DNA from: Bacteroidaceae bacterium
Lineage (GTDB): Bacteria; Bacteroidota; Bacteroidia; Bacteroidales; Bacteroidaceae
Direction: 5' to 3'
Assembly (NCBI GenBank): GCA_017529865.1
Contig: JAFXNA010000004.1
Coordinates: 1-64,000, forward strand
DNA: 64,000 nt
The position numbers and the translations under genes were made by a program. How positions within the stretch are numbered: the first letter of the stretch is position 1; every line of letters begins with the position of its first letter. The notes under the pieces are model-generated. The model saw only the letters and a list, made by a program, of their open reading frames with translations. It did not search any database and had not been told where the DNA came from. This document shows positions 1 to 64,000 of this stretch, one piece after another.

Positions 1-95
1 CCGAACGCCAACGGAACCAAGTCCTTGAAGTAGCCTATCGCAGTCGGCTCGTATTCGCCTTTGCCGTTCTTCAAGTAGAGCATATACTTCTTCAT
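1..95 (-). CDS. Unknown protein, N-terminal part only
   Basis: Only the first 31 codons are present; the gene runs off the left edge. It begins MKKYMLYLKNGKGEYEPTAI. Its ATG shares an ATGA with the stop of the 37-aa membrane gene upstream, so it is probably translated by coupling. No family is recognised from this fragment. Confidence 0.6.
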   Translation of the reverse strand, partial: MKKYMLYLKNGKGEYEPTAIGYFKDLVPLAF

Positions 96-205
96 TTCGC
101 TACCGCCTTTACTAGATAGATGAGACCGATGAGAGCATAGAGAAACATAATAGGTGGATAGAACACCGCTAGCAGAACTAGCACCACAAAGAGTAGCAGT
201 TTCAT
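92..205 (-). CDS. Small membrane protein, 37 aa
   Basis: A 37-codon gene starting MKLLLFVVLVLLAVFYPPIM. Nearly the whole protein is one or two hydrophobic helices, with a short basic end (VKAVAK). It overlaps its neighbours on both sides by ATGA, forming a chain of three coupled genes: the 26-aa microprotein, this protein and the cut-off gene. A G-rich stretch just before the ATG can serve as ribosome-binding site. Its role is unknown; small phage membrane proteins of this kind include holin-like and superinfection-exclusion proteins, but nothing here selects one. Confidence 0.65.
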   Translation of the reverse strand: MKLLLFVVLVLLAVFYPPIMFLYALIGLIYLVKAVAK

Positions 206-282
206 TTCCTGCCCCCCTTGTAAATGCGGAGACCCATTTTGATTGCAGTGATTTTGTCTTTCGTTGTAGGTTTCTTTGCCAT
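202..282 (-). CDS. Basic microprotein, 26 aa, ITAxKMGL family
   Basis: A 26-codon gene starting MAKKPTTKDKITAIKMGLRI and ending YKGGRK. It is a clear paralog of two other tiny genes in this window (1855-1941 and 2200-2271): all three share (R/K)ITAxKMGLxI(Y/F) followed by a basic end. The protein is strongly basic with one predicted amphipathic helix. It has its own TTGACA/TATATT promoter and an ACGAGGTAAGAC ribosome-binding region. Conservation at protein level across three separately transcribed copies is the main reason to believe it is expressed. Function unknown; size and charge would suit a nucleic-acid-binding or host-modulating peptide. Confidence 0.75.
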   Translation of the reverse strand: MAKKPTTKDKITAIKMGLRIYKGGRK

Positions 283-308
283 TGTCTTACCTCGTTGTTT
301 GTATCTAT

Positions 309-337
309 AATATAGTTAATTAAATCTAGTTTGTCAA
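309..337 (-). promoter_or_regulatory. Sigma70-like promoter
   Basis: TTGACA (332-337), 17-bp spacer, TATATT (309-314), read on the minus strand. It points at the 26-aa microprotein gene about 20 bp downstream of the expected transcription start. Confidence 0.8.
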
Positions 338-387
338 GGGGTGCAACGAATTTTTTTATCGCCCGTCGGCAGCTGCAGACAGGCCAT

Positions 388-408
388 GGGTGATAACCCA
401 TGTTGAAT
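388..408 (+). repeat. 21-bp intergenic motif, copy 1
   Basis: Reads GGTGATAACCCATGTTGAA in its core. It is one of five same-orientation copies (388, 964, 1572, 2116, 3706), consensus roughly RGGTGATAAyvyAwGTTGrA. This copy lies about 20 bp beyond the hairpin after the 130-aa gene and upstream of the next promoter. Confidence 0.75.
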
Positions 409-454
409 ATCGGGCGGAGACAAAACGAATGGCGGTGGCTACCCGCCAACCGCC

Positions 455-847
455 TTACTGCATAGCCCACTCTATCGCCTTATCCCGTATGACGGACAAG
501 GTATCATTAAGCAACGGCATAGTCCAAGCGTTTCCGCACTCGTCTATGCAGGTAATCTCGTTCGTGTAGGTGTTCAGCCTATACCTATACTCACGCACCT
601 TTTTGCGTCTGTCAAGGGGCTTTGCCACGCAACACATCGTAAAGCAGAACTCCCCATCGTGCCCATTGATATGTTCCGCACCCCTTTCGCAATGCCGAAA
701 CAACTCGCTCAACGCAACCCCGATATAGTTCATATCGTAACTATCTCTTATCATATTAGCCAAGCGGTTGAGACGGCCAATAGTATCTTCCATCAAATCC
801 AAGTTCAGTTCGTTGACGATGAACTCTGTTGCTTTCTTCTGTGCCAT
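455..847 (-). CDS. Unknown protein, 130 aa
   Basis: A 130-residue soluble protein with no family I recognise. The N-terminal half is helical (NELNLDLMEDTIGRLNRLAN) and contains several Cys and His residues (RHCERGAEH, FTMCC, IDEC) that could bind a metal but do not form a standard ribbon. It has its own promoter (872-900) and an ACGAGG ribosome-binding site. A GGCGG/CCGCC hairpin at about 430-447 follows the stop and may end the transcript. Confidence 0.75.
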   Translation of the reverse strand: MAQKKATEFIVNELNLDLMEDTIGRLNRLANMIRDSYDMNYIGVALSELFRHCERGAEHINGHDGEFCFTMCCVAKPLDRRKKVREYRYRLNTYTNEITCIDECGNAWTMPLLNDTLSVIRDKAIEWAMQ

Positions 848-871
848 AATATACCTCGTTGTTTCTACTAT

Positions 872-900
872 AAATATAGATAATTAAATCTAGTTTGTCA
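872..900 (-). promoter_or_regulatory. Sigma70-like promoter
   Basis: TTGACA (895-900), 17-bp spacer, TATATT (872-877), upstream of the 130-aa gene. The spacer is almost identical to that of the promoter at 309-337. Confidence 0.82.
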
Positions 901-963
901 AGAACTTTTTTAACTTTTTGCTATCGACAAACCCAGCAACTCCTCCTGGCGGCCACGGTCAAT

Positions 964-984
964 AGGTGATAACCCAAGTTGAAA
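964..984 (+). repeat. 21-bp intergenic motif, copy 2
   Basis: Core GGTGATAACCCAAGTTGAA. It sits about 16 bp beyond the terminator at 1001-1039, between two transcription units. Confidence 0.75.
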
Positions 985-1000
985 CCGCAGACTAAAAAAT

Positions 1001-1039
1001 AAAAAAGGGTTTAACCCAATGGGTCAAACCCTCTTTTTT
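1001..1039 (-). terminator. Rho-independent terminator
   Basis: A GGGTTTGACCC/GGGTTAAACCC stem with A and T runs on both sides, just after the stop of the 142-aa gene. The symmetry would let it act in both directions. Confidence 0.85.
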
Positions 1040-1049
1040 GCGGAGTTGA

Positions 1050-1478
1050 TTAAAACTTAATCTTGTAGTAGGCGAGTGCCTTGTAAACAATCTCCACGAG
1101 TTCGTCCTGCACCGACTTGACCGCAAGCCTACGCTGCTTCTCGGTGTTGCGGTTGCACTCCGCTATGGTGCAGTTGCCACCCCCGAACATCAGACAGCGA
1201 TAGCCGAGGTCAGTGAGTTCAACGGGCGTGATGTTCAGGTAGTAGGAACTGGGGTAGTTGTGCCCGTCATAGAACGAGTGGCCGCCCTTGCGATAGTCCA
1301 CGCTCATACGCAGGGCGTTGCACTTGTCGCTGCCGCAAGCCGTAGTGACGTCCTGCATAGGGAACGGGATGTTGAACGCCTTACCGAACTTGACTTCAAT
1401 CCCATCGCAAAGTTCCTTCGCCTTCTTGTAGAGTTCGCTCTCCTTGTCAACCTCAATCCCGACTTTCATGATGCTCAT
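1050..1478 (-). CDS. Unknown protein, 142 aa
   Basis: A soluble 142-residue protein starting MSIMKVGIEVDKESELYKKA. It has scattered Cys residues (TACGSDKCNAL, GGGNCTIAEC) and a Gly-rich stretch, but no domain I recognise. Start chosen at 1478, preceded by CGGAG. It lies behind a 44-bp leader (1499-1542) that is repeated almost exactly in front of the AAA+ gene at 2361-3626, so the two genes are probably co-regulated although each is a separate unit with its own terminator. Confidence 0.75.
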   Translation of the reverse strand: MSIMKVGIEVDKESELYKKAKELCDGIEVKFGKAFNIPFPMQDVTTACGSDKCNALRMSVDYRKGGHSFYDGHNYPSSYYLNITPVELTDLGYRCLMFGGGNCTIAECNRNTEKQRRLAVKSVQDELVEIVYKALAYYKIKF

Positions 1479-1498
1479 GTTTCAACTCCGTTGTTTAG

Positions 1499-1542
1499 CC
1501 CTTGGCAACACCGCCTTGGGACACCCCTTAATATAGGGGGGG
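1499..1542 (-). promoter_or_regulatory. 44-bp promoter/leader element, copy 1
   Basis: Differs at one position from 3644-3687. On the minus strand it holds seven C, TATATT, AAGGGG, then two imperfect direct repeats (GTGTCCCAAGG and GTGTTGCCAAGG). The C and G runs make a CCCC/GGGG palindrome around the -10. No TTGACA lies 17 bp upstream, so an activator may be needed. Confidence 0.65.
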
Positions 1543-1571
1543 ATACCTCCAGTGGAGGCGACTCTGGGGCA

Positions 1572-1592
1572 GGGTGATAACACAAGTTGAAA
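1572..1592 (+). repeat. 21-bp intergenic motif, copy 3
   Basis: Core GGTGATAACACAAGTTGAA. It lies between the terminator at 1613-1637 and the leader element at 1499-1542. Confidence 0.75.
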
Positions 1593-1612
1593 CCTGCTGG
1601 CAACGCAAAAAG

Positions 1613-1637
1613 AAAAGGGAGCCTTACGGCTCCCTTT
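1613..1637 (-). terminator. Rho-independent terminator
   Basis: AAAGGGAGCC-TTAC-GGCTCCCTTT hairpin after the DUF4314 gene, with a T-rich run on the minus strand. Confidence 0.8.
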
Positions 1638-1652
1638 GTTTCAATCCGTTTG

Positions 1653-1838
1653 CTACACCCGTTCAATCTTGTCTTCGTCAGCATGGACGGCAAGACCGCC
1701 CCAATCCCCATGCAGTTGCCCAATATCGTCAATGTGGGTTATAGTTCCCTCTTTCCCGTTATACTGCGGTTCACCCGCCATCTCAACAATGCGGATTTTA
1801 TCACCGACTTTAAAGCCTTTTGTATCGTGTTTCTGCAT
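1653..1838 (-). CDS. DUF4314-like small SH3/KOW-type protein
   Basis: A 61-residue protein built as one small beta-barrel: an N-terminal KVGDKIRIVEMAGEP strand-turn, NGKEGTITHIDDIGQ in the middle, and WGGLAVHADEDKIERV at the end. This order (GDxIR, GxxGTVxxxDxxG, W.G, D.(F/I)) is typical of DUF4314, a short family found in phages and mobile elements whose function is unproven. It follows the 28-aa microprotein closely, likely in one transcript, and is followed by a strong hairpin. The domain assignment is from pattern memory. Confidence 0.75.
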   Translation of the reverse strand: MQKHDTKGFKVGDKIRIVEMAGEPQYNGKEGTITHIDDIGQLHGDWGGLAVHADEDKIERV

Positions 1839-1854
1839 CTTGTTTTACTCCCGT

Positions 1855-1941
1855 TTATTTCTTGCTGAAAATGTTCAATCCCATTTTCTTAGCGGTTATC
1901 CGCCAAGTTTTTTCTTGCTTTGTAAGTTTGCTTTTTGCCAT
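1855..1941 (-). CDS. Basic microprotein, 28 aa, ITAxKMGL family
   Basis: A 28-codon gene starting MAKSKLTKQEKTWRITAKKM and ending GLNIFSKK. It shares RITAxKMGLxI(F/Y) with the genes at 202-282 and 2200-2271. A TATATT -10 lies at 1989-1994 with a poor -35. It is the first gene of a two-gene unit with the DUF4314 gene. The repeated tiny family makes expression likely; no function can be assigned. Confidence 0.72.
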   Translation of the reverse strand: MAKSKLTKQEKTWRITAKKMGLNIFSKK

Positions 1942-2115
1942 AAATCCCTACTCCATTTTTATAGTGTTCACCATTAAACACTATACTAAATATACATAAT
2001 TAAAAGCAAAAGCGTATAGTATAGTTATAGGTTTTTGTGTAAAGTTTCGTTTACAAAAGAGAACAAAAACATCGGTCTGAAAGACCCTGATTTTTCGAAG
2101 CTGCAGTCATCGCAT

Positions 2116-2136
2116 AGGTGATAATGTAAGTTGGAA
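2116..2136 (+). repeat. 21-bp intergenic motif, copy 4
   Basis: Core GGTGATAATGTAAGTTGGAA, the most diverged copy. It sits about 20 bp beyond the terminator at 2156-2179. Confidence 0.65.
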
Positions 2137-2155
2137 ATTTCGTGGCGATAAAAAG

Positions 2156-2179
2156 AAAGGGAGACTTTCGTCTCCCTTT
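2156..2179 (-). terminator. Rho-independent terminator
   Basis: AAAGGGAGAC-TTTC-GTCTCCCTTT hairpin after the 23-aa microprotein gene, nearly the same as the one at 2332-2358. Confidence 0.8.
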
Positions 2180-2199
2180 GTTAAAGGTGAATGTTGTTT

Positions 2200-2271
2200 T
2201 TACTTACGGCGGGGAGAATAAATCTTCAAACCCATTTTAATTGCCGTAATTCTGTCTTTGTTAGTAGCCAT
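2200..2271 (-). CDS. Basic microprotein, 23 aa, ITAxKMGL family
   Basis: A 23-codon gene starting MATNKDRITAIKMGLKIYSP and ending RRK. It is closest to the 26-aa protein at 202-282 (both have KD(K/R)ITAIKMGL(R/K)IY). The ribosome-binding site is AGAGGTAAAATT. The leader upstream is a low-complexity run of AAACA-type units. There is no clear promoter, so it may depend on read-through from the AAA+ gene. Confidence 0.72.
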   Translation of the reverse strand: MATNKDRITAIKMGLKIYSPRRK

Positions 2272-2331
2272 AATTTTACCTCTTTGTTTGATTGTTTGTT
2301 GTTTGTTTTGTTTGGTGAAAAGAAAAAGGAA

Positions 2332-2358
2332 AAGGGGAGACTTTCGTCTCCCCTTTGT
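2332..2358 (-). terminator. Rho-independent terminator
   Basis: AAAGGGGAGAC-TTTC-GTCTCCCCTTT hairpin directly after the AAA+ ATPase gene. Confidence 0.82.
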
Positions 2359-2360
2359 TT

Positions 2361-3626
2361 TTAGAATTCGCATTCTTCTTCATTGCTCTTTTTCTGAGAG
2401 TTATTCAGAACATCGGCAACGAAGCGGAAAGCAGGATTTTCTTGGAGATTTTCACGAATAAGAGCCGCTTTCATAACCCCGTAAAGTTCCGTTTTAGAAC
2501 CCATAATCGGAGTGCCGTCTGCGTTCATCGTTCCCGTAGGATAATCCTTATTAAGGAAATCCTTCAAAGCGGAAGTTTCAACAGGGGAAATAACCTGCTT
2601 TTTGGAACGGTTGCGGAAACCGAACAAAGTGGAAATTGCGTTAATTCCAATAACCACTTCGCTTTGCGTTTTTACCACAACTTTCCCCGAAAGATAGTCT
2701 TCGCCGGTCGGAATGTCAAAATTCTTCACGAAAGTGATGAACTGCTTTGCGACTTTTTCCGAACCCTCAAAGTTGATTTCAACACGCATTTTTGCGTCCT
2801 TATCAAAATTGTGGCTATCGTATCCGCAAATAGAAAGTTCTTCCATAAGGCTTTCGTAGGTGCGACCGCAAGAATTCCTGCCGTCATCGTTTTCGTCGCA
2901 AATGTTAAGTTCCGCCAAATACTTTTCGGTGAAACTTTTCCAAAAATCCGAAATAATCGGATTTGCCAAAACAGCCGCCTTAACACAAGAATCTTCATAA
3001 ATCAATTCCAAAGAGTCAAAGCGGGCGTTAGGCCCTACCAATGCAGCGGAAATTTCAGAAGTTTGTCCTTCAAAACCCGCTCGGTCGCAACCGTTATACG
3101 CCACGAAAAAATTCGTGTCGTTATGCAAACGGAAGTTTTTGACAACCCTATCAAGGGCAACACACAAAAATGTCTGTTGCACCATAGATTTTGCCGCCGA
3201 AAATTCGTCAAGCAAAATGACGGCTGCGTGGGCTTCGGGCTGGCCCGTCTTTGCGTTACGCCAAATCGGGTAGCCCTTGGTCTTGTCGCTCGTGGCGACC
3301 TTGGCCTTGGTCTCGGGGTCAACCCTGTAATAGGGCATCCAAGGCGGGATTTCGTCCTCGCCAAAGATTTCGAGTTCGCCCTTTTCGGTCTTGTGGCCAC
3401 GATAGCCGAAGCCGACGATGTCGGCGGCATTAGACCACTGGTTTATGGAGACGGTGATGAGCGGGAGTGCCCAATCGCTAGCAAGCGAACGCACCACCGA
3501 GGTTTTGCCCATGCCCGGCGCCCCTTCAAGGGCGAAGGACTTGCGGGCGTGCCAAACAGTGCCGTCCCCGAGAACTTTACGCCTACCATTTGCAAGCGTC
3601 TTGAATTGTGATGCCGTAACTTTCAT
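2361..3626 (-). CDS. MoxR/CobS-like AAA+ ATPase
   Basis: A 421-aa AAA+ ATPase. Walker A is EGAPGMGKT (about 34-42) and Walker B is VILLDE (136-141); YNGCDRAGFEG near 220 fits the sensor 1/arginine-finger region. An insert of about 45 residues between the strand after Walker A (ADIVGFGYRG) and Walker B is larger than usual. MoxR/CobS-type ATPases work with VWA partner proteins to remodel or load metal into target proteins; two VWA proteins lie elsewhere in this window (41483 and 57893) but not beside this gene. The start at MKVTASQFKT has AAAGGAG eight bases upstream; in-frame codons further upstream fall in promoter DNA and are not coding. Confidence 0.88.
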   Translation of the reverse strand: MKVTASQFKTLANGRRKVLGDGTVWHARKSFALEGAPGMGKTSVVRSLASDWALPLITVSINQWSNAADIVGFGYRGHKTEKGELEIFGEDEIPPWMPYYRVDPETKAKVATSDKTKGYPIWRNAKTGQPEAHAAVILLDEFSAAKSMVQQTFLCVALDRVVKNFRLHNDTNFFVAYNGCDRAGFEGQTSEISAALVGPNARFDSLELIYEDSCVKAAVLANPIISDFWKSFTEKYLAELNICDENDDGRNSCGRTYESLMEELSICGYDSHNFDKDAKMRVEINFEGSEKVAKQFITFVKNFDIPTGEDYLSGKVVVKTQSEVVIGINAISTLFGFRNRSKKQVISPVETSALKDFLNKDYPTGTMNADGTPIMGSKTELYGVMKAALIRENLQENPAFRFVADVLNNSQKKSNEEECEF

Positions 3627-3643
3627 AGTATCAACTCCTTTGA

Positions 3644-3687
3644 CCCTTGGCAACATCGCCTTGGGACACCCCTTAATATAGGGGGGG
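3644..3687 (-). promoter_or_regulatory. 44-bp promoter/leader element, copy 2
   Basis: 43 of 44 bases match 1499-1542. It includes TATATT (3675-3680) flanked by C7 and AAGGGG, then tandem CCAAGG-type repeats ending about 18 bp before the AAA+ start codon. The -35 is poor. Confidence 0.68.
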
Positions 3688-3705
3688 TTCGACGCCATCT
3701 CGTGT

Positions 3706-3726
3706 GGGTGATAACCTAAGTTGGAG
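3706..3726 (+). repeat. 21-bp intergenic motif, copy 5
   Basis: Core GGTGATAACCTAAGTTGGAG, about 25 bp upstream of the -10 of the AAA+ leader. No copy was seen to the right of this one. Confidence 0.72.
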
Positions 3727-4116
3727 CGTGACGGGGTCATTTTAGGGGGTGGCGCGTATAGGGTATAGAGGTGGGGTAATTTGATATTTGATAAGCGCGG
3801 TACTTTTCTTTTTTTATTTCCCAGGGTTTCCAACAGGGGTTCCCACCCATGTTTCGGGACAGGGGTCGGGACACGGTGTCTCGAACACATGTTCGCACCC
3901 AGGAATCGGGACACCAGGCACCAGCTCTCAACTATGTTTCAACATGAAACAAACAAGTTATCAACAGGATATCAACACCCCATCAAAAAATCAAAATCCA
4001 AAACTGGGGGCAGAAAAATAGAAAAAAATAATAAAAGCCCCTGTCATACCCTTTGAAAAATTTTTGGTAGGGGGTATATACAGGGGTTGAAAAAATTTTG
4101 GGGGTGGGGGTGGTTT
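3727..4116. other. Non-coding repeat-rich region, origin candidate
   Basis: No convincing gene. It holds several CGGGACA units (near 3854, 3866, 3907), ACAGGGGT units (near 3831, 3857, 4080), a GTTTCAACATGAAAC palindrome (near 3936), A-rich and G-rich tracts, and the hairpin at 4038-4086. With ssb on one side and an AAA+ gene on the other, it could be a replication origin or a control region. That is inference only. Confidence 0.4.
4038..4086. other. Long imperfect hairpin
   Basis: CCCCTGT (4038-4044) pairs with ACAGGGG (4080-4086) and ATACCC (4046-4051) with GGGTAT (4072-4077), giving 13 base pairs around an A/T-rich loop of about 20 nt. On the minus strand it is downstream of ssb. It has no T-run typical of a terminator. 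Confidence 0.6.
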
Positions 4117-4128
4117 TACACTAAAGAA

Positions 4129-4154
4129 ATAACCGTATCGAATTCGACACGGTT
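4129..4154 (-). terminator. Inverted repeat after ssb, possible terminator
   Basis: TAACCGT/ACGGTTA arms around CGAATTCG make an almost perfect palindrome about 23 bp after the ssb stop. The following minus-strand sequence is only moderately T-rich, so termination is likely but not sure. Confidence 0.5.
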
Positions 4155-4176
4155 AGAACAGTAAATTGAATTAGGT

Positions 4177-4680
4177 TTAGAACGGGAGGCCATCATCCTC
4201 TTCTGGTGGAGGAGGGGTTTGGGCCTGTGTTTGGTACATGGAGCTGATAGGGGGTTGCTCAGGCATTTGGGACGGGGGTTGAGCATCCGTCTGGAACGAG
4301 GGTTGGGTATATGTTTGGGCAGGCTGTTGTCCACTGGTGTTGAACTGTCTACTACCGAGGAGTTGGAACGTTTCGATGATAACGTCCGTGGAGTACCGTT
4401 TTTGGCCATTCTGGTCATTCCAGGAGCGGTAGGAGAGGGAGCCTTCGATGAAGAGGGGCATGCCCTTGTGGACACCGAGGGATTCGATGACATCTGCGGT
4501 TTTGCCCCATGCGACGACAGTGTGCCAGTCTGTCTGTTCTTTTTGTTCGCCATTCGAGTCTCTGTATCGTCTTGATGTGGCGAGGGAGAAGGAGGCGCGT
4601 TTGCGGCCAGTTTGGGTGACAGTGAATTCGGGGTCTCTGCCTATATTTCCGATGAGGAGGACTTTGTTGAGGTAAGCCAT
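4177..4680 (-). CDS. ssb: Single-stranded DNA-binding protein
   Basis: A 167-aa SSB of bacterial type. The N-terminal OB fold (about 1-110) has the standard pattern: NKVLLIGNIGRDPE, FSLATSRRYRD, TDWHTVVAWGKTAD, GMPLFIEGSLSYRSW. It is followed by a Gln/Pro-rich linker and the acidic tip EEDDGLPF, which in bacterial SSBs recruits replication and repair proteins. It coats ssDNA during replication and recombination. The intact tip suggests it can dock host or phage partners. The start is preceded by AAGGAACATCCT and the gene ends beside the non-coding region at 3727-4116. Confidence 0.96.
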   Translation of the reverse strand: MAYLNKVLLIGNIGRDPEFTVTQTGRKRASFSLATSRRYRDSNGEQKEQTDWHTVVAWGKTADVIESLGVHKGMPLFIEGSLSYRSWNDQNGQKRYSTDVIIETFQLLGSRQFNTSGQQPAQTYTQPSFQTDAQPPSQMPEQPPISSMYQTQAQTPPPPEEDDGLPF

Positions 4681-4698
4681 AGGATGTTCCTTTTGTTG

Positions 4699-5199
4699 TT
4701 AGGTGTTGTCGGTTAATGCTAGATATTGTCTGATTTTTTCCATGGCCTCTGGTGTAGCATCTACCAGGGTATGGTCTTTTCCAGGTTCTTTTTCGACCTT
4801 ATAGGTATGGTCAATGAGGTTTTCGACCACGAGGCATTCGCGTTGTGCAACGGGGTTTTCGACGAGGATGAACATGGATTCTTCGCCGTACGCGTGTGAA
4901 TAGGAAAGTTCAAGCTGTTCAGTCCAGGGGTAAGCTTGGTTCAAACGTTTCTTGACCCCCTGTCTGAGTTCAGAGATTTCATTTTCCGAGTAGTCGATTT
5001 CGGCATTTTCGAACATTTCTGGGAGGGCATCAGCGAGTTCTCTTTCATAGCGGCCTGAAAGGGGGATTACATCGGGGTTGGTATCTTTGAGTTTGATATG
5101 CTCTTTGATATCGAAGGCGATGCGTTTGAGGGAATCCTTGAAGGAGTCCATGTTGAAGTGTTCTTCGAACTGTTTGGGGATAGTGAGCTTGATTTCCAT
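4699..5199 (-). CDS. Unknown protein, 166 aa
   Basis: Not recognised. It is an acidic, mixed alpha/beta protein. The start at MEIKLTIPKQ is preferred over an ATG 24 bp upstream because AAAAGGA lies seven bases before it. It lies between a zinc-ribbon gene and ssb and is probably co-transcribed with both. Confidence 0.75.
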   Translation of the reverse strand: MEIKLTIPKQFEEHFNMDSFKDSLKRIAFDIKEHIKLKDTNPDVIPLSGRYERELADALPEMFENAEIDYSENEISELRQGVKKRLNQAYPWTEQLELSYSHAYGEESMFILVENPVAQRECLVVENLIDHTYKVEKEPGKDHTLVDATPEAMEKIRQYLALTDNT

Positions 5200-5200
5200 T

Positions 5201-5683
5201 TTAGTATCCTTTTCCGCCATGGTTGTCGGCTTCTGGGTTTGAGGTTATCCATCCAGTCTGGTTGCAATTGAGTTTTTCGCGGCATTTGAAGCATATGTGG
5301 CGTTTTGGGTCAACGGGGGTTGTATAGGCGCCAGGTTTGCCGCAGAGTTGGCAAATTTCGTTCTTGATGCGGTTTATGGCATATTCGACATAACGGGAGA
5401 TTTCCTCTGGTGTAGCGGAGTCTGTATCTGCTATTATCAGGGGAGGGGTGGTTTTCGAGAACAGGGGTGCATTACGTTCCCAGAGGGGTTTATCGTTGAG
5501 TTCGTTCCCTAGGAGGCCGAGGATATACTTCGGGGTCCGTTCGATGACTGGGACAAGGTTATCGAAGTCGTTTTCGTTGGGGTAGAAACCGAAGCGGGTT
5601 GCATCTGTGTTGCCATCTCTGTTGGCAATCATAGAGAGGTGGTGTTTGTTTCGGCAGAGGGTTTCGAACTCGGTTTCGTTCAT
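5201..5683 (-). CDS. Zinc-ribbon protein, 160 aa
   Basis: Unknown function. The C-terminal third carries CQLCGKPGAY and HICFKCREKL, a four-Cys zinc ribbon. The N-terminal part (MNETEFETLC to about 100) is unrecognised. The start follows AGAGGA. A longer in-frame extension overlaps the 80-aa gene upstream and is rejected. Confidence 0.75.
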   Translation of the reverse strand: MNETEFETLCRNKHHLSMIANRDGNTDATRFGFYPNENDFDNLVPVIERTPKYILGLLGNELNDKPLWERNAPLFSKTTPPLIIADTDSATPEEISRYVEYAINRIKNEICQLCGKPGAYTTPVDPKRHICFKCREKLNCNQTGWITSNPEADNHGGKGY

Positions 5684-5687
5684 GGGT

Positions 5688-5930
5688 TTAGTCCTCTGTT
5701 GGTTCATCGAGGAGGTGTTTATCCTCGTCCTTGTCGAGTTCTTCCTGGAGTTCTTTTTCGTCCCAGATTTCGTCATAGTTGGGGCAGTCTGGGATGCAGA
5801 CGTACTTATCCTGCCATGGTTCTGGTTCTGGGCATTCTTCTACTTCGGACATTAGTTTATGGCAGGCACGGCATACTGCACAGGAGGGGAGGACATCGAC
5901 GAGTACGCCATCTTGGTACATATCAATCAT
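5688..5930 (-). CDS. Cys-rich acidic protein, 80 aa
   Basis: An 80-residue protein with five Cys in CAVCRACHK, VEEC and VCIPDCPNY, a pattern that suggests metal binding, and a very acidic C-terminal tail (EKELQEELDKDEDKH). Function unknown. It sits 4 bp upstream of the next zinc-ribbon gene. Confidence 0.7.
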   Translation of the reverse strand: MIDMYQDGVLVDVLPSCAVCRACHKLMSEVEECPEPEPWQDKYVCIPDCPNYDEIWDEKELQEELDKDEDKHLLDEPTED

Positions 5931-5943
5931 GTTTTTGTCCTTT

Positions 5944-6408
5944 TTAGTTATGTTGGTAGATGCCGTATGTTTTCCTGAGGTCGGCCAGCTGTTTTGCGGT
6001 CTGTTTATAGACCTTGACCAAGTCGAGGGCGTAGAGGATATGGTTTGCGATTCCCTTCAGGGTATCTATGGGGGACCAGGATATGTTTTCGCGGGTGAAG
6101 TAGTCAAGGGTTTCCCATGTCGGGGTTGAGCCCTCGTTTCCGTCGGTAGTGAGTTGCTTGATGAGAACGGTCCCGTAGAAGTCGTCGCGGGATTCGTTGT
6201 ACGACATGCAGAAATCGATTCGCATGTCATCGAAGTCGGTCGAAAGCGAGCATTCGACGGTAATCGGGTTTCGCACGTTCAGTCGCACAGACTTGTTTTT
6301 AACGGTAAATCGGGACTTGTCGCATACCAGCGGGGCAAGGAGGTCGATTACGTCACCTTTGGCGTTGTCGGCGTCGAGGATAGCCTGTTTCTGTGCAGAA
6401 TTGTTCAT
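5944..6408 (-). CDS. Unknown protein, 154 aa
   Basis: Not recognised. Starts MNNSAQKQAILDADNAKGDV with AAAGGAC upstream; the longer in-frame start at 6456 lies on the promoter -10 and is rejected. The middle is beta-rich (FTVKNKSVRLNVRNPITVEC). It is first in the unit driven by the promoter at 6455-6483. Confidence 0.75.
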   Translation of the reverse strand: MNNSAQKQAILDADNAKGDVIDLLAPLVCDKSRFTVKNKSVRLNVRNPITVECSLSTDFDDMRIDFCMSYNESRDDFYGTVLIKQLTTDGNEGSTPTWETLDYFTRENISWSPIDTLKGIANHILYALDLVKVYKQTAKQLADLRKTYGIYQHN

Positions 6409-6454
6409 TGGGATGTCCTTTTTGTATGTGGGGTTTGTATATGTTTGTATGGAC

Positions 6455-6483
6455 AATATAGATAATTATTTTCAGTTTGTCAA
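6455..6483 (-). promoter_or_regulatory. Sigma70-like promoter fused to a stop codon
   Basis: TTGACA (6478-6483), 17-bp spacer, TATATT (6455-6460). The TGA inside TTGACA is the stop codon of the upstream 106-aa gene. Confidence 0.85.
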
Positions 6484-6800
6484 GAGTGTTGTTTGATTAG
6501 TTCACGGAACGCATCGAAGCGTGTACCTGGGCAGAAATCTTTCAGGAACTGGATTTGGGTTTCAGTAATCGGTTTTGCTTTTGTCAGTGCTCCAAGGACC
6601 AGTGATTTTGTATAGCGATATTCAAAGTGTCTATATAAGTAGATTGAGTTTGAATTTCCTTTCCAGTCATAGGACTTGAACCAGTTGATATACTTATGGA
6701 GTTGTTTTTCCGTGAGGAGGATGTACTTGAAATACTTTCCTTCGTCGCCAGGGAGGCTGGTATCAATGAAATACAGGGGTTTTGCGGTTTGTTTATTCAT
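6480..6800 (-). CDS. Unknown protein, 106 aa
   Basis: Not recognised. A compact, aromatic-rich protein (MNKQTAKPLYFIDTSLPGDE start). It has its own promoter at 6831-6859 and AAGGA before the ATG. Its TGA stop is part of the next unit's -35 box. Confidence 0.75.
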   Translation of the reverse strand: MNKQTAKPLYFIDTSLPGDEGKYFKYILLTEKQLHKYINWFKSYDWKGNSNSIYLYRHFEYRYTKSLVLGALTKAKPITETQIQFLKDFCPGTRFDAFRELIKQHS

Positions 6801-6830
6801 AGGGTATCCTTAGGGTGATTGGATGATTAC

Positions 6831-6859
6831 AATATAGATAATTAAACTTGCATTGTCAA
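6831..6859 (-). promoter_or_regulatory. Sigma70-like promoter fused to a stop codon
   Basis: TTGACA (6854-6859), 17-bp spacer, TATATT (6831-6836), driving the 106-aa gene. The -35 contains the TGA stop of the 230-aa gene. Confidence 0.85.
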
Positions 6860-7548
6860 GGAGTTTTCTTACCTTTTCTGAAGGATGTTGTATTCAGGGG
6901 TTCATCCATGGCAAGGAATTTGAGTGCGAAGGCAAGACCTACGGGTTTGCTGGTGGGGATGACTCTCACTGCGGTATTGGGGTAGAGCTCTGGTTCAACC
7001 AGGCGTGGGGGAGGGCCGAAGTATTTCTCTGGGTGTTTTAGGTAGTCTTGGTAACGGGCTTCCGTCTCTCGTTTGATACGGGCACGTTCTTCGAACCTTA
7101 CATGTTCCCAGTATTTGTAGTTGAAGTTGCGTTTTTCGGCTGGTCTTCCGTAGAAGTAGTTGACGAGGTCTCTAACCCAGTATTCGACAGCGGCACATTT
7201 GGCATCCACGTCCATGTCTGGGGGGATTTCGAACTTGACTGGGGCAGCCTTTCCAGAACCTCTTGGTTTGAACCAGCCGATGTCGTCCAGGTGTTCCTCG
7301 CCGTGCCTGAGGTCTCTGGTGAGGGCGATTTTGAAGGTGAACTGCCTGCCGTCCTTTTCGATGACATAGATATCGTCATGGGGTCTTGCGTCCATGACCA
7401 TTTCATCTGCGGCCACTTCATTTGTTTCCTTGATGGAGAACCCGTTTTCTTCGAGGCGTTTTAGGAGGAGTTCGAACGGGGTTTCAGACCATCCGTCCGG
7501 GAACTCGTTCTTGACTACGGTGAATTCGGAATTTTCGCTGGGTTTCAT
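6856..7548 (-). CDS. Unknown protein, 230 aa
   Basis: Not recognised. It has an N-terminal alpha/beta part (residues 1-100, with VIEKDGRQFTFKIALTRDLR), a helical middle (EERARIKRETEARYQDYLKH) and a basic C-terminus (RKGKKTP). It directly follows a 44-aa membrane protein gene (2 bp gap). Confidence 0.75.
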   Translation of the reverse strand: MKPSENSEFTVVKNEFPDGWSETPFELLLKRLEENGFSIKETNEVAADEMVMDARPHDDIYVIEKDGRQFTFKIALTRDLRHGEEHLDDIGWFKPRGSGKAAPVKFEIPPDMDVDAKCAAVEYWVRDLVNYFYGRPAEKRNFNYKYWEHVRFEERARIKRETEARYQDYLKHPEKYFGPPPRLVEPELYPNTAVRVIPTSKPVGLAFALKFLAMDEPLNTTSFRKGKKTP

Positions 7549-7550
7549 GT

Positions 7551-7685
7551 TTAGGTGTCCAGGTATTTGGTATAATTGGGGTTTGGCGCCTTTGGCGGAT
7601 GTTTTTTCTGGTGCCTGATATCACAGAATACCAATACCGCCCCGATTACCCAGATAATCACAAATAGATAAAGTAATTGTTCCAT
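7551..7685 (-). CDS. Small single-pass membrane protein, 44 aa
   Basis: A 44-codon gene starting MEQLLYLFVIIWVIGAVLVF: one hydrophobic helix of about 20 residues, then a basic, Pro-rich cytoplasm-type tail (RHQKKHPPKAPNPNY). It fills an otherwise empty stretch and is flanked by genes on the same strand with gaps of 2 and 16 bp. Function unknown. Confidence 0.62.
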   Translation of the reverse strand: MEQLLYLFVIIWVIGAVLVFCDIRHQKKHPPKAPNPNYTKYLDT

Positions 7686-7701
7686 CGGGTCTCCGTCTTG
7701 T

Positions 7702-8058
7702 TCATTTTAGTCCCTTGTATATGCACCATACGAACAGCATCATCATGATATAGTTGTATGCGGCAATCACTATAGAGCTGTGTTTGCCATATCCGAATGC
7801 GGTAGCGGCAAGAATGGTCATCATGACACATGCGATGGCCAGGACTATTGCGATTCCGATTGCTGCGGTTCCTCCGACGAGCAGGCCGACCGCTGCCAGA
7901 CTGATGGCGCCCACTCGCAGGAGAATAGCCCCTGTGAGACCCATTTTTTGTTCGAGCGTGCCTTCTGTTTCCTTGGTCTTTCTGAGGTACCTTACGATGT
8001 TGCAGACAATGCGGAGCGCTTGATATACGATTGTGACGATGAATAGGTAAGCAATCAT
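7702..8058 (-). CDS. Membrane protein, 118 aa
   Basis: Four hydrophobic segments can be seen, starting MIAYLFIVTIVYQALRIVCN, then GAILLRVGAISLAAVGLLVG, IAIVLAIACVMMTILAATAF and YNYIMMMLFVWCIYKGLK. The start follows AAAGGAGTAACC. An upstream in-frame extension overlaps the 267-aa gene and is rejected. Role unknown. Confidence 0.75.
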   Translation of the reverse strand: MIAYLFIVTIVYQALRIVCNIVRYLRKTKETEGTLEQKMGLTGAILLRVGAISLAAVGLLVGGTAAIGIAIVLAIACVMMTILAATAFGYGKHSSIVIAAYNYIMMMLFVWCIYKGLK

Positions 8059-8069
8059 GGTTACTCCTT

Positions 8070-8873
8070 TTATTTGTTGAGCTTTTGGTTGAACGGTGGG
8101 TTTCTCGACTGGTCGAAGTTGAAGTCTACCCGTCTTCCGCACTGGGGGCAGTACACGGCGAAATCGGGGAAATTCAGGAATTCTTGGACGGTACGGCTGA
8201 AGCTGTTGACCGTTCCGCAGCTGCATTGCCAGTCCACCCTGTATTTGTCTGGTACGAACTCGAGATTGATGCGTTTCCAGAAGCCCTTTATCGCAAGTGG
8301 ATTCTGTTGGGGGTTCAACGGTTTGTAATCGAAGCAGTCCTTGGGTGCTTCAACCACGCCGCAAACTAAGGACTCGACCTTCGTTGGAACGTTAACTGGT
8401 TTCCAGTACTTGATTTGGGCCCCGTTGCAGCTATGGAAGTTGCCTGCGGGGACATCGTAGCAGAGGACATCACCTTCTTTGTTTTTCGTCCAGGTAAGTC
8501 TCTTGGCCGGCATCATCTTGGCGACGATGACTGCAGGTCTGAGTTTTTCTGGGTTCTGCCTGTCTTCGAGCAGGGCGAAGATTTCCTGGTTAAGTGGGAT
8601 TTTCGTGTTGGCGACATCGTTCCAGTCGTGCAGGTCAATCATGGTTTCCTCCGTAGGTCCATACTGTTCTTCGTATGGGGTTTTCCAGTCATGTACGGGC
8701 AAGTCATTCTGTTTGGCCAACTTGTCTATGGCTGATGAAATTTCGTGTTCGACATCTTTGTGGTTCATGTCGTTGCAGTGCAGGCCGTATTCGAAGGCAT
8801 GGTGTACTGTCTTGATGAGGTCATACCAGCCCATTTTTTCGGCTTTTTCGTCGATAGGTTTTGTTCCGCACAT
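8070..8873 (-). CDS. Unknown protein with C-terminal zinc ribbon, 267 aa
   Basis: The last 60 residues carry CSCGTVNSF and YCPQCGRRVDF, a four-Cys ribbon. The N-terminal 90 residues are helical with several His (HHAFEYGLHCNDMNH). The middle (about 100-170) is beta-rich. No family recognised. It is first in the unit from the promoter at 8914-8942, with AGGAGGAAATCC as ribosome-binding site. Confidence 0.78.
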   Translation of the reverse strand: MCGTKPIDEKAEKMGWYDLIKTVHHAFEYGLHCNDMNHKDVEHEISSAIDKLAKQNDLPVHDWKTPYEEQYGPTEETMIDLHDWNDVANTKIPLNQEIFALLEDRQNPEKLRPAVIVAKMMPAKRLTWTKNKEGDVLCYDVPAGNFHSCNGAQIKYWKPVNVPTKVESLVCGVVEAPKDCFDYKPLNPQQNPLAIKGFWKRINLEFVPDKYRVDWQCSCGTVNSFSRTVQEFLNFPDFAVYCPQCGRRVDFNFDQSRNPPFNQKLNK

Positions 8874-8913
8874 AGTGGATTTCCTCCTAGGAGATTAGGT
8901 TGTAGATTGAATA

Positions 8914-8942
8914 AATATAACGAAATGCCCCCATGGTGTCAA
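8914..8942 (-). promoter_or_regulatory. Sigma70-like promoter fused to a stop codon
   Basis: TTGACA (8937-8942), 17-bp spacer, TATATT (8914-8919). The TGA in the -35 is the stop of the 52-aa gene at 8939-9097. Confidence 0.85.
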
Positions 8943-9097
8943 GGGGTTTGCGGTAACTCTTTCTTGCAGTTTGGTTCTCCGCCCTTGCTGTCTGGAATCC
9001 AGTTGCATTTCTGGCCTTCGACAAAGTCCTTGAACCAATTGGGGAGTTCTTTCGGGAATTCCCCGTCAAGCAATCCTTTTATTTTGACCAGCTCCAT
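8939..9097 (-). CDS. Unknown small protein, 52 aa
   Basis: A 52-codon gene starting MELVKIKGLLDGEFPKELPN, with CNWIPDSKGGEPNCKKELPQ at the end. It lies 11 bp after the GatB-tail gene and ends inside the next promoter's -35 box. Two Cys are present but no motif is recognised. Confidence 0.6.
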   Translation of the reverse strand: MELVKIKGLLDGEFPKELPNWFKDFVEGQKCNWIPDSKGGEPNCKKELPQTP

Positions 9098-9108
9098 TGA
9101 AGCCTCAC

Positions 9109-9495
9109 TTATAGCTGTATAATCTCGGCCTCGCGTTCTTTTTCTGCAGCTTTTACGAGGTCTTCCATGTTGTCGATATACTGTCTGACGAGGGCAGGGT
9201 TAAGTTTGCCTCCCGACTGACGCATACATTGCCCGACGAGTTCGTGTTTTGCCTTGTCGTCACCGTTCTGTGCCCTGTGCAGGAGGTCTGGGAACTTGTT
9301 GAGGATATCGAGGACAGCAATCGGGTCTGGCATGCACTTGCGGAGACCGATGTTCTTGATGACATCCTCCGGGGTTCCACCCTGTTTGAATATGATTTCG
9401 GCCACCTTCTTTCCAATCTTGGCGTTGATAACGTTGTCGTTAATCAGGTCGAATACATGGAGGATGTTTTCAATCTTCGTCTGTTCGTTTTCCAT
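9109..9495 (-). CDS. Stand-alone GatB/YqeY tail-domain protein
   Basis: A 128-aa protein that covers only the C-terminal helical domain of the GatB subunit of Asp/Glu-tRNA amidotransferase (GatB_YqeY domain). Seen: GKKVAEIIFKQGGTPEDVI, then KFPDLLHRAQNGDDKAKHEL and VGQCMRQSGGKLNPALVRQY, matching the family pattern G.D.A...LVGQ.M..(S/T).G..NP..V. In GatB this tail contacts the tRNA; a free copy could bind tRNA without amidating it. The start at MENEQTK is preferred because GAGGA lies upstream; an ATG 12 bp earlier overlaps that site. It overlaps the 106-aa gene upstream by 26 bp. Confidence 0.78.
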   Translation of the reverse strand: MENEQTKIENILHVFDLINDNVINAKIGKKVAEIIFKQGGTPEDVIKNIGLRKCMPDPIAVLDILNKFPDLLHRAQNGDDKAKHELVGQCMRQSGGKLNPALVRQYIDNMEDLVKAAEKEREAEIIQL

Positions 9496-9790
9496 CGGGT
9501 TCCTCATCTGGGTAGATGTATTCTGGTTTAATCTTGCTGGTTTTCTCTACGAGTTTGCAATGTTCGTCGTACAGCTTGATGTATCTTCGTGCATTGTCCT
9601 CGGTGTAGAACCCGATGCAGTTTCCATGGAAGAAGCTGTCATAAGATTCATGATTGATATAAACCTCATGTAGTTCATGGTACTCGCTTACGAAAGCGGG
9701 TTCCCACCAGTGGAAGAACAAGAATTTGACCCTCTTGTAGGGAGCGAAGAGTTTCTGTCCGTTATGATACAAGACTTTTATACGCCACAT
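9470..9790 (-). CDS. Unknown protein, 106 aa
   Basis: Not recognised. Aromatic-rich (FLFFHWWEPAFVSEYHELHE) with an acidic tail rich in Pro/Glu/Asp. AAAGGAG precedes the ATG. Its 3' end overlaps the GatB-tail gene. Confidence 0.72.
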   Translation of the reverse strand: MWRIKVLYHNGQKLFAPYKRVKFLFFHWWEPAFVSEYHELHEVYINHESYDSFFHGNCIGFYTEDNARRYIKLYDEHCKLVEKTSKIKPEYIYPDEEPDGKRTDED

Positions 9791-9793
9791 AGG

Positions 9794-10051
9794 TTAAACT
9801 CCTTTCCAATCTGCCTTGTCAAGAAGCCAGTCGGAGAATGTGATGATGGGGTTCCTGAGATATTTGTGCTCGCCTGATTGCCATGGTCTGACAATGCGGT
9901 ACAACAGTAATGCAGGCATCAGGGCGAGCTTGGCGAGGTAGAATATACCGAGTGCAATCAGGCTGATTATGGCCGCTGCGAGGACGAAGGGGAGTGCGAC
10001 GATTGATGTGAACAGCACTACAACCCAGTGGATTCGTTGTTTGATATTCAT
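9794..10051 (-). CDS. Membrane protein, 85 aa
   Basis: Two long hydrophobic segments (WVVVLFTSIVALPFVLAAAI and LIALGIFYLAKLALMPALLL) followed by a polar tail with SDWLLDKADWKGV. Starts MNIKQRIHW. The ribosome-binding site is weak. Function unknown. Confidence 0.72.
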   Translation of the reverse strand: MNIKQRIHWVVVLFTSIVALPFVLAAAIISLIALGIFYLAKLALMPALLLYRIVRPWQSGEHKYLRNPIITFSDWLLDKADWKGV

Positions 10052-10054
10052 AAT

Positions 10055-10459
10055 TTACCACGGTGCATGATATTCAAGGTCCAAGATTTGAGTAATTCGT
10101 TTGTCAAAGTAGTTTTTTAATGCGGTGAGAGTTTGAATCGCCCTATCAACGGTGATGGTCACTGTGCCATCGCTGTTGACTGACGGTGTCACTTTGTTGA
10201 ACCAGTCTGGTGAGGCCAACTTAATCTGAGCGACCCCCATCCGTGTGTTACGGACAAAATCTGCAAAATGCAGACCAAACACGGCATCATGCAAATCGTC
10301 AACCGAAGATTCGAGAATCCTGGTTTTACTGCGGGTTACCCAGTCGTCTGCATCGAGGTTTGCTTCCTTGCGTTTTTCATCCACGACTTCACGGGTGAGA
10401 TAACCTTCATTGACCATCTCGGTTGCATACCGTTCGATTTCTTCGAGATATTCCTTCAT
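10055..10459 (-). CDS. Unknown helical protein, 134 aa
   Basis: Not recognised. The N-terminal half is charged helix (MKEYLEEIERYATEMVNEGY); the C-terminal half has GTVTITVDRAIQTLTALKNY. The start is uncertain: this ATG avoids the upstream gene, while the longest frame (start 10519) overlaps it by 43 bp and has no ribosome-binding site. Confidence 0.68.
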   Translation of the reverse strand: MKEYLEEIERYATEMVNEGYLTREVVDEKRKEANLDADDWVTRSKTRILESSVDDLHDAVFGLHFADFVRNTRMGVAQIKLASPDWFNKVTPSVNSDGTVTITVDRAIQTLTALKNYFDKRITQILDLEYHAPW

Positions 10460-10476
10460 TCTTTCATCTAATCTAG

Positions 10477-10722
10477 TTATTTTTTCTTTTTCGTCAAGTC
10501 CCTTCCGCACATTGGGCAAAATTTTATGCCACGTATGGTGCAGATATTAACTGTCTGGTCGTCCGTAGTCTGGATTTCAATGTCGTTAAAGTGTACTATC
10601 GCCTCGTATGGCCAGCAGCTCATTGGTGCATTGAGGACAACGCCGCCTGGGTGTTCGCAGTAGAAGCACGGTTGCTTCTTTTTTTCATCCTTGTCGTACG
10701 CTTTCAGTTCTTCGTTTCTCAT
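10477..10722 (-). CDS. Small zinc-ribbon protein, 81 aa
   Basis: CFYCEHPGG near residue 20 and KFCPMCGRDLTKKKK at the end form a CxxC...CxxC zinc ribbon. The end is strongly basic. The ATG overlaps the preceding stop (ATGA), pointing to coupled translation. Function unknown. Confidence 0.75.
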   Translation of the reverse strand: MRNEELKAYDKDEKKKQPCFYCEHPGGVVLNAPMSCWPYEAIVHFNDIEIQTTDDQTVNICTIRGIKFCPMCGRDLTKKKK

Positions 10723-11222
10723 TTGCGCTTCCTCTTGCAATCGGGGTATAGGAACCTGAGCGCCTTGTAGATGCCGTCTGGGGCACTCACCCCAGGTATC
10801 GGCTCATGGCAGTCGAACAGGGCAGGGAACCTGCGTCTGTCCATCGGCATGCGTTCCTTTGGATGCTTCTTACGCCATTCGGCTTCTTCCCGTTTCCATT
10901 CTTCGAGAGCCTTCTTGCGTTCTTCTTCCCATTTCTTTGCTTCGATGGCACGCTTGGCATCTTCCTCTGCCCATCGTTTGCGGTCGGCAGCGATGTCGTG
11001 TATCTTCCTGGGTGGAATGCCCTTCGACGGAACTTCCTTGATTACATATTCGTCTGGGCCGCTTTCCTCGTGGTTCATGCGTTCCAGTTCGATACAAATG
11101 TCTTCCCAAGCTCGGAAGTAGCCGCAGAACCATTCCTTTCCGTTCGGGTAGATACGGTAGAGTTCCAAACAGAGGTCGGAACCGTGGAGTTTAGCTCCTG
11201 TATACTCAATCATTTTTCTCAT
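10719..11222 (-). CDS. Unknown protein with charged coiled coil, 167 aa
   Basis: Residues about 75-125 form a very charged helix (DRKRWAEEDAKRAIEAKKWE and on). The N-terminal 70 residues are mixed alpha/beta (EYTGAKLHGSDLCLELYRIY). The ATG overlaps the upstream stop as ATGA; a second in-frame ATG lies 9 bp downstream. No family recognised. Confidence 0.72.
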   Translation of the reverse strand: MRKMIEYTGAKLHGSDLCLELYRIYPNGKEWFCGYFRAWEDICIELERMNHEESGPDEYVIKEVPSKGIPPRKIHDIAADRKRWAEEDAKRAIEAKKWEEERKKALEEWKREEAEWRKKHPKERMPMDRRRFPALFDCHEPIPGVSAPDGIYKALRFLYPDCKRKRK

Positions 11223-11647
11223 TTCAGTTTCTCAGCAAGTTTACGGTAATTTTCTTCGAGGTTTCCCCAGAATGCAATCCATTCTTTATATGATTTATGT
11301 GCGATGCGCTTGAACGGGTTCGTACGGGTTCTATCGCCATTTTCGGAACAGTAATGCAGGTAAGGGGTACGGAAATACACATGCCACAGGAATTTGTTTT
11401 CCTTCGCTCTTTCCGCTTTTTCAAGGCACAGCGCACGGCGGAGCAGCTTGATTTCCATAGCCTGCTTTCTGGCGAGTTGCAACCATTTTTCACGGGCCTT
11501 GTCGGTATTGAGTGAATCTTCCTTCAAGTTGGCAAACTCGATTTCTTTTGCTTCGAGTTTCGCTTTCAGCTCGGCGTTCTCGCTGAGGAGCTTTGCGTCA
11601 GTCTGGCCGTTTTCTGGACTGATGTGAAATCGTCTTCCACCTCTCAT
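11219..11647 (-). CDS. Coiled-coil protein, 142 aa
   Basis: Residues about 15-90 are a continuous heptad-like helix (LLSENAELKAKLEAKEIEFA, KAREKWLQLARKQAMEIKLL). The C-terminal part has WHVYFRTPYLHYC. It overlaps genes on both sides by ATGA. Function unknown. Confidence 0.72.
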   Translation of the reverse strand: MRGGRRFHISPENGQTDAKLLSENAELKAKLEAKEIEFANLKEDSLNTDKAREKWLQLARKQAMEIKLLRRALCLEKAERAKENKFLWHVYFRTPYLHYCSENGDRTRTNPFKRIAHKSYKEWIAFWGNLEENYRKLAEKLK

Positions 11648-12165
11648 GTTGACTCCTTGAATGTTGCGGAAACGTCGCCAGCCTTGAATTGGACAGTGGC
11701 ATCATCAATCTTCTTCATGAACTCGTTGAAGGGGCAGGAGAGTTCCACGGTCACGTCCCTCCAGCATGGATATTTCTTGGATAGATAGTCGATGAACTTG
11801 TTGAAAGGAATTGTCGTTTTATTTCTGGCTTCCAACTCTGCGTCGAGGAACCTCTTTTGGTTCTCGATGCAGCTGCGGATTTTTTCTTCTGCAATGAAGG
11901 GGAAGTCGGTTGAAATGCGTTCGGAAGGGTAGTCGCCGAGGGCCATATTGAATTGACTCGGTACGCCAACATTGATATAGATGTTGTCGTCCTCGCAAAA
12001 TTCTTCATAGTAGGCAAATTCGATTGGCTTGTCCGAAATCGGGTGCGTGTATGTGAAATAGCTCGCCTCGCCGAAGCATTGTTCATTTCTTTTCACATCT
12101 GGGGTTAAGCCGCATTCGGTGCAGATACGGTTGAACTCTTCCATTGTAAGTTTTTGGTTTGCCAT
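11644..12165 (-). CDS. Unknown protein with TxEExxRxCxxCGL start, 173 aa
   Basis: Starts MANQKLTMEEFNRICTECGL. This N-terminal pattern resembles those at 47854-48339 (TFNEIDRMLQGCGL), 32920-33333 (TFEKLDRVLSENGI) and more loosely 45357-45863 (ILKLCQDCGL), suggesting a diverged paralog family. The rest is beta-rich (FTYTHPISDKPIEFAYYEEF). Function unknown. The ATG follows AAGGAGATACCCCT. Confidence 0.75.
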   Translation of the reverse strand: MANQKLTMEEFNRICTECGLTPDVKRNEQCFGEASYFTYTHPISDKPIEFAYYEEFCEDDNIYINVGVPSQFNMALGDYPSERISTDFPFIAEEKIRSCIENQKRFLDAELEARNKTTIPFNKFIDYLSKKYPCWRDVTVELSCPFNEFMKKIDDATVQFKAGDVSATFKEST

Positions 12166-12183
12166 AGGGGTATCTCCTTATTT

Positions 12184-12294
12184 CTATGCCAGCTTCGTGA
12201 TTGTTTGCAGAAATTCCGCCCAGTCATCTGTACGTACGTTTGAACGCCGACTGTATGTGACAGATACGCAAGTAATAGGACATCCTATTTGCAT
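12184..12294 (-). CDS. Possible small protein, 36 aa
   Basis: A 36-codon frame starting MQIGCPITCVSVTYSRRSNV that overlaps the KH gene's stop as TAATG. This arrangement favours re-initiation. There is no strong ribosome-binding site and no similarity, so this is a tentative call. Confidence 0.42.
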   Translation of the reverse strand: MQIGCPITCVSVTYSRRSNVRTDDWAEFLQTITKLA

Positions 12295-12713
12295 TAATAC
12301 TCGTCATGATACGAAACAACAAATTCCATATGGTCGTACGCCTTCTCGATTGAATTCATTTTAGCCGCTTCCTTCACGATAATCTTCTTGCAGAGCTTTT
12401 CTTCCAGATATTTGATTTCCCTCCCGGCAGGACCAATAAAAATTCCAGGGCGTTTCGCCCATACGGTAATCTTGTTCCAACCCCTGCTTACCTTTACGAT
12501 GTCGCTGTCCTTCATGTATTTCAGAGCCTTTTCTGGAGAGCTGAAATGGTTAATCATATTGTAAAACATGCTGATAAGAAGCATCTTTGTAGGGAACATG
12601 GTGTTGTATACCCAACGACCGAATATGATTAATTCAACCTTGATGTCGTCCCACAAGTTGATATCAATTCCAAGCCGTGCGCTTCTTTCTTTTCTCGACT
12701 CTATTCCAAACAT
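12294..12713 (-). CDS. KH-domain RNA-binding protein
   Basis: A 139-aa protein. Residues about 75-118 read ITVWAKRPGIFIGPAGREIK followed by YLEEKLCKKIIVKEA, a KH fold with the GxxG loop as GPAG; the RPGIxIGxxG form is like type II KH in ribosomal protein S3. Such domains bind single-stranded RNA or DNA. The N-terminal 70 residues are helical with hydrophobic stretches (MLLISMFYNMINHF) and are unrecognised. It is read from a weak promoter at 12748-12776 and overlaps the 36-aa frame downstream. Confidence 0.75.
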   Translation of the reverse strand: MFGIESRKERSARLGIDINLWDDIKVELIIFGRWVYNTMFPTKMLLISMFYNMINHFSSPEKALKYMKDSDIVKVSRGWNKITVWAKRPGIFIGPAGREIKYLEEKLCKKIIVKEAAKMNSIEKAYDHMEFVVSYHDEY

Positions 12714-12747
12714 AGGGTTTACTCCATTCGGTTTAAACTAACGTAAA

Positions 12748-12776
12748 AATATAGTAATTTTATTGGTGCTTGGATG
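12748..12776 (-). promoter_or_regulatory. Probable promoter with weak -35
   Basis: TATATT (12748-12753) with CATCCA at the -35 position after a 17-bp spacer. It is weaker than the other promoters of the window and lies before the KH gene. Confidence 0.5.
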
Positions 12777-12803
12777 ATTTTTGTTGAATTCTTCCAATTT
12801 TTA

Positions 12804-13799
12804 TCAGTTCGGGGAGAGTTTCTGTATGTACGGTAGCATGAACGGGGTGTGCTTTTCGACAAGTTTGCACAGTTCGTCAAAGCCTATAACGTGTAGTTTT
12901 CCCAATGATTTGTCTATTTTTGCCAGATATGACAAGAACAGCCCATTATCTGGGGAGAATACAGGGCCACCACCCCAGTCAAATCCAAAGCTTGTTCCAT
13001 TCAGGAAGAGTTCCATGTCATCACCGTATTTTTTCAAACTAACTCCGTCGATACGCATGTATTTTACGCAATGCATGTCATCGGAATCCCAGTAGACATA
13101 CTTTCCTTTCAGGATATCCATGAAGACATTGCGAAGATGTGTTTCATACTTTCCGTGTTTGCTCTCGATGTCACCAAGAAATTTCGTGCGGGAATCGATA
13201 CAACTGTGAATCATGTTGACCAGAGGAGGGTTCTCATTATGGAGTTCTTCACACAGGTCTGTCATTTTCTTGAATGTGTCGATGTCTTTCCGTGCATTTA
13301 TGACTTGCTTGTAAAGCGATATGACCTCGGTCATAATGTCTCCGATGTTACTGTCGCATGTTACGGTAGGATACTTTCTCAGTTCATCGTTCATCGCATC
13401 AATCGCCTTGTATTCGTCATTCATCTGCCGCAACCTGCGATTGATTTCGTCAAAATGGTCCAGAACAATACCAAGAATCACTTCCTCTTCTTTGGCCCAA
13501 CGGTCATGCATCGACAATCCAGTATCATCTATGTTCGCAATAGCGTCACGCATTTCTTTTTCCCACAAGCCTTCTGTATTGGTTCCTGAGAAACGTTCTG
13601 TTAACGTCCGTACACGGAGAAGGGCAATCAGGTAATTGATTGTAGTTCCAGAACGGTCTGTATAACGACAGAGCGACCGCTTGAATACATCTAGTGAGGA
13701 AATATCGTCTTCCCAAAACGACGGAAACCCATCCGGCGGAGGGAACTCTTTTGCCGAATACTGTTCACGTGCTTCTTTCAGAAATTGTTTTGCATCCAT
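12804..13799 (-). CDS. Unknown helical protein, 331 aa
   Basis: Not recognised. Long helices predominate (HFDEINRRLRQMNDEYKAID, ISLYKQVINARKDIDTFKKM). The C-terminal third is beta-rich with YMRIDGVSLKKYGDDMELFL and GTSFGFDWGGGP. It begins MDAKQFLKEAREQYSAKEFP with a weak AGAGACG site, 1 bp from the zinc-ribbon gene upstream. Confidence 0.78.
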   Translation of the reverse strand: MDAKQFLKEAREQYSAKEFPPPDGFPSFWEDDISSLDVFKRSLCRYTDRSGTTINYLIALLRVRTLTERFSGTNTEGLWEKEMRDAIANIDDTGLSMHDRWAKEEEVILGIVLDHFDEINRRLRQMNDEYKAIDAMNDELRKYPTVTCDSNIGDIMTEVISLYKQVINARKDIDTFKKMTDLCEELHNENPPLVNMIHSCIDSRTKFLGDIESKHGKYETHLRNVFMDILKGKYVYWDSDDMHCVKYMRIDGVSLKKYGDDMELFLNGTSFGFDWGGGPVFSPDNGLFLSYLAKIDKSLGKLHVIGFDELCKLVEKHTPFMLPYIQKLSPN

Positions 13800-13800
13800 A

Positions 13801-14049
13801 TTACGTCTCTTTGTTTTCCTGCTGCATGTCGTGCAGGGATTTTACGTGGTAGCGGATAGTGTCTTTGTTCAAGTCGGGGAAATAACCAGTTTCTTCGTAC
13901 AGTTCGTCGGAAACCCAGTCGCATTTGCTGCACCGTATTCGTATGCTGTAAATACCGTAATCAACCCTGTCTCCGAAGCATTCGAAGGATTTGTCGTTAT
14001 GGCATTTCGGGCATACGATATAATTGCTTTGCTTCATTTCAAACTGCAT
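13801..14049 (-). CDS. Zinc-ribbon protein, 82 aa
   Basis: YIVCPKCHNDKSFECF and IRIRCSKCDWVSDELY form a classic two-knuckle zinc ribbon, like those in transcription-factor-like and DNA-binding phage proteins. It starts MQFEMKQSN with AAAGGAATATACG upstream. It lies between the methyltransferase and the 331-aa gene. Confidence 0.75.
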   Translation of the reverse strand: MQFEMKQSNYIVCPKCHNDKSFECFGDRVDYGIYSIRIRCSKCDWVSDELYEETGYFPDLNKDTIRYHVKSLHDMQQENKET

Positions 14050-14064
14050 CGTATATTCCTTTGG

Positions 14065-14715
14065 TTAAATAGGAACTGTACGGCACAGGTCTTTTTTTCC
14101 AGCTTTCCATACGAACCAGGCGTGGCACATCGTTGTTGCCCAGCGCTTGCCGTTTTCGTCGGTAGGCTGTCCGTTGTTCCAAGTAGGCATTCTCTTGGAG
14201 AACGGGAAGCAGAAGGCGGGAGGGTTGTCAAGGAGGAACTGGCGGCGCTTCTCGCCTTCCCAGAACTGGATTTTGAGGAAGAATGCGAGGTAGCCACGGG
14301 GAGCCAAGATTGAGAGGCTCTTCTGCACGAATTCAAGTGCGAGTGAGTACGGCGGGTTTGAAACAATCAGGTCGTACTCGGTTTGCGTTTCGAATGTCAG
14401 GAAATCATGGAGTATCGTGTCTTTGTAGCCACGGTCAACTATATCGACAAAAGTCCGTTCGGATTCTGGACGGGACAGGGAGAAATTGAAGTAGTCCAAG
14501 GTGGCCTTGGCGATATTCCCGTTGCCAACGCAAGGTTCTATAAACGTGCGTGGGCGGAAGTCTTCAAAATCGGTGTCGTATTTAGACAGTGCGTTGAACA
14601 ACGCAGTTACTGCCTGGGGGTCTGTTGCGTAGAAGTCGTTTTCGGTGCGGTGGCCGGCGGAAGGGTTTCCTCCCGCAAGTTGACCACCAGATAGTGTCTT
14701 GATTTCATCTGGCAT
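14065..14715 (-). CDS. DNA adenine methyltransferase-like protein
   Basis: A 216-aa protein with an SAM-binding motif I (IEPCVGNGNI, about 59-68) and the amino-methyltransferase motif IV NPPY (120-123) in DLIVSNPPYSLALEF. This fits an N6-adenine (or N4-cytosine) DNA methyltransferase of the short phage type, as used to protect phage DNA from restriction or to mark it. No separate target-recognition domain is visible. An active enzyme is plausible because both motifs are intact. It has its own promoter (14740-14768) and an AAGGA site. Confidence 0.85.
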   Translation of the reverse strand: MPDEIKTLSGGQLAGGNPSAGHRTENDFYATDPQAVTALFNALSKYDTDFEDFRPRTFIEPCVGNGNIAKATLDYFNFSLSRPESERTFVDIVDRGYKDTILHDFLTFETQTEYDLIVSNPPYSLALEFVQKSLSILAPRGYLAFFLKIQFWEGEKRRQFLLDNPPAFCFPFSKRMPTWNNGQPTDENGKRWATTMCHAWFVWKAGKKDLCRTVPI

Positions 14716-14739
14716 GTTATATCCTTGGTTATGTACCTA

Positions 14740-14768
14740 AATATAACACAATTATCCAGATTTGTCAA
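14740..14768 (-). promoter_or_regulatory. Sigma70-like promoter
   Basis: TTGACA (14763-14768), 17-bp spacer, TATATT (14740-14745), driving the methyltransferase gene. Confidence 0.85.
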
Positions 14769-14784
14769 TCGAAATCACCGTTAA

Positions 14785-15345
14785 TTATGCCTTACTTAGC
14801 GTGCAGACGGATTTAATTAGGGTTTTAAGCTTATCGACTGTTTCTTCGCCATCTTCGAAATAATCTACCACGCAGCATTCTGTGTGGCCATCTATGTTAT
14901 AGCTGCAGTATTTAACCTCCCAATGCTTGGGAGAGTCCACGTCGGCACCTTTATGACGCAACATGAAAGTGACAGAATTCATTGTGCGGCATCCATAAGT
15001 GTCATCATCGAGTTTCATCCGACGGTGTACATCCAGTTCGACATTGTTTTTATCAATGAATGTAATCGAGATGTTGTCTCCGTTATCGCAATTACGGGCA
15101 TCATTGAACATCTTGATAAAGTTGTCCACGGCAATGGTGACAAAGAGCTTGTGGTCTGATGTTTCATCTGGGTTTGTAACCACATCCAACATCATGGTCA
15201 GCTTCTCTTTTACCTTAGCCTTAATTTCTGCCAGCTCGGTCGTGCTGCTAGGTGTTGGCTCGATGAATATTTTTCCCATATCGACATTTTCGGGTATCTG
15301 TACGTCAAATGTTCTCTTGCCTTCTCTGACTGTTATTCTTTGCAT
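14785..15345 (-). CDS. Unknown protein, 186 aa
   Basis: Not recognised. Starts MQRITVREGKRTFDVQIPEN, with AAGGTGG upstream; the longer frame to 15468 overlaps the next gene and is rejected. It overlaps that gene by 13 bp. The middle contains helix (AEIKAKVKEKLTMMLDVV) and beta strands. Confidence 0.75.
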   Translation of the reverse strand: MQRITVREGKRTFDVQIPENVDMGKIFIEPTPSSTTELAEIKAKVKEKLTMMLDVVTNPDETSDHKLFVTIAVDNFIKMFNDARNCDNGDNISITFIDKNNVELDVHRRMKLDDDTYGCRTMNSVTFMLRHKGADVDSPKHWEVKYCSYNIDGHTECCVVDYFEDGEETVDKLKTLIKSVCTLSKA

Positions 15346-15854
15346 ATATCCACCTTTTCCAGAGATTTCCTTATTGCCTTTTCGATATTCTTTACGTCTT
15401 TGACTGTAACCGCTTCCCACCGAATCTGGTACGGGAGGTCGTCCAAGCTTCCGTGACGGCATACACAAAGACCCAACTCGTTTGCGATATACTTTCCCTT
15501 GATATAGAACGTAGAGTTGACGATGAAGTGTTTTATATTGAAGGTGTCCTTCGGGAATTTCGAGCCGATGTATTTCACGAACTTGACGAAGCTCCAGTAG
15601 GGAATATTCATATATCGTCTATCGACATCGTGCCAGAAAGGGTCACCATACAAACGAACCTGGTACTGATTGAGTTCAAGTTCAGCAAGCGGCCTATCTT
15701 CATCTTGACATCTGTAGTCAAATGAGTGAAGGACACGGTTGAAGTTGTTCGTGTCGAGGACTTCACCTTTGCCCTGTGCAACCCACATGGCGAGTTCCCA
15801 ATGAGTCGGGATATTGCTCGTAATCTCTTCTGTTTTATCGTTCTTTTTTACCAT
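15333..15854 (-). CDS. Unknown protein, 173 aa
   Basis: Not recognised. Starts MVKKNDKTEEITSNIPTHWE. It has beta strands with LNQYQVRLYGDPFW and a basic C-terminal helix (VKNIEKAIRKSLEKVD). It overlaps the gene on either side by 7-13 bp. Confidence 0.74.
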   Translation of the reverse strand: MVKKNDKTEEITSNIPTHWELAMWVAQGKGEVLDTNNFNRVLHSFDYRCQDEDRPLAELELNQYQVRLYGDPFWHDVDRRYMNIPYWSFVKFVKYIGSKFPKDTFNIKHFIVNSTFYIKGKYIANELGLCVCRHGSLDDLPYQIRWEAVTVKDVKNIEKAIRKSLEKVDICKE

Positions 15855-16126
15855 GTGAGCCCCTCTGGATAAGCGTCATCAAACCCGATATAGAATTTTC
15901 CCTTATAACCCTGTTTGATAGCTTTGTTGATGAAATCGATTGCTTGCTGTTCCGTATGGAAAATCGGGTCATATATGCTTTTGCTGTATATTTCGGCATG
16001 TCCCATGGCGGTATCAGCCGTCATGAGGATATATTGGGACCATCTGAGAAATCCCTTCTTCCACTGGGGAACCCAGCGACCGTGTATTTTCTTGACACGG
16101 TGTGTCTTGTCGATGTAGGTAGCCAT
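15848..16126 (-). CDS. Unknown small protein, 92 aa
   Basis: Not recognised. Starts MATYIDKTHRVKKIHGRWVP; one alpha-beta unit (HTEQQAIDFINKAIKQGYKG) follows. AAAGGATAAC precedes the ATG. Confidence 0.72.
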   Translation of the reverse strand: MATYIDKTHRVKKIHGRWVPQWKKGFLRWSQYILMTADTAMGHAEIYSKSIYDPIFHTEQQAIDFINKAIKQGYKGKFYIGFDDAYPEGLTW

Positions 16127-16128
16127 AG

Positions 16129-16821
16129 TTATCCTTTATCCGTCCAGTTATAAAAGTCGCGTTCTGCATTATGGTCATATCCGCAGTGCATGCAGCGGTA
16201 GTTTCCGTCTTCGGTCTTTTTGAGTTCTTCCAAACCGCACCATGGGCAATCAGTCGGTTCGTAGTATTCCTTAATCGGGTTCTTCGGTTTCCTCGTACCC
16301 TTGCTTTCTACACGGAAGTTGGTCTCCTCCCTGACGACTCGGGTCCATACCCTGTTGGTTCCAATACACTGGTACAGTTTTTCATTTGGCATCCGTCTCG
16401 CCTGACACTTGAGCAATGGATATAATTTCTTTTCCTCTTCCGTATATGTTTCGGTCAGCCACGGGGCTCCGTCGGTGTTGAGATACCTTTTCTCCTTGTC
16501 CTCGACTTCGGCGAACAACTTATCCCAATCGAAGTATGGGCATTCTCCCTTTGCAATCTTCTCCGCCTGGGCTCTTAACCAGTCTACTTCGGATACCGAT
16601 GCGTTCGGTGGGCAAATCCCGTCGATATTGTCAACAGTGTCTTGCCACGAGGTGAATACAGGTTTCTGATAGCCGCTGATGTCATCGATACGGAGGAGGT
16701 CTTCCAGGGTATCCTTCGTCTTTTCGTCAAGGCTAGAATCATTGATAATGCGGAGGGCATTCTCCACGTTTGCGTAATACTCGTTCCATTGAATAGGGAA
16801 TATGGACCATTCGCCTGTCAT
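16129..16821 (-). CDS. Zinc-ribbon protein, 230 aa
   Basis: The C-terminal 45 residues carry DCPWCGLEELK and YRCMHCGYDHNAERDFYNWT, a four-Cys ribbon with nearby His. The N-terminal part is helical and includes a run of Trp/Asp (CPYFDWDKLFAEVEDKEKRY). The start follows GGAGGTGG. Function unknown. Confidence 0.77.
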   Translation of the reverse strand: MTGEWSIFPIQWNEYYANVENALRIINDSSLDEKTKDTLEDLLRIDDISGYQKPVFTSWQDTVDNIDGICPPNASVSEVDWLRAQAEKIAKGECPYFDWDKLFAEVEDKEKRYLNTDGAPWLTETYTEEEKKLYPLLKCQARRMPNEKLYQCIGTNRVWTRVVREETNFRVESKGTRKPKNPIKEYYEPTDCPWCGLEELKKTEDGNYRCMHCGYDHNAERDFYNWTDKG

Positions 16822-16823
16822 AG

Positions 16824-17087
16824 TTATACCACCTCCGATTTTATGTCTTTCTCGTAGCACCATTTCCAGTTGCTGCAGCTTTTCAGGTAGCGAGGAACCC
16901 TGTTGTGGTGGAAATGATATCCATCCTTGATAGTCTCTTCCGTGTTGTTAATGTTTGGCATAAGTGTCGTATGGTCTGCTTCGAGGAACCCGCCGTTAGG
17001 GGGAGTGACATAAATCCAAACATTCCTGTCAGGAAGGGCATCATCAAATGTCTTCCAAGTGATATTGATTGTTTCAAATCGTATCAT
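16824..17087 (-). CDS. Unknown small protein, 87 aa
   Basis: Starts MIRFETINITWKTFDDALPD; contains RNVWIYVTPPNGGFLEADH and a histidine cluster (GYHFHHNRVP). The TFDDALPDRNVWIYVT stretch recalls the DUF551-type pattern (P..G..VL) seen in phage proteins, but I am not confident enough to assign it. Confidence 0.7.
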   Translation of the reverse strand: MIRFETINITWKTFDDALPDRNVWIYVTPPNGGFLEADHTTLMPNINNTEETIKDGYHFHHNRVPRYLKSCSNWKWCYEKDIKSEVV

Positions 17088-17089
17088 TT

Positions 17090-17497
17090 TTATCCTATAT
17101 ATGTTGCGGGCAATGTCCCGTTGGCCTTCGCCCAGTCAACCTTTTCCTTGCAACCGTACTCGCAGTGGCATTGGCAGTTGTTACATGGGGACCCCTCGAC
17201 GTAATCACGGGGCACAAAACGGTACTTCTGTTTGATGTTCGGGTACTTCTTGTGGTCAACCTCGCTCAGGAACATCGAGAGAGGACGGGCACATAAAGTA
17301 GGCTTTCCGTAAAGAGCCTTGTACACCATAAGGAGTTCCTTGGTTTCCGTATGCTCGGCAATTCCGACAATCTCGTACAGGTACATGTTCGGGTTCTTTT
17401 CGAGTTCTTCTTTGGTAAGCGTCTCACGCTTGAAGTGCTTGACTATGGCGCCTACGGTGAACTCACGATTCGATGCAATAATTAAATCATCAGTCAT
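17090..17497 (-). CDS. DUF1653-domain protein
   Basis: A 135-aa protein whose middle (about 15-95) matches DUF1653: [38 protein letters not shown], then [11 protein letters not shown] and RFVP. DUF1653 is a small beta-barrel-like domain common in bacteria and phages; its function is unknown. The C-terminal extension has a Cys cluster ([12 protein letters not shown]) not usual for the family and likely to bind metal. It overlaps the upstream gene by 8 bp. Confidence 0.82.
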
Positions 17498-17894
17498 TTT
17501 TCGCCTCAGTATCGTGGTCCTTGGGGGTTCTCCTGGGTTTGATTAACAGGATGAGATGGTTGGGTTCAAACGGGTCTTTGTCCGTGTAAATAGCGTATTT
17601 CATGTACTTGGACGGAGGAGCGTTCAGGTGCAGTTCCTGCATTGTCTGCTCGCCGTTCTCGTCTACGATATTGTACACTGAAGAAATCGCACCAGACTGC
17701 CCCTTGCATGCTTCACGCCTGCTTCCAAGGTCGATATGCACACCTGTATTGATGTAGACATATCTGGCGAATTCGACATCGGTCAACTTTATCCTTCGAT
17801 AACCGTACTCGCCTGTATAGTTGGAAACCATGAAATCAAGGCAATGCTTATCATAACCAGGCATTCCAGACTTTAACGTTACTACTAGGGACAT
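17490..17894 (-). CDS. Unknown protein, 134 aa
   Basis: Not recognised. Starts [20 protein letters not shown] after a CGAGGAAGT site; the longer frame overlapping the phosphoesterase gene is rejected. It is beta-rich with a conserved-looking [15 protein letters not shown] segment. Confidence 0.74.
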
Positions 17895-17904
17895 ACTTCC
17901 TCGT

Positions 17905-18813
17905 TTAAATCTCGATGATGAAGTCTTCGTGGTTCGTTGGTTTGGAGCCACGTGTTTCTTTTCCGTCTTTGATAATCATTGTGTCAGCATATCGACTGTT
18001 CTCCCCAGGATATCCGTTAGGGTTGCACAGAATTTTTATCGTCTTTCCGTTCGGGTTGACATAGGTGCAAATCTTCTTGTCGTGAACATGGCCGCAAACC
18101 CAGATGGCATCGTGGTCGAACCTATCGAGGAACTTTTTCCCCTCGAAGTAGAAGTAGGTGTTCAGGGGGCTGAGCCTGTATTCGAAATTGATGCCAACTT
18201 CTATTGGTGCGAAGTGTGTCATCATTATTTTGGGCGGCTTTGAAACAAGGGCTGTCATCATCTTGTCATAGTATTCCCAGATGGCAGTCGGGTTCTGCTT
18301 GAAGTATCTCCAGTGCTTTCCGTCGAACCACTCCCTTTTCCAAATTGTTTTCTTGTCGTGTCCGAACGAATGCGGTTCGACCAGGAAGTCGCACATTCCC
18401 ATGCATCCGGCCACATTGCCAATCGTTTCTCCTTCGAGTAGATGCACGTTGTCTATCTTGCTGCAGAATTCCAGTATTGCAGCAATTTTTTCTTCCGATG
18501 TCTTGAAAGGAAGGTTCGCCTTAGATGGGGTTCCCCCACGAACGATGATATCGTGGTTTCCGAGGCACAGGTAGACTTCCTTGTATTTCTTCGAGAGCCA
18601 CTTCACCGTACGGGTGTAGGTAAGGTAGTCATTGGCCACATCGCCAGCAACAATGATTGCGTCGGTTTCTGGGTATCCGAAAGTGTTCCAAAGAAAGTCC
18701 AACGTGTTGGTAACGACCTTTTCTTTAACGTCGTCTCCACGAAGTGCGGACGGATTGTTGGCATAATGGAACCAAGTGTCTGGATGAAGGTCGGATAGGA
18801 TGAACGCTTGCAT
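17905..18813 (-). CDS. Calcineurin-like metallophosphoesterase
   Basis: A 302-aa protein with all the family motifs in order: SDLH (7-10), GDV (57-59), LGNHD (84-88), MMTHFAP near 200 and CGHVH near 243. These residues bind two metal ions and hydrolyse phosphodiesters or phosphomonoesters. Targets in phages range from nucleic acids to nucleotides, and the sequence does not decide. The length is typical. It lies between a leaderless zinc-ribbon gene and an unknown gene. Confidence 0.9.
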   Translation of the reverse strand: MQAFILSDLHPDTWFHYANNPSALRGDDVKEKVVTNTLDFLWNTFGYPETDAIIVAGDVANDYLTYTRTVKWLSKKYKEVYLCLGNHDIIVRGGTPSKANLPFKTSEEKIAAILEFCSKIDNVHLLEGETIGNVAGCMGMCDFLVEPHSFGHDKKTIWKREWFDGKHWRYFKQNPTAIWEYYDKMMTALVSKPPKIMMTHFAPIEVGINFEYRLSPLNTYFYFEGKKFLDRFDHDAIWVCGHVHDKKICTYVNPNGKTIKILCNPNGYPGENSRYADTMIIKDGKETRGSKPTNHEDFIIEI

Positions 18814-18816
18814 AGA

Positions 18817-19104
18817 TTATTTTCCTTTGAGTCGGTCCGTCCAGTAGTCACGGGGATTGATTGCCAACTCACTGTCGGCAACCACGGACAATTCCTGCTT
18901 GCATGTAGGGCATTCCGTCTTGACAACATATTTACGACGGTTCCAAAGGCTGGAATCGCCCTTTATGGATTCATAAAAGCGGATGTGACGCATGTCCTGA
19001 ATGAATGCACAGTGGCAATTCCCGCAACGGAAAGTGATTCCACTACGCTTACCGAACACGTCTTCGATTTCTTCTGTGGATTTGAGTTCTTTGTAGTTTT
19101 CCAT
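18817..19104 (-). CDS. Zinc-ribbon protein, leaderless gene
   Basis: A 95-aa protein with FRCGNCHCAF and KTECPTCKQEL, a two-knuckle zinc ribbon. The ATG lies only 7 bp after the TATATT of the promoter at 19112-19140, so the transcript should begin at or next to the start codon; there is no ribosome-binding site. Function unknown. Confidence 0.76.
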   Translation of the reverse strand: MENYKELKSTEEIEDVFGKRSGITFRCGNCHCAFIQDMRHIRFYESIKGDSSLWNRRKYVVKTECPTCKQELSVVADSELAINPRDYWTDRLKGK

Positions 19105-19111
19105 AGACTAA

Positions 19112-19140
19112 AATATAGTCTATTTAATGCGAGTTGTCAA
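19112..19140 (-). promoter_or_regulatory. Sigma70-like promoter, leaderless
   Basis: TTGACA (19135-19140), 17-bp spacer, TATATT (19112-19117). The start codon at 19104 falls where transcription should begin. The promoter overlaps the 3' end of the 56-aa gene. Confidence 0.84.
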
Positions 19141-19294
19141 GCGAAGTTTCTTCATTTTCGCACAATAACGGTCGCTTGTCAGCCTTGCACCGCCATTTCC
19201 ACGGTGTCCAACTCGGCATGAATACGCCGATTTCTATATACCGTTCGCAATTCTTGCAATTCCTGCAGATTTTAGGGATTTCAGCGTCGGTCAT
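19124..19294 (-). CDS. Cys-rich small protein, 56 aa
   Basis: Starts MTDAEIPKICRNCKNCERYI after a GGAG site. The Cys pattern CRNCKNC...WRCKADKRPLLC suggests one zinc site; short phage proteins of this pattern are common and uncharacterised. Its 3' end contains the next unit's promoter. Confidence 0.7.
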   Translation of the reverse strand: MTDAEIPKICRNCKNCERYIEIGVFMPSWTPWKWRCKADKRPLLCENEETSLDNSH

Positions 19295-19304
19295 AACAGC
19301 TCCA

Positions 19305-19538
19305 TTACAGCGGGTCGTTTTTGATGATGTATTCAACCATCGTCCAGAACACGTCAAGAAACACTATTGTCGAAACAATCAGCAATGCCGCTATACCCAA
19401 ATCAGACCACGTATCGCACTGCAATTCGTATAGTCCCCAGATAGAGCCTGCCGTTGCATACATGCTGAAAAGGCACGCAGCAGAGCGAGCTGAGATATTA
19501 TCTGGCTTAAAGAACCAATTCTTAATTTTGCTTAACAT
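19305..19538 (-). CDS. Membrane protein, 77 aa
   Basis: Two hydrophobic helices, LFSMYATAGSIWGLYEL and IAALLIVSTIVFLDVFWTMV, after a basic N-terminus (MLSKIKNWFFKPDN). Function unknown. Confidence 0.7.
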   Translation of the reverse strand: MLSKIKNWFFKPDNISARSAACLFSMYATAGSIWGLYELQCDTWSDLGIAALLIVSTIVFLDVFWTMVEYIIKNDPL

Positions 19539-19544
19539 ACAATC

Positions 19545-19775
19545 CTACTCATGCAAGCATCTTTTCTTGCATTCTGGACACGGGAAAGAAAATTCACCTG
19601 TAAGTTCCGTCTCGCAAAACTTTTGGGAAACTACGAACTCGCAACCGCATCTGCACTTGAACGCCAGCTTGTTGCCTGATTTTAGCACAGTGACATCAGG
19701 GGTGTCATCATAATTTCGCAACAGCCGTTTCTGAATCGGGCTTGGCTCAGGGTGTTTACGGGTACGCCATATCAT
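19545..19775 (-). CDS. Zinc-ribbon protein, 76 aa
   Basis: FKCRCGCEFVVSQKFCE and FPCPECKKRCLHE form a Cys-rich zinc site. The N-terminus is basic (MIWRTRKHPEPSPIQKRLLR). It overlaps the 55-aa zinc-finger gene by ATGA. Confidence 0.72.
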   Translation of the reverse strand: MIWRTRKHPEPSPIQKRLLRNYDDTPDVTVLKSGNKLAFKCRCGCEFVVSQKFCETELTGEFSFPCPECKKRCLHE

Positions 19776-19939
19776 ATGATTTTATCCTCTGGGGTCAGAA
19801 CATGTTTCAGCGTGTCGGCAAGGTTGGTAGTGGCAAGCGATTCGATAGAGGGAGATTCCTTCTCCTCTTTCATGTGCTTTTCAAATTCAGCCTTGTCGTG
19901 ACCGAAATCGGCCTTGCAGAAAGGACAGCGGAAACCCAT
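19772..19939 (-). CDS. Small CxxC/His zinc-finger-like protein, 55 aa
   Basis: A 55-codon gene starting MGFRCPFCKADFGHDKAEFE, with KHMKEE next. The CPFC pair plus two His gives a C2H2-like site, though the spacing (CxxC-x5-H-x7-H) is not the classical one. GAGGAG precedes the ATG and its stop overlaps the next gene as ATGA, which supports it as real. Confidence 0.66.
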   Translation of the reverse strand: MGFRCPFCKADFGHDKAEFEKHMKEEKESPSIESLATTNLADTLKHVLTPEDKII

Positions 19940-19942
19940 AGT

Positions 19943-20152
19943 TTACTCCTCGATGAGTTCAAGTTCAAGCTTCATAGCCTTTTGGAAAGATTCAAACCCT
20001 TCCTTCCATTTATCTGGAAGGTTAGACGAAAAATGACACGCATTGCGTTTGTCATTCGTCCAAAGCACAGATACCTTTTCGGGAGATACCTTTCCGTTAA
20101 TCAGCCTTGCCTCATAAATGTACTGGCCTGTGTGTTTATTTCTAATAATCAT
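19943..20152 (-). CDS. Unknown small protein, 69 aa
   Basis: Starts MIIRNKHTGQYIYEARLING: an N-terminal beta unit, then an amphipathic helix (WKEGFESFQKAMKLELELIE). Not recognised. An alternative ATG at 20176 would overlap the upstream gene. Confidence 0.68.
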   Translation of the reverse strand: MIIRNKHTGQYIYEARLINGKVSPEKVSVLWTNDKRNACHFSSNLPDKWKEGFESFQKAMKLELELIEE

Positions 20153-20157
20153 CGTTA

Positions 20158-20469
20158 CTACCAAATTGAGTGACAATAAACATGGTATGGTTTCAAGGTC
20201 ATCGAACCTTCATGTTCTTTCTGGAACGTGGATTTTCCGTCTTTGGTAAGATACATGTTCTTGCAGTGCCATCGGACAACCTTTGCTGTCCACCCAGTAT
20301 TGTAGTAGCATGCACCATCCTTCGTCATTTTGTCGGATGCTTTTCGATGGAAGTGTATCAAGGTATCCTTCGTTGCAGGATTCCATACGACAAGCTCCCT
20401 GCAGTCACCCGTGTGGGCGTATGCTCCACAAACGGCAATAGCTAGAAGAAATGCTATAATCAGACGCAT
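20158..20469 (-). CDS. Exported protein, 103 aa
   Basis: An N-terminal signal peptide is clear: MRLIIAFLLAIAVCGAYAHT, with likely cleavage after AYA. The mature part has four Cys (GDCREL, GACYYN, WHCKN, VYCHS), consistent with disulfides in the periplasm or outside the cell. No family recognised; a role in exclusion, lysis or envelope change is possible. Confidence 0.72.
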   Translation of the reverse strand: MRLIIAFLLAIAVCGAYAHTGDCRELVVWNPATKDTLIHFHRKASDKMTKDGACYYNTGWTAKVVRWHCKNMYLTKDGKSTFQKEHEGSMTLKPYHVYCHSIW

Positions 20470-20472
20470 GCT

Positions 20473-20946
20473 TTAACCCTCTTTTGACCTTTCCTTAGTA
20501 CAGGTTCTCCACTTAATTTCACCAAAGCGGAGCATATCCGCCTTGTCCATCAGCCGTGCGGCAATGTTACCAACATCTATTGCAAAGACATCGTCGGTGA
20601 CTTGGTCAATCAACGTCCAAATATCGTCCGAATGTGCATAGAACTGCGAGTTGACCATTTTGGTAATTTCCTTGATGACATCGGACTTGTGTCGGTCAAC
20701 ATAGGTATACTTCTTCAACAGATGACGGAAACGCCACTTGAATCTAGTAGAGGTAGAACACTGGTCTGGCGTGTACACATCGACAATTGACTTCATGTGT
20801 TCATCAACATACAGCTTGGCGACAAGTCTATGATTGAAAAAGCACTTGATGTGAAATTCCATTTCATTGGCCATAGCACTCTTGAATTCACAAGCATCGT
20901 TAAAGAGCTTGTTGCAATAACGCTTAAAGTATGTCGGGGTAATCAT
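20473..20946 (-). CDS. Unknown protein, 157 aa
   Basis: Not recognised. Starts MITPTYFKRYCNKLFNDACE, preferred over an ATG 15 bp upstream because GAGGT lies nine bases before it. Helical and basic in the middle (FKWRFRHLLKKYTYVDRHKS). Confidence 0.72.
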   Translation of the reverse strand: MITPTYFKRYCNKLFNDACEFKSAMANEMEFHIKCFFNHRLVAKLYVDEHMKSIVDVYTPDQCSTSTRFKWRFRHLLKKYTYVDRHKSDVIKEITKMVNSQFYAHSDDIWTLIDQVTDDVFAIDVGNIAARLMDKADMLRFGEIKWRTCTKERSKEG

Positions 20947-20957
20947 AGTTGCTGACC

Positions 20958-21398
20958 TCATTTACCTGCAATTTGCTTCAACTTCTCGATAATGTACTTG
21001 TGTTCTTCGGTAAGTTGAGACCCGTCGAGAAAATCCTGGCGCACCTTCACTTCACCGACAAACAGAAGATAGAGTTCATAGGCGAAACGGAAACGGTTTC
21101 TCTGGGTAATTGAACCAGGGCTAACGATACCCTTCTTGTCCTTTTTCATGGCATTCTTCATGATGCGCTTCAACTCACGGGCAAGCTGCTTCTTGTTGCT
21201 GTTTTGAAGCACGTGTGCTGCCATCATGTACTGCTGAGAAGCAATGAGTTTGCCTACATCGCCGAGAATTTTGTTTCTAGGTCTTGACACTATCTTGCTG
21301 AGGACAGCAAAGATTGCTGCGAGGACGACGAGTACGCAGAAGATGATGAACATAGTATCGTCATACGGGCCTTGGGCCACTACAACATATTGAGTCAT
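20958..21398 (-). CDS. N-terminally anchored membrane protein, 146 aa
   Basis: One transmembrane helix near the start (MFIIFCVLVVLAAIFAVLSK), then a basic helical cytoplasm-type domain (KKQLARELKRIMKNAMKKDK). Function unknown. Confidence 0.74.
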   Translation of the reverse strand: MTQYVVVAQGPYDDTMFIIFCVLVVLAAIFAVLSKIVSRPRNKILGDVGKLIASQQYMMAAHVLQNSNKKQLARELKRIMKNAMKKDKKGIVSPGSITQRNRFRFAYELYLLFVGEVKVRQDFLDGSQLTEEHKYIIEKLKQIAGK

Positions 21399-21400
21399 TT

Positions 21401-21607
21401 TTATCCTACCTTTACTGGAATGATGTTTTCTTCACCGCAGTGTGAGCACCAGAGGTGTCCACCCTCTCGGTCATATGTGTTCGATGTAAATCGGCCCTTG
21501 TTGTACTTTCCGCACTTTCCGCAAATGTATTCAAACTTCGGGGAAATGCCGATTAGCATGGCGGGGCTCCAATTCCATGCGCTAAACTTCGTGCATTTTA
21601 CGCTCAT
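21401..21607 (-). CDS. Zinc-ribbon protein, 68 aa
   Basis: YICGKCGKYNKG and LWCSHCGEEN form a two-knuckle ribbon. It overlaps the SinR/Cas2-like gene by ATGA. Function unknown. Confidence 0.72.
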   Translation of the reverse strand: MSVKCTKFSAWNWSPAMLIGISPKFEYICGKCGKYNKGRFTSNTYDREGGHLWCSHCGEENIIPVKVG

Positions 21608-21897
21608 GTCATCGACTCCTGTTTAGTTGGTTCGTTTTTCAGCCAGAGCCAGAACTGGTTGGATGTCCAACCTTCGATGCATTCTGGCTTTATTTCGGTG
21701 ACAATGAAGCCTTCGAAAGTACCTGGTTCATACAGGTCGTGGAAAATCTCTTCGGCAGATTTATCGCTCTTTACAAACCAGACTGTTTCGATTGGATGAT
21801 GCCAGTCGTATTCATTCTTGATTTTGCGGAGAAAGCGAAGCCACTTCTCGATTTCGGTCTCTGTCTTGATACCGTATGATACTGAAAATATACGCAT
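21604..21897 (-). CDS. SinR/Cas2-like ferredoxin-fold protein, leaderless gene
   Basis: A 97-aa protein starting MRIFSVSYGIKTETEIEKWL. The pattern (beta strand SVSYGI, helix, HHPIETVWFVKSDKSAEEIF, strand EGFIVTEI, then GWTSNQFWLWLKN) resembles the SinR-like/Cas2-like group of small ferredoxin-fold proteins, related to VapD and Cas2 nucleases. No CRISPR array or cas1 is present, so a role in spacer uptake is not suggested. The ATG is 6 bp after the TATATT of the promoter, making it leaderless. Family call from pattern memory. Confidence 0.65.
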   Translation of the reverse strand: MRIFSVSYGIKTETEIEKWLRFLRKIKNEYDWHHPIETVWFVKSDKSAEEIFHDLYEPGTFEGFIVTEIKPECIEGWTSNQFWLWLKNEPTKQESMT

Positions 21898-21903
21898 GTC
21901 AAA

Positions 21904-21932
21904 AATATAGCAATTAAATGGTTAATTGTCAA
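21904..21932 (-). promoter_or_regulatory. Sigma70-like promoter, leaderless
   Basis: TTGACA (21927-21932), 17-bp spacer, TATATT (21904-21909), followed after 6 bp by the ATG at 21897. Confidence 0.84.
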
Positions 21933-22082
21933 TTACGGGCACCACCACGGGGTTTCGCAACCTTCCTTTTCCTCAGGCGGCTTCCAATACGGGTCATCCT
22001 CGCCAGAACCTGCGAGTAATACGCAGTCGTTCTCATAGGATATGATGCTCATTTCGGGTTTCTTGTATTCTTTCTTGCTCAT
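21933..22082 (-). CDS. 49-aa peptide, KKxYxxPxM...LLAGSG type
   Basis: A 49-codon gene starting MSKKEYKKPEMSIISYENDC, then VLLAGSGEDDPYWKPPEEKE and a Trp/Cys end (GCETPWWCP). The layout (basic KK-Y-P-M start, LLAGSG, acidic Pro/Trp tail) is like abundant small peptides of unknown function in Bacteroidota and relatives. Its stop touches the next promoter's -35. It overlaps the 82-aa gene by ATGA. Whether AGSG is a processing site is speculative. Confidence 0.62.
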   Translation of the reverse strand: MSKKEYKKPEMSIISYENDCVLLAGSGEDDPYWKPPEEKEGCETPWWCP

Positions 22083-22327
22083 GTATTAACTCCTGCCGTT
22101 TCATAGCCAGGTTGACTGAAACAGGCTTCTGTGTCTTCTTCATAGATATGGCCGAAAGCGTTTTCATATCCCTTTGGGAAAATCATCCTTATGATATGTA
22201 CGTCCTTGATGCGGCCACTTGGATAATATTCGTTTATAGCCCAACACTCTACACCCTTGCGTGTAATCCAATGGGTTGCGATGTCGTGCTCGTCTACTTC
22301 CAACTCTTCGTAGGTATGCTTTGCCAT
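22079..22327 (-). CDS. Unknown protein, 82 aa
   Basis: Starts MAKHTYEELEVDEHDIATHW. Mixed alpha/beta, not recognised. An 11-bp perfect inverted repeat lies just upstream (22343-22374). AGGAGCACCTTT precedes the ATG. Confidence 0.72.
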   Translation of the reverse strand: MAKHTYEELEVDEHDIATHWITRKGVECWAINEYYPSGRIKDVHIIRMIFPKGYENAFGHIYEEDTEACFSQPGYETAGVNT

Positions 22328-22342
22328 AAAGGTGCTCCTATA

Positions 22343-22374
22343 TTGTCACAAAATGTGTATGGTTTTTGTGACAA
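22343..22374. promoter_or_regulatory. 11-bp perfect inverted repeat
   Basis: TTGTCACAAAA (22343-22353) and TTTTGTGACAA (22364-22374) around a 10-bp loop, between two minus-strand genes. There is no T-run after it, so an operator or RNA stem is as likely as a terminator. Confidence 0.6.
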
Positions 22375-22383
22375 AATTTTGGC

Positions 22384-22635
22384 TTATTTGATGCCCCTTC
22401 GCATCTTGTCATCCTCTATTTTTTGCCGTTTGTCGTATTCATTCTTGGCAAGCTGGAATGCACATACGATAATAGCAATTAGGCACAGGACGCACCACAA
22501 GGAATTGGAAGAAAGGTTAACACCGATGAGGCGAACTGCATATGCGATTGAAAGCAGAACGCCAGCGACAACGATGCTCAATCCAGTGATTATGCCAATC
22601 AGGATGAGCAGGTATTTGAAGAATAGTTTAATCAT
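22384..22635 (-). CDS. Membrane protein, 83 aa
   Basis: Two hydrophobic helices (LLILIGIITGLSIVVAGVLL and LWCVLCLIAIIVCAFQLA) and a charged C-terminal tail (KNEYDKRQKIEDDKMRRGIK). The ATG overlaps the upstream stop (ATGA) and GAGG lies before it. Confidence 0.72.
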   Translation of the reverse strand: MIKLFFKYLLILIGIITGLSIVVAGVLLSIAYAVRLIGVNLSSNSLWCVLCLIAIIVCAFQLAKNEYDKRQKIEDDKMRRGIK

Positions 22636-23057
22636 CCGATTACCTCGAATACCATCTTCTTGAAGGTTTCCCAGTTTGCATCAAGCTGGTCGTAGATGTC
22701 GATTTTACGTTCGGTCTTCGTATCGGGCCAACCCGTCACGATTACCTCGTATTCGCACTTCGCCCAGAAATAATACTGGCACTTGCGGCGAAGCTCAATT
22801 TCAATCAGCTCGTCTGGTGTATATTTCTTGATGCGTTTCTTTTCGTCCCAAAACAAACGGTTGACGATTTTCCTGAAAGCATCGTCGTCGCCATTGAGCT
22901 CTTTCTTGGCATAGGCGGCATTGAGCTTTTTCTTGAGCTTTTTTAGTTCAGCCAACATGCTTTCAACTTGTCCGAATTCAAAGATGTTTTCGAACTGGAT
23001 GCCACGACCGAACTGGTTGTAGATGACCTTAAATACAGGCTTCTTAGACTTTTTCAT
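22632..23057 (-). CDS. Conserved phage hypothetical protein, 141 aa
   Basis: Starts MKKSKKPVFKVIYNQFGRGI. The C-terminal half has QYYFWAKCEYEVIVTGWPDT and KIDIYDQLDANWETFKKMV, a combination I have seen repeatedly in phage hypothetical proteins (WxKCEYE(I/V)...W...KIDxYDQ). Its function is unknown. A basic helix (ELKKLKKKLNAAYAKKE) sits in the middle. Confidence 0.78.
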   Translation of the reverse strand: MKKSKKPVFKVIYNQFGRGIQFENIFEFGQVESMLAELKKLKKKLNAAYAKKELNGDDDAFRKIVNRLFWDEKKRIKKYTPDELIEIELRRKCQYYFWAKCEYEVIVTGWPDTKTERKIDIYDQLDANWETFKKMVFEVIG

Positions 23058-23529
23058 TCTTAGCCTCCTTTTGCTTCTTGATGCTGTCGCAGAACATCTG
23101 GTAACGCTTTTTCACACGCTTTTCTACCTCGTTCCAAATCAGAACCCACGAACCTGCAGAAAGCAGTTCCTTTCCCTTGTATACGGAGTGAAACGGGCGG
23201 TTTCCATCCTTTGTGTAAAGCAGCGGGCCCTCGAACTTGCGAACGTTTGTTGGGCTGGTGTTGCTCTCTTCCCTAAGGATGGATGAAAACAGAAGCACCA
23301 TCGAGTGAGCGTATCGGACACGGAGAGCCCACTGGGAAAGCAAGCGCTGTTGCATCAGCTCACAGTTATGGGCATGCGCACTGAGAAGGAGTTTCCGTTC
23401 CTTATCCAGCATCTCATTTTTCGATTCCAATACAGCCACATTCTCTTTGAGCTTGGTTGCCTGCTCAATGAGTTCAGCAGAGAGTTGCAGGTTTCTCTTG
23501 ATAGATTCGGCTAATTTTTCGTCCATCAT
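23044..23529 (-). CDS. Coiled-coil protein, 161 aa
   Basis: Residues 1-50 are a coiled coil (QLSAELIEQATKLKENVAVL, ESKNEMLDKERKLLLSAH); the rest is mixed with a basic C-terminal helix. AGGAGG precedes the ATG. It overlaps the next gene by 14 bp. Function unknown. Confidence 0.74.
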   Translation of the reverse strand: MMDEKLAESIKRNLQLSAELIEQATKLKENVAVLESKNEMLDKERKLLLSAHAHNCELMQQRLLSQWALRVRYAHSMVLLFSSILREESNTSPTNVRKFEGPLLYTKDGNRPFHSVYKGKELLSAGSWVLIWNEVEKRVKKRYQMFCDSIKKQKEAKNEKV

Positions 23530-23538
23530 TTTAACCTC

Positions 23539-23865
23539 CTATGCGGCAAGAACTGCTGCGACAACAATGAGTTGAACCATAAGTGCGACATCGAGTATAC
23601 ACCAGATTGAATTCTTGATGATAATGTCCATAATAACACCAAGACACTTGAGGGCTGCACATATAACCAGAATTGTTACTGACTGATACGTATGGAAGTT
23701 TACCGCAGCGATTATGTAGTACACCAGCAATCCAGCGGCCAATGCAATTACTTGCCACGAAGTTTTCTGCGAGTACGAGACCATCGGTCCGACGACGTTG
23801 ACAGCCAGTGATATGCCCATGGCAACCGCACACAATACCACGAGAATGAATGCATAAGTAACCAT
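23539..23865 (-). CDS. Membrane protein, 108 aa
   Basis: Four hydrophobic segments from MVTYAFILVVLCAVAMGISL to VALMVQLIVVAAVLAA, with very short loops. Start after GGAGGG. Function unknown. Confidence 0.73.
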   Translation of the reverse strand: MVTYAFILVVLCAVAMGISLAVNVVGPMVSYSQKTSWQVIALAAGLLVYYIIAAVNFHTYQSVTILVICAALKCLGVIMDIIIKNSIWCILDVALMVQLIVVAAVLAA

Positions 23866-23867
23866 GA

Positions 23868-24008
23868 TTACTTACCCTCCACTGTATAGAGTTCGAATGC
23901 GGAAGAACCGAGCAGCGGATAGTGGGAGTTAATCCAGATTTTCTGGTATGCCTGTTCACGGCGAATGTCCATTTCGGACTGCAACGGGTATTGGAGTAAG
24001 TTTTCCAT
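23868..24008 (-). CDS. Unknown small protein, 46 aa
   Basis: A 46-codon gene starting MENLLQYPLQSEMDIRREQA after AAGGAAGC. It is first behind the promoter at 24039-24067. No similarity recognised; promoter, ribosome-binding site and tight spacing to the next gene (2 bp) support it. Confidence 0.66.
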   Translation of the reverse strand: MENLLQYPLQSEMDIRREQAYQKIWINSHYPLLGSSAFELYTVEGK

Positions 24009-24038
24009 ATTTTTGCTTCCTTATGTTTGACTTACCAA

Positions 24039-24067
24039 AATATACATAAATAATCCCTTGTTGTCAA
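24039..24067 (-). promoter_or_regulatory. Sigma70-like promoter
   Basis: TTGACA (24062-24067), 17-bp spacer, TATATT (24039-24044), driving the 46-aa gene and those after it. Confidence 0.83.
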
Positions 24068-24098
24068 GGGGTATTTTCAAAAAATATGCGATAATATA

Positions 24099-24299
24099 TT
24101 ATTTTCGGGTGATTGTATATTCTGGGCGAATAAATCCGTTATCGTCCACTTGGTAGAGATAGACCGTCTGCCCTGGGTCCAAGGACTTCGCCTTCTCAAA
24201 GAGGATATCCCTAGCCTTATCCTCGTCCTGTTCAAGAATGCTTTCTCCACGTCCATAGCGTGGAGCTTCAACTGTAATCTGCCAATAAGGGGTCTTCAT
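24099..24299 (-). CDS. Unknown small protein, 66 aa
   Basis: Starts MKTPYWQITVEAPRYGRGES with CAGGAG upstream. One beta-alpha-beta unit (QVDDNGFIRPEYTITRK at the end). It resembles small DUF-type proteins that process sensor-like input, but no family is assigned. Confidence 0.7.
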   Translation of the reverse strand: MKTPYWQITVEAPRYGRGESILEQDEDKARDILFEKAKSLDPGQTVYLYQVDDNGFIRPEYTITRK

Positions 24300-24323
24300 A
24301 ACTATTCTCCTGTTCATTCAACG

Positions 24324-24812
24324 TTATTTGACTATGGATTTCCCCTTGCTGATATGTGCACAATAGAAATAGATGCACCTGGCGAGCGAATTTGCCCGTT
24401 CTCGCTTGTCGTTGCAGATAGTGCCTATCAAATGCACATATGCTTGTATAAAGCAACTTAACGGATTCTCGAAATACGAAGGGAATTTTCCCTCATTAAA
24501 TGCTTTGCTGTCTTCCTCGGATGGCATCAGTTCCGAAATGAACGGATATCCAAGTTCGAAGGATTCAACATCCACCTGAAAAACTACGTGTGGAACACCG
24601 TTCGTGTCTTTATACGAATACTCAAACACATTGTCGGTTTTCTTTTCATCGCATCCTATTTTTTGAAGGACACCGAGGATGGGTTTAACGTTTTCATCGA
24701 AGGCCTCGCCGTATCGGTCATTCCAATCATCGAACCAGCCCTTATGTTCAGATTTCCGTTTATCTTGAACGTTTTTTACGGCGTCATATATCTTGTATTG
24801 TTTGTTTTTCAT
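24324..24812 (-). CDS. Unknown protein, 162 aa
   Basis: Not recognised. Starts MKNKQYKIYDAVKNVQDKRK. The middle is acidic and aromatic (FQVDVESFELGYPFISELMP), the end has several Cys (CIYFYCAHISKGKS). Confidence 0.72.
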   Translation of the reverse strand: MKNKQYKIYDAVKNVQDKRKSEHKGWFDDWNDRYGEAFDENVKPILGVLQKIGCDEKKTDNVFEYSYKDTNGVPHVVFQVDVESFELGYPFISELMPSEEDSKAFNEGKFPSYFENPLSCFIQAYVHLIGTICNDKRERANSLARCIYFYCAHISKGKSIVK

Positions 24813-24823
24813 AGTTTTATGTC

Positions 24824-25024
24824 CTAGTGCTTGAAGTTAAACGGCTCAAACTTGAAATCCTCGTTGTATGTGCGGAATGAACTGCACGGTATACATATTA
24901 TCCACTTGTACGGTATCAGGTGCTGCTTCTCGCGTATTGGACACTTGTCGCACGACATCCGTTCCCCGCTCTTGTTGATGCGCTTCAGGTATTCGTCGAA
25001 TGCGTTGATGACTTTCCTGTCCAT
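24824..25024 (-). CDS. Cys-rich small protein, 66 aa
   Basis: Starts MDRKVINAFDEYLKRINKSG; CDKCPIREK and CIPCSSF form a possible CxxC...CxxC zinc site. CGGGAG precedes the ATG. Function unknown. Confidence 0.7.
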   Translation of the reverse strand: MDRKVINAFDEYLKRINKSGERMSCDKCPIREKQHLIPYKWIICIPCSSFRTYNEDFKFEPFNFKH

Positions 25025-25038
25025 GACATCTCCCGTCG

Positions 25039-25215
25039 TTAATGGGTTTCATTGAAGTTTCGGTACTGGATATCTATCACCTCGTACTTGAGCGACAGAT
25101 ATATGAACTTGAATACAAATTTGAGCAGCGAATTGGTAGACCAGTGATTGCAGAACACGTATGTGCCCATAGGATTACGCCAGTCGTACGATATTAGATA
25201 CTTGTCTGAGTACAT
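25039..25215 (-). CDS. Unknown small protein, 58 aa
   Basis: A 58-codon gene starting MYSDKYLISYDWRNPMGTYV, with NSLLKFVFKFIYLSLKYEVI in the second half. GGAGGAAATTTT precedes the ATG. Looks like a small beta/alpha protein. Not recognised. Confidence 0.65.
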   Translation of the reverse strand: MYSDKYLISYDWRNPMGTYVFCNHWSTNSLLKFVFKFIYLSLKYEVIDIQYRNFNETH

Positions 25216-25237
25216 ATAAAATTTCCTCCATGATTAA

Positions 25238-25465
25238 TTATCCGAAAGGGATTGAACAGCCAGTTTCCATGCAGTCAATCTTGTCGATAGGGGTGGCTGT
25301 GAACTCGCTGAGACGGAACTTGTCGTACCCTAGTTTCCACATAGGGTCGTAATTCGTCTTTTTGGCAACCCTCTTGGCTTCATCGGCTGTTGCTGCCCTT
25401 ACTATGCAGAATCGGTTGAAATCGGACGTGGTGTGCTCTACGAGGTATAACTTGGTTTTACTCAT
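25238..25465 (-). CDS. Unknown small protein, 75 aa
   Basis: Starts MSKTKLYLVEHTTSDFNRFC and continues IVRAATADEAKRVAKKTNYD. The strand-(A/S)ADEA-helix layout is common in small phage proteins of unknown role. It overlaps the upstream gene by 8 bp and follows GAGGAGCAACG. Confidence 0.72.
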   Translation of the reverse strand: MSKTKLYLVEHTTSDFNRFCIVRAATADEAKRVAKKTNYDPMWKLGYDKFRLSEFTATPIDKIDCMETGCSIPFG

Positions 25466-25841
25466 CGTTGCTCCTCACAAGGCACACACCATATACGGTT
25501 CGGTACATGTGTTCGTCCATAGTCCAGAAACTAAATTGGACTGAGGTAAAGTTTTCATCGTATTGGTCGCGTTCCGCCTTGGTCGCGAACTTGTCACTAG
25601 GGACAATCGCTTCGGCCATCGCCTTGTAAGCATCCTTTCCTTCACGGAGTTTGCCACAGATTTCAAAATACGGACGGTTAGGAATCCTAGAATCGATGTA
25701 ACTCAGGAGAAACGCCTTCGCTGAGATAAGGCTAGGCTTTTCGCTGCAATAGACAATCTCGTTTTTCAACGGAGTTTTTTCATCCAGTTTAGAGATGATT
25801 GCGATAAAGCGCTTCTTGGGTTTCTTGGATAACCAGCCCAT
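25458..25841 (-). CDS. Unknown protein, 127 aa
   Basis: Not recognised. Starts MGWLSKKPKKRFIAIISKLD; it has a beta-rich C-terminal segment (FTSVQFSFWTMDEHMYRTVY). It follows the small lipoprotein gene by 2 bp. Confidence 0.72.
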   Translation of the reverse strand: MGWLSKKPKKRFIAIISKLDEKTPLKNEIVYCSEKPSLISAKAFLLSYIDSRIPNRPYFEICGKLREGKDAYKAMAEAIVPSDKFATKAERDQYDENFTSVQFSFWTMDEHMYRTVYGVCLVRSNDE

Positions 25842-25843
25842 TA

Positions 25844-25969
25844 TTACTCCAGTGTCGTATCAGATACGGCTTTATGAGGATGATAAAGTTCAATGTCTCG
25901 GACAGGCGGGTTCTCGCTTACAGAACACGCCACGAACAGAAATGTCAGGAATGCTACAACAAATTTCAT
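25844..25969 (-). CDS. Small lipoprotein, 41 aa
   Basis: A 41-codon gene starting MKFVVAFLTFLFVACSVSEN. The short hydrophobic stretch ends in FVACS, a lipobox, so Cys15 should be lipidated, leaving a mature peptide of 27 residues. It overlaps the upstream gene by ATGA. Phage lipoproteins this small include outer-membrane spanin subunits and exclusion factors; no partner spanin is seen beside it. Confidence 0.66.
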   Translation of the reverse strand: MKFVVAFLTFLFVACSVSENPPVRDIELYHPHKAVSDTTLE

Positions 25970-26190
25970 ACAGCTTCCCTAGCCTTGATTTCATCAACCT
26001 TGTTCATCTCACGCAAAACAAATTCAACTGCACCACCAGGGCCACCCTTGTCCAACATAGAGTTAAGCTGTGTCGTGTAGTATGACGCAGCAGACTTGAG
26101 AACGACAGCCCTTGGGTAGATTCTGTTGTTTCTGGTAACACGGTCTGCATGTGCAAGCATGTCATCTATGGTTGGTATAAATTCAATCAT
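25966..26190 (-). CDS. Unknown small protein, 74 aa
   Basis: Helical, starting MIEFIPTIDDMLAHADRVTR, with a GGPGG turn near residue 50. The ATG overlaps the upstream stop (ATGA) with GGAG before it. Not recognised. Confidence 0.7.
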   Translation of the reverse strand: MIEFIPTIDDMLAHADRVTRNNRIYPRAVVLKSAASYYTTQLNSMLDKGGPGGAVEFVLREMNKVDEIKAREAV

Positions 26191-26894
26191 TTCCACTCCA
26201 ATTTTCGATAAAGTTCCATATAAGCGGCGAAATCATCGGAAGGAATTGTGGGCAACACCTCATAATGGCACGGGGACGCATTGACATGGTTCAAAACGGG
26301 TTCGTACTTCGGGTCAGCCTCGTCTTTCGCACGGGGCCCTGCATAGTAAGTGTACAGTTTCAGCGGGCAGTATCCGACGGGTGTCTTGGCAAGGCCGTAT
26401 TTCTCGGTGAACACGCACTGTATGCTCTTGTCCTCGTTCTCGATGTAGCTGTTTTCCTGGCTGTACTTGTAGCCATACAGCATCTTATCGAGAGCAATAC
26501 TAATCTTCAGTCGGTGGTCTTGCGGTGCACGCCACGATTCGTGCCACTCCTCCACGCATTCGGTGCCGAGTTCAGAATCAGCAGAAATGTAGCAGGCATG
26601 TCCGTACGGAACTTCCACCAGGCGAAGAAGGCATCCGTCATTGACTTCGTCAAGCTCGTCATAGTTCCCTTCCAGTGTCTCGACAAACGGGATTAACAAA
26701 TTACGGAAACTGTCGTTGCAATACGATATGCTGCGCAGACGTTCTCCGCCATCATTCTCGAATTCATAGTCAGCCTTTGCTATAAGCTCGGCCTTCCGTT
26801 CGGGAATCCTTTCGGCCAGGTACAATACTGTTTCCCAATTGAGCTGGAACCCGCCAACCGAAGTCGCTACAAGAAATTTTTGCACATGTTTCAT
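26187..26894 (-). CDS. Unknown protein, 235 aa
   Basis: Not recognised. Starts MKHVQKFLVATSVGGFQLNW. The middle has CLLRLVEVPYGHACYISADS and a HESWRAPQDHRLKIS helix. The ATG overlaps the stop of the conserved KWSFRK protein gene upstream (ATGA), so the two are made together. Confidence 0.76.
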   Translation of the reverse strand: MKHVQKFLVATSVGGFQLNWETVLYLAERIPERKAELIAKADYEFENDGGERLRSISYCNDSFRNLLIPFVETLEGNYDELDEVNDGCLLRLVEVPYGHACYISADSELGTECVEEWHESWRAPQDHRLKISIALDKMLYGYKYSQENSYIENEDKSIQCVFTEKYGLAKTPVGYCPLKLYTYYAGPRAKDEADPKYEPVLNHVNASPCHYEVLPTIPSDDFAAYMELYRKLEWK

Positions 26895-27604
26895 TTCGTC
26901 TCCTTCATCTTGCGGAAACTCCACTTGTCGAAACCCTTCGAGTCGCGAATCTGGTCGTCGGTTCCGACAGGCATCGTTGGCGTGGTGTTGTTAGTGAGGA
27001 CGTTCCCGATGAACATTTCCAGTTCCTGCATCGCAGTGAACGGGTCGAGCTGGGTTACGAACCTGATGTCTTCCTCGATGTTCTGCAACTTGTAGTCAAG
27101 CCCGCAGCGAACAAGTTCGGAAATAGGAATAGCAGTGAGCTGAGGGTTTACAATCACAGTGTATGCATAGTTCTTGCTATGAGGACGGTACTTGCTTCCA
27201 TCATATCCGACAGCAAGGATGGGAGCATTGAACTGAACGAAGATGTCGTGTTTCCAGAACGGGTCGGAACCCATGTCAACGATTGGGTCACCCTTCGTGA
27301 ACCACGGGAGCAAACTCTGGATTTCATCCTGCTTCACGTAGACATACTTTGCATCGTACGGGTCCTTAGACAGTTGTTTCCTGTAGCAATGGAACCACTT
27401 TCCGCAAAATCCGATGTGGAACAAGTATTCGGTCGAGTTGAACACTTCGAACCCCTCGTTACTTCCAGAACAGATACGGCTCGGCAGTTCCTGATTTCTG
27501 GTAACGCTTTCAGTACGAGTGTGACGCTCGTACACGATGGAGGGGTCGTTAAACACGCTCAACGCCCCGTCATAGTAGTCTTTGAATTTCGAGAATATAC
27601 GCAT
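26891..27604 (-). CDS. Conserved phage protein with KWSFRK end, leaderless gene
   Basis: A 237-aa protein starting MRIFSKFKDYYDGALSVFND and ending with FDKWSFRKM. The combination of KFKDYYD at the start, a HIGFCGKW segment near residue 70, DPFTAMQELEMFIGNVL near 195 and GFDKWSFRK at the end marks a family I know only from phage and phage-like genomes; its function is unknown. The ATG is 7 bp after the TATATT, so the message should be leaderless. Confidence 0.82.
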   Translation of the reverse strand: MRIFSKFKDYYDGALSVFNDPSIVYERHTRTESVTRNQELPSRICSGSNEGFEVFNSTEYLFHIGFCGKWFHCYRKQLSKDPYDAKYVYVKQDEIQSLLPWFTKGDPIVDMGSDPFWKHDIFVQFNAPILAVGYDGSKYRPHSKNYAYTVIVNPQLTAIPISELVRCGLDYKLQNIEEDIRFVTQLDPFTAMQELEMFIGNVLTNNTTPTMPVGTDDQIRDSKGFDKWSFRKMKETK

Positions 27605-27610
27605 AGTTAC

Positions 27611-27638
27611 AATATAGTTAATAAAAACTATTTGTCAA
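27611..27638 (-). promoter_or_regulatory. Sigma70-like promoter, leaderless
   Basis: TTGACA (27633-27638), 16-bp spacer, TATATT (27611-27616). The -35 encodes the last codons (LDK) of the upstream 172-aa protein. Confidence 0.82.
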
Positions 27639-28146
27639 GTGGCGGCGTGAAATATTTTTGCTGAGTAAATCCGTCATCGAGAAGCTTCGAGATGCAGAGC
27701 AAGTGAGGAAGTTTGCCACCTTCTTCATACACCCTCTCGTCGAGCATCTCTTCAATCATCTTCTTGAAATCAGGTGCTTCTTCTCCGCTCCACATGCACA
27801 TGTGACGCCACCTGCAGATATACCTGTTCTCTTCATCACGTGTGTTCATTGTAGTCGCATCAATGCGGCAGGTAGCGTGCTTGTCGCTAGTTGCGTTGAT
27901 GACGATTGATATGGCAAGAAGATGAACCTTGTCGTTGAGCTTTGGTGAGTCACGGTAGATGATATTGTATTTCAGCACGTCTTGGTACTGCACTGGGCTC
28001 TTGTCATCGAGCTTGGTGACATGTTCTTCAGCAAAGATAGGCTCGACGTGAGGGACACCGTATTCGGCGAACGCACCTTCAATGAGTTCAACCGTACGGT
28101 TGAGGATTTCTTCTACATCCTGGTTAGACATGATGTTTCTTACCAT
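27628..28146 (-). CDS. Unknown protein, 172 aa
   Basis: Not recognised. Starts MVRNIMSNQDVEEILNRTVE after GGAGAGGTAAG. It has beta strands with KVHLLAISIVINATSD and a CRWRHMCMW segment. Its 3' end carries the next promoter's -35. Confidence 0.75.
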   Translation of the reverse strand: MVRNIMSNQDVEEILNRTVELIEGAFAEYGVPHVEPIFAEEHVTKLDDKSPVQYQDVLKYNIIYRDSPKLNDKVHLLAISIVINATSDKHATCRIDATTMNTRDEENRYICRWRHMCMWSGEEAPDFKKMIEEMLDERVYEEGGKLPHLLCISKLLDDGFTQQKYFTPPLDK

Positions 28147-28158
28147 CTTACCTCTCCT

Positions 28159-28356
28159 TTACAATGACAGGAACAGTTTCCAAATTTTCTTTGATTTCTC
28201 GATGTTCGCCTTATGAAGTGAATCTACCGAGGCAGACAGGTTGACAAGGATGTTGTCCTTCGGGGTGTTCATCCAGTGCTCGTATATAGCCTGTGTCACC
28301 TCGTGGGGCGCCTTGAAAGTAGTTTTAGTTAGAAAGTCGTAGTAGTTATCATCCAT
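28159..28356 (-). CDS. Unknown small helical protein, 65 aa
   Basis: Starts MDDNYYDFLTKTTFKAPHEV; helical throughout. AGAGGATTATCCT precedes the ATG. Not recognised. Confidence 0.7.
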   Translation of the reverse strand: MDDNYYDFLTKTTFKAPHEVTQAIYEHWMNTPKDNILVNLSASVDSLHKANIEKSKKIWKLFLSL

Positions 28357-28368
28357 AGGATAATCCTC

Positions 28369-28851
28369 TTAGTAAGATTCCAAAGCGCGTCTTTCTTCGA
28401 AATCCTGTTTTTCTGAGCGTTCTTTGTACTTTTCTCGTAAAACCTGCAATGACTTCTCAAAATCAATTTCCTTGCCCATGTTTTTAAGCACCCATTCCGC
28501 ACCAGCTATAAAAATGCGGTATGTATCAACCAAGTCCATTGCAGTTTTCGAGTATTCCAGCGTCTTATTCGTCATCCGTTCTGTCGTATGACTTGTTACG
28601 CTATATGTAGGTGGAGCGGAGTCCTTGTCCGAACCGTGCCTGCAAAACAGGTAATACGCATCGATAGCCTCTTTTCCAGTACACCAGTCCAACGGTGTGA
28701 GCGAATAGAAAGAATGCTCGAAATTGAACTGATGGCCTTTCGCTTCGACCTGTTCACCGACCTCCTTGAAAAAGCTAGTCCTGTAAACAGGCTTCCCCTC
28801 GGCATACGCCTTCATTATTTCAATTTGTTCCTCAATGCTCTGTTTAGGCAT
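28369..28851 (-). CDS. Unknown protein, 160 aa
   Basis: Starts MPKQSIEEQIEIMKAYAEGK, an opening common in small phage proteins. The rest is helical with AGAEWVLKNMGKEIDFEKSL. No function can be given. AGGAGAAAGTC precedes the ATG. Confidence 0.74.
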   Translation of the reverse strand: MPKQSIEEQIEIMKAYAEGKPVYRTSFFKEVGEQVEAKGHQFNFEHSFYSLTPLDWCTGKEAIDAYYLFCRHGSDKDSAPPTYSVTSHTTERMTNKTLEYSKTAMDLVDTYRIFIAGAEWVLKNMGKEIDFEKSLQVLREKYKERSEKQDFEERRALESY

Positions 28852-28860
28852 GACTTTCTC

Positions 28861-29091
28861 CTATATAGTACACAAAACGATTTCGATTACCAGAGCTATA
28901 ACCAGAGGCAAAATCCATGTGAACTCAACTCCGATAAACATACATACGAGTTTTAGAACAAAGCTCAACGCACAGGTTATAACAACGTATGCAACAACAA
29001 GTAGGAACGCAGATGCAATGGCATCGAGCGTGGTAATCTTGTCTTGCTGCTCGTTTTCAATACGAAATGAAATAATAGTTTTACTCGACAT
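28861..29091 (-). CDS. Membrane protein, 76 aa
   Basis: Two hydrophobic helices (IASAFLLVVAYVVITCALSF and WILPLVIALVIEIVLCTI) after a polar N-terminus (MSSKTIISFRIENEQQDKIT). No ribosome-binding site is visible; the nested inverted repeat at 29119-29174 lies in its leader and may control it. Confidence 0.68.
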   Translation of the reverse strand: MSSKTIISFRIENEQQDKITTLDAIASAFLLVVAYVVITCALSFVLKLVCMFIGVEFTWILPLVIALVIEIVLCTI

Positions 29092-29118
29092 AAAACGGCA
29101 AATGTAAATTTTCGTTTA

Positions 29119-29174
29119 CTAACATTTTTCTTGATATTAACATTTCGGAATGTTAGAATCAGAAAAAATGTTAG
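29119..29174. promoter_or_regulatory. Nested double inverted repeat
   Basis: Outer arms CTAACATTTTTCT (29119-29131) and AGAAAAAATGTTAG (29161-29174); inner hairpin TAACATT-TCGG-AATGTTA (29138-29155). TAACATT thus occurs four times. It lies between a lipoprotein gene and a membrane gene, and could be a terminator, operator or RNA switch. Confidence 0.62.
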
Positions 29175-29347
29175 AAATAGAACTTTCCACAACTATTGAG
29201 CGAGTCAGACTGCTCGGAACACTGCTTTTCGTAATAGATTTCAGTACCAGAGCCCGAATCATGGTTGCAACCATACAGCATTGCAAACACTGCAAGGAAC
29301 AGTACCAGCAGAACCAGGCAGATGTAGTCTCTGTTAATCAACTTCAT
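29171..29347 (-). CDS. Small lipoprotein or membrane-anchored protein, 58 aa
   Basis: A 58-codon gene starting MKLINRDYICLVLLVLFLAV, then FAMLYGCNHDSGSG: a hydrophobic helix ending at Cys27 in a weak lipobox (MLYGC). The mature part has two more Cys (KQCSEQ, NSCGKF). It overlaps the 42-aa gene by 14 bp. Confidence 0.62.
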   Translation of the reverse strand: MKLINRDYICLVLLVLFLAVFAMLYGCNHDSGSGTEIYYEKQCSEQSDSLNSCGKFYF

Positions 29348-29462
29348 TTTTATCCTCGTCAGAACAGAGTTCGACAGTCAAGTTCTTTGCTTTACGCTCA
29401 ATCAATACGACAATGACGGCAGCTGCGATGTAGATGAGTGCGGCAATTATTTTCTTTTTCAT
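29334..29462 (-). CDS. Small membrane protein, 42 aa
   Basis: A 42-codon gene starting MKKKIIAALIYIAAAVIVVL: a single N-terminal transmembrane helix, then a charged tail (CSDEDKNEVD). TGGAGG precedes the ATG and a promoter lies at 29500-29528. With the overlapping 58-aa protein it makes a pair of small envelope proteins, a layout like inner/outer-membrane partner genes, but the evidence is only positional. Confidence 0.64.
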   Translation of the reverse strand: MKKKIIAALIYIAAAVIVVLIERKAKNLTVELCSDEDKNEVD

Positions 29463-29499
29463 GAGGAATCCTCCATTTATTGTTTGGTTTGACGATAGA

Positions 29500-29528
29500 A
29501 ATATACATATTTATCTAAGTATCGTCAA
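29500..29528 (-). promoter_or_regulatory. Sigma70-like promoter
   Basis: TTGACG (29523-29528), 17-bp spacer, TATATT (29500-29505), driving the small envelope genes. It is divergent to the plus-strand promoter at 29565-29593. Confidence 0.78.
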
Positions 29529-29564
29529 GGGAATTTGGATAAATAAGCGTTATTTTTACCCGAG

Positions 29565-29593
29565 TTGACAGGAATTGGATTTTATGCTATATT
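29565..29593 (+). promoter_or_regulatory. Sigma70-like promoter
   Basis: TTGACA (29565-29570), 17-bp spacer, TATATT (29588-29593), driving the three plus-strand genes 29614-30664. Confidence 0.85.
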
Positions 29594-29613
29594 TTTACAA
29601 AAAGAGGTGCAAT

Positions 29614-29883
29614 ATGGCTAACGAAACCGATGAATGCAGCCTGAAACGACTGTTTGACTACCTTTATCCTACCGATGTGACCTTCGAATACCACTCGAAT
29701 TCTGCAGAGGGTGCTTATATCAAGGTAATTCTGTACATTGACCTATGGCTGGACATTTACGCATACAGCAAAGAGAACTACCAGATTGTCAAGCACGACA
29801 ACAACTCGAAAGAGAAGGAAACCGTTCTCTACTGGTCATACAAAGACCTGATTGAGTACCTTTGTATCAATTACGAGGGCTAG
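29614..29883 (+). CDS. Unknown protein, 89 aa
   Basis: Starts MANETDECSLKRLFDYLYPT after AGAGGTGCAAT. Beta-rich middle (AYIKVILYIDLWLDIYAYSK). The longer frame starts within the promoter and is rejected. Not recognised. Confidence 0.74.
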   Translation: MANETDECSLKRLFDYLYPTDVTFEYHSNSAEGAYIKVILYIDLWLDIYAYSKENYQIVKHDNNSKEKETVLYWSYKDLIEYLCINYEG

Positions 29884-29884
29884 T

Positions 29885-30256
29885 ATGAATCCGAACGACA
29901 TTCCCGCAGACAAGTTGGACAAGCTCCGCACATACTACATCAACACGAAGGGTGGATTTATCGGAAAGGAATCAACCGATGAAAAACTACAATTCGTGAT
30001 GGAAGGATACAAGGCACTCACTTTCGACAAGGCGGAGGCCGCAGTAAAATTTGCTCACAACCTCGTCGCATCAATGGGCATCCCGCTTGCACGAGTGTTC
30101 TATTGCAGCAACCAGCAGCAACATCACGGTATCGCATTGCTTCGTCGTGAAGGTGAACAAATAAAGTATATGTACATCGGCCAGTCCGATACGCCTATGC
30201 AGTTACATGGCGGGCTGCCAGCATTGTTGCATCGAATTTCTCAATCAAGGAGATAA
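29885..30256 (+). CDS. Unknown protein, 123 aa
   Basis: Starts MNPNDIPADKLDKLRTYYIN, 1 bp after the stop of the previous gene. Contains ARVFYCSNQQQHHGIALLRR and GEQIKYMYIGQSDTP. Mixed alpha/beta, not recognised. Confidence 0.73.
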   Translation: MNPNDIPADKLDKLRTYYINTKGGFIGKESTDEKLQFVMEGYKALTFDKAEAAVKFAHNLVASMGIPLARVFYCSNQQQHHGIALLRREGEQIKYMYIGQSDTPMQLHGGLPALLHRISQSRR

Positions 30257-30259
30257 ATT

Positions 30260-30664
30260 ATGGACAACTATATCGACTTCAAATCAGGCGTTCAACATCA
30301 CATTCGCAATAAGTTCCTGGAAGCTAATGGAAATAACCTGCCAGAGGCGGTAGAAGGTGCCACATATTTGGTCAACGAACTCACCGATTTCATTAGATAT
30401 TGCTTCGACAACTTCGGTGATACCTTAAAAGAAAGATATCGCTGTTCAATCGGAGTATTGGCTAAGATTGATTCTATAGACCACCCAGAACGATACAAAC
30501 CCTATAACATGAGCTCCATGTTCGATGTACACCTCTGTGCAGGACGAATCATGGCAAAACACGCCATAAATCAGGAAGAAATCCCGCTTTCTCAAATCGA
30601 AAATGAGGTTCTGACATCATTGAAATCAACACAAGGTATGTCGAATCCAGGTCAAGGAACGTAA
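30260..30664 (+). CDS. Unknown helical protein, 134 aa
   Basis: Starts MDNYIDFKSGVQHHIRNKFL after AAGGAGATAAATT. Helical. Its last 13 bp overlap the convergent 65-aa gene. Confidence 0.73.
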   Translation: MDNYIDFKSGVQHHIRNKFLEANGNNLPEAVEGATYLVNELTDFIRYCFDNFGDTLKERYRCSIGVLAKIDSIDHPERYKPYNMSSMFDVHLCAGRIMAKHAINQEEIPLSQIENEVLTSLKSTQGMSNPGQGT

Positions 30665-30849
30665 TAATCATCATGGTCGGTGATTGCATCGAAAACCCAC
30701 GAAAGCAGTCCTATCGCCAATAGGAATGCGACAAACAGTATCGCCGCAACGGCTCCTGGCGCCATCATTCCGTACATAAGCCCAGCTCCGTCACAGCCAG
30801 CGTTCTGTGCGGCAAGAAGTGTGATAGATGTAGATAATTCTGTGTTCAT
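30652..30849 (-). CDS. Small membrane protein, 65 aa
   Basis: One or two hydrophobic segments (LMYGMMAPGAVAAILFVAFL, LAIGLLSWVF) between polar ends; starts MNTELSTSITLLAAQNAGCD. A TATATT lies at 30869-30874 with a poor -35, and there is no ribosome-binding site, so expression is less sure. It converges on the plus-strand gene. Confidence 0.55.
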   Translation of the reverse strand: MNTELSTSITLLAAQNAGCDGAGLMYGMMAPGAVAAILFVAFLLAIGLLSWVFDAITDHDDYYVP

Positions 30850-30892
30850 ATACCAATTGTTTATTGGAAATATATGAGAATTTATTCAAAAA

Positions 30893-30916
30893 ACGCAGTG
30901 ACAACGGTCACTGCGT
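30893..30916 (-). terminator. Hairpin terminator
   Basis: ACGCAGTGAC-AACG-GTCACTGCGT perfect stem after the DUF488 gene, followed on the minus strand by a T-run. Confidence 0.82.
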
Positions 30917-30940
30917 GTTCTATATCACTCTAACGAAAAA

Positions 30941-31348
30941 TCACAGCATGTCGATTACATCATCCAGCATGGACGGCTGCTCGTCAAACTTCCTTTCAGA
31001 AATGTCTGCACCATGTTTCCTCAACCAGTTTGCAACGAGGTGCCTGTGGCAAAAGTCGGTTGGCTTCTCGTAGCAAAGCAGTGTGAGACGGTCGATTGAA
31101 TCGGGCCCGTATACAGCCGAAAGTTCAGACATGACTTCCTTGAAATCAAGGCTGTCAAGATATTTCATGAACTCGGCGGTATAGAACTCGGTGTCACCCT
31201 TGCGGGCACCATATTTGAAGTCGAACAGCAGTTCCTTTGAAGGCGCCAGCTTAGGGTATGACGGCTTGTCGTACCACTCGGGGTTAATCCTTGCGATAGA
31301 CAGCGGAAACTCAATCTGCGGCACCTTTGCAAAGTACGAGGTAAACAC
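30941..31348 (-). CDS. DUF488-family protein
   Basis: A 135-aa protein. The signature LLCYEKPTDFCHRHLVANWL (about 90-109) is the conserved DUF488 core (LLC.E.....CHR..(I/V)), a small family of unproven function near nucleic-acid and stress genes. The start is GTG at 31348, directly after the upstream TAG, with GAGGA upstream; the FTSYFAKVP beginning suits the family. It is last in a unit with DUF5662 and Thg1. Confidence 0.85.
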   Translation of the reverse strand: MFTSYFAKVPQIEFPLSIARINPEWYDKPSYPKLAPSKELLFDFKYGARKGDTEFYTAEFMKYLDSLDFKEVMSELSAVYGPDSIDRLTLLCYEKPTDFCHRHLVANWLRKHGADISERKFDEQPSMLDDVIDML

Positions 31349-31882
31349 CTAGTAGTCCTCGTGGTTGAACTCTCTGAAATACGTATCGACCGTATTCTTT
31401 AGGAGTGCAACAGTTTGGTCATCCATGTGGAAACGGCCCTTGTTGATTTCAAGAGACTTGTCGATGTTGCCATCATCATGTCGCATCGTTGCTGCAAACC
31501 AGTCGCAAATCAACTCAATCATATCGACAAGGTTCATCCCGTTCACTCCGTTGGCGAAATGTTCGGGGTGATGCCTGTTTTCCGCATAGTGATGGTCAAG
31601 AGCCTTTCTCAGACCTGACAGGAACTCGTTATACTCAGGAGAACCGTAGGTGCAGTTTTTGAGCTTCGGAGTGTATTCGTCAAACAGTTCCTTCTCGGGA
31701 GGAAGCAACTTGGAGTCATCATGATGGTCGGCCCTGTTCATGATGTCCTTTGCCATAGTGTACATCTGAATGCGAATGTCATCCGCATGGTTCATGATGT
31801 CCTTGGCGACAAGACCCATGAGCATGCGAACGAAGTCACGATGCTTGTTGGTATCGGCGGTAGAATCGTATGCCGTTTCCAT
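31349..31882 (-). CDS. DUF5662-family HD-like protein
   Basis: A 177-aa helical protein. Conserved-looking parts: RADHHDDSKLLPPEKELFDE, KALDHHYAENRHHPEHF and MNLVDMIELICDWFAATMRH. This HD/H-rich layout with HHPE and MIE(L/M)(I/L)CDW matches DUF5662, a phage and bacterial family related to HD-type metal phosphohydrolases; no substrate is known. It overlaps the Thg1 stop by 1 bp (TAATG). Confidence 0.82.
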   Translation of the reverse strand: METAYDSTADTNKHRDFVRMLMGLVAKDIMNHADDIRIQMYTMAKDIMNRADHHDDSKLLPPEKELFDEYTPKLKNCTYGSPEYNEFLSGLRKALDHHYAENRHHPEHFANGVNGMNLVDMIELICDWFAATMRHDDGNIDKSLEINKGRFHMDDQTVALLKNTVDTYFREFNHEDY

Positions 31883-32916
31883 TATTTCGATTCCTCGTTT
31901 CCGTTCGGTTCAAGCAGATTGGTAATTTCGCCGAAGTTGAGCTTATCCCAGATACCCGCCTCAATCATTTCCTTCTTGGCACGTTCACGCTGCTCAGGTG
32001 TGTACTTTTTAAGGTTTTCGACAAGTTCGAAATACTTAATCTCGTTAGGGCATGCATCTGCACGATACTTGGGCACTTCCCCGCCAAACAGATAACCAGC
32101 CTGGTTCGTGATGTTTCGGAGAATGATGCCAGCAAAACGTACATACACGTGACGGGTGAACGTCATGTCAGGATTCTGCCTTGCAGCATGTTTCGGCGGA
32201 AGGTTGTCAAGTTCTTCCTGTGTAAGCTTTCGGACAGCGAGCTTTCTGACGATAAAGGTTCCCTGCATGTCCATGGCTTCCTGAGAGAAGAACATGTCAC
32301 TGTCCCAGGCCTTCGGGTTCCAGGTCATGGTGTACCCAGCCTTTTTAATCATCTCGAGTTTCTCGTCGCTGTTCTTGTTGAGCAGTTCCTTATGTGGATA
32401 AAGGGTCTGTGCAATCATGCTGATAGCATTCTTGATGGAGTCGGCCTGTCGCCAACTGAGAACTAGGGCGGCAAAATCCATGTGCGGCACGTTCCAAGCA
32501 CGGCAATCGAAGTAAGCCGTGCGTTTTCCGATGCGAGATTCAAGCTTGGTGAACTCAGCGTCATGCACGAGGTAGTTGAACTTCACGCTTGCAACAGCGG
32601 AAAGCATGCTGCAAATCTTCTGGATTCTTCCACCGAAGTAGTAGTCGCTGATATGGGCCATCGGCTTCAGAACAAGGGTGATTTCGTCGGACTGGGTATA
32701 TCCGATTACGGCGTTGCATTCTTCCATGAGGGCGGTGGTGACACGGCACATCACCTCGCGGAGTTCGTGGTCGAACGGACGCAAGCAATTCTTGGTCACG
32801 TTGTGGAATGCACGACCGTCAAGACGGATGCACACGGGAAGGCCAGGGACGAGGGTTCGTTTCGCTTCGATGCCCTCGTATTCCTTCATGAAGATGTCAA
32901 GGTTTGAATATGACAT
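31882..32916 (-). CDS. tRNA-His guanylyltransferase (Thg1)-like protein
   Basis: A 344-aa protein of the Thg1 superfamily, enzymes that add nucleotides in the 3'-to-5' direction to tRNA 5' ends. Seen: IRLDGRAFHNVTKN (metal-binding Asp33), GYTQSDEITLVL (Asp77, Glu78), FGGRIQKICSMLSA, YFDCRAWNVP near 143 and LSWRQADSIKNAIS. All catalytic acids are present. It is longer than usual (about 240-270) because of a C-terminal extension of about 80 residues. In bacteria and phages such proteins may repair 5'-truncated tRNA rather than mature tRNA-His. The start follows AGAGGTGAACT. Confidence 0.93.
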   Translation of the reverse strand: MSYSNLDIFMKEYEGIEAKRTLVPGLPVCIRLDGRAFHNVTKNCLRPFDHELREVMCRVTTALMEECNAVIGYTQSDEITLVLKPMAHISDYYFGGRIQKICSMLSAVASVKFNYLVHDAEFTKLESRIGKRTAYFDCRAWNVPHMDFAALVLSWRQADSIKNAISMIAQTLYPHKELLNKNSDEKLEMIKKAGYTMTWNPKAWDSDMFFSQEAMDMQGTFIVRKLAVRKLTQEELDNLPPKHAARQNPDMTFTRHVYVRFAGIILRNITNQAGYLFGGEVPKYRADACPNEIKYFELVENLKKYTPEQRERAKKEMIEAGIWDKLNFGEITNLLEPNGNEESK

Positions 32917-32919
32917 AGT

Positions 32920-33333
32920 TCACCTCTTTAGGTTTGTTTCGATAATTTCTGCAAGTTTAGCCTCTACCTCGTCATTCTGGCGGGCGGCGTTGAAAGTCTT
33001 CGACATGCAACGGGGAAGATGGCATTCCTTATTGATTTCATCCAACAGGGACACCCCCTCGTCAGCCCGGCCAATGATGGAACCATCTTCGTCGAGCATA
33101 ACGTCGAACATCTCGGCGGTCAATATCATGAAGATATCACCTTTGCCCGAGACGCAGTATTCCACCGTGATTAAGGGAACTTCCTGCCTCCCGTCAGCTG
33201 CCAAATGGTATTCGTAAGATACGTCAGTGCAACAACGGTCTTCGTCATCGAATTGACCCTTCTTAATAGGGATGATGCCGTTCTCGGAAAGCACCCTGTC
33301 CAGCTTTTCGAATGTTATTACCTTTTCCTGCAT
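32920..33333 (-). CDS. Unknown protein with TFEKLDRVLSENGI start, 137 aa
   Basis: N-terminus MQEKVITFEKLDRVLSENGI resembles those of the proteins at 11644-12165 and 47854-48339. The middle is beta-rich (VPLITVEYCVSGKGDIFMIL). Function unknown. Same strand as Thg1, 3 bp upstream. Confidence 0.74.
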   Translation of the reverse strand: MQEKVITFEKLDRVLSENGIIPIKKGQFDDEDRCCTDVSYEYHLAADGRQEVPLITVEYCVSGKGDIFMILTAEMFDVMLDEDGSIIGRADEGVSLLDEINKECHLPRCMSKTFNAARQNDEVEAKLAEIIETNLKR

Positions 33334-33334
33334 A

Positions 33335-33448
33335 TCAAGTCCATGCGAGAATGAGAAGTACGATGATAATGATAATTGCGACGAGGGTTTCCCTCCAAGG
33401 GAACTCCTCTTCCTGATTTTCTGGTTCGTTATTCAAATTCTGTTTCAT
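33335..33448 (-). CDS. Small membrane protein, 37 aa, leaderless gene
   Basis: A 37-codon gene starting MKQNLNNEPENQEEEFPWRE, then one helix (TLVAIIIIIVLLILAWT). Thus a tail-anchored layout with an acidic N-terminus. The ATG is 7 bp after the TATATT of the promoter at 33456-33484, so it is leaderless. It is first in the unit with the 137-aa gene and Thg1. Confidence 0.66.
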   Translation of the reverse strand: MKQNLNNEPENQEEEFPWRETLVAIIIIIVLLILAWT

Positions 33449-33455
33449 GCCTGAA

Positions 33456-33484
33456 AATATACAATAATTTATGAAGTCTGGCAA
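33456..33484 (-). promoter_or_regulatory. Sigma70-like promoter, leaderless
   Basis: TTGCCA (33479-33484), 17-bp spacer, TATATT (33456-33461). Drives the 37-aa, 137-aa, Thg1, DUF5662 and DUF488 genes. Confidence 0.78.
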
Positions 33485-33494
33485 GACTTTACTC

Positions 33495-33523
33495 TTGACA
33501 AAGCCCACTTTTTTATGTACGTT
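33495..33523 (+). promoter_or_regulatory. Sigma70-like promoter
   Basis: TTGACA (33495-33500), 17-bp spacer, TACGTT (33518-33523); the -10 is weaker than the TATATT of the others. It points at the plus-strand block from 33551. Confidence 0.68.
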
Positions 33524-33550
33524 TTACCAAAAATCAACTGAGAGGTTACC

Positions 33551-33841
33551 ATGAAACGAGACGAAGTTATCAAAACGCTTATAGAAATACTAAACGATGA
33601 GACGGGTGACTTGGGATATGACGGCTATATCGAGTTTGGAACAGGAAATTCCTTCAAACTCGTCATCATCCCAGCCCCTGGAAGGCATACGGTCCCTAGA
33701 CAGTCCGTGATAGATTCAGTACTCCATGTTGTAAAGTCGCATTTCCCGTCAGAGTGCATAGCCACGATGGAAGGAAACGGAGATTACCCGTACGGCTCTT
33801 ACATCATCACGGTTTCCGACTACACACGGTTCCACAAGTAG
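33551..33841 (+). CDS. Unknown protein, 96 aa
   Basis: Starts MKRDEVIKTLIEILNDETGD after AGAGGTTACC. One helix, then four beta strands (SFKLVIIPAPGRH, YGSYIITVSDY). Not recognised. Confidence 0.74.
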   Translation: MKRDEVIKTLIEILNDETGDLGYDGYIEFGTGNSFKLVIIPAPGRHTVPRQSVIDSVLHVVKSHFPSECIATMEGNGDYPYGSYIITVSDYTRFHK

Positions 33842-33853
33842 GGCATGAGGGTT

Positions 33854-35734
33854 ATGGAAAAAACGGTGTACAGTTTCGAAACAATGGTATGCATCTCGAC
33901 AATCCTCGATAAATGGTTTGGATTGCCAACCGCAAGAGACTGTTCTGACGGTGAGTTCTACTCAAAGCAGCTTTCAACGACGAACACATCAGGTTATAAC
34001 AATGGCCGATACACGTTCGGCTCGCTGCACCACAACAAGGCGGTTTACGGTGACTCCGCCCTGGTCACAATGTTGGGAGAGGAATCCGATGCCGAGGACA
34101 TGCATCTTGTGGAAAAGATTGAGAACGGTGTATACGCCATAGAGAGCAAATCAGTAGACGATTACGGTTGGAAATACACGTTCGCTAACGGGGTTGGCAA
34201 CAGAGTGTCAGCCCGTGTATTCTTCGACTCACTGTATACGATACATGTCAAGGCTACATGTACATGCGAAGGGAAGCCGACAATATGCCTGAGCCTAAGC
34301 CATGCCATAGAGGACAGCATCTTGTCGGACATACTCGAATTTCTTCCTGAACTAGATATAGCCTTGATTAGAGAGGTAATGAAGCGCTCTGGTCTACGCG
34401 GGCGCCACCCAAGAATCGCCATCGAGCGAATGATTGCCTTCGGTGCGTACCGTACACGTCTTTTGCTGGACATCCTCAAGCATTCGGACGAGAGAATAAG
34501 TATAATCGTCAAACGGCTTTCAATCAACTGCCGCAGGGACAGATGCGACAAATGCGGACGGTGCAACGGCAAGCTGTACACATTGGCGGATGACGCACTC
34601 TTGCTTTCCAAGGGACGATACAAAGTCGGCGAAGACTCACCGCCAGCATGGGAAAATGAGAGTCATCTCCCTCTGGACGTGATGGAATACGCCTCGTGCG
34701 AGATGTTCAGGGTCATCAACAAGGACTTCCAGCGATTAGATGTTCCAGACCTACCGTATTTGCCAGACATAGGAAACAAGAAGGAAGTGTATTTCCCTGA
34801 ACGCACGGAACGTCCCAAGGCTGACTACGAATACGATAACGAAGGGTATGACCCCGATGGGTTCGACCCAACAATCGATTCTGCGGGCACCAATAGTTAC
34901 ACCAAAGCCATGCTAAGCATTATTTTGTCACGCACTGTAGACGAAGGAGATACTTATTTCATCAGCGAGTACGCGGAAACACATTTCTATCAGACCAGTC
35001 TACTTCCATTAATCGGCCTGGCATTCGACCCTCGCGGACCGCAGAGGCTGTCCGACAGACAGATGTCATGCGGGGAGGCAATCACGTATGTCACCGACAG
35101 CGAAAAGATTTACGCGAAGCTCAAAGATGGAGGATATCCAGTCAAGAGCTGCATCAACGAACGATGCAAGACATGGAAGCACGCATTGAGCATATGCGAC
35201 AGAAACCACGCCATCTTCAACGATATCGATTGGGAAAATTTTCCAAACATGGAACCGATGAAATGCGACATCAAGTTGCCGCGTTGGATGGAACGGTTAC
35301 GAATCAAGAGCAAGGAAGCCATGGTTGCTATAGGGGAGAACATGCACAACTGCCTCCGAGCCAGGACCGAAAGCAACAACCTGTTCTTCCATTGGCATAA
35401 CTGTGCCCTCGAACTTGCATACGGGAAAAATCCCCATGTAGTTCAGTGCTACGACAAGTTCAACCACACGACGCCCGACTCTACCAAGATGAAGGATGTG
35501 TTCACCAAATACGTACGGCGTCACATCAATCTGTTCTTGACATACCTCATTGAGCCTGATGAAAACACGCGTAACGTGCGCCACGCATTGGGTAATATAC
35601 AGTTCAATGAAGGCGAATACGAGATGGAAACGTGCAAAGTCCATGAAGGCTCAAAGCGGTCCAACAACGAATTTCAAATCAACATTTATCTAGTGAAAAA
35701 GAAAATCAACCTGCGGACGTTTTTCGCCGCATAA
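33854..35734 (+). CDS. PcfJ-like protein
   Basis: A 626-aa protein. The C-terminal part has a pattern like PcfJ domains: VAIGENMHNCLRAR, a cysteine-containing HWHNCALELAYG strand and HVVQCYDKFNHTTPDS, the '(M)NC(V/L)...QCxxxxN' layout of PcfJ and related phage proteins. Before it come helices and a CRRDRCDKCGRCNGKLY zinc-like cluster near residue 230. PcfJ is known from conjugative plasmids and phages; its function is unknown. An ATG 9 bp upstream is also possible. The N-terminal 150 residues are unrecognised. Confidence 0.7.
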   Translation: MEKTVYSFETMVCISTILDKWFGLPTARDCSDGEFYSKQLSTTNTSGYNNGRYTFGSLHHNKAVYGDSALVTMLGEESDAEDMHLVEKIENGVYAIESKSVDDYGWKYTFANGVGNRVSARVFFDSLYTIHVKATCTCEGKPTICLSLSHAIEDSILSDILEFLPELDIALIREVMKRSGLRGRHPRIAIERMIAFGAYRTRLLLDILKHSDERISIIVKRLSINCRRDRCDKCGRCNGKLYTLADDALLLSKGRYKVGEDSPPAWENESHLPLDVMEYASCEMFRVINKDFQRLDVPDLPYLPDIGNKKEVYFPERTERPKADYEYDNEGYDPDGFDPTIDSAGTNSYTKAMLSIILSRTVDEGDTYFISEYAETHFYQTSLLPLIGLAFDPRGPQRLSDRQMSCGEAITYVTDSEKIYAKLKDGGYPVKSCINERCKTWKHALSICDRNHAIFNDIDWENFPNMEPMKCDIKLPRWMERLRIKSKEAMVAIGENMHNCLRARTESNNLFFHWHNCALELAYGKNPHVVQCYDKFNHTTPDSTKMKDVFTKYVRRHINLFLTYLIEPDENTRNVRHALGNIQFNEGEYEMETCKVHEGSKRSNNEFQINIYLVKKKINLRTFFAA

Positions 35735-35749
35735 CGAAAGGAGGCAACC

Positions 35750-36187
35750 ATGTCCTGGTTTCACCGTCTAAGCGAAGCAGACAGAAAATCTATCGACGAG
35801 ACATACCTCAAGAAATCCGATTTCAAGGATATCATGGGGAAGGTTCTCACAACCATAATCAACGAGACAGGAAACGCTCCGACAAAAGGTGTTTCGTCAA
35901 CCGACGCACCGAACGCGCCTACCCCAGCCAAAGCACAGGCCGAACCACCAAAACTGAGCTGGGAAGACTGCGTCAGCAAGTTTTACGAGGCGATGAAAAC
36001 GTCGTTGAAGGCCCAGGGAGGCCGTTTCACGGACGAAGCTGCCGCATTGAAGAAAGTAAAGGAATTGATGCCTCCTGTGGATGCGATGCCAATCCTCGCA
36101 AAGTTTACCAGCGAAGAAATCAATGCAATCTGCAACGTCATGGATATGATGCAGACGGCAGTACTCCCGCTTGTAACCAAGGCGTAG
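35750..36187 (+). CDS. Unknown protein, 145 aa
   Basis: Starts MSWFHRLSEADRKSIDETYL after AAGGAGG. Two helical parts are joined by a Pro/Ala linker (APNAPTPAKAQAEPPK). It is followed closely by genes on the same strand; not recognised. Confidence 0.75.
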   Translation: MSWFHRLSEADRKSIDETYLKKSDFKDIMGKVLTTIINETGNAPTKGVSSTDAPNAPTPAKAQAEPPKLSWEDCVSKFYEAMKTSLKAQGGRFTDEAAALKKVKELMPPVDAMPILAKFTSEEINAICNVMDMMQTAVLPLVTKA

Positions 36188-36198
36188 GCGACACGTAT

Positions 36199-36897
36199 AT
36201 GGCACCTAGCACAAGAAAAGAAGACAACAGGCTAGTCGAAGTAGTAAACAGTTATCTTGACCATGTGGCGTATCCGCAGACAAACCATCTGCGGTTTACA
36301 ACACGTGTTACTGACGATGACCAGCAACAGTCTGGAAGCGACCTCGTTGTTAACATAAATGGATTGAAACTTACTTGCGACGAGAAGGCCGCAGTGAAGT
36401 ACATCGGGAAGCCGCTAACGACGTTCTCGCTTGAACTCGGTTTCATGGACAACCGTTACCACCAGCAGCACCATCTCGGATGGCTCATCGACCCGAAGCA
36501 TACCAACGACCTGTTTTCGTTCGTATGGTTGCCTCAGGCTACTCGACCCGATATTCAAACACCATCTGATATAATCCAGTGCGATATAGCCCTTGTCCGA
36601 AAACTGGACATAATGAACTATCTCGAATCCTTGGGATGGAACCCGAAGAACCTCGCCAAGAAGGAATGGTGCATCAGGAACGGAATTGGAAAGACCGAAT
36701 TGGGCAACTTACGTGAGCACGGACTGAAGTTCGCCATCAGCCGTTTCCTGCACGAGCAACCAGTCAATGTCCTCCTTATGAAGGAAACATACATGGAGAT
36801 GGCCATTGGTCGGTACTCGATAATAAACAACCAGCTATCGTATATTTTCGAAAGGGATATCGATTCGTTCATAGAACCTCCACTCCCAAGATTATAA
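36199..36897 (+). CDS. Unknown protein, 232 aa
   Basis: Not recognised. Starts MAPSTRKEDNRLVEVVNSYL. Beta-rich N-terminal half (DLVVNINGLKLTCDEKAAVK), alpha-rich C-terminal half. No clear ribosome-binding site, so the start is less certain than its neighbours'. Confidence 0.72.
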   Translation: MAPSTRKEDNRLVEVVNSYLDHVAYPQTNHLRFTTRVTDDDQQQSGSDLVVNINGLKLTCDEKAAVKYIGKPLTTFSLELGFMDNRYHQQHHLGWLIDPKHTNDLFSFVWLPQATRPDIQTPSDIIQCDIALVRKLDIMNYLESLGWNPKNLAKKEWCIRNGIGKTELGNLREHGLKFAISRFLHEQPVNVLLMKETYMEMAIGRYSIINNQLSYIFERDIDSFIEPPLPRL

Positions 36898-36950
36898 ACT
36901 AGATTTGAACAATATGGCGGTACAGTCATCAAGCAAATAAGGTTTGTATT

Positions 36951-37790
36951 ATGGATTCGTGGAAGCAATGGACAAAGCCAGTTACCATTCCTGGTGAAAA
37001 AATGTTTAAGCTCAAGTTTGAGACGCCAGACGCAGGAGGCAAGATGGGATTGGCCATCTTTGACCACCTTATGCGTCTGTACCAGTATTCTCAGGAAGAG
37101 AACGTTTTTGCAAACCCCTCGTTGACATTGAACGACACAACCGTTCCCGATAACGCTGGTGGAGCTCTCGGTGCAGGAACAGGTGAAATCAGCCAGGGAA
37201 GGCCGCTTATCCAGATACCTCCATCACAGTCAGGCGAGGTTTTCTGTACTCCTCCTGACCCTGCTAATCCGACGAAGAAGACGCTCCGTGTGGTACTCAA
37301 CCTGACCCAATCAGCAATTATTCTTCACGAGACAAACCATGCAATTCACCGCTTCGTAAACCACGGTGAATACATGCATCCAAAATCCAGCGAGATTCTC
37401 GGTGCAGTTGACCAGGACCTTAACATGGGAGTAATGAGCAAAGCACTCCAGGCGAAGCATAACTATGGGGCCGCTATGCGTTACAAAAAGGCAAACGAGA
37501 TGGAAACATATTGGCTTTGCTGCTGCGATGCTGCGAAATACCAGTTTAGCGAAGACGCAATAAAGGCAATCAAGGTTGTAAACAACCAGAACTTGTTGAG
37601 TGCTAATTATGAAGTGCTCGCCAACCAGAAGCAGGCAGACACATTGCAGAAGAACATTGACAACGATAACCTCTGGGAAAACATGTTCGATATCGAGAAG
37701 GAAGACCCGACCAAATACAACCCGCCTAGCGACGATGTGTTCAAGGATTTTTACGACGACGAGAACAAAGAAACTACCAACGAAGTATAA
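36951..37790 (+). CDS. Stand-alone HExxH metallopeptidase-like protein
   Basis: A 279-aa protein carrying HETNH (126-130) in SAIILHETNHAIHRFVNHGE, followed at 147-160 by SEILGAVDQDLNMG. This looks like the zinc-binding HExxH helix plus the second helix (A.D...N) of the peptidase-like domain found in front of VWA domains in DUF2201-type proteins. Here the VWA part is absent. The VWA proteins at 57893-59281 and 41483-45328 carry a corresponding region without the His residues. The N-terminal 90 residues are unrecognised; the C-terminus is acidic. Catalysis is inferred, not shown. Confidence 0.65.
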   Translation: MDSWKQWTKPVTIPGEKMFKLKFETPDAGGKMGLAIFDHLMRLYQYSQEENVFANPSLTLNDTTVPDNAGGALGAGTGEISQGRPLIQIPPSQSGEVFCTPPDPANPTKKTLRVVLNLTQSAIILHETNHAIHRFVNHGEYMHPKSSEILGAVDQDLNMGVMSKALQAKHNYGAAMRYKKANEMETYWLCCCDAAKYQFSEDAIKAIKVVNNQNLLSANYEVLANQKQADTLQKNIDNDNLWENMFDIEKEDPTKYNPPSDDVFKDFYDDENKETTNEV

Positions 37791-37819
37791 ACTATACGTG
37801 AAAAAGGACAGGTTTAGCC

Positions 37820-39175
37820 ATGAATAATCAAGACATCAACACCGAATTCAGTGCGTTTCTCACGGATTTCAGCAAGAAAAATCCTAGCAAGCGGTTGAGT
37901 GACCTCGCCGCAAAACGCCAAATCGACCTCAATAATCTGAACGACTCGACGTTACACAACCCTGAGGCAGACTCCCGTGCTATGGGTATATGGAAAGAAG
38001 CCCAGAGGGACCTCCGTAAGCTCAACAACCCGATGTCCAACACGCTTTGGTACCTGGCATACAAGTATTTTCATGACGAGCTCGACGGAATTACTGACGA
38101 GGCTGAAAAAAAGGAAGCTATATCCGACCTATGTGGGCTTCCCGAGAACAGAATCGATGCTGAAAACGAATTGAAAGAAATTATTAAAGCAAAGATTTGC
38201 GAAACAGAAGTAACAATCAACGGCAATACCTGGTCGCTATTCACTGAAGAGGATGCAGAAAATAAAACCCCAGACGAGCTGTGTGCTGAGCTTGACAAGA
38301 GAATGAAAGAAATGTCCGTTATCTTCGACGAGGATGCCGAAGACCGTCACACATACTACGAGATTCAGAAGAACCATACGTTCGAAGACTTTTTCAGGGC
38401 ATTGGCCGCATTCCTTAACATGAAGGTTGGTGAAATCCTGAAATCAGGAAAAATGAACACGTTCAACTTCTCCTACAACGATAAGGAAACATGTGTCATT
38501 GGAAAGCATCACTCAGGATTGGAAGTCATCAGGATTACTCCCGATATCAGTGACGAAGACGATACTGGTACTACCGACGACCTAATATGCGACATCGATG
38601 TGGCCGGCCTTGGTCTTCCAGAATACCACCCATCCTACGAAGACACTAAGGACATGATGGAAGTTCTATCCTATATCAACAGGCATAGGACATATTCACC
38701 AGGCGATGACGGACAATACACCATACCAGGTGTAAAGGGCTCAGAAGTTCCAGCAATGGTATACGACGCTGTACAGGACTGGCAGGCAACCGCATCAGCA
38801 TGCAAAACTGTTGCAAAGGCATGGACAGACGCACAGGAACTCCTTGGTGATTCCAAGATGAATGATTTCAAACGTGATGTAAACGAAACGAAATTCGTCC
38901 GTGAAAGAGCAAATGTTAAAGACCCATCATACGACATGGATGAGTATTATAAGCAGAAGGAAGCTGAGAGGAAAGAACGTTCCGAGCTAGTAGCGCCAAA
39001 AATGGGTGACAACGGCAACTACGACGATGACGACATCAGCCACGTATTCAAACAGATTCAAATAACGCTTGGCGGAAAAACGGCTGACGGTGAAATCTTT
39101 ACTGACGATGAACTGGACGCACTGGCAGACGTAGACGATGGTGAGCCAGACGAAGAACCAGATGAACGTGTCTAG
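37820..39175 (+). CDS. Acidic protein, 451 aa
   Basis: Not recognised. Strongly acidic (SDEDDTGTTDDLICDIDVAG; tail DVDDGEPDEEPDERV). It is helical at both ends and has a NTFNFSYNDKETCVIGKHHS segment in the middle. It follows the HExxH gene by 29 bp with AAGGACAGG upstream, and a strong terminator follows. Length, acidity and position next to the HExxH protein suggest a partner or substrate, or a virion protein. These are guesses. Confidence 0.75.
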   Translation: MNNQDINTEFSAFLTDFSKKNPSKRLSDLAAKRQIDLNNLNDSTLHNPEADSRAMGIWKEAQRDLRKLNNPMSNTLWYLAYKYFHDELDGITDEAEKKEAISDLCGLPENRIDAENELKEIIKAKICETEVTINGNTWSLFTEEDAENKTPDELCAELDKRMKEMSVIFDEDAEDRHTYYEIQKNHTFEDFFRALAAFLNMKVGEILKSGKMNTFNFSYNDKETCVIGKHHSGLEVIRITPDISDEDDTGTTDDLICDIDVAGLGLPEYHPSYEDTKDMMEVLSYINRHRTYSPGDDGQYTIPGVKGSEVPAMVYDAVQDWQATASACKTVAKAWTDAQELLGDSKMNDFKRDVNETKFVRERANVKDPSYDMDEYYKQKEAERKERSELVAPKMGDNGNYDDDDISHVFKQIQITLGGKTADGEIFTDDELDALADVDDGEPDEEPDERV

Positions 39176-39199
39176 GTAATTCCAAAATAAATTCAATTT

Positions 39200-39223
39200 A
39201 AAGCCCCTTCTGGGGCTTTTTTT
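39200..39223 (+). terminator. Rho-independent terminator
   Basis: AAAGCCCC-TTCT-GGGGCTTT stem followed by a long T-run; ends the 33.5-39.2 kb plus-strand block. Confidence 0.92.
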
Positions 39224-39245
39224 GTATTTTTTTTCAAAAATCCAC

Positions 39246-39274
39246 TTGACAAGTAGTTTTTAATTAGTTATATT
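39246..39274 (+). promoter_or_regulatory. Sigma70-like promoter
   Basis: TTGACA (39246-39251), 17-bp spacer, TATATT (39269-39274), driving the 237-aa gene and the CCA-adding enzyme. Confidence 0.88.
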
Positions 39275-39300
39275 TTGGGTATCAACATAAGGATTTAATC

Positions 39301-40014
39301 ATGAGTAGAACATTTGACGAATTGCCTCGCAAGGATTACATGGGAACCATCTCTTGGAGCCGCCCGTATTTCGGAGCACCCCAGCCTATGTTCGGTTCGG
39401 CCATCAAGACCAGCCACCCCGTCTGCATCCGCATCGACAAGGCACATGTCGTTCGCCACGGAGATGCAGCGGACACCAGCATCCTCCCAGACAACAAGCC
39501 GTATATAGAGGTGGAAATGACCCCTCTGCAATGGGCCGAATTCCTTACATGCGGAGGACAGGCGGAAGGTGTCCCGTGCACCATCACAAAGGTTGACGGA
39601 AAGTACATGGGCAAACCCGAAGAGGAAAGCGTTGCCGACGACTATCTCGAAGCAACGAACGAGCATTTCGACGAGTTTGCCGAAGGAATCAAACGGTTCG
39701 AGAAAGAACTTTCAGACGCAATCGAAAGCGGAAAGCCACTGTCAAAAACAAAGATGCAGGAAATGTTGAGCAACATGAAGAGCTTCCGCCACAACAGTGT
39801 TGCAAACCTGGATTTCGTCCGTACCCGTTTTATGGAGGAAATGGGAAACATAGTCGTGAAGGCCAAGACCGAGGTAAACGCGTATGCCGAAATGCACCTG
39901 CACGAACTTGGAGTAAAGTGCCTTATGGACCAGTCGGATAATATGGATGGAGACAAGATAGTAGCCCAGTATCTCAGAAAAGAAATCGGTACATCGGAGG
40001 AACCGAATGACTGA
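39301..40014 (+). CDS. Conserved phage protein, FGSxIxxxxxI family
   Basis: A 237-aa protein. The N-terminal half reads YMGTISWSRPYFGAPQPMFG, then HPVCIRIDKAHVVRHGDAAD, KPYIEVEMTPLQWAEFLTCG and GVPCTITKVDG, the order of a family widespread in phages (G.(I/V).(F/W)SR...LFGS.I.H...I.(L/I).I..A...R; I.V.MS..Q(F/W)); its function is unknown. The C-terminal half is helical. It overlaps the CCA-adding enzyme gene by 8 bp. Confidence 0.83.
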   Translation: MSRTFDELPRKDYMGTISWSRPYFGAPQPMFGSAIKTSHPVCIRIDKAHVVRHGDAADTSILPDNKPYIEVEMTPLQWAEFLTCGGQAEGVPCTITKVDGKYMGKPEEESVADDYLEATNEHFDEFAEGIKRFEKELSDAIESGKPLSKTKMQEMLSNMKSFRHNSVANLDFVRTRFMEEMGNIVVKAKTEVNAYAEMHLHELGVKCLMDQSDNMDGDKIVAQYLRKEIGTSEEPND

Positions 40015-41428
40015 AATAAAGAAATACTTTGACAAGAACAAGGACGACAGAAACGTGTCCTGCATGATGAAACTCGTTCATGCGGTTTCATCTGCTGGTG
40101 GAAAGGCGTATGTCGTCGGCGGTTTTGTCCGTGACGCAATCCTTGGCAAGGACAACAAGGATATCGACTTCGAGATACACGGTCTGGAATCGGGTAAAAT
40201 CGAGAAGCTCCTGTTCGAAGTGAGCGGAAGCCCCGCGTTGAGGAAGGGTTCCTCTTTCGGCGTGTACGGCATCAAGGGTTACGACTTCGATATTGCCATG
40301 CCGAGAAAGGAACACTGCATCGGTAGCAAGCATACTGACTTCGCAGTGTCCGTAGACCCTTCAATGGGTGTCGAAGAGGCTAGCCGCAGAAGGGACTTCA
40401 CCATCAACGCCCTCATGTACGATGTGGAAGCCGATGAAATCGTAGATTGCCACAACGGTTGCAACGACATTGCAAGCAAGACCATTCGCCATGTCTGCGA
40501 TGAAACCTACATTGAAGACGCTCTCCGCGTGTTCCGTGCTGCACAGTTCGCGGCAAGATTCGGTTTCGATATCGCTCCCGAGACAATCGCCCTTTCCCGT
40601 TCGATATCTGGAAAGCTGGTTGACCTGTCTGGCGAACGGGTTGAGTCGGAGATGCACAAGGCCCTGATGAAATCGGACAAGCCGTCGGTGTTTTTCAGGA
40701 AGCTGGTTGAAATGGACGCTATTGATTACTGGTTTCCAGAACTGAGCGCACTCATCGAAACTCAGCAAGCACCTGAGTTCCACCCAGAAGGAAACGTGTT
40801 TGAACACACGATGCTCGTAATCGACCAGGCAGCAAAGGTTAGAGACCGTGCTGATGACCCGTACGCATTCATGCTTACTGCCCTCTGTCACGATTTCGGA
40901 AAGGCAACGACGACATTCTTCAACGAAAAGAAGCAGCGTCTGGTCGCATACGGTCACGACAATGCGGCCAAACCGCTTATCGACTCGTTCATGGACCGTC
41001 TAAGGTTGCCTAACGCTGTTCGTGCATACGTTCAGAACCTTACAGTTCTGCACATGCAGCCGAACATGTATGTCGGCAACGATGCTACGGACTATGCTTT
41101 CAACAACATGTTCGACAAGACGAAGCATGCTGAAGACCTTCTGTTGCTTGCCCGTTGCGACCACTTCGGTCGTGGTGTCCAGCTTGACTACGCCAGGTAT
41201 GAAAGCAAGCTTTCAGCACAGCTCGCAAAGTACCGTGAACTCATGGAGTTGCCAGAGGCCACAGCCGACGATTTCATGAAGCTAGGCGTAAAGCCTTCTC
41301 CGCTTCTCGGGGAAATGCTGGACATGTCGCACAAGTTGCACTTGAAGGGAACTCCTTGCCAGACAGCAATCAAGCTTACACGGAACCAGTTTGCAAAACG
41401 GATTCGAATGCAGAATGCCGAAGCATAG
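40007..41428 (+). CDS. cca: CCA-adding tRNA nucleotidyltransferase
   Basis: A 473-aa protein with the class II nucleotidyltransferase head: YVVGGFVRDAILG (36-48) and DIDFEIHG (52-59, catalytic acids), then SRRRDFTINALMYD near 127 and DTYI/DALRVFRAAQFAARFG-type arm. A C-terminal HD domain follows: HPEGNVFEHTMLV near 258 and LCHDFGKATT near 299. This layout matches bacterial CCA-adding enzymes with an HD phosphohydrolase, which build or repair the 3' CCA end of tRNA. All visible key residues are intact. The start overlaps the previous gene with GGAGGAA upstream. Confidence 0.94.
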   Translation: MTEIKKYFDKNKDDRNVSCMMKLVHAVSSAGGKAYVVGGFVRDAILGKDNKDIDFEIHGLESGKIEKLLFEVSGSPALRKGSSFGVYGIKGYDFDIAMPRKEHCIGSKHTDFAVSVDPSMGVEEASRRRDFTINALMYDVEADEIVDCHNGCNDIASKTIRHVCDETYIEDALRVFRAAQFAARFGFDIAPETIALSRSISGKLVDLSGERVESEMHKALMKSDKPSVFFRKLVEMDAIDYWFPELSALIETQQAPEFHPEGNVFEHTMLVIDQAAKVRDRADDPYAFMLTALCHDFGKATTTFFNEKKQRLVAYGHDNAAKPLIDSFMDRLRLPNAVRAYVQNLTVLHMQPNMYVGNDATDYAFNNMFDKTKHAEDLLLLARCDHFGRGVQLDYARYESKLSAQLAKYRELMELPEATADDFMKLGVKPSPLLGEMLDMSHKLHLKGTPCQTAIKLTRNQFAKRIRMQNAEA

Positions 41429-41429
41429 A

Positions 41430-41463
41430 AAAACCCGACCTCGATGAGGTCGGGCTTTGTTTT
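41430..41463. terminator. Bidirectional terminator
   Basis: CCCGACCTC-GAT-GAGGTCGGG stem with A/T runs on both sides between converging genes (the CCA enzyme and the VWA protein). Confidence 0.9.
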
Positions 41464-41482
41464 AATGAAATTAACGGTTTAT

Positions 41483-44400
41483 TTATACTGGTTTTTTAAA
41501 CGAGTATGCTTCGATTTCCTTCTGCCACGTTTCGTATGGAATCCATGTAACCAGTTTCTTGAATGTTTGTGGTGTTTGCCTTTCGCCCTGTGGATGGCAG
41601 CATACGCAGCAAAGTCTACTTGGAAGCACCGTAATCTGGTCAAACCTCCACTTGATTTCCTTTGGATTACTAGGAATGCTATATGCAGGACTTGACGGGA
41701 AACAGAAGTCACTGTAAATGATGATAAAGTCATAGTCTGTTCCGTAGCTCAACTTGTATTGTTTCTTGGTTTTCGCATCGTACTTGACCTTACGTTGCTT
41801 ACGTGGCTTTACTGACCCGTCTGGGTTCAATTCAGGCGGATAATAGTAAGGACTCAAACGGTCGGCAATACTATATACGTTAGTTCCACCACCGCCAACA
41901 GCAAGTTTAACCGCACCCGTATAATTACTTACGGAGATATCTCCCCTAGCAATGTCACGAGCCTTCTGAATGCTGAACGGACGTGGGATATCGCATCCAT
42001 CATCCCAGAATGCATAATCCATGGTAACACCATTCGTTTTCAGCTTAGATGCGATGCTGCTAAGAAGGTTCGCCGCACCAGTCAGGATGGTTTCTTTACA
42101 CCACATAGAGCCAGATGCGTCAATCGCAAGAAGGACACGTGGGGCATAGTCGTCTTGCATGTTGAACGAGCCTGTGCTGGGATGGTTGCGTGTCGGACTT
42201 CTGTAGTCCCTAATATCACCCTCTGTATTTGATGGACGGCGGGCATTTGAAGCCATACGAAGGATAAGGTTTGCTATTCTAAGCTTCACGTCGGTTCTCA
42301 TATATGCTTTGGCTGCATTGTCGTCGTTGATTTCCTTTGTGAGAGAATTCAGCTCTTCCAAGTTAGCGTCGTATTCACCTGATTGGTTCTTGATTTCTAT
42401 GTTATTTTCAATTTCCTGTGCAGCCTGTTGCAAGGTATTTTCCATTTCAGTTGCCGTACTCTGCATCTCGGAGAATGTATTTGTCTCATTCGCAAACTGT
42501 GCAAGGTTTGAATTCAACCCCTCGATTGGGTTTCCACTATTCTTCTTGATTTCGCTAATGAGATTGATTTTAAGACCAGAAAGCCCACCTACACTTGTTG
42601 AACCGCTTGTTCCTGATTCTGGTGTAGAATCAGAATTATCTTCACCTAGCTGAGGAGCCGAGCTTTTTCCAGGAGTGCCGTCAGAACCAGTAGGGCCATC
42701 AGTGCCATCTGTACCAATACGGCCATCCGTACCGTCACCACCTTCAGTACCAATAGGACCATCAGTTCCATCAGAGCCGTCAGAACCGTCAGAACCAATA
42801 GGACTATCAGAACCTGTTGTACCACCAGTACCCGTCCTAATATCTCCACCTTCTTCTATCGGTTCATTTCCAGATTGTCCAGAAGTTTTACCTTCACCTT
42901 CTGTTCCTCGTGCACCGTTGGTCGCTGTCTGCTGAGCCTCCTGAGCAGCTTCCTGCAACTTTTGTAGTCCAGTTCGTGCCCCATTTGGACCTTGCTGACC
43001 ACCCTGTTGACCACCTTGGTCGCCACCTTGTTGACCGCCTTGCTGGCCATTAGGAGTCGGGAACCCTTCGTAGCCTTCGTTTCCACCTTGGTCGCCACCC
43101 TGTTCACCACCCTGTTGGCCACCTTGGTCGCCACCTTGCTGCCCACCCTGTTCGCCACATTGGTCGCCACCTTGTTGACCGCCTTGCTGACCACCCTGTT
43201 CGCCACCTTGCTGGCCACCCTGTTCGCCACCTTGCTGGCCACCCTGTTCGCCACCTTGCTGACCACCTTGGTCTCCACCTTGCTGACCACCCTGTTCACC
43301 ACCTTGGTCGCCACCCTGTTCGCCACCTTGCTGGCCATTCTGCATAGCTTGCTTTAACGCCTTTTGCATCTGCTGAGTGCCCTTCTTAATCTGGTTGGCA
43401 CCCTGTTGCATCTGCTTGGAACCATTCTGCATCTGCTGGGAGTCTCCATTCTGACAACCCTGTGCATATTGGTTGGCACCTGCTTCTAGCTGCTGTGCAC
43501 CCTGTTCGATTGTCTGCTGGGCTTGTTTTGCCTCAGGGCTACCACCACAAGATTGAGCACATTGTGCAGCAGCATTACGAGCATCCTGAGCAGATTGGTG
43601 AGCCTGCTTTCTTACCGATTCTCCATCAGTAGGCTGGGCCGATGCCGCCTCGTTTGCCGAACTCTGTGCTTCATTGGATGTAGAAGCCGCCTGTTGTGAA
43701 CCATTAGAGAGTTGCTGAGAGCCTTGCTTTCCCTGAGAAGAGCCCTGTGCTCCACTAGACTCCATTGCCTGTTTCATTTGCTGTGCGCCAGCGTCTATCT
43801 GTTGGGCACCAGCCTTCATCTGCTGTGCCCCTAGCTGTTGCTGGGCTGTATTACCACTCTGGACACCAGCATCGTAGCGTTTAGCACCTTGTTCCAAATT
43901 CCTTGCACCTTGGTTCACCATGTTTTGAGCCGCTTGTGCTTCAGGAGAATTTCCACATGCCTGAGCACATTTTGCCGCACCCTGCTTTGCGTCGTTCGCC
44001 GCTGTCGATGCTTGCTGTGACATGCTCTGACCATTCTGTGAAGACCACTGTTGAGAATCCTGTTGAGAACCCTGCTGTGAGCCCTGCTGTCCATTGGAGT
44101 TTGCCGAACTGGATGCCTGCTGAGAAGCAGAGGCACCTTCTTGCATCTTTTGTGATGCCTGCTGAGCACCCTGCTGAGCACCAGCATTTTGCATAGCCTG
44201 TTGCATGTGCTGTGAAACCTGCTGCATCTGCTGAGAAGCTTGCTGCATTTTCTGAGCAGCCTGCTCCATTGATGGCTGGTCACCTGCCTTAGCGGCATTT
44301 TCATATTCATTTGCAGCTTCCTTCATTTCGTTAGCCGCTGCTTGCATTTCAGACAATGCCTGTTGTGCTTCGCTTGAATTGCCGCATGCCTGGGCACATT

Positions 44401-45328
44401 TTGCTGCACCCATCTTTGCGTTTAGAGCACCTGCTCTAGCCTGCTGTGCAATCTGGCGGGGGGTCTTTTGTTCGCCACCATTCTGTTGACCACCCTGTTG
44501 AGCACTCTGTTGAGAACCCTGTTGCATCTGCTGCTGTTGCTGTCCTTGGGAGTGCTGTGGACGACTTGCACCCCATCTACTTGTCTGTGGTTGTTGAGCA
44601 CCCTGTTGGCCACCCTGCTGCATCTGCTGTTGTTGGGCTTGTTTCTGTTCCTCAGTCATACCACCGGCCATCGCCTGAGGCATTGCCTCACCTTGTACAG
44701 CCTGTTCGAGAAAACCGAGATACTTTCGGATGGTTTCTAGGTTCCATTCTTCATCAGTAAACTCGGCCTTCTGTTTTGTAAATTGTCCTGACGGGTCATT
44801 CGGGTCCTCTTTGACCTCTTCATTCATCTCGCCGTACAGTGCCTTGACACCAGCCATCCATTGAGGGTTTTCGTACGCTTTTTCCAATGCGGCAAGACCA
44901 GCATCCACAGATGCGTTTCCAGTCTTTAGCTTGCTAAGGATACCGTAGTGAGCCATCATGATTTGGACGGCTCTCGTATGTGCACTACCCTGTCCGTTAC
45001 GGTAGTCATAGTATCCGCACTTAACTGCAAGGCCAATCGTTGCAACAATGGCACAGAAAGTCGTCATGTCACTTTCTTTATACAGTTTGTGAATGAATTC
45101 TTCGTTGTATATAATGCAACCGTTCTTGATGTGTTCACCATAATTAGATGCAAACACGATTGTGCTTGTTTCGTTGTGACGTGCTGGGTTCCACGATAGA
45201 CCCTGGAGAATGGGCATAAAAATAGAGACGGCTGAATTCATCTCGCTCGCCCTATCCCTCATTTCTTCAAGTTCTTTAGCAACCTGCTGTGAAAATTCCT
45301 TCGGGTTTTGTGCGTTAATGTCGCTCAT
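41483..45328 (-). CDS. Giant Q/G/A-repeat VWA-domain protein
   Basis: A 1281-aa protein in three parts. Residues 1-205: a helical region (NYGEHIKNGCIIYNEEFIHK) like the degenerate peptidase-like front of VWA partner proteins. About 210-850: low-complexity Gln/Gly/Ala/Ser; it includes three modules of about 138 residues, each with AA(K/Q)CAQ(A/S)CG, and a run of QGG(Q/E/D) units. About 850-900: a G/S/D/T/P-rich stretch (GSDGTDGPIGTEG). About 1055-1281: a VWA domain with MIDAS DASGS at 1070, LAVGGGGTNVYSIADR and IIYSDF. VWA partners of MoxR ATPases bind targets through the MIDAS. The length and repeats are very unusual and suggest a long flexible or coiled scaffold. Start after GAGGATTAGTA. Confidence 0.86.
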   Translation of the reverse strand: MSDINAQNPKEFSQQVAKELEEMRDRASEMNSAVSIFMPILQGLSWNPARHNETSTIVFASNYGEHIKNGCIIYNEEFIHKLYKESDMTTFCAIVATIGLAVKCGYYDYRNGQGSAHTRAVQIMMAHYGILSKLKTGNASVDAGLAALEKAYENPQWMAGVKALYGEMNEEVKEDPNDPSGQFTKQKAEFTDEEWNLETIRKYLGFLEQAVQGEAMPQAMAGGMTEEQKQAQQQQMQQGGQQGAQQPQTSRWGASRPQHSQGQQQQQMQQGSQQSAQQGGQQNGGEQKTPRQIAQQARAGALNAKMGAAKCAQACGNSSEAQQALSEMQAAANEMKEAANEYENAAKAGDQPSMEQAAQKMQQASQQMQQVSQHMQQAMQNAGAQQGAQQASQKMQEGASASQQASSSANSNGQQGSQQGSQQDSQQWSSQNGQSMSQQASTAANDAKQGAAKCAQACGNSPEAQAAQNMVNQGARNLEQGAKRYDAGVQSGNTAQQQLGAQQMKAGAQQIDAGAQQMKQAMESSGAQGSSQGKQGSQQLSNGSQQAASTSNEAQSSANEAASAQPTDGESVRKQAHQSAQDARNAAAQCAQSCGGSPEAKQAQQTIEQGAQQLEAGANQYAQGCQNGDSQQMQNGSKQMQQGANQIKKGTQQMQKALKQAMQNGQQGGEQGGDQGGEQGGQQGGDQGGQQGGEQGGQQGGEQGGQQGGEQGGQQGGQQGGDQCGEQGGQQGGDQGGQQGGEQGGDQGGNEGYEGFPTPNGQQGGQQGGDQGGQQGGQQGPNGARTGLQKLQEAAQEAQQTATNGARGTEGEGKTSGQSGNEPIEEGGDIRTGTGGTTGSDSPIGSDGSDGSDGTDGPIGTEGGDGTDGRIGTDGTDGPTGSDGTPGKSSAPQLGEDNSDSTPESGTSGSTSVGGLSGLKINLISEIKKNSGNPIEGLNSNLAQFANETNTFSEMQSTATEMENTLQQAAQEIENNIEIKNQSGEYDANLEELNSLTKEINDDNAAKAYMRTDVKLRIANLILRMASNARRPSNTEGDIRDYRSPTRNHPSTGSFNMQDDYAPRVLLAIDASGSMWCKETILTGAANLLSSIASKLKTNGVTMDYAFWDDGCDIPRPFSIQKARDIARGDISVSNYTGAVKLAVGGGGTNVYSIADRLSPYYYPPELNPDGSVKPRKQRKVKYDAKTKKQYKLSYGTDYDFIIIYSDFCFPSSPAYSIPSNPKEIKWRFDQITVLPSRLCCVCCHPQGERQTPQTFKKLVTWIPYETWQKEIEAYSFKKPV
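42992..43344. repeat. 12-bp tandem repeat coding for QGG(Q/E/D)
   Basis: Tandem 12-bp units (CCACCCTGTTCG/CCACCTTGCTGG types), about 25 in number with one interruption near 43050-43080, inside the VWA gene. The third and first codon positions vary little, so recent expansion by slippage is likely. Confidence 0.8.
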
Positions 45329-45356
45329 TACTAATCCTCATTGATGCAACTACAGT

Positions 45357-45863
45357 TTATACCAGCGTGCGGCATACGGCGGCGACGTTGGTTATGTATT
45401 TCTTGACAATTTCGACGACAGCATCCTCGCATTCGGGAACCTGGATTTCTGGCACGAATGATTCGTACGAGTCCTCGCCGAGGATGAAAGATTCGTCAAG
45501 ACCATTCATTATCAGGTCTTTTTGGTAGATTTCCGATGCAACGGCACGCTTTACGAACTTCAACTTTCCGCTGCGGCTCATCATTGGAAGGAACAGCGTG
45601 AGGTTCTTCATGAAAGTGCCCGTAGACTCCGAGGTGAACGTATCCATGTAGATGATTTCGTTTCCACCACGGTCGTAATACTTTTCGGGAACATGCTTCT
45701 CGGTAAGGCACATGGCGTAGCCAGCCTCTCCCTCGAAGTATTTCTTCTCAGTCCACTTTCCGTTCTTCAACGGCATAGTGGTGCCCATATCAAACCCAGC
45801 TTTCACGGGGTCGTTTTCAAGCCCGCAATCCTGGCAGAGCTTCAATATTCTATTAACTAGCAT
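45357..45863 (-). CDS. Unknown protein, 168 aa
   Basis: Starts MLVNRILKLCQDCGLENDPV. The CQDCGL start loosely recalls that at 11644-12165. The middle has MPLKNGKWTEKKYFEGEAGY. Not recognised. It precedes the giant VWA gene by 28 bp and may be co-transcribed with it. Confidence 0.74.
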   Translation of the reverse strand: MLVNRILKLCQDCGLENDPVKAGFDMGTTMPLKNGKWTEKKYFEGEAGYAMCLTEKHVPEKYYDRGGNEIIYMDTFTSESTGTFMKNLTLFLPMMSRSGKLKFVKRAVASEIYQKDLIMNGLDESFILGEDSYESFVPEIQVPECEDAVVEIVKKYITNVAAVCRTLV

Positions 45864-45866
45864 AGT

Positions 45867-46346
45867 CTACCTGTCCTGTACCTTTACTGAATAATCAGCA
45901 GTTTCGGCATGTTCTTCAAGCTTTCTGTACAAGTTCTTTATGTCGAGGAGGAGTTCAACGTCGTTTGCCTGCATCATCTTGAACAACTTGATTGTCTCTT
46001 CCCTGAGAAATGCGAGCTTTTCGACGACTTCTTTCTTGTATACGGAGAAATCCAATGTCTTCAACACGGACAGAAGCTCGTCGATGTCGTTGAAAACGAT
46101 ACAAGGTTGAAACTCCGACGATATCACGAGGTCAATCCTGGGTATGGACGGCGTGTATGCGAGGACGATGATAAAGGTATTCCCTTCGGCAAAATCGAAT
46201 CCTGCGATTTTGCCAGCCTTGTTCAGGACATACTTTTCAGCCAATGGGATAATCTTGTCGCACTTTTCGCTATATTCCTTGTATAGCCTGTCGTACGTTT
46301 CCTGCGGGATTACGCCTTCTTCGTTGCAAAACTTAGATATGTCCAT
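45867..46346 (-). CDS. Unknown protein, 159 aa
   Basis: Helical at both ends (KEYSEKCDKIIPLAEKYVLN; LFKMMQANDVELLLDIKN) with a beta-rich middle (FIIVLAYTPSIPRIDLVISS). Its ATG overlaps the upstream stop by 1 bp (TAATG). Not recognised. Confidence 0.74.
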   Translation of the reverse strand: MDISKFCNEEGVIPQETYDRLYKEYSEKCDKIIPLAEKYVLNKAGKIAGFDFAEGNTFIIVLAYTPSIPRIDLVISSEFQPCIVFNDIDELLSVLKTLDFSVYKKEVVEKLAFLREETIKLFKMMQANDVELLLDIKNLYRKLEEHAETADYSVKVQDR

Positions 46347-46945
46347 TACATCCCCTGGATTCTCCTGATAATCTCTTCCGCAGCATCCAAAGGGATGTCA
46401 ATTGCATCCACTTCCTTATCGGGGGACTTACTAATCTCGCCCGTATCGTCGTTTATCGTCAACTTAGGAGAGGATTCATCGGCGGTTACGCCCTGTTCTG
46501 AATTAAGTTTGGCAAGAAGATATTCTACCTCCTTGTAGAGCGCGTTGAGCTCGGCTCTCAATCCTTTGTTTATCTCAACCTGCTTGTTGTATCTTGCAGC
46601 AAGGCCGTTGTAGCTTTCCTTGACGCGGTCTGCGTTCAGCTCGGCGTCTTCGGCACGCTTTCTGAAGTCCCGTACGCTACCCTGCAATCTCCGTACGCTC
46701 TCGCGGGCTTCCTTCAGGTCCTTGTCCTTCTGGTTGAGCTCGTTGTACAGCTCGTTGATTTTGTTCGCCATTTCACGGTTGCCGTCAACGTCCGTCTGTC
46801 GTGGCTTAATGTCAGACTGGCGTTCACGCTCGGCCCTGGCATATGTCCATGGGGTTGGCGCGTCGGACTCGATAGCTCGTCTAAGCTCATCTGTGTCGAT
46901 TCCCAACATGTCTCCCCAAAAATTGATTATACCGTCTCTCGACAT
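46346..46945 (-). CDS. Coiled-coil protein, 199 aa
   Basis: Residues about 60-145 are a long coiled coil (ELYNELNQKDKDLKEARESV, RVKESYNGLAARYNKQVEIN). The C-terminus is acidic with DAIDIPLDAAEEIIRRIQGM. Start after AGAGGTATTT. Function unknown; it may be a scaffold or DNA-end protein. Confidence 0.74.
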   Translation of the reverse strand: MSRDGIINFWGDMLGIDTDELRRAIESDAPTPWTYARAERERQSDIKPRQTDVDGNREMANKINELYNELNQKDKDLKEARESVRRLQGSVRDFRKRAEDAELNADRVKESYNGLAARYNKQVEINKGLRAELNALYKEVEYLLAKLNSEQGVTADESSPKLTINDDTGEISKSPDKEVDAIDIPLDAAEEIIRRIQGM

Positions 46946-46978
46946 AAATACCTCTGATTTAGTGTGAATTCAGCACAA

Positions 46979-47380
46979 TTAAAATACATTATTAGCGTCT
47001 AGTTCGAGCAGTTTTTTGTTCAATACGGCGAAGAACTTGTCGATTGTATCCCTCTCGTCATGCACGGCGAACAGCATTCCTTCCTTCGGACTTGCATCGA
47101 ACGAGAATTCTTCTTCCTTGTAATGTATGTGTCCAATCTGCTCTACATGCCCTTTACGGAATATACCGTGAGCCGTGTCAACGGTAATACGCAACCTTAC
47201 TATATTGAAACGGTGGATGAACACGTATATTGCCTCGTCTTTATCGCAACCTTCCGTAGTCGAGTGGAGGAAAGTAAGTCCCACCGTCCTTGCTTCCTGA
47301 ATCATCCAGGTTTCTTCTGGTATGATTTGTGTACGTTTGTTAGTTGTTTCGCTTTTAATCATAAAGTTAATGCAAGGCAT
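46979..47380 (-). CDS. Unknown protein, 133 aa
   Basis: Not recognised. Starts MPCINFMIKSETTNKRTQII; an internal ATG at 47362 is also possible. It is beta-rich (EAIYVFIHRFNIVRLRITVD). The start codon is inside a strong hairpin (47378-47406), which could hide it from ribosomes. Confidence 0.7.
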   Translation of the reverse strand: MPCINFMIKSETTNKRTQIIPEETWMIQEARTVGLTFLHSTTEGCDKDEAIYVFIHRFNIVRLRITVDTAHGIFRKGHVEQIGHIHYKEEEFSFDASPKEGMLFAVHDERDTIDKFFAVLNKKLLELDANNVF

Positions 47381-47406
47381 CCCACCCGAAATGAACGGGT
47401 GAGATG
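47378..47406 (-). promoter_or_regulatory. Hairpin over a start codon
   Basis: CATCCCACCCG and CGGGTGAGATG arms (10 of 11 paired) with a 7-nt loop, covering the ATG of the 133-aa gene. It has no T-run. A translation-control stem is possible. Confidence 0.55.
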
Positions 47407-47430
47407 ACCCGCACTCTCCGTGGTTGAATA

Positions 47431-47772
47431 CTAGGTATGCTTAGCAGCCTGCTTCATGAAGTTGGCGTGTATTCCGTACACGGTCTTCATGTCGCCCTGC
47501 TGGAACGCAGTCACAGCGTCCTTAGCTTCCCTGAGGACAGCGACGATGCGGGAGTAATACTCCTTGTCGTGACGCTTCTTCATGTAGGAGGCACTGTCCT
47601 GAAGAGCCTTCAGTTCGTGACGGATTTCCGTCTGGGTCTTGCACTTGCTGATGACACGTTCGAGGTGGCGTGCGGCACGGAGGTTAATCTTGCCGAGGTC
47701 GCTGTTTACGTCGCAACCGACTGTCCTGTGGGAACGGTCGGCTATCCTTTTCATGTATGCTTCGTTTTTCAT
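47431..47772 (-). CDS. Unknown helical basic protein, 113 aa
   Basis: Starts MKNEAYMKRIADRSHRTVGC. Helical and basic (LRAARHLERVISKCKTQTEI). AAAGGATGCTAAA precedes the ATG. Not recognised. Confidence 0.74.
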   Translation of the reverse strand: MKNEAYMKRIADRSHRTVGCDVNSDLGKINLRAARHLERVISKCKTQTEIRHELKALQDSASYMKKRHDKEYYSRIVAVLREAKDAVTAFQQGDMKTVYGIHANFMKQAAKHT

Positions 47773-47853
47773 TTTAGCATCCTTTGTATTGGGTGAACCG
47801 CATTATTCAGCATCTTCCCGGCGTGCTGGCTGTGCGGAATCAGCGTTTGCCGT

Positions 47854-48339
47854 TCAAAAGTTCGATAATATCCTGTCCGCCTTGATTTGCCTGATTTTAC
47901 GCTGCATCGTAAGCATGTCAACGACAAACGTCTTGAACCCAGAGGTAACATCGTTGATTGAAACCGAATTGACGGTAACGGTGTTGTTTACACGGTTCAA
48001 CATGGGGTTTCCAGCATATTTTTCATAAAATTCCAGAACAAGTATGGATTGTGGCGTGTCCTCTAGTTTATCCAGGTTGATGCTGCTGTGAAATTGGCTG
48101 CTGTCATTAATCGACAGGCTGTTGATTTCCTCTGGGCCGTAGAAAGGGTACAGACGCAGGGTTTTGTCGTTGAGCATCGCCACGCATGTCTGGGACATCT
48201 TTTGCAGGAACGATGCGTCGTCGTAGTCGCAAGCGGACGAGAAATAGAACGTGCTGGAACTGGCTTCCTTCCACGTCCTGACGACGCTTTTCGAAAGCCC
48301 GCAACCTTGAAGCATCCTGTCTATCTCGTTGAAGGTCAT
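47854..48339 (-). CDS. Unknown protein with TFNEIDRMLQGCGL start, 161 aa
   Basis: Starts MTFNEIDRMLQGCGLSKSVV, similar to the N-termini at 11644-12165 and 32920-33333. The middle contains SSSTFYFSSACDYDDASFLQ; the end is basic and helical. The ATG overlaps the nuclease gene's stop (ATGA). Function unknown. Confidence 0.74.
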   Translation of the reverse strand: MTFNEIDRMLQGCGLSKSVVRTWKEASSSTFYFSSACDYDDASFLQKMSQTCVAMLNDKTLRLYPFYGPEEINSLSINDSSQFHSSINLDKLEDTPQSILVLEFYEKYAGNPMLNRVNNTVTVNSVSINDVTSGFKTFVVDMLTMQRKIRQIKADRILSNF

Positions 48340-49133
48340 GCGAGTATCGTCCTCTTGATTACGTCGGAAACGTCTATGATTCCGTAAGGTTTAGCGTCGC
48401 CCTCGGCAGGGATGTGGCATATCCACATCGCACCGACCTTGAGAGGTGTGTTCAGTTCGAGTATCGCCTTGTACATGCTGAGCTGTATGCAGTAGTGATG
48501 ATAGTTTATGTCGTAGAAGTTTTCGAACGGGGCGTACATCTTGGTCGTGTACGGCTTCGGTTCGAAATCAAGATGAGAATTGGTTTTCCAGTCCCCGATT
48601 ACCAGCTTGTTCGACACCTTGTCATACAGTAGGATATCCATCGTGCCGCAAATGAGGTGCTTCTTGTCGTAGACGGGAAGTTCAACCCTGATTGGGATAT
48701 ACCGCTCGGACAGCTTCGAGAACAAAGCCTTGCACTTGGGTATTCTCCGTTCAAAATCGGCCTGAATATCGTCGTATTTGTAACGTTTTCTAAACTTATG
48801 CGTATATGACTTTCGGGCCCACAGGTTTTCCATGACGCTATGAACCTCGTGCCCGATGTCCTTGCCGTATTCGTTCTTGTCCTTCCACATGGCAAGCACT
48901 TCTTTCGCAGTGACCTTCCTGCCCTGCTGCTTGGACATCTTGGCGGCAGTAAACGGAGCAACTTCCTTATCGTTGAACGGGTCGTGAAGCTCTTCAATGA
49001 CGGTAGATACGGACTTATACACGTTACCCTCGGAATCGGTATAGCGGTGCCCCTCGTCCTCGAAATAAATATCTCGGAACGAACTCCAAAGAATATCGTT
49101 TAACTTATATAAGTTAGGAACCTTTTCTTCCAT
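48336..49133 (-). CDS. PD-(D/E)XK nuclease (Cas4/RecB-like)
   Basis: A 265-aa protein. Seen: GHEVHSVMENLW (about 94-105, first helix), then CGTMDILLYDK near 162-172 (catalytic Asp) and LVIGDWKTN near 177-185 (the (D/E)XK as DWK), then YCIQLSMYKAILE near 220 (the Q...Y motif). This is the standard core of RecB/Cas4-type exonucleases that trim DNA ends. There is no cysteine cluster, unlike Cas4. It could process replication or recombination ends together with the phage polymerase. It has its own promoter at 49152-49180 and an AAGGAGAGCC site. Confidence 0.88.
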   Translation of the reverse strand: MEEKVPNLYKLNDILWSSFRDIYFEDEGHRYTDSEGNVYKSVSTVIEELHDPFNDKEVAPFTAAKMSKQQGRKVTAKEVLAMWKDKNEYGKDIGHEVHSVMENLWARKSYTHKFRKRYKYDDIQADFERRIPKCKALFSKLSERYIPIRVELPVYDKKHLICGTMDILLYDKVSNKLVIGDWKTNSHLDFEPKPYTTKMYAPFENFYDINYHHYCIQLSMYKAILELNTPLKVGAMWICHIPAEGDAKPYGIIDVSDVIKRTILA

Positions 49134-49151
49134 GGCTCTCCTTTTTGCGGA

Positions 49152-49180
49152 AAAATACTAAAAAAGTTCCAGATTGTCAA
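49152..49180 (-). promoter_or_regulatory. Sigma70-like promoter
   Basis: TTGACA (49175-49180), 17-bp spacer, TATTTT (49152-49157), driving the nuclease gene. It is divergent to the plus-strand genes from 49234. Confidence 0.75.
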
Positions 49181-49233
49181 CGTTTTCCCCGAAAAAGTTA
49201 TAAACTCTTTACAGTTAAGCATTGAGTATACTT

Positions 49234-50925
49234 ATGAACAATAAACAGCTTTTTGAGCAGTCAGCGAGCAAGATTCTGTCAAAGAACCAGCTCGAAGGAG
49301 TGATGAAGCTCCACAACGCCATATTTGAATGCGGGCAGGAAGAACTGGTTGCAGACACCGTGGCAGACGCCGTTGTTGACGCTGTCAGGGATTCCGTTGA
49401 CGAAGTGGCCGAAGAACAGGTCGATAACGTCGTAGATGACGCCGTCGAAAACGCCCCTTCAATAAAGATTGTCCCAGCGGACAGAGCCCGTCTCGAATCC
49501 CTTATCGACAGCATGAGCGATAAAGAAAAACAGATATTTTTCGAGAGCCTAGACGACCAGCAAGTACAGGTTCTAATGGAAGGCCGTATCGGGGCTTTAA
49601 CTAAGTTCTTGAATTTCTTTACAAAAGCAGGTCGAAAGGCGAATAGGCTGGATAAGTTTGAAAAATTGGCTTCGAAGGATGCCGATTTGACCAACAAGTG
49701 GCTAAACCTTTCAAAAATCGGCGATGGTAACCTCAATTCTAAAAACGCATCTGATTTAAGAAAACTCGGTATGAAGCGAGATGCCGTCCGTCAACAGATG
49801 AACGACATGAGATTCAAGGCTGGCAAGGGAGATGGCTCCGAGCTGAAGGAAATGGATAAAATTGCAAGGCAAAATAAGTCATTCAACTTTAATGCAGAGC
49901 AACTGGAAGGGTTTAAAGCCGATGAACTAGCCAAAGCAAAGAAGGCATATAACACAAGTATAAATAAGGCACAAGCGACTCTCAACAACGACGCCGAAGT
50001 ACAAGCACTTGAACAACAGCGCAAAACAGCGCTGGAGAACATAAAGAACAATCAAAATCTTACCCAACTCGACCGTGATGCGGCGATTAAGAACACCAAT
50101 AAGGAGTTTGACGAGAAGATTGCTAATACACAGGCTATGAAGAATTATAACAACTCAGTTAATAAAGCGACTACCAAATTTAACGACAACACGCAAGTGA
50201 TTAAGAACAAGTACCAGACTCACCTAGACGATGCGTACGAAAGAGCAGGTGGATTTGATGGCTTCAACGGAACTTCAAATGTAGGACGTGGCTCTCGATA
50301 CAGAGGAACGGGCCGTTATAACCAAGGGCCGTTCGGTAGTCCGTACGGATACCCTCCGTACATGAACCCAGAGGCATGGGGACAGTTCACTGGAAAGTTC
50401 TCAACAATGCGTAAAGTCGCTAGGGGACTTGTAGGAAGCTACAAAGCGTTCATGGCCGCTCTCAAGTTGGGTGCATTGGGCGTACTTGGCATTGGTGCGT
50501 ACAAGGTGTACAGCATCTTCTCCAACCCAGAAGAAGTTGACGCTGCTAACACTGGTTCCTTCGGCGGAATCTTTGGTGGTTCCAACAGTGGTTCCAACGG
50601 TGGTTCCAACGGTGATGAAGAGGAAGGAAGCACAGTCGATACTGTTAAGAAAGTGATTGCCGTACTAGGTGGCGGTGTGGCAGGTAATGTTATCGCACGT
50701 TTCCTCGGGTTCAACAACACCACTGGAAAGACGGTTGGCACACTACTCGGTGCCGCTCTAATGGCCTACTTCATGTTCCTGAACGGTGGTGACGAGGAGA
50801 ACGCCAAGGAAATGCTCGACGAATATAACAATGCAACCCCACAGGATAAGCAAATCATCAACGAGGCGTTGGACATCCCTGGTCTTGGCGAGGCATTGCA
50901 GAGCCTATACGATGAAAACCACTAA
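49234..50925 (+). CDS. Large Ala/Asn/Gly-rich protein, 563 aa, possible virion or internal protein
   Basis: Residues 1-30 (MNNKQLFEQSASKILSKNQL, then EGVMKLHNAIFE) resemble the start of the next gene's product (VDAHNALFEGFE). Next come an acidic/Val-rich stretch (DTVADAVVDAVRDSVDEVAE), long helices (about 120-335), a G/R/Y-rich stretch (RGSRYRGTGRYNQGPFGSPY), then two glycine-rich hydrophobic segments (LKLGALGVLGIGAYKVYSIF and VGTLLGAALMAYFMFLNGG). The layout suits a phage internal, ejection or membrane-interacting protein; none is recognised. The ATG has a weak site; an upstream TTG is less likely. Confidence 0.75.
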   Translation: MNNKQLFEQSASKILSKNQLEGVMKLHNAIFECGQEELVADTVADAVVDAVRDSVDEVAEEQVDNVVDDAVENAPSIKIVPADRARLESLIDSMSDKEKQIFFESLDDQQVQVLMEGRIGALTKFLNFFTKAGRKANRLDKFEKLASKDADLTNKWLNLSKIGDGNLNSKNASDLRKLGMKRDAVRQQMNDMRFKAGKGDGSELKEMDKIARQNKSFNFNAEQLEGFKADELAKAKKAYNTSINKAQATLNNDAEVQALEQQRKTALENIKNNQNLTQLDRDAAIKNTNKEFDEKIANTQAMKNYNNSVNKATTKFNDNTQVIKNKYQTHLDDAYERAGGFDGFNGTSNVGRGSRYRGTGRYNQGPFGSPYGYPPYMNPEAWGQFTGKFSTMRKVARGLVGSYKAFMAALKLGALGVLGIGAYKVYSIFSNPEEVDAANTGSFGGIFGGSNSGSNGGSNGDEEEGSTVDTVKKVIAVLGGGVAGNVIARFLGFNNTTGKTVGTLLGAALMAYFMFLNGGDEENAKEMLDEYNNATPQDKQIINEALDIPGLGEALQSLYDENH

Positions 50926-50943
50926 TGGTTTAAGGAGAATGTT

Positions 50944-52170
50944 ATGAACAATATGCAGAAATACGATGTCGCTCTCATGGAAGGGGTAAGTCCCAAGAGG
51001 CTTGCCAAGAAGCGCATGAGGGCATTTATTGAGGCCGTAAGCGAAATCGCTCCTAAAGCTCTGGTAGAGGCTGTCGTTGACGCACACAACGCACTGTTTG
51101 AAGGGTTTGAGTTCCGACTTCCTAACGGAGTACGTGGAATTACTGGTGCTCGACCAAGTGGTTTCAGCCATGGCTATGGCAACAAGACAATATACAATGG
51201 AAACGACCTTGTTCGTACCCGTTCCAATCCGAGGCCTCCTACTGCCGCAAACACAGACTTTCACTTGCAGACACATCAACAAGGTTCTTTTGCTCCTGTG
51301 AGTCACGGCAATGTCGTAACGTACGACCCAGCCCCAAGGATTGACCCACGTGAACCTGAGACACGTATCACGTACCACCCTGATACAAGCTGGGAAGAAC
51401 AACGCATGGCAGAGGCGGCTCCGCCTCCTCCACCTCCAGAAGAGCTGCCAGCACCACAGGCAGTACGCCAGCACGCACCGCAGCCTGCTCCTGCCCCAGC
51501 TCCGACACCAGAACAGCCGAAGGCAGAATGCCCTCCTGTATGTCCAGAACCAGCTCCTGCCCCTACTACCGAAGTGCCATCTAAAAATGATGCGGGCACG
51601 CCGAAGAAGGAAGCACCTAAGAAGGCGGCAAAACCATATACATGGAATCCAAAGGATTTCGAGGCGATACAGAGTCCCAAGTGCAGCACAACTCATCCAT
51701 TCGTTATTAATCTCATCTCATACAGTTCTGATGAGGGAGAGATGGCAGCAAAGAGAGCAAGGAGTCTGTTCAACAAAAACATCGATGGTGTATACATTTA
51801 CCAGTTCGACGGTCTCGCCCAAAACACCACTCGTCGTGACGTATGGCGTGTTCGTATCGGACACTTCAAGTCCAAAGCGGCTGCCCGTACATACTTCCGC
51901 AAGTTTGTACACCCAATTGTTGGCGACCAGTACAAATGGTGGGTTGGAAGATGCGATGGCGATAAAGGTGATAAGATGAAGGACGGTACATTCAGGCTCG
52001 CCAAAGACATCACCGATAACGACTGCGTTGACATTAGCTCTCAAAAGAAAAGTTCAGAGCAGCCATCTTCCAATGCGTCGTCACAACCTGCCGAAAACAA
52101 GCAGGCTACACCGAAGGTCGTAACTAAACCTGGCGATAAACCGTTTATGGATTTCGCCGACGAAAAGTAA
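50944..52170 (+). CDS. Pro-rich protein with SPOR-like C-terminus, 408 aa
   Basis: Starts MNNMQKYDVALMEGVSPKRL with AAGGAGAATGTT before it. Residues about 40-55 (VDAHNALFEGFEF) match the start region of the upstream protein. About 155-215 is a Pro/Ala linker (PPPPPPEELPAP and on). About 250-350 reads FVINLISYSSDEGEMAAKRA, YIYQFDGLAQNTTR, DVWRVRIGHFKSKAAARTYF and YKWWVGRCDGD, the strand-helix-strand pattern of SPOR domains (peptidoglycan-binding). A structural or cell-wall-contact role is likely if this is right. Confidence 0.72.
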   Translation: MNNMQKYDVALMEGVSPKRLAKKRMRAFIEAVSEIAPKALVEAVVDAHNALFEGFEFRLPNGVRGITGARPSGFSHGYGNKTIYNGNDLVRTRSNPRPPTAANTDFHLQTHQQGSFAPVSHGNVVTYDPAPRIDPREPETRITYHPDTSWEEQRMAEAAPPPPPPEELPAPQAVRQHAPQPAPAPAPTPEQPKAECPPVCPEPAPAPTTEVPSKNDAGTPKKEAPKKAAKPYTWNPKDFEAIQSPKCSTTHPFVINLISYSSDEGEMAAKRARSLFNKNIDGVYIYQFDGLAQNTTRRDVWRVRIGHFKSKAAARTYFRKFVHPIVGDQYKWWVGRCDGDKGDKMKDGTFRLAKDITDNDCVDISSQKKSSEQPSSNASSQPAENKQATPKVVTKPGDKPFMDFADEK

Positions 52171-52180
52171 GGAGTGAATT

Positions 52181-53746
52181 ATGGAAAAGAAGTATATTAT
52201 CGTAAGCAAAAAAGACGGTAAGCCAATAGACAACAAGCAATACACAAAAGAAGAATTCAAGAAGAAGGCTTACGAACTCATGGAGCAAACTGGGTTGGAC
52301 AGAGACGCGATGAACGATACTTTCACCTATCAGGAAGTAGCTGAAGGCGGCGTCTCCACGGAAGAGAACACATCTGGTTCACCCAAAGCTACTAACGGTG
52401 AGTTTGACTCGGAAGACAAGAGTGATGATTACGAGTTTCAGGACAAGAACGACACATATCAGGCCACCGTCTCCGACGACGATGAAGGCTGGAACAAGGT
52501 ACTCGATAATTTGGACCAAATTCCACCAGACATCGCAGGCCTTGTTAGCGAACATAAAGATAGTCTCGCACTTAAAGAAGGAGGCACAAACGGAAACGCT
52601 GCTATGAAGAAAAACGCTATCCGCGTTCTGTACGTGTATAACGAGTTTCTTAAATTTTACAATACATACTGCTCAAACGACGGTAAGCTTCCCCCTCAGC
52701 TTGCAGCATACCTCAGAACGGGAAAGGGGTTCGGCCTTATAAAGGGATTTACACGTGAGGCCTCATGCGACGTAATCAAAAAAGATATGACATCAATCCT
52801 TGAGGACATGTTCGAGGCAATAGACGACTACTACAAGTCTGACGACCCAGGTAGCGAAATCGAGGAGTTCTACGACGAGGTCAAGGATTTTGACGAAGAA
52901 CTTGAAAATCTTGCCGAGCTGCTAACTAATCTAAGTGAAGAAAGTTCAAAGAACTGGAATATAGACCCTGACGACAAGAAGCGTTTGGCCAAGCTAACGG
53001 CAGAGAACGACGAAGCTTTCAAGAAGTTCTGCGGAGGAAATCCGACGGGCAAATCACTGTCCAAATACCTCATGGACATTGCAATAAACAAGTATCATCT
53101 TGGACGGCTCAAGATGAACTTCAATGACCCAGAGAGCACGCTAGATGGTAGCTGGACTAGCCCAGAAGCAAAGGAATCCAAAAACGTAAGGTTGAGCGAG
53201 AACATAGATGACTATCTCGACTTGAAGCATGCGAAAATTCTCGATACCGATGAGGACAAAAAGAATCTCAAAGAAATCACTGACGCCTTCGAAAAGGGAG
53301 ACATGACACAAAAAGATGCACAAGGTGCAATCAACAGGCTGGTAATCGCGGCCCGTGACAAAATGGTGGAATCCCTTAGACTTTTCTTTAAGTTCGTTGG
53401 CATCACAAAGACAGATAAAATGAATCTGTTCACATCAGGATTGAAACGTCTTGATGAACCCGATTATCAGAACAACTGGCGTTCGCTTGTTAAACACTAC
53501 AAGGAATCCATTGAAAAGAAAATCGATATATTCAAGAATGCTCACTCCAACGACATGACAAAGGAGAGCCTTGATGAGTGCGTCAATATCCTCGACGGCC
53601 TTCTGAAAAATGCTGATGTCCTGCTTAAAGACGTTGAAGAAAAGAATGGTACTCAGCTGATGGCACATTCCCGTGAAATTAGCGAACGCATAAAGGAAGT
53701 TCAGGAAAAAACCGCTGCTGCACAGAAGGCTTTTCCGAAACAATAA
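52181..53746 (+). CDS. Acidic helical protein, 521 aa
   Basis: Not recognised. Starts MEKKYIIVSKKDGKPIDNKQ after AAGGAGTGAATT. Acidic (DEGWNKVLDNLDQIPPDIAG; KDFDEELENLAELLTNLSEE) and helical to the end (TAAAQKAFPKQ). It has the style of the acidic 451-aa protein at 37820-39175. It closes the three-gene block and is followed by a terminator. Confidence 0.76.
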   Translation: MEKKYIIVSKKDGKPIDNKQYTKEEFKKKAYELMEQTGLDRDAMNDTFTYQEVAEGGVSTEENTSGSPKATNGEFDSEDKSDDYEFQDKNDTYQATVSDDDEGWNKVLDNLDQIPPDIAGLVSEHKDSLALKEGGTNGNAAMKKNAIRVLYVYNEFLKFYNTYCSNDGKLPPQLAAYLRTGKGFGLIKGFTREASCDVIKKDMTSILEDMFEAIDDYYKSDDPGSEIEEFYDEVKDFDEELENLAELLTNLSEESSKNWNIDPDDKKRLAKLTAENDEAFKKFCGGNPTGKSLSKYLMDIAINKYHLGRLKMNFNDPESTLDGSWTSPEAKESKNVRLSENIDDYLDLKHAKILDTDEDKKNLKEITDAFEKGDMTQKDAQGAINRLVIAARDKMVESLRLFFKFVGITKTDKMNLFTSGLKRLDEPDYQNNWRSLVKHYKESIEKKIDIFKNAHSNDMTKESLDECVNILDGLLKNADVLLKDVEEKNGTQLMAHSREISERIKEVQEKTAAAQKAFPKQ

Positions 53747-53767
53747 TCATATTTAACTCAATGCAAA

Positions 53768-53796
53768 AAAGAAGCGGTCCGAAAGGGCCGCTTCTT
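53768..53796. terminator. Strong hairpin terminator
   Basis: AAAGAAGCGG-CC-GAAA-GG-CCGCTTCTTT stem between converging genes; A and T runs on both sides allow action in both directions. Confidence 0.85.
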
Positions 53797-53829
53797 TGCA
53801 GTCTTGCAGAAGATGTACGGGATGTAAGT

Positions 53830-54600
53830 TTACGCTTGTGTCCCATCCTTCCAGAAACAGTAAAGGCAACCGTGAGGGCAACGGCCAGGTTTAACCCCGA
53901 GAATCTGCTTCTTTGCGAGGCACTTGCAGTCCCCCCTCTGCTTTGTATCAGGGGCACCATATTCCTTCTGTCGTTCCCTGTCGAATCCGAGCAGTTCAAG
54001 GTCATAATAGCTTGCACACCCGCAATGTACGAAGTTATACGGGAAAAGTTTCGGTTCTGCACAGCACTCGAATTTGAAATACTGGTAGAACGGGCAGAAT
54101 ATGGTATCAATTCTCCTAAACACCGCGTCTGGTGCGGTGAACGTGTCGTAGAACACCTTATATCCGACCGAGGCGAGTCGCTCCTTCACATGCGGATAAA
54201 GGTCAACCACGGACACGCGGCACCTGATTTGGTTTCTGAATTCTTCTACGACAGGTTTCCACATTTCCAGGACCTTTACGATATTGTCCTGTGTCTCCTT
54301 GGACCATAGGATAATCGGGTCAAGCCTTAGGACATAGTGCGTAAGCGGAAACCCACGAGACAACAGCTTCCTGAACTGGGCAAATTCATGTTCGGGTGTA
54401 TGAACATTTGGTTCAAGTACGGTTCCACCCTGGCCTGTTACTGTGTGGTGAAAGATGACCCTGTCCTGTACTATCAGGAGCTTTTCAATCATTTCGTCGT
54501 TGAGTTCCTTGGAAATGACGATGTTTGCTTCCAGCAGCTTCGTTTCCCAATCCTGTACGAAACACGGGTCGTACGTTTCCGTTATTCCTATCTTCTTCAT
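53830..54600 (-). CDS. DUF1848-family protein
   Basis: A 256-aa protein. Seen: DRVIFHHTVTGQGGTVLEPN (about 46-65), then THYVLRLDPIILWSKE near 87, RCRVSVVDLYPHVKERL near 125 and, at the end, CKCLAKKQILGVKPGRCPHG with CLYCFW. This is the full DUF1848 pattern (H.T(I/V)TG.G..LEPN; (L/R)(R/Y)DPI; S.VD.Y; C.C......C.HGC.YC). The family is radical-SAM/spore-photolyase related by the CxxxxCxxC-type cluster, but its reaction is unproven. Start after CGGAGGGAGT. It lies just after DNA polymerase on the same strand (11-bp gap) and could be linked to DNA repair. Confidence 0.85.
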   Translation of the reverse strand: MKKIGITETYDPCFVQDWETKLLEANIVISKELNDEMIEKLLIVQDRVIFHHTVTGQGGTVLEPNVHTPEHEFAQFRKLLSRGFPLTHYVLRLDPIILWSKETQDNIVKVLEMWKPVVEEFRNQIRCRVSVVDLYPHVKERLASVGYKVFYDTFTAPDAVFRRIDTIFCPFYQYFKFECCAEPKLFPYNFVHCGCASYYDLELLGFDRERQKEYGAPDTKQRGDCKCLAKKQILGVKPGRCPHGCLYCFWKDGTQA

Positions 54601-54611
54601 ACTCCCTCCGT

Positions 54612-57551
54612 TTAGAACAGGTCGCACATCATTTCGGTCTGGTCTTCCTCGATGTTCTCACCCCATCCGACAGCCTTGAATAGACGGCCAAGGATATTGG
54701 AGACGGTCACCTTCCAGTGGCCTTCCCAGTCTGGTGTGAACAGTTGGAGAAGACGGGGAGGAACGACATCGCCAGTGTAACCGATAGAGGTTATGCCGAA
54801 CGGGTTGTCGCACACCTTTATGTACTTCATCTTGTCGCCAGCGTGTATCGGCTCGTACGGAATCTTCATGAGTTCCTTGTCGTTCAAGATAAGGTAGTTC
54901 CAAACGGAAGCAGCCTTTCTACGCCAGTCGATTTTCTTCAATTCTTCCTTCGAGAAGTTAATCATCTCGGTGTACTCAGGCGGCTCTTCCTTGACACCTG
55001 ACGGGCAGGAAATGTCGAGGTAGGCATGGTCGAGAATCTTCTGCGTGTACTCGTCCTTGATTTCGACGACACGTTTACGCAGGGTTTCCCTATCCATCGT
55101 ATCCATCATGAGTTCCACCGTGTTCATCATACGCTCACGGGAGAACATCGTCGTAGAAGAACGCACGATTTCAAGACCAGTGATTGCGTAGTGCGGGTGG
55201 ATAACGAGGTCAGGTGTCTTCTTGTCAAGGTACACAATGTCTTCGTTGGATTCAGCCACGCAGATGTATTTCTTTTTAGCAGTCACAATCGTCTTGTAAA
55301 TGCATTTTTCACGTTTCAGGAACAGTTCGTTTGTACGATATCCCCAAGACGATGCGTAGCCAAGCATGTACTCATCCAGCTTCTCTTCGAGGATAGATGC
55401 GTCAAGCATACGGCAGAAGTCGGTAAGCCTGTAACGGTTGATTATTACACGGAACCTCTTGTTCGAAATCATGCCGTCCTTGTACATAATCTGCAGCTTT
55501 GAGAACTTGTACTTGCTACCCTTGATTTCCTGCGGTTCCCTGTTACTCGGCTTGTCATAGACATCAGGGCAGTATGTATGTGCCATGAGGGCAAAGTGCT
55601 TCTTGTAGGCCATCTCGTTGCCAGCGTCGAAGTCATCCTTGTGGATAATCTGGTGCCCGTCATAAACGACAACCTGAACCTTCTTTCCTTGGTTCTTGCT
55701 GAACTCCTCGTAGATGTCGTCAAACTTTGCGTAGAAGGAGTCGGTATCACCGTGGGACATTCTTCTTTGCAGGATGTCGCTCGTGATGTCGTAACCCCAT
55801 TCGGTAGCCTTTTCAACATCGTCGAAGTCCACGTTCGCCTCGTTCCAGAAAATCTCGCCGCAGTAGTCAGGGTTGATTTTAGGAGAGTAGCCGAACGTGT
55901 CGATGAATCGCTGGTCATGCGACAGGTCTTTATTGATGTATTCAGCAAGGTGCTTACAGGTGTACTTGATGAGCCTCTGGCCGTAACCAGTAATTGACGC
56001 AGCATTGTCGATATCGTAGAATGCGAAGAACGGAGTACCGAGCAATCCGTACAGGGAGTTGCCAAGCACCTTGTACACCTTCTGCATCATATCATAAATG
56101 TTCATCAGTTCTTCGTTACCGTCCTTTTCGGCCTGCTTCTTCTTAACCTTGAGTTCGGCACGACCGTTGAACAGCTTTCTCGTAACCTGAGGAACGATAC
56201 CTTCCACATCCTTTCGGTAGAACACCTGATATTGCCCGTTGTGCGTCCAAGGCGACCTGATGAGAACCTTTTTTTCCTCTTCGGTCAGCACGTAGTCGAT
56301 AGGCTTGATAACCTTTGTTTCGGGGCTGATGTTGAAGGTCATCATGATTGAAGGATAAAGGCTTCGGTAGTCGTACGACACCTCTATCTTGTAGAAACCT
56401 GGTACTGAATACACGAAGGCGCCAGGGTATTCCTCCTTTGCAGTAGGCCTGTAAACGGGGAACACCATGTTCTGCTTGTGAAGGTGGTTCAGGACGAAGC
56501 CCACCATCATCTTCTTGGATTCAAACACAGATGTAATCGGCACTCGTGCCTCCGCAGATGACATAAGCGCAAGGTCGAACATCTTTGTCTTTGTCTGGAT
56601 TTTTCTACAAAGGTCACCGTCTATCACGTTATAGTAGCCGAACAGCGACGGGTAAGTTTTCCACGACAGGTATCCATCAGGAAGAGGCACCTTTTTCTCG
56701 CCGACTTCCTTTTCGCCGATTGCGTCGAGTTTGTAGCTCGGCTCTTCGGAGAAGGTGTATTTCTTGTAAAGTGCGAGGAAGTCCATGACTTCCGTTCCAG
56801 CAATGTGGAGTTCACGCTTCTTTTCGTCGAAGTAAGCCCTTTCGCTTCCCTTAGGCATTCTCGACATAAGATTGATAGGAATTCCGAGCTTCTTTGCACG
56901 ACGGGTTGTGTACTCTGTATCGTACGAAAAGTTCCAACCCGAGAGGATATCTACATTGTGTTCTCGGATGTAGTTGAACGTGCCTGTAAGAAGTTCCTGC
57001 TCTGTCGCACACTTGATATAGGTGCAGTTGAGTTCCTTGTACTTTTCCAGAGTTTCCTCGTCGATATCGAGCGTACCGAACTGAACGGAATACTCTGCAA
57101 AGTTGAGGATAATCAAGTTAATCGGATATTCGGCCAACCAAGGGACAGGGAACCTACCCTCGGTTGACACTTCGATATCCATAAAGCAGAGGTTGATATC
57201 CTTGATGTTCGGGTGTTCGATATCATAGCCTTCATACTGCTGTTGCAGGAATCTGCATCGCGGGTCAATATCAATCTCGTTGAAGTGGTTCGTCGAACCC
57301 TGATACTGCCTCTTGATTTCCTTTTCTTCGTTGTGGGAAAGGTAGAATTCGTATACGTCGTTTCCGAAGATGTCCTTCATCCCGCACTCTACGGCCCCGA
57401 ATTCACCAAGGCGGTTCGTATAGGAACGGTGTCTGACTGGGAGTACATCGGTCGTACCGTCAACATACCACAGATACATCTTGTCGTTTGCCGTATCGTG
57501 GTATATGGTAGACCACATCTTCTTCTTTGGAAGTTCTTGCGTCTCGCTCAT
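54612..57551 (-). CDS. Family B DNA polymerase (T4 gp43-like)
   Basis: A 979-aa replicative polymerase. The 3'-5' exonuclease has motif I DIE (125-127), motif II SGWNFSYD (204-211) and motif III YNVID (307-311). The polymerase part has motif A DYRSLYPSIM (394-403), motif B KVYKVLGNSLYG (491-502) and motif C GDTDS (601-605). All catalytic acids are present, so both activities should work. The C-terminus ends TEMMCDLF, like the clamp-binding tip of T4 and RB69 polymerases, implying a phage sliding clamp outside this window. RB69 polymerase is about 900 residues, so this one carries some insertions. The start has only a weak ribosome-binding site. Confidence 0.97.
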   Translation of the reverse strand: MSETQELPKKKMWSTIYHDTANDKMYLWYVDGTTDVLPVRHRSYTNRLGEFGAVECGMKDIFGNDVYEFYLSHNEEKEIKRQYQGSTNHFNEIDIDPRCRFLQQQYEGYDIEHPNIKDINLCFMDIEVSTEGRFPVPWLAEYPINLIILNFAEYSVQFGTLDIDEETLEKYKELNCTYIKCATEQELLTGTFNYIREHNVDILSGWNFSYDTEYTTRRAKKLGIPINLMSRMPKGSERAYFDEKKRELHIAGTEVMDFLALYKKYTFSEEPSYKLDAIGEKEVGEKKVPLPDGYLSWKTYPSLFGYYNVIDGDLCRKIQTKTKMFDLALMSSAEARVPITSVFESKKMMVGFVLNHLHKQNMVFPVYRPTAKEEYPGAFVYSVPGFYKIEVSYDYRSLYPSIMMTFNISPETKVIKPIDYVLTEEEKKVLIRSPWTHNGQYQVFYRKDVEGIVPQVTRKLFNGRAELKVKKKQAEKDGNEELMNIYDMMQKVYKVLGNSLYGLLGTPFFAFYDIDNAASITGYGQRLIKYTCKHLAEYINKDLSHDQRFIDTFGYSPKINPDYCGEIFWNEANVDFDDVEKATEWGYDITSDILQRRMSHGDTDSFYAKFDDIYEEFSKNQGKKVQVVVYDGHQIIHKDDFDAGNEMAYKKHFALMAHTYCPDVYDKPSNREPQEIKGSKYKFSKLQIMYKDGMISNKRFRVIINRYRLTDFCRMLDASILEEKLDEYMLGYASSWGYRTNELFLKREKCIYKTIVTAKKKYICVAESNEDIVYLDKKTPDLVIHPHYAITGLEIVRSSTTMFSRERMMNTVELMMDTMDRETLRKRVVEIKDEYTQKILDHAYLDISCPSGVKEEPPEYTEMINFSKEELKKIDWRRKAASVWNYLILNDKELMKIPYEPIHAGDKMKYIKVCDNPFGITSIGYTGDVVPPRLLQLFTPDWEGHWKVTVSNILGRLFKAVGWGENIEEDQTEMMCDLF

Positions 57552-57563
57552 GCTGCAACCACA

Positions 57564-57815
57564 CTATCTCTTGTTGGCGTTTACCTTAAGCTTGCTTTCG
57601 GTATCTGGGTCGAAGAAACCAGTCTTGCTGTCGTAGAAAACCTTTGTCGGAATTTTCACGTCTGGGGCGAACACTAGGTGCACATCCATCCCGTTTGTGC
57701 ACCTGTATGTGACAGATTGTCCGTTCGCAACAAGGATTGAACACTTGGTATCGTAAGTCTGTTTCGAAAAAGCGAACGCAGCCAGTACCGCAATAATAAG
57801 CAACATTTTCCTCAT
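57564..57815 (-). CDS. Exported protein, 83 aa
   Basis: A signal peptide is clear (MRKMLLIIAVLAAFAFSKQT), with likely cleavage near AFS or FSK. The mature part of about 65 residues has two Cys (TKCSIL, YRCTNG) that could form a disulfide, and is beta-rich (QSVTYRCTNGMDVHLVFAPD). No family recognised. Preceded by an ACGAGG site. Confidence 0.74.
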   Translation of the reverse strand: MRKMLLIIAVLAAFAFSKQTYDTKCSILVANGQSVTYRCTNGMDVHLVFAPDVKIPTKVFYDSKTGFFDPDTESKLKVNANKR

Positions 57816-57868
57816 AATAGCCTCGTTTTAATTAACTATATTATGAACAAGCTAACTATATCACTGTA

Positions 57869-57896
57869 AATATACATTCTTCCCATGAAAAGTCAA
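57869..57896 (-). promoter_or_regulatory. Sigma70-like promoter fused to a stop codon
   Basis: TTGACT (57891-57896), 16-bp spacer, TATATT (57869-57874), driving the exported protein and perhaps DNA polymerase. The TGA inside the -35 is the stop of the VWA gene. Confidence 0.78.
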
Positions 57897-59281
57897 GGGT
57901 CCTTTTTTATGCAGCTCATAATCTCCTTGCATCTCATAATCCTTCTTCGTGGAACCCACCGAGGAGGGTTGCTCCCGTCAGCCGTGCAAATCCACAGCAT
58001 GTTGTCAACGGGGATTTCCCTCGGTTTCGGTATCTCGTCGAAAATCATGTCCGAAAAGATGATTATGCCCGAATACTTCCTCACAAGTTTATTATCCCTG
58101 AGCATATCAAACACGCACTGCGGGTTGGTCCCGCCACGTCCAGTCACATCAAAGCTCTTGCGTGAACCTCCAGGCTTGAACGTCATCGGGAGGGTGCACT
58201 TGCAGTCCCACCACGAGAAATCTATCTGGCTCCCCGTGGCAATCTTGGCTATCAGGCAGGCTGCTGCGGAAAGGTCTTCGTCAGACATCGAACCAGACGA
58301 GTCTGCGGCAAGGAGAAGCTTGCAATCATATACTGAACGCTGACCTGGGAACAGCAGGTTGTATCGCCTGTTCTGCCTCATTCTAGTCGATTCCGTACGC
58401 TGCGAGACTACCGTGCCTATGAACGAACGGATTATACGCCTGTGGTCAACGGGAGGCTTCTGTGCGGCGAGTATCTTCATCAGGATGTCACCAGCGCCAA
58501 GGCCCCAGCTAGTCCCGTCGAAACCACCGTTTTCCTCCAGATGCTTCGTCTCCATCGCAATGTCGCTAGCAACGGTCTCGTTCGGTGTCCAGTTGTCGGA
58601 ACGGGTTCCGTCACAGAAGTATTCTTCAAGGGCTTCCTGCGGAGTTCCTGGACCGTCGTTACCCTCACCTTCTCCACCTAATGTTTCGGACTGGTCTGAA
58701 TCATCTGGGCCGCCCCAATCGGAATTGTTTGCAGACCGTTCCTCCTGGGATTTTCCACTCACCGAGTGGAAAAAGTCGCCATCATCGGAATTGTTGGCCG
58801 CCCGTTCCATCCACATCGCCACCTTCTCGTGGTAATCGCAGTCGCCGTCCCATTCCTTTCCAGTCTCGTTCTTGTACAGAACCTTGCCCTGTTCGTAGTA
58901 AGTGTTCGCCTTGCTCTTATCGAGAGCGTCAGGGAAAGATGTTCCTGTCAGGGTAAGACACCCCCTCGCCATGGCGTAGCAGATGATGTCGCTGGAAAGG
59001 AGATTGAACTTGTTGTCAACGGCACGCTTGGTGACATGGTGCAAAGCGATGCGGGAAGCCTCTATGTATAGAATTTTCGCAAGGTCGCTCATGTCCATCA
59101 TATCCACCCAACGGCTGTTCGCAACCAGATAAAGCTGGCCGGGCATGTGGGCATCAAGCATCAGCGTCTGTGTTCTGTCGTCCTCGATTAGCGGCTGTGC
59201 CATGTTTATGTAGCACAGGGCAGGAGCGTTCACCGACCCCAACAGCATCTTAGCCTGTTCTATCTTGTATAACGCGGACAT
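57893..59281 (-). CDS. VWA-domain protein (DUF2201/CobT-like)
   Basis: A 462-aa partner of the MoxR ATPase gene directly upstream. The C-terminal VWA domain has an intact MIDAS: DSSGS (327-331), Thr385 in GRGGTNP and Asp411 in FSDM. The front domain (about 65-110: YIEASRIALHHVTKRAVDNK, SSDIICYAM) matches the peptidase-like part of DUF2201 proteins, but the HExxH is IEASR, so both His are lost; it is a pseudo-peptidase. Between them is an acidic, Gly/Ser-rich linker (about 163-225). MoxR-VWA pairs act as ATP-driven remodelling or metal-loading machines (RavA-ViaA, CobS-CobT). Start overlaps the ATPase stop as TGATG, so the two are made together. Confidence 0.88.
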   Translation of the reverse strand: MSALYKIEQAKMLLGSVNAPALCYINMAQPLIEDDRTQTLMLDAHMPGQLYLVANSRWVDMMDMSDLAKILYIEASRIALHHVTKRAVDNKFNLLSSDIICYAMARGCLTLTGTSFPDALDKSKANTYYEQGKVLYKNETGKEWDGDCDYHEKVAMWMERAANNSDDGDFFHSVSGKSQEERSANNSDWGGPDDSDQSETLGGEGEGNDGPGTPQEALEEYFCDGTRSDNWTPNETVASDIAMETKHLEENGGFDGTSWGLGAGDILMKILAAQKPPVDHRRIIRSFIGTVVSQRTESTRMRQNRRYNLLFPGQRSVYDCKLLLAADSSGSMSDEDLSAAACLIAKIATGSQIDFSWWDCKCTLPMTFKPGGSRKSFDVTGRGGTNPQCVFDMLRDNKLVRKYSGIIIFSDMIFDEIPKPREIPVDNMLWICTADGSNPPRWVPRRRIMRCKEIMSCIKKDP

Positions 59282-60417
59282 CAGTTGACCTGGTTGAATT
59301 CACTAAAGCTGGCTTTGAGGGCGGCCTTCTTCTGTTCCCCGACATGTTCACGAAGGACGGATAGCCAGTTCTTCTTGTTCTCGGAAATCTGGAACACAAG
59401 GTCTATCAGGTGGAAGTTGTACATCTGGGCCCGTATCTCTGGGGGTACGGCAAAGTAGAAATACCAGAAGTTCAGGGACATCGTCTTAGACTGCTTTGCG
59501 TTCTCGTATGCGTTAGAAATCTTTGTGATAACAGCGTCGCTCAACTGTGTCAACTGCGGAACGCTCATAGCGTCGATGATGCCCTTGTACGCCATCCAGT
59601 CGCTTTCATTCGCTTTCAGAACCATGTCGGCATCGAGGGTGTTGCCGTTCTTTCTGAACCATTCTGTGAACACCTTGGCCATATCGGGACCAAGCGTTGA
59701 CGTGGCATCTATCAGCAAGGTTTCCATGCCGCCAGGGACAGGATTTCCGTTCGCATTGACATAATCGCCGCCTTTATACGCATTGTCGAAAAGACGGGCG
59801 AAGTTTTCCCAGGAACGCGGGTTCGCCGTGTTCTCGTCCTCGGAGTCAACCTCGGTGTCATCCACATACAAAGCGTTGTTGTGGGAAGCGATGAAGCGCC
59901 TGACGATAGGGTTGATACCAGCGCTTTCCGCCCACTTGTCCCAATACTTCGCATCTACTTCGACGTGATAGCGTGCGAAACGGGTGAAGAGGGCCCTGTT
60001 AAGAGGCATGACCTGGTTGGAGTCCACGTTCGACGGGTTGATAGCGAGGACGACACGGGAACCTTCGGGAAGGGTGAACCCGTTGAACGACTGTTCTGGA
60101 GAACACAGCTTCATGAGGGCTGCGATGATTTCGCCCTTCGCCCTGTTTATTTCGTCGATGAACACTAGGGTCGGTTCTGTCGTGTCCATCCAGTCTGGTT
60201 TCGTATGGTGGTGGACATGGTTCTCGATTTCCAACAATCCGATAAGGTCACCAGAGTCGCCAGACTGCGAACAGTCGAGGATAACAAGCCGCAGGCCGAG
60301 TATCTTTGCTAGCGAACGGCAGAACTGGGTCTTTCCGATGCCAGGGGGTCCGATAAGCAAAGCGGGGGTCTTACACCATAAACGAGTAATTCTCTTCTCA
60401 ATAACGCCAAACTGCAT
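59281..60417 (-). CDS. MoxR-family AAA+ ATPase
   Basis: A 378-aa AAA+ ATPase. Walker A is GPPGIGKT (23-30), Walker B LVFIDEIN (84-91), followed by AKGEIIAALMKLCSPEQSFN and RVVLAINPSNVDSNQVMPLN (sensor 1) and ALFTRFARYHVEV (arginine finger region). This is a full MoxR core. Its stop overlaps the start of the VWA gene (TGATG), typical of co-produced pairs. Preceded by an AAGGATATTTGA site. Confidence 0.93.
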   Translation of the reverse strand: MQFGVIEKRITRLWCKTPALLIGPPGIGKTQFCRSLAKILGLRLVILDCSQSGDSGDLIGLLEIENHVHHHTKPDWMDTTEPTLVFIDEINRAKGEIIAALMKLCSPEQSFNGFTLPEGSRVVLAINPSNVDSNQVMPLNRALFTRFARYHVEVDAKYWDKWAESAGINPIVRRFIASHNNALYVDDTEVDSEDENTANPRSWENFARLFDNAYKGGDYVNANGNPVPGGMETLLIDATSTLGPDMAKVFTEWFRKNGNTLDADMVLKANESDWMAYKGIIDAMSVPQLTQLSDAVITKISNAYENAKQSKTMSLNFWYFYFAVPPEIRAQMYNFHLIDLVFQISENKKNWLSVLREHVGEQKKAALKASFSEFNQVN

Positions 60418-60454
60418 TCAAATATCCTTGACGGCAAGGTTTCCGCCGCCATCA

Positions 60455-61339
60455 CTAAATTATCTTATTTTTAGAAGGTTCCGACACGGGTTCAATCATA
60501 TAAGGTGTAACGTACACTCCAAATACGGACGGCCTGACGTAATACCTCTTGTCGATTAGAATTGGCTGGTCCGAACCGTGCTTGCACCATGTGATGTAAC
60601 TTGATTGAATCAGGTGCTGCGTGAACAGGAAGAACTTCACCCCGCTGAAATAGGTCGCGAGAACATATGTCAGGACAGTCTGGTCGAGCCTAGCGGAAGA
60701 GCAGTCAACTGCGGTAAGTTTCAGGAAAGACCAGGTGATGTCGTCGATGATGTTAACAATCTTCACATTCCTGCGGATGATTACACCCGACTGGAACAGG
60801 ACAGCCTTGTTGAACGATGTCTTGGCGAACAGTTTCATCTGTGCGTTGACATCCTCTGCCGAAAGTCCACGGGCCCTCTGCCACGCATGGAGTTCGTCAT
60901 AGACGCTCGTCCTGTACGGGTGTATGGAAATCCCTATGTCTGAACTGGAGTTGACGAAGTCTTCGTACAGCTTGTCAAGCGGCTTCTTAATCAGCATGCT
61001 TGCATCGATGTATATGGAAACGTTCGTGTCGGCAAACTCGAAAGGATGGTATCGGACATAGTTCAAAATCCCGATGACATCATTGATTCCGTCAAGGCAT
61101 TGGTATTCCGATATGTGGTGGACATCCCAGGTCTTGCTCTTTAGCTTCCTGTTGTCCGTTATCAGCAGGTAATGTACGTCGCCCTTCGCGTTCTTGACTT
61201 CCCTTACGGGTTCATAGTTGTCCAGGATACACTCGATGACAGTGTACTTGTACACTTTGCGGGGAGGCTTTGTTTCCTTGGCAGGCTCACTGCTTTGTGG
61301 TGTGTCTGCGGAACCTGTCAGACGCCTCAGAAGCGACAT
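60455..61339 (-). CDS. DUF616-like glycosyltransferase
   Basis: A protein of about 294 aa. Seen: YKYTVIECILDNYEPVREVK, then VHYLLITDNRKLKSKTWDVH, VRYHPFEFADTNVSIYIDAS and GISIHPYRTSVYDELHAWQR, the pattern of DUF616 (a hidden GT-A-type glycosyltransferase group, e.g. TOD1). It may transfer sugars to the phage or host surface or to modified DNA. The start is unclear: ATGs at 61339, 61354 and 61381 all overlap the upstream glycosyltransferase gene. Confidence 0.75.
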   Translation of the reverse strand: MSLLRRLTGSADTPQSSEPAKETKPPRKVYKYTVIECILDNYEPVREVKNAKGDVHYLLITDNRKLKSKTWDVHHISEYQCLDGINDVIGILNYVRYHPFEFADTNVSIYIDASMLIKKPLDKLYEDFVNSSSDIGISIHPYRTSVYDELHAWQRARGLSAEDVNAQMKLFAKTSFNKAVLFQSGVIIRRNVKIVNIIDDITWSFLKLTAVDCSSARLDQTVLTYVLATYFSGVKFFLFTQHLIQSSYITWCKHGSDQPILIDKRYYVRPSVFGVYVTPYMIEPVSEPSKNKII

Positions 61340-62063
61340 TAATCCATTTGCCATCTGCGAGAAGACCCTTAACTGTTTCAATCATGTTGTCGTAGGAGGA
61401 ATAGACGACGGAATCGCCTGCATAGTTGTCGTTCTTCGACGGTTCGCTGACGATGCACTTCCCGTTGATTAGCGGGTAGAACATCCTGACGATTTCCTGG
61501 CACTGGTACTGCGGGAATGCGTGGATGTTCAGGATAATCTTCGAGTGGGCAATCAGGTAGTCGAGAGCAGGGCCAGTAACGCCCGTCGCTGTGATGATGG
61601 CCCATTCACGGTGGGCGGCACGCATCGAGCCTATAAGCTTGTTCCTTCTGGGGGTTTCCTCGCCGTAGAACAGGACATCGTACAGCATATCCTCTGGCTT
61701 AACCTTCTCTATTGTCTTCAGACTTTCTACCCACTTAATCGGGTGGTAGCTCGCCCTGTAACCGAGGGTATCCGAGAAGAACTTGATGTTCTCCAAGTTG
61801 TAGTCCCATATTTCGTCGGCACGTGAGAACCACCCCCTTGTGTTTGCGTTCACCCAAGGGCTTCCAACATAGAGTTGTTCGAGGTTGTATACGATTAGCT
61901 TGTAGTCAGGATGCTTTTCTTTGAGTTTAAGGGCTTCTGAGCAGGGCATCACGTTGTAACCGAGCACGACAATTACTTTCTCGTACTTCGGCTTGTCGCA
62001 CAGCTCCTTCAACATAGCCTTAACCTGTTTGAACACGAACGGGTGCGGGTCAATGATAATCAT
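61287..62063 (-). CDS. Glycosyltransferase-like protein (GT-B type)
   Basis: A 258-aa protein. Seen: MIIIDPHPFVFKQVKAMLKE, then VLFYGEETPRRNKLIGSMRA and SKIILNIHAFPQYQCQEIVR with CIVSEPSKNDNYAGDSVVYS. The middle and end resemble the acceptor/donor core of GT1-like glycosyltransferases seen in large phages (FYG....RR..., K(I/L)xLNxH, xVSE). It overlaps the DUF616-like gene by about 50 bp, so both are probably one two-enzyme module. A promoter lies at 62101-62129. Confidence 0.72.
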   Translation of the reverse strand: MIIIDPHPFVFKQVKAMLKELCDKPKYEKVIVVLGYNVMPCSEALKLKEKHPDYKLIVYNLEQLYVGSPWVNANTRGWFSRADEIWDYNLENIKFFSDTLGYRASYHPIKWVESLKTIEKVKPEDMLYDVLFYGEETPRRNKLIGSMRAAHREWAIITATGVTGPALDYLIAHSKIILNIHAFPQYQCQEIVRMFYPLINGKCIVSEPSKNDNYAGDSVVYSSYDNMIETVKGLLADGKWINVASEASDRFRRHTTKQ

Positions 62064-62100
62064 AAATCAAATCCAGTTAAAAATGCACGTAATCATCAAA

Positions 62101-62129
62101 AATATAGCCATTCTTTCCAAATTTGGCAA
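62101..62129 (-). promoter_or_regulatory. Sigma70-like promoter
   Basis: TTGCCA (62124-62129), 17-bp spacer, TATATT (62101-62106), driving the glycosyltransferase pair and probably the MoxR-VWA genes after it. Confidence 0.78.
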
Positions 62130-62135
62130 GACATC

Positions 62136-62309
62136 CTACCATTCTTCCTTCGGCATACCCTGAAATGGGCTTGCCTCCGCACTGATGTCTGGGTTGTAAC
62201 ACTCCGCGCTGATGGCCGGGTCGTGACACTCGGCTTGGAACACGGGGTTGTGACCTTCGGTCTTGAAAACTGATTTCAATTTGGGTTCGTTTGTTTCGTA
62301 AGGAAGCAT
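62136..62309 (-). CDS. Small tandem-repeat protein, 57 aa
   Basis: A 57-codon frame starting MLPYETNEPKLKSVFKTEGH with AAGGGAAAATT upstream. It contains a 9-residue repeat: TEGHNPVFQ, AECHDPAIS, AECYNPDIS, then AEASPFQGM (consensus AECxNPxIS). The DNA repeats with the same 27-bp period. Expression is likely but unproven. The promoter would be shared with, and divergent to, that at 62319-62347. Function unknown. Confidence 0.58.
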   Translation of the reverse strand: MLPYETNEPKLKSVFKTEGHNPVFQAECHDPAISAECYNPDISAEASPFQGMPKEEW

Positions 62310-62318
62310 AATTTTCCC

Positions 62319-62347
62319 TTGACAAAATTGCATTAATAAAATATATT
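62319..62347 (+). promoter_or_regulatory. Sigma70-like promoter
   Basis: TTGACA (62319-62324), 17-bp spacer, TATATT (62342-62347), driving the final plus-strand block. Confidence 0.87.
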
Positions 62348-62384
62348 TATATCCACCTACAATCCAACAAAAACGGAGTTTCCG

Positions 62385-63149
62385 ATGTGCTCGCTTGAAA
62401 ATGCTATTGAAACAATGGAAAAGAGCGTCCTTGTTTCCCACGAAGTGTTTAAATTCCTGATTGACGAATACCGTAAGGCCCATACCGAGGACGCTGTAAC
62501 CGTCCTTCTCGACGAGCAGGACATCGGTGTGGCCACCGAAGGAGAAATAATCACACTGCTGAAAAGCCACCGATACGACCAGGAAGAGATGGAAAAGCTC
62601 AAGAAGAGAAACAACGACTTGAAGGAGCACATCCTCGCTTTGCAGGGGTCCGCTAACGCCTTCCAGGTGAGCAGGTGCGAATCGTGCCAGGAATCGCAGA
62701 GGGCCGACAAGGAGCTGGAAAAGTTGAACGAAATGGTGGATAAGTACAACGAGCTCGCACACAAGTACAATGCGCTCGAATCCACGGTGCTCTCCCAAAT
62801 CAAAGTGCATCACTTCCCCGAAGAAATCCCGAGCATTCCGAAAGACGATACCTGTGTCAGCCTCTACTTGTTTGCGGAAAACGAAAGCGACGAGCCGCCA
62901 AGCAAACTGAACGACCGCAGCCTCTGGTATCAGTTCGAAATCGACAATGCTTTCAGTAAGGGTAACAAACCCTGCTATTTCATTTACGCAAGCGACGTGA
63001 TAGAGGCAATCAACAAGTCGGTCAACTTGAGACGCATTGCGGGACTCGACAAGTTCAGTAAAATCAGTTACTGCCCGTCATGCGGGGCCCCAATTCCTAC
63101 ACCAGAACCGTGCAAGACCTACGACGATGTTGTAAAGAGAGATGGCTAA
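62385..63149 (+). CDS. Coiled-coil protein with C-terminal zinc ribbon, 254 aa
   Basis: Starts MCSLENAIETMEKSVLVSHE after CGGAG. Residues about 60-140 are charged helix (EEMEKLKKRNNDLKEHILAL, ADKELEKLNEMVDKYNELAH), interrupted by SRCESCQES. The C-terminal part has KISYCPSCGAPIPTPEPC, a zinc ribbon. Function unknown; the histidine phosphatase gene follows with no gap. Confidence 0.76.
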   Translation: MCSLENAIETMEKSVLVSHEVFKFLIDEYRKAHTEDAVTVLLDEQDIGVATEGEIITLLKSHRYDQEEMEKLKKRNNDLKEHILALQGSANAFQVSRCESCQESQRADKELEKLNEMVDKYNELAHKYNALESTVLSQIKVHHFPEEIPSIPKDDTCVSLYLFAENESDEPPSKLNDRSLWYQFEIDNAFSKGNKPCYFIYASDVIEAINKSVNLRRIAGLDKFSKISYCPSCGAPIPTPEPCKTYDDVVKRDG

Positions 63150-63746
63150 ATGAAATTCTATTTCATCAGACATGCACCGACGTCAGCCAACCTCTCTGGT
63201 TCGATGGTGGCCGGGTACGAGAACTCGGATATCAACCTGTACGACAAGCCCGAAGACTGGGAAGAACTTGTCGGCAAGTTCATTCCAGAAGAGGACCGCA
63301 AGGTCATAGTCAGCTCCCCAACAAAGCGCTGCATAAGCACCGCCAAGCTCCTGTTCGGACACCTTCCCAACGAGGTCACGACCAGTCTCGGTGAATTCGA
63401 CTGCAAGGCTCTCGGAAACAGGAAGTTCTGGGAGATTACGGAACAGGAGTTCAACAAGCTGGTGTTCCTCCCCGCTTCCACGATGGAGAAACGGGCGAAA
63501 ATCGTGCTGCACGACATGGGAAACGATATCCGTCACGAGAACAGCACGAACGCTGTAATCGCAATTTCGCACGGGATGTTAATCCGCTATATCTATCATT
63601 ACGTGAACGGTAATGCGGGCATCAGTGCGTACGACATCATCAACTCCAAGGGCTTCACGTTTTCCAACCTTGATTTGCTCATCGTAGACACGGTGAAGAG
63701 AACAGTGGAAGTCCATCATTATAAGGAACCAATCAATCACAAATAA
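63150..63746 (+). CDS. Histidine phosphatase (phosphoglycerate mutase-like)
   Basis: A 198-aa protein of the histidine phosphatase superfamily: RHAPTSANLSG (7-17, catalytic His8), VSSPTKRCISTAKLLFG near 50, GEFDCKALG near 80 (acid) and AISHGMLIRYIYHY near 138 (second His). It removes phosphate from small molecules or nucleotides; the substrate is unknown. All catalytic residues are present. Its start immediately follows the preceding stop. A membrane-protein gene follows. Confidence 0.9.
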   Translation: MKFYFIRHAPTSANLSGSMVAGYENSDINLYDKPEDWEELVGKFIPEEDRKVIVSSPTKRCISTAKLLFGHLPNEVTTSLGEFDCKALGNRKFWEITEQEFNKLVFLPASTMEKRAKIVLHDMGNDIRHENSTNAVIAISHGMLIRYIYHYVNGNAGISAYDIINSKGFTFSNLDLLIVDTVKRTVEVHHYKEPINHK

Positions 63747-63758
63747 GGAGATAGATAT

Positions 63759-64000
63759 ATGTGGATAGCAGCAGTTGTAACTGTGTCCGTAGTGGTAAGT
63801 ATAATCATTGGCGTCATCTTGGTCAAGCGTGACAACAAGATGGCATTCCACCGTCTCCGTGAAGCGGTGGCGACCTGGGCCGTTTATGAAATACGCAGGA
63901 GCAACCATTTGTTCGGCTCGTTCTGGGATACTGACCACCCCATTTTTGTAGTCCGTGCGGCAAGCCCAAGACACGCAATGGAACGCTACTTCCGTCACTA
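63759..64000 (+). CDS. Membrane-anchored protein, cut by window edge
   Basis: Begins MWIAAVVTVSVVVSIIIGVI, one N-terminal transmembrane helix, then a basic segment (KRDNKMAFHRLREAVATWAV). AAGGAGATAGATAT precedes the ATG. The rest lies beyond the window; the visible FWDTDHPIFVVRAASPRHAM is not recognised. Confidence 0.75.
   Translation, partial: MWIAAVVTVSVVVSIIIGVILVKRDNKMAFHRLREAVATWAVYEIRRSNHLFGSFWDTDHPIFVVRAASPRHAMERYFRH

Follow-up and report, generated by a model that had tools for sequence, protein, structure and literature searches.

MoxR-VWA pairs are widespread in phages, and in the literature searched the role assigned to them in building virions is based on a single archaeal virus and otherwise inferred. 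In group 2.2 jumbo phages the pair consists of a MoxR AAA+ ATPase and a metallopeptidase-vWA protein, for which a function in virion assembly has been proposed (Iyer et al. 2021; PMC7824862). A further type is that of N4 gp24/gp25 in the Schitoviridae, such as Escherichia phage Pollock, whose "metallopeptidases" of ~365-390 aa join DUF2201_N to DUF2201 and hold an intact HEXXH motif (HETWH). In the Acidianus two-tailed virus (ATV), p892 is a binding partner and stimulator of the MoxR ATPase p618, and has been inferred to function in tail development (PMC4124505). For the rubisco activase CbbQO, experiments have shown that the VWA MIDAS binds a carboxylate on the rubisco surface and that MIDAS mutants lose substrate sensing, and the linker of CbbO has been proposed to transmit force (PMC4660213). 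As a kind, a phage VWA cochaperone of MoxR is already known.

The protein described here, of 1281 aa, is encoded in the first 64 kb (the window) of a 317-kb contig (G000:C26) that was binned with a 3.3-Mb, 59-contig bacterial assembly. Like the pair of Iyer et al., it belongs to a T4-like jumbo phage, carries its VWA domain at the C-terminus after a linker, and has a MoxR gene in the same genome and a paralogue beside MoxR. It differs in that HEXXH is lacking, the N-terminal domain has no detected homology, 420-750 residues with one to three helical modules are inserted, and the gene has a promoter-like box of its own and does not adjoin MoxR. The window also encodes a MoxR + 462-aa VWA pair that resembles N4 gp24/gp25, and it is through this 462-aa paralogue that the 1281-aa protein is related, within the VWA superfamily, to the Schitoviridae proteins, whose intact HEXXH it does not have. 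ATV p892 is likewise a large viral VWA protein and its best viral fold match, but p892 comes from an archaeal virus, is an experimentally shown MoxR partner, and has the fold alone in common with it. CbbO, the VWA partner of CbbQ, is similar in that a long stretch of low conservation precedes a C-terminal VWA domain with a perfect MIDAS; it is, however, a bacterial metabolic chaperone, and the part of the source consulted describes no repeat modules in it (PMC4660213). The original prediction knew of no described phage protein of this design. That was too broad for the succession of N-terminal domain, linker and VWA domain in company with MoxR, which has been described (PMC7824862), and holds for the insert and the separate box: in the open-access literature searched no description was found of CxxxC modules in variable number combined with hypervariable repeats and a separate late-type box.

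Genomic setting

Among the neighbours of the 1281-aa gene is that of a T4-like family B DNA polymerase, and a T4-type tail sheath stabiliser is encoded further along the contig; therefore, the contig is that of a T4-like jumbo phage, which was probably co-binned with the bacterial assembly rather than integrated. Relatives were sought in viral and species-representative genome collections. The close ones are in IMG/VR, on contigs that reach 419 and 422 kb, from samples that we take, by their numbers, to be rumen metagenomes.

All relatives with enough sequence have the same gene order. It begins with a MoxR-type AAA+ ATPase, the candidate motor (59281..60417, minus strand; AAA_5 E=1.3e-13, phrog_1297 E=4.7e-35), whose gene is overlapped by that of the 462-aa DUF2201-type VWA paralogue (57893..59281, minus). 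The polymerase and an oppositely oriented block follow, and the order continues with small ORFs, the 1281-aa gene and, on the opposite strand, a CCA-adding enzyme (40007-41428, plus). In every relative spanning both, 12-13 kb separate the 1281-aa gene from the closest MoxR gene. The window also holds a tRNA-His guanylyltransferase gene (31882-32916, minus); despite this and the CCA-adding enzyme, ARAGORN found no tRNA genes in the window.

The block at 49222-53746 (plus) consists of three fast-evolving ORFs, at 41-57% between subclades against >90% for the polymerase. The first of them starts with LFEQSA.KILSKNQL, and similar starts are found in ORFs at positions 175108 and 177128 of the contig that lie behind a TATAAACT box. 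This start is perhaps an internal-head targeting leader.

The gene and its orthologues

The coordinates 41483..45328 given in the original prediction are right, and the strand is minus: the frame is open, begins with ATG and has GAGG ~8 nt 5' of it, and the plus-strand reading of the same interval was rejected, with stops throughout. A frame broken in related phages had been named as grounds for abandoning the prediction. Instead, six further frames are complete (L002, 1306 aa; L003, 1267; L080, 1264; L085, 1008; L086, 975; L083, 951), and four more are interrupted by contig ends alone. The N-terminal domain and the VWA end can be aligned along their full length across the orthologues. Against the nearest relative, L003, dN/dS is ~0.15 in the N-terminal domain, ~0.12 in the modules, ~0.25 in the VWA domain and ~0.49 in the lead into it. 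These values show purifying selection on the two end domains and, together with the orthologue comparison, indicate that the modules and the frame are selectively maintained and the repeats free to change.

Beyond this clade no relative was detected, either by tblastn against 50,697 phage records, in a genome-contig collection, or among 150 related bacterial genomes, its own excepted. Pfam, PHROGs and NCBIfam gave nothing usable for the entire protein.

The VWA domain

The C-terminal VWA domain claimed in the original prediction is well founded. It covers residues 1059-1281 (41486..42154, minus) and has the Rossmann-like fold and the MIDAS signature DxSxS...T...D of the superfamily, with D1070, S1072, S1074, T1149 and D1207 invariant in seven orthologues; a C-x-C-C motif near the last strand is also conserved. 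Its model (pLDDT ~75 over the domain) matched integrin I, factor B and Rpn10 VWA domains in a Foldseek search of the PDB. For the preceding lead, residues 918-1058 (42155..42577, minus), a low-confidence model gives a largely helical structure.

None of the Pfam, PHROG and NCBIfam models recognises the domain directly. BLASTP against the 462-aa protein of the same phage gave E=4e-7, and hhalign of the two VWA families 96.4% (E=1.1e-9), from which the domain is judged homologous to the VWA domain of the MoxR-linked paralogue. Its possible connection to DUF2201 runs through the family of that paralogue, itself a sub-threshold DUF2201 match. In the viral Foldseek library ATV p892 ranked first (E=8.7e-5), with low TM-scores of 0.29/0.14, followed by phage VWA, metallopeptidase and CobT-like proteins.

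The explanation that we favour, at about even confidence, is that the 1281-aa protein acts late as a VWA substrate adaptor, or cochaperone, of a phage MoxR chaperone in virion assembly or maturation. It is suggested by the homology of its VWA domain to the 462-aa protein, whose gene overlaps that of MoxR in a locus that is syntenic in the relatives, and by the fact that the best viral fold match is a partner of MoxR. It is also drawn by analogy with CbbQO, with ATV p892 and with the pair of Iyer et al. The low TM-scores of p892 count against it, as do the want of a direct family-model match for the VWA domain and the N-terminal domain, which has no detectable homology to that of the paralogue.

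The N-terminal domain

The N-terminal domain, residues 1-222 (44663..45328, minus), is ~50% identical between subclades and has no family match. It contains no HEXXH: the stretch made equivalent by MAFFT reads VATIG, against HETWH in Pollock and HELLH in the Moorella phage. Comparison of profiles gave no match, and hhalign assigned 0.1-0.4% to its relation with the DUF2201_N metallopeptidase; both runs aligned the stretch around NPxFIHxL at those probabilities. Homology to the N-terminal domain of the 462-aa paralogue was likewise not detectable by hhalign. The AlphaFold model of the domain, with pLDDT <50, was set aside.

The modules and repeats of the middle region

Between the two end domains the complete orthologues have an insert of 421 to 749 residues with at least one module in each. 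The window has three modules, at residues 290-382 (44183..44461, minus; CAQACG at 311), 433-525 (43754..44032, minus; CAQACG at 454) and 569-663 (43340..43624, minus; CAQSCG at 590). The original prediction of three modules with a CAQxCG core is borne out, the cores being spaced by 143 and 136 residues; the repeated unit itself comprises ~93 residues, to which a linker of variable length is added. Pairwise identity is 36-48%, which is 14-22 s.d. above composition-preserving shuffles; therefore the likeness is no compositional accident. In the AlphaFold models (pLDDT mostly 70-92) each module is made of long helices of ~22-25, 30 and 32 residues joined by short turns, and CxxxC closes the first helix. 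No significant fold match to solved structures was obtained, and Csp-like or toxin-like bundles were rejected on that ground. Copper storage proteins (Csp) are four-helix bundles lined with many cysteines; each module has two cysteines, module 3 has three, and the Csp fold matched at E ~4-5.

The number of modules differs among the phages: three in the window, L002 and L003, two (modules 1 and 3) in L080, whose group misses module 2, and one in L083, L085 and L086.

The repeat tracts lie between module 3 and the lead. Most of the units QGG[QEDK], 25 in the full protein where the original prediction had about 25 QGG(Q/E/D), fall in a tandem QGG(Q/E/D) array at 42989..43337 (minus), in which Tandem Repeats Finder resolved 12-bp units into 24/48/72-bp higher-order repeats. 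An SDG/TDG-type tract occupies 42674..42797 (minus). Comparison between isolates, suggested with the original prediction as a check, revealed that even near-identical phages have tracts of different length and sequence. L002 and L003 have 18 QGG units and, instead of the SDG/TDG type, GEPPSGPG repeats; one-module phages have SDG-type repeats where the window has its QGG tract; and between L083 and L085, 99% identical in the N-terminal domain, the total length changes by 57 residues.

Such variation between near-identical phages, and module numbers of one, two or three, would be expected if the middle region had arisen as a side effect of replication slippage and of duplication, tolerated as ballast in a protein that works like the short 462-aa paralogue. 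This seems quite unlikely, however: the modules of L003 and the window are 97% identical with the low dN/dS given above, CxxxC and the helix pattern are retained where the remaining sequence has diverged to ~50%, and no complete orthologue has lost all its modules or reduced the insert below 421 residues. The proposed cochaperone with a tether accommodates ends that are under purifying selection and a middle that is free in length. In such a protein the modules and the slippage-prone repeats could form a length-adjustable tether, tuning the distance at which MoxR acts on virion parts while a giant capsid or tail is being assembled; we hold this refinement to be unlikely.

A promoter-like box

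A TATAAACT box, a putative late promoter, lies at 45354..45361 (minus), its first base 33 nt from the ATG of the 1281-aa gene. When the 8-mers of the first 184 kb of the contig were ranked by their enrichment 5' of ORFs, this sequence came out on top: 21 of its 30 copies have an ORF start no more than 60 nt downstream, whereas the median for permuted 8-mers was 8%. Distances to the ORF are typically 23-40 nt, a spacing that resembles that of the T4 late promoters, TATAAATA. Copies in the window include those at 36893, 37786, 45361 and 49199. The box of the 1281-aa gene overlaps the stop codon of the preceding ORF, and GGTATAAACTGTAG is conserved 5' of the gene in all six relatives compared, past that stop, while the following bases differ. 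Three relative loci of 19.5 kb contain just two copies, one at the 1281-aa orthologue and one at a gene of 519-532 aa; none was found upstream of the MoxR, 462-aa and 419-aa VWA genes.

The box also precedes genes for the T4-type tail sheath stabiliser, an amidase and an SLT protein. The conserved copy at -33, common to these genes, would place the 1281-aa protein in late assembly, and TATAAACT can be regarded as a candidate for the late promoter of the whole clade of jumbo phages. Caution about late timing is needed because the box also precedes genes for NrdD, a nucleotide-sugar epimerase and a TnpB-like protein. The last of these is an IS605 OrfB/TnpB-like gene at positions 64311-65756 of the contig (L007 311-1756, plus). 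Another TATAAACT box lies 5' of a 279-aa ORF at 36951-37790 (plus) that has a HETNH (HEXXH) motif and no family match; it is possibly a late zinc peptidase.

A conserved late-type box of its own, common to tail and lysis genes, would equally suit a structural or internal virion protein, in which a long flexible tether or scaffold carries a VWA head that binds a virion protein and no MoxR motor takes part. No MoxR gene adjoins the 1281-aa gene, and the three-gene block at 49222-53746, which also opens with this box, has a similar rate of evolution. On the other hand, the VWA domain is closest to MoxR-linked VWA domains and the protein matches no structural-protein family, and we consider this reading rather unlikely. 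The long scaffold with a binding head envisaged by the original prediction is in part supported, since its anatomy fits an N-terminal domain, a tether composed of helices and low-complexity sequence, and a VWA domain with intact MIDAS.

MoxR ATPases and VWA paralogues

A MoxR gene adjoins that of the 462-aa paralogue and not the 1281-aa gene, and the window contains a more diverged MoxR-like ATPase as an alternative candidate motor (2361..3914, minus; phrog_1297 E=5e-19, AAA E=1.2e-4), with a homologue in G001. A second MoxR ATPase is encoded in G001 and G166. The peptidase motif is degenerate in the 462-aa protein (IEASR); its relatives in N4-like phages and the Moorella phage have DUF2201_N + DUF2201, an intact HEXXH and an ATPase gene nearby. 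A third VWA protein of the clade, of 419 aa, is encoded in G001 (G001:C1:167089-168219, minus; L005), ~14 kb from the second MoxR gene, and the 419-aa proteins have the motif degraded to IESVR/IEAVR, with IESVR in that of G001. A search of related genomes with the PF13203 profile returned a single, uninformative match, and a 602-aa ORF of L047, picked up by a crude filter for VWA motifs, was dropped, having no Pfam match. A further AAA+ match of the search that identified the ATPases proved ClpX-like: it is phage-encoded in G001 near 342 kb (L093 829-2076) and has a zinc-finger-like N-terminus.

The ClpX homologue of G001, and the several substrates implied by at least two MoxR-like ATPases, could point to a host-takeover adaptor whose VWA domain binds a host protein and presents it to an AAA+ machine, of the phage or of the host, that remodels or degrades it. 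The late-type box and the lack of any relative in the bacterial genomes searched speak against this role, which appears improbable.

A proposed cochaperone with a tether

Domain identity, homology, conservation, the promoter-like box and the variation in module number are demonstrated by comparison of sequences. The partnership with MoxR, the substrate, the timing and the function of the tether are steps that we infer. Against the partnership, the gene stands 12-13 kb from MoxR and is set apart from the operon by its own box. In the proposed late cochaperone, the metal in the VWA MIDAS would bind a virion protein by one of its acidic side chains, and the N-terminal domain would dock on a MoxR hexamer or on another partner. 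The insert of 420-750 residues would act as a flexible tether: the number of modules and the length of the repeats would determine how far it reaches, and its exact sequence would be of little importance.

The clade has several MoxR and VWA genes, with one VWA gene apart from the MoxR operon; this gene has its own late-type box, and the putative tether that it encodes evolves as modules are gained and lost. Its one, two and three modules form a natural length series in which the linker of a VWA adaptor as a force transmitter could be set against a linker that provides reach only, and TATAAACT offers a candidate late promoter consensus for these phages.
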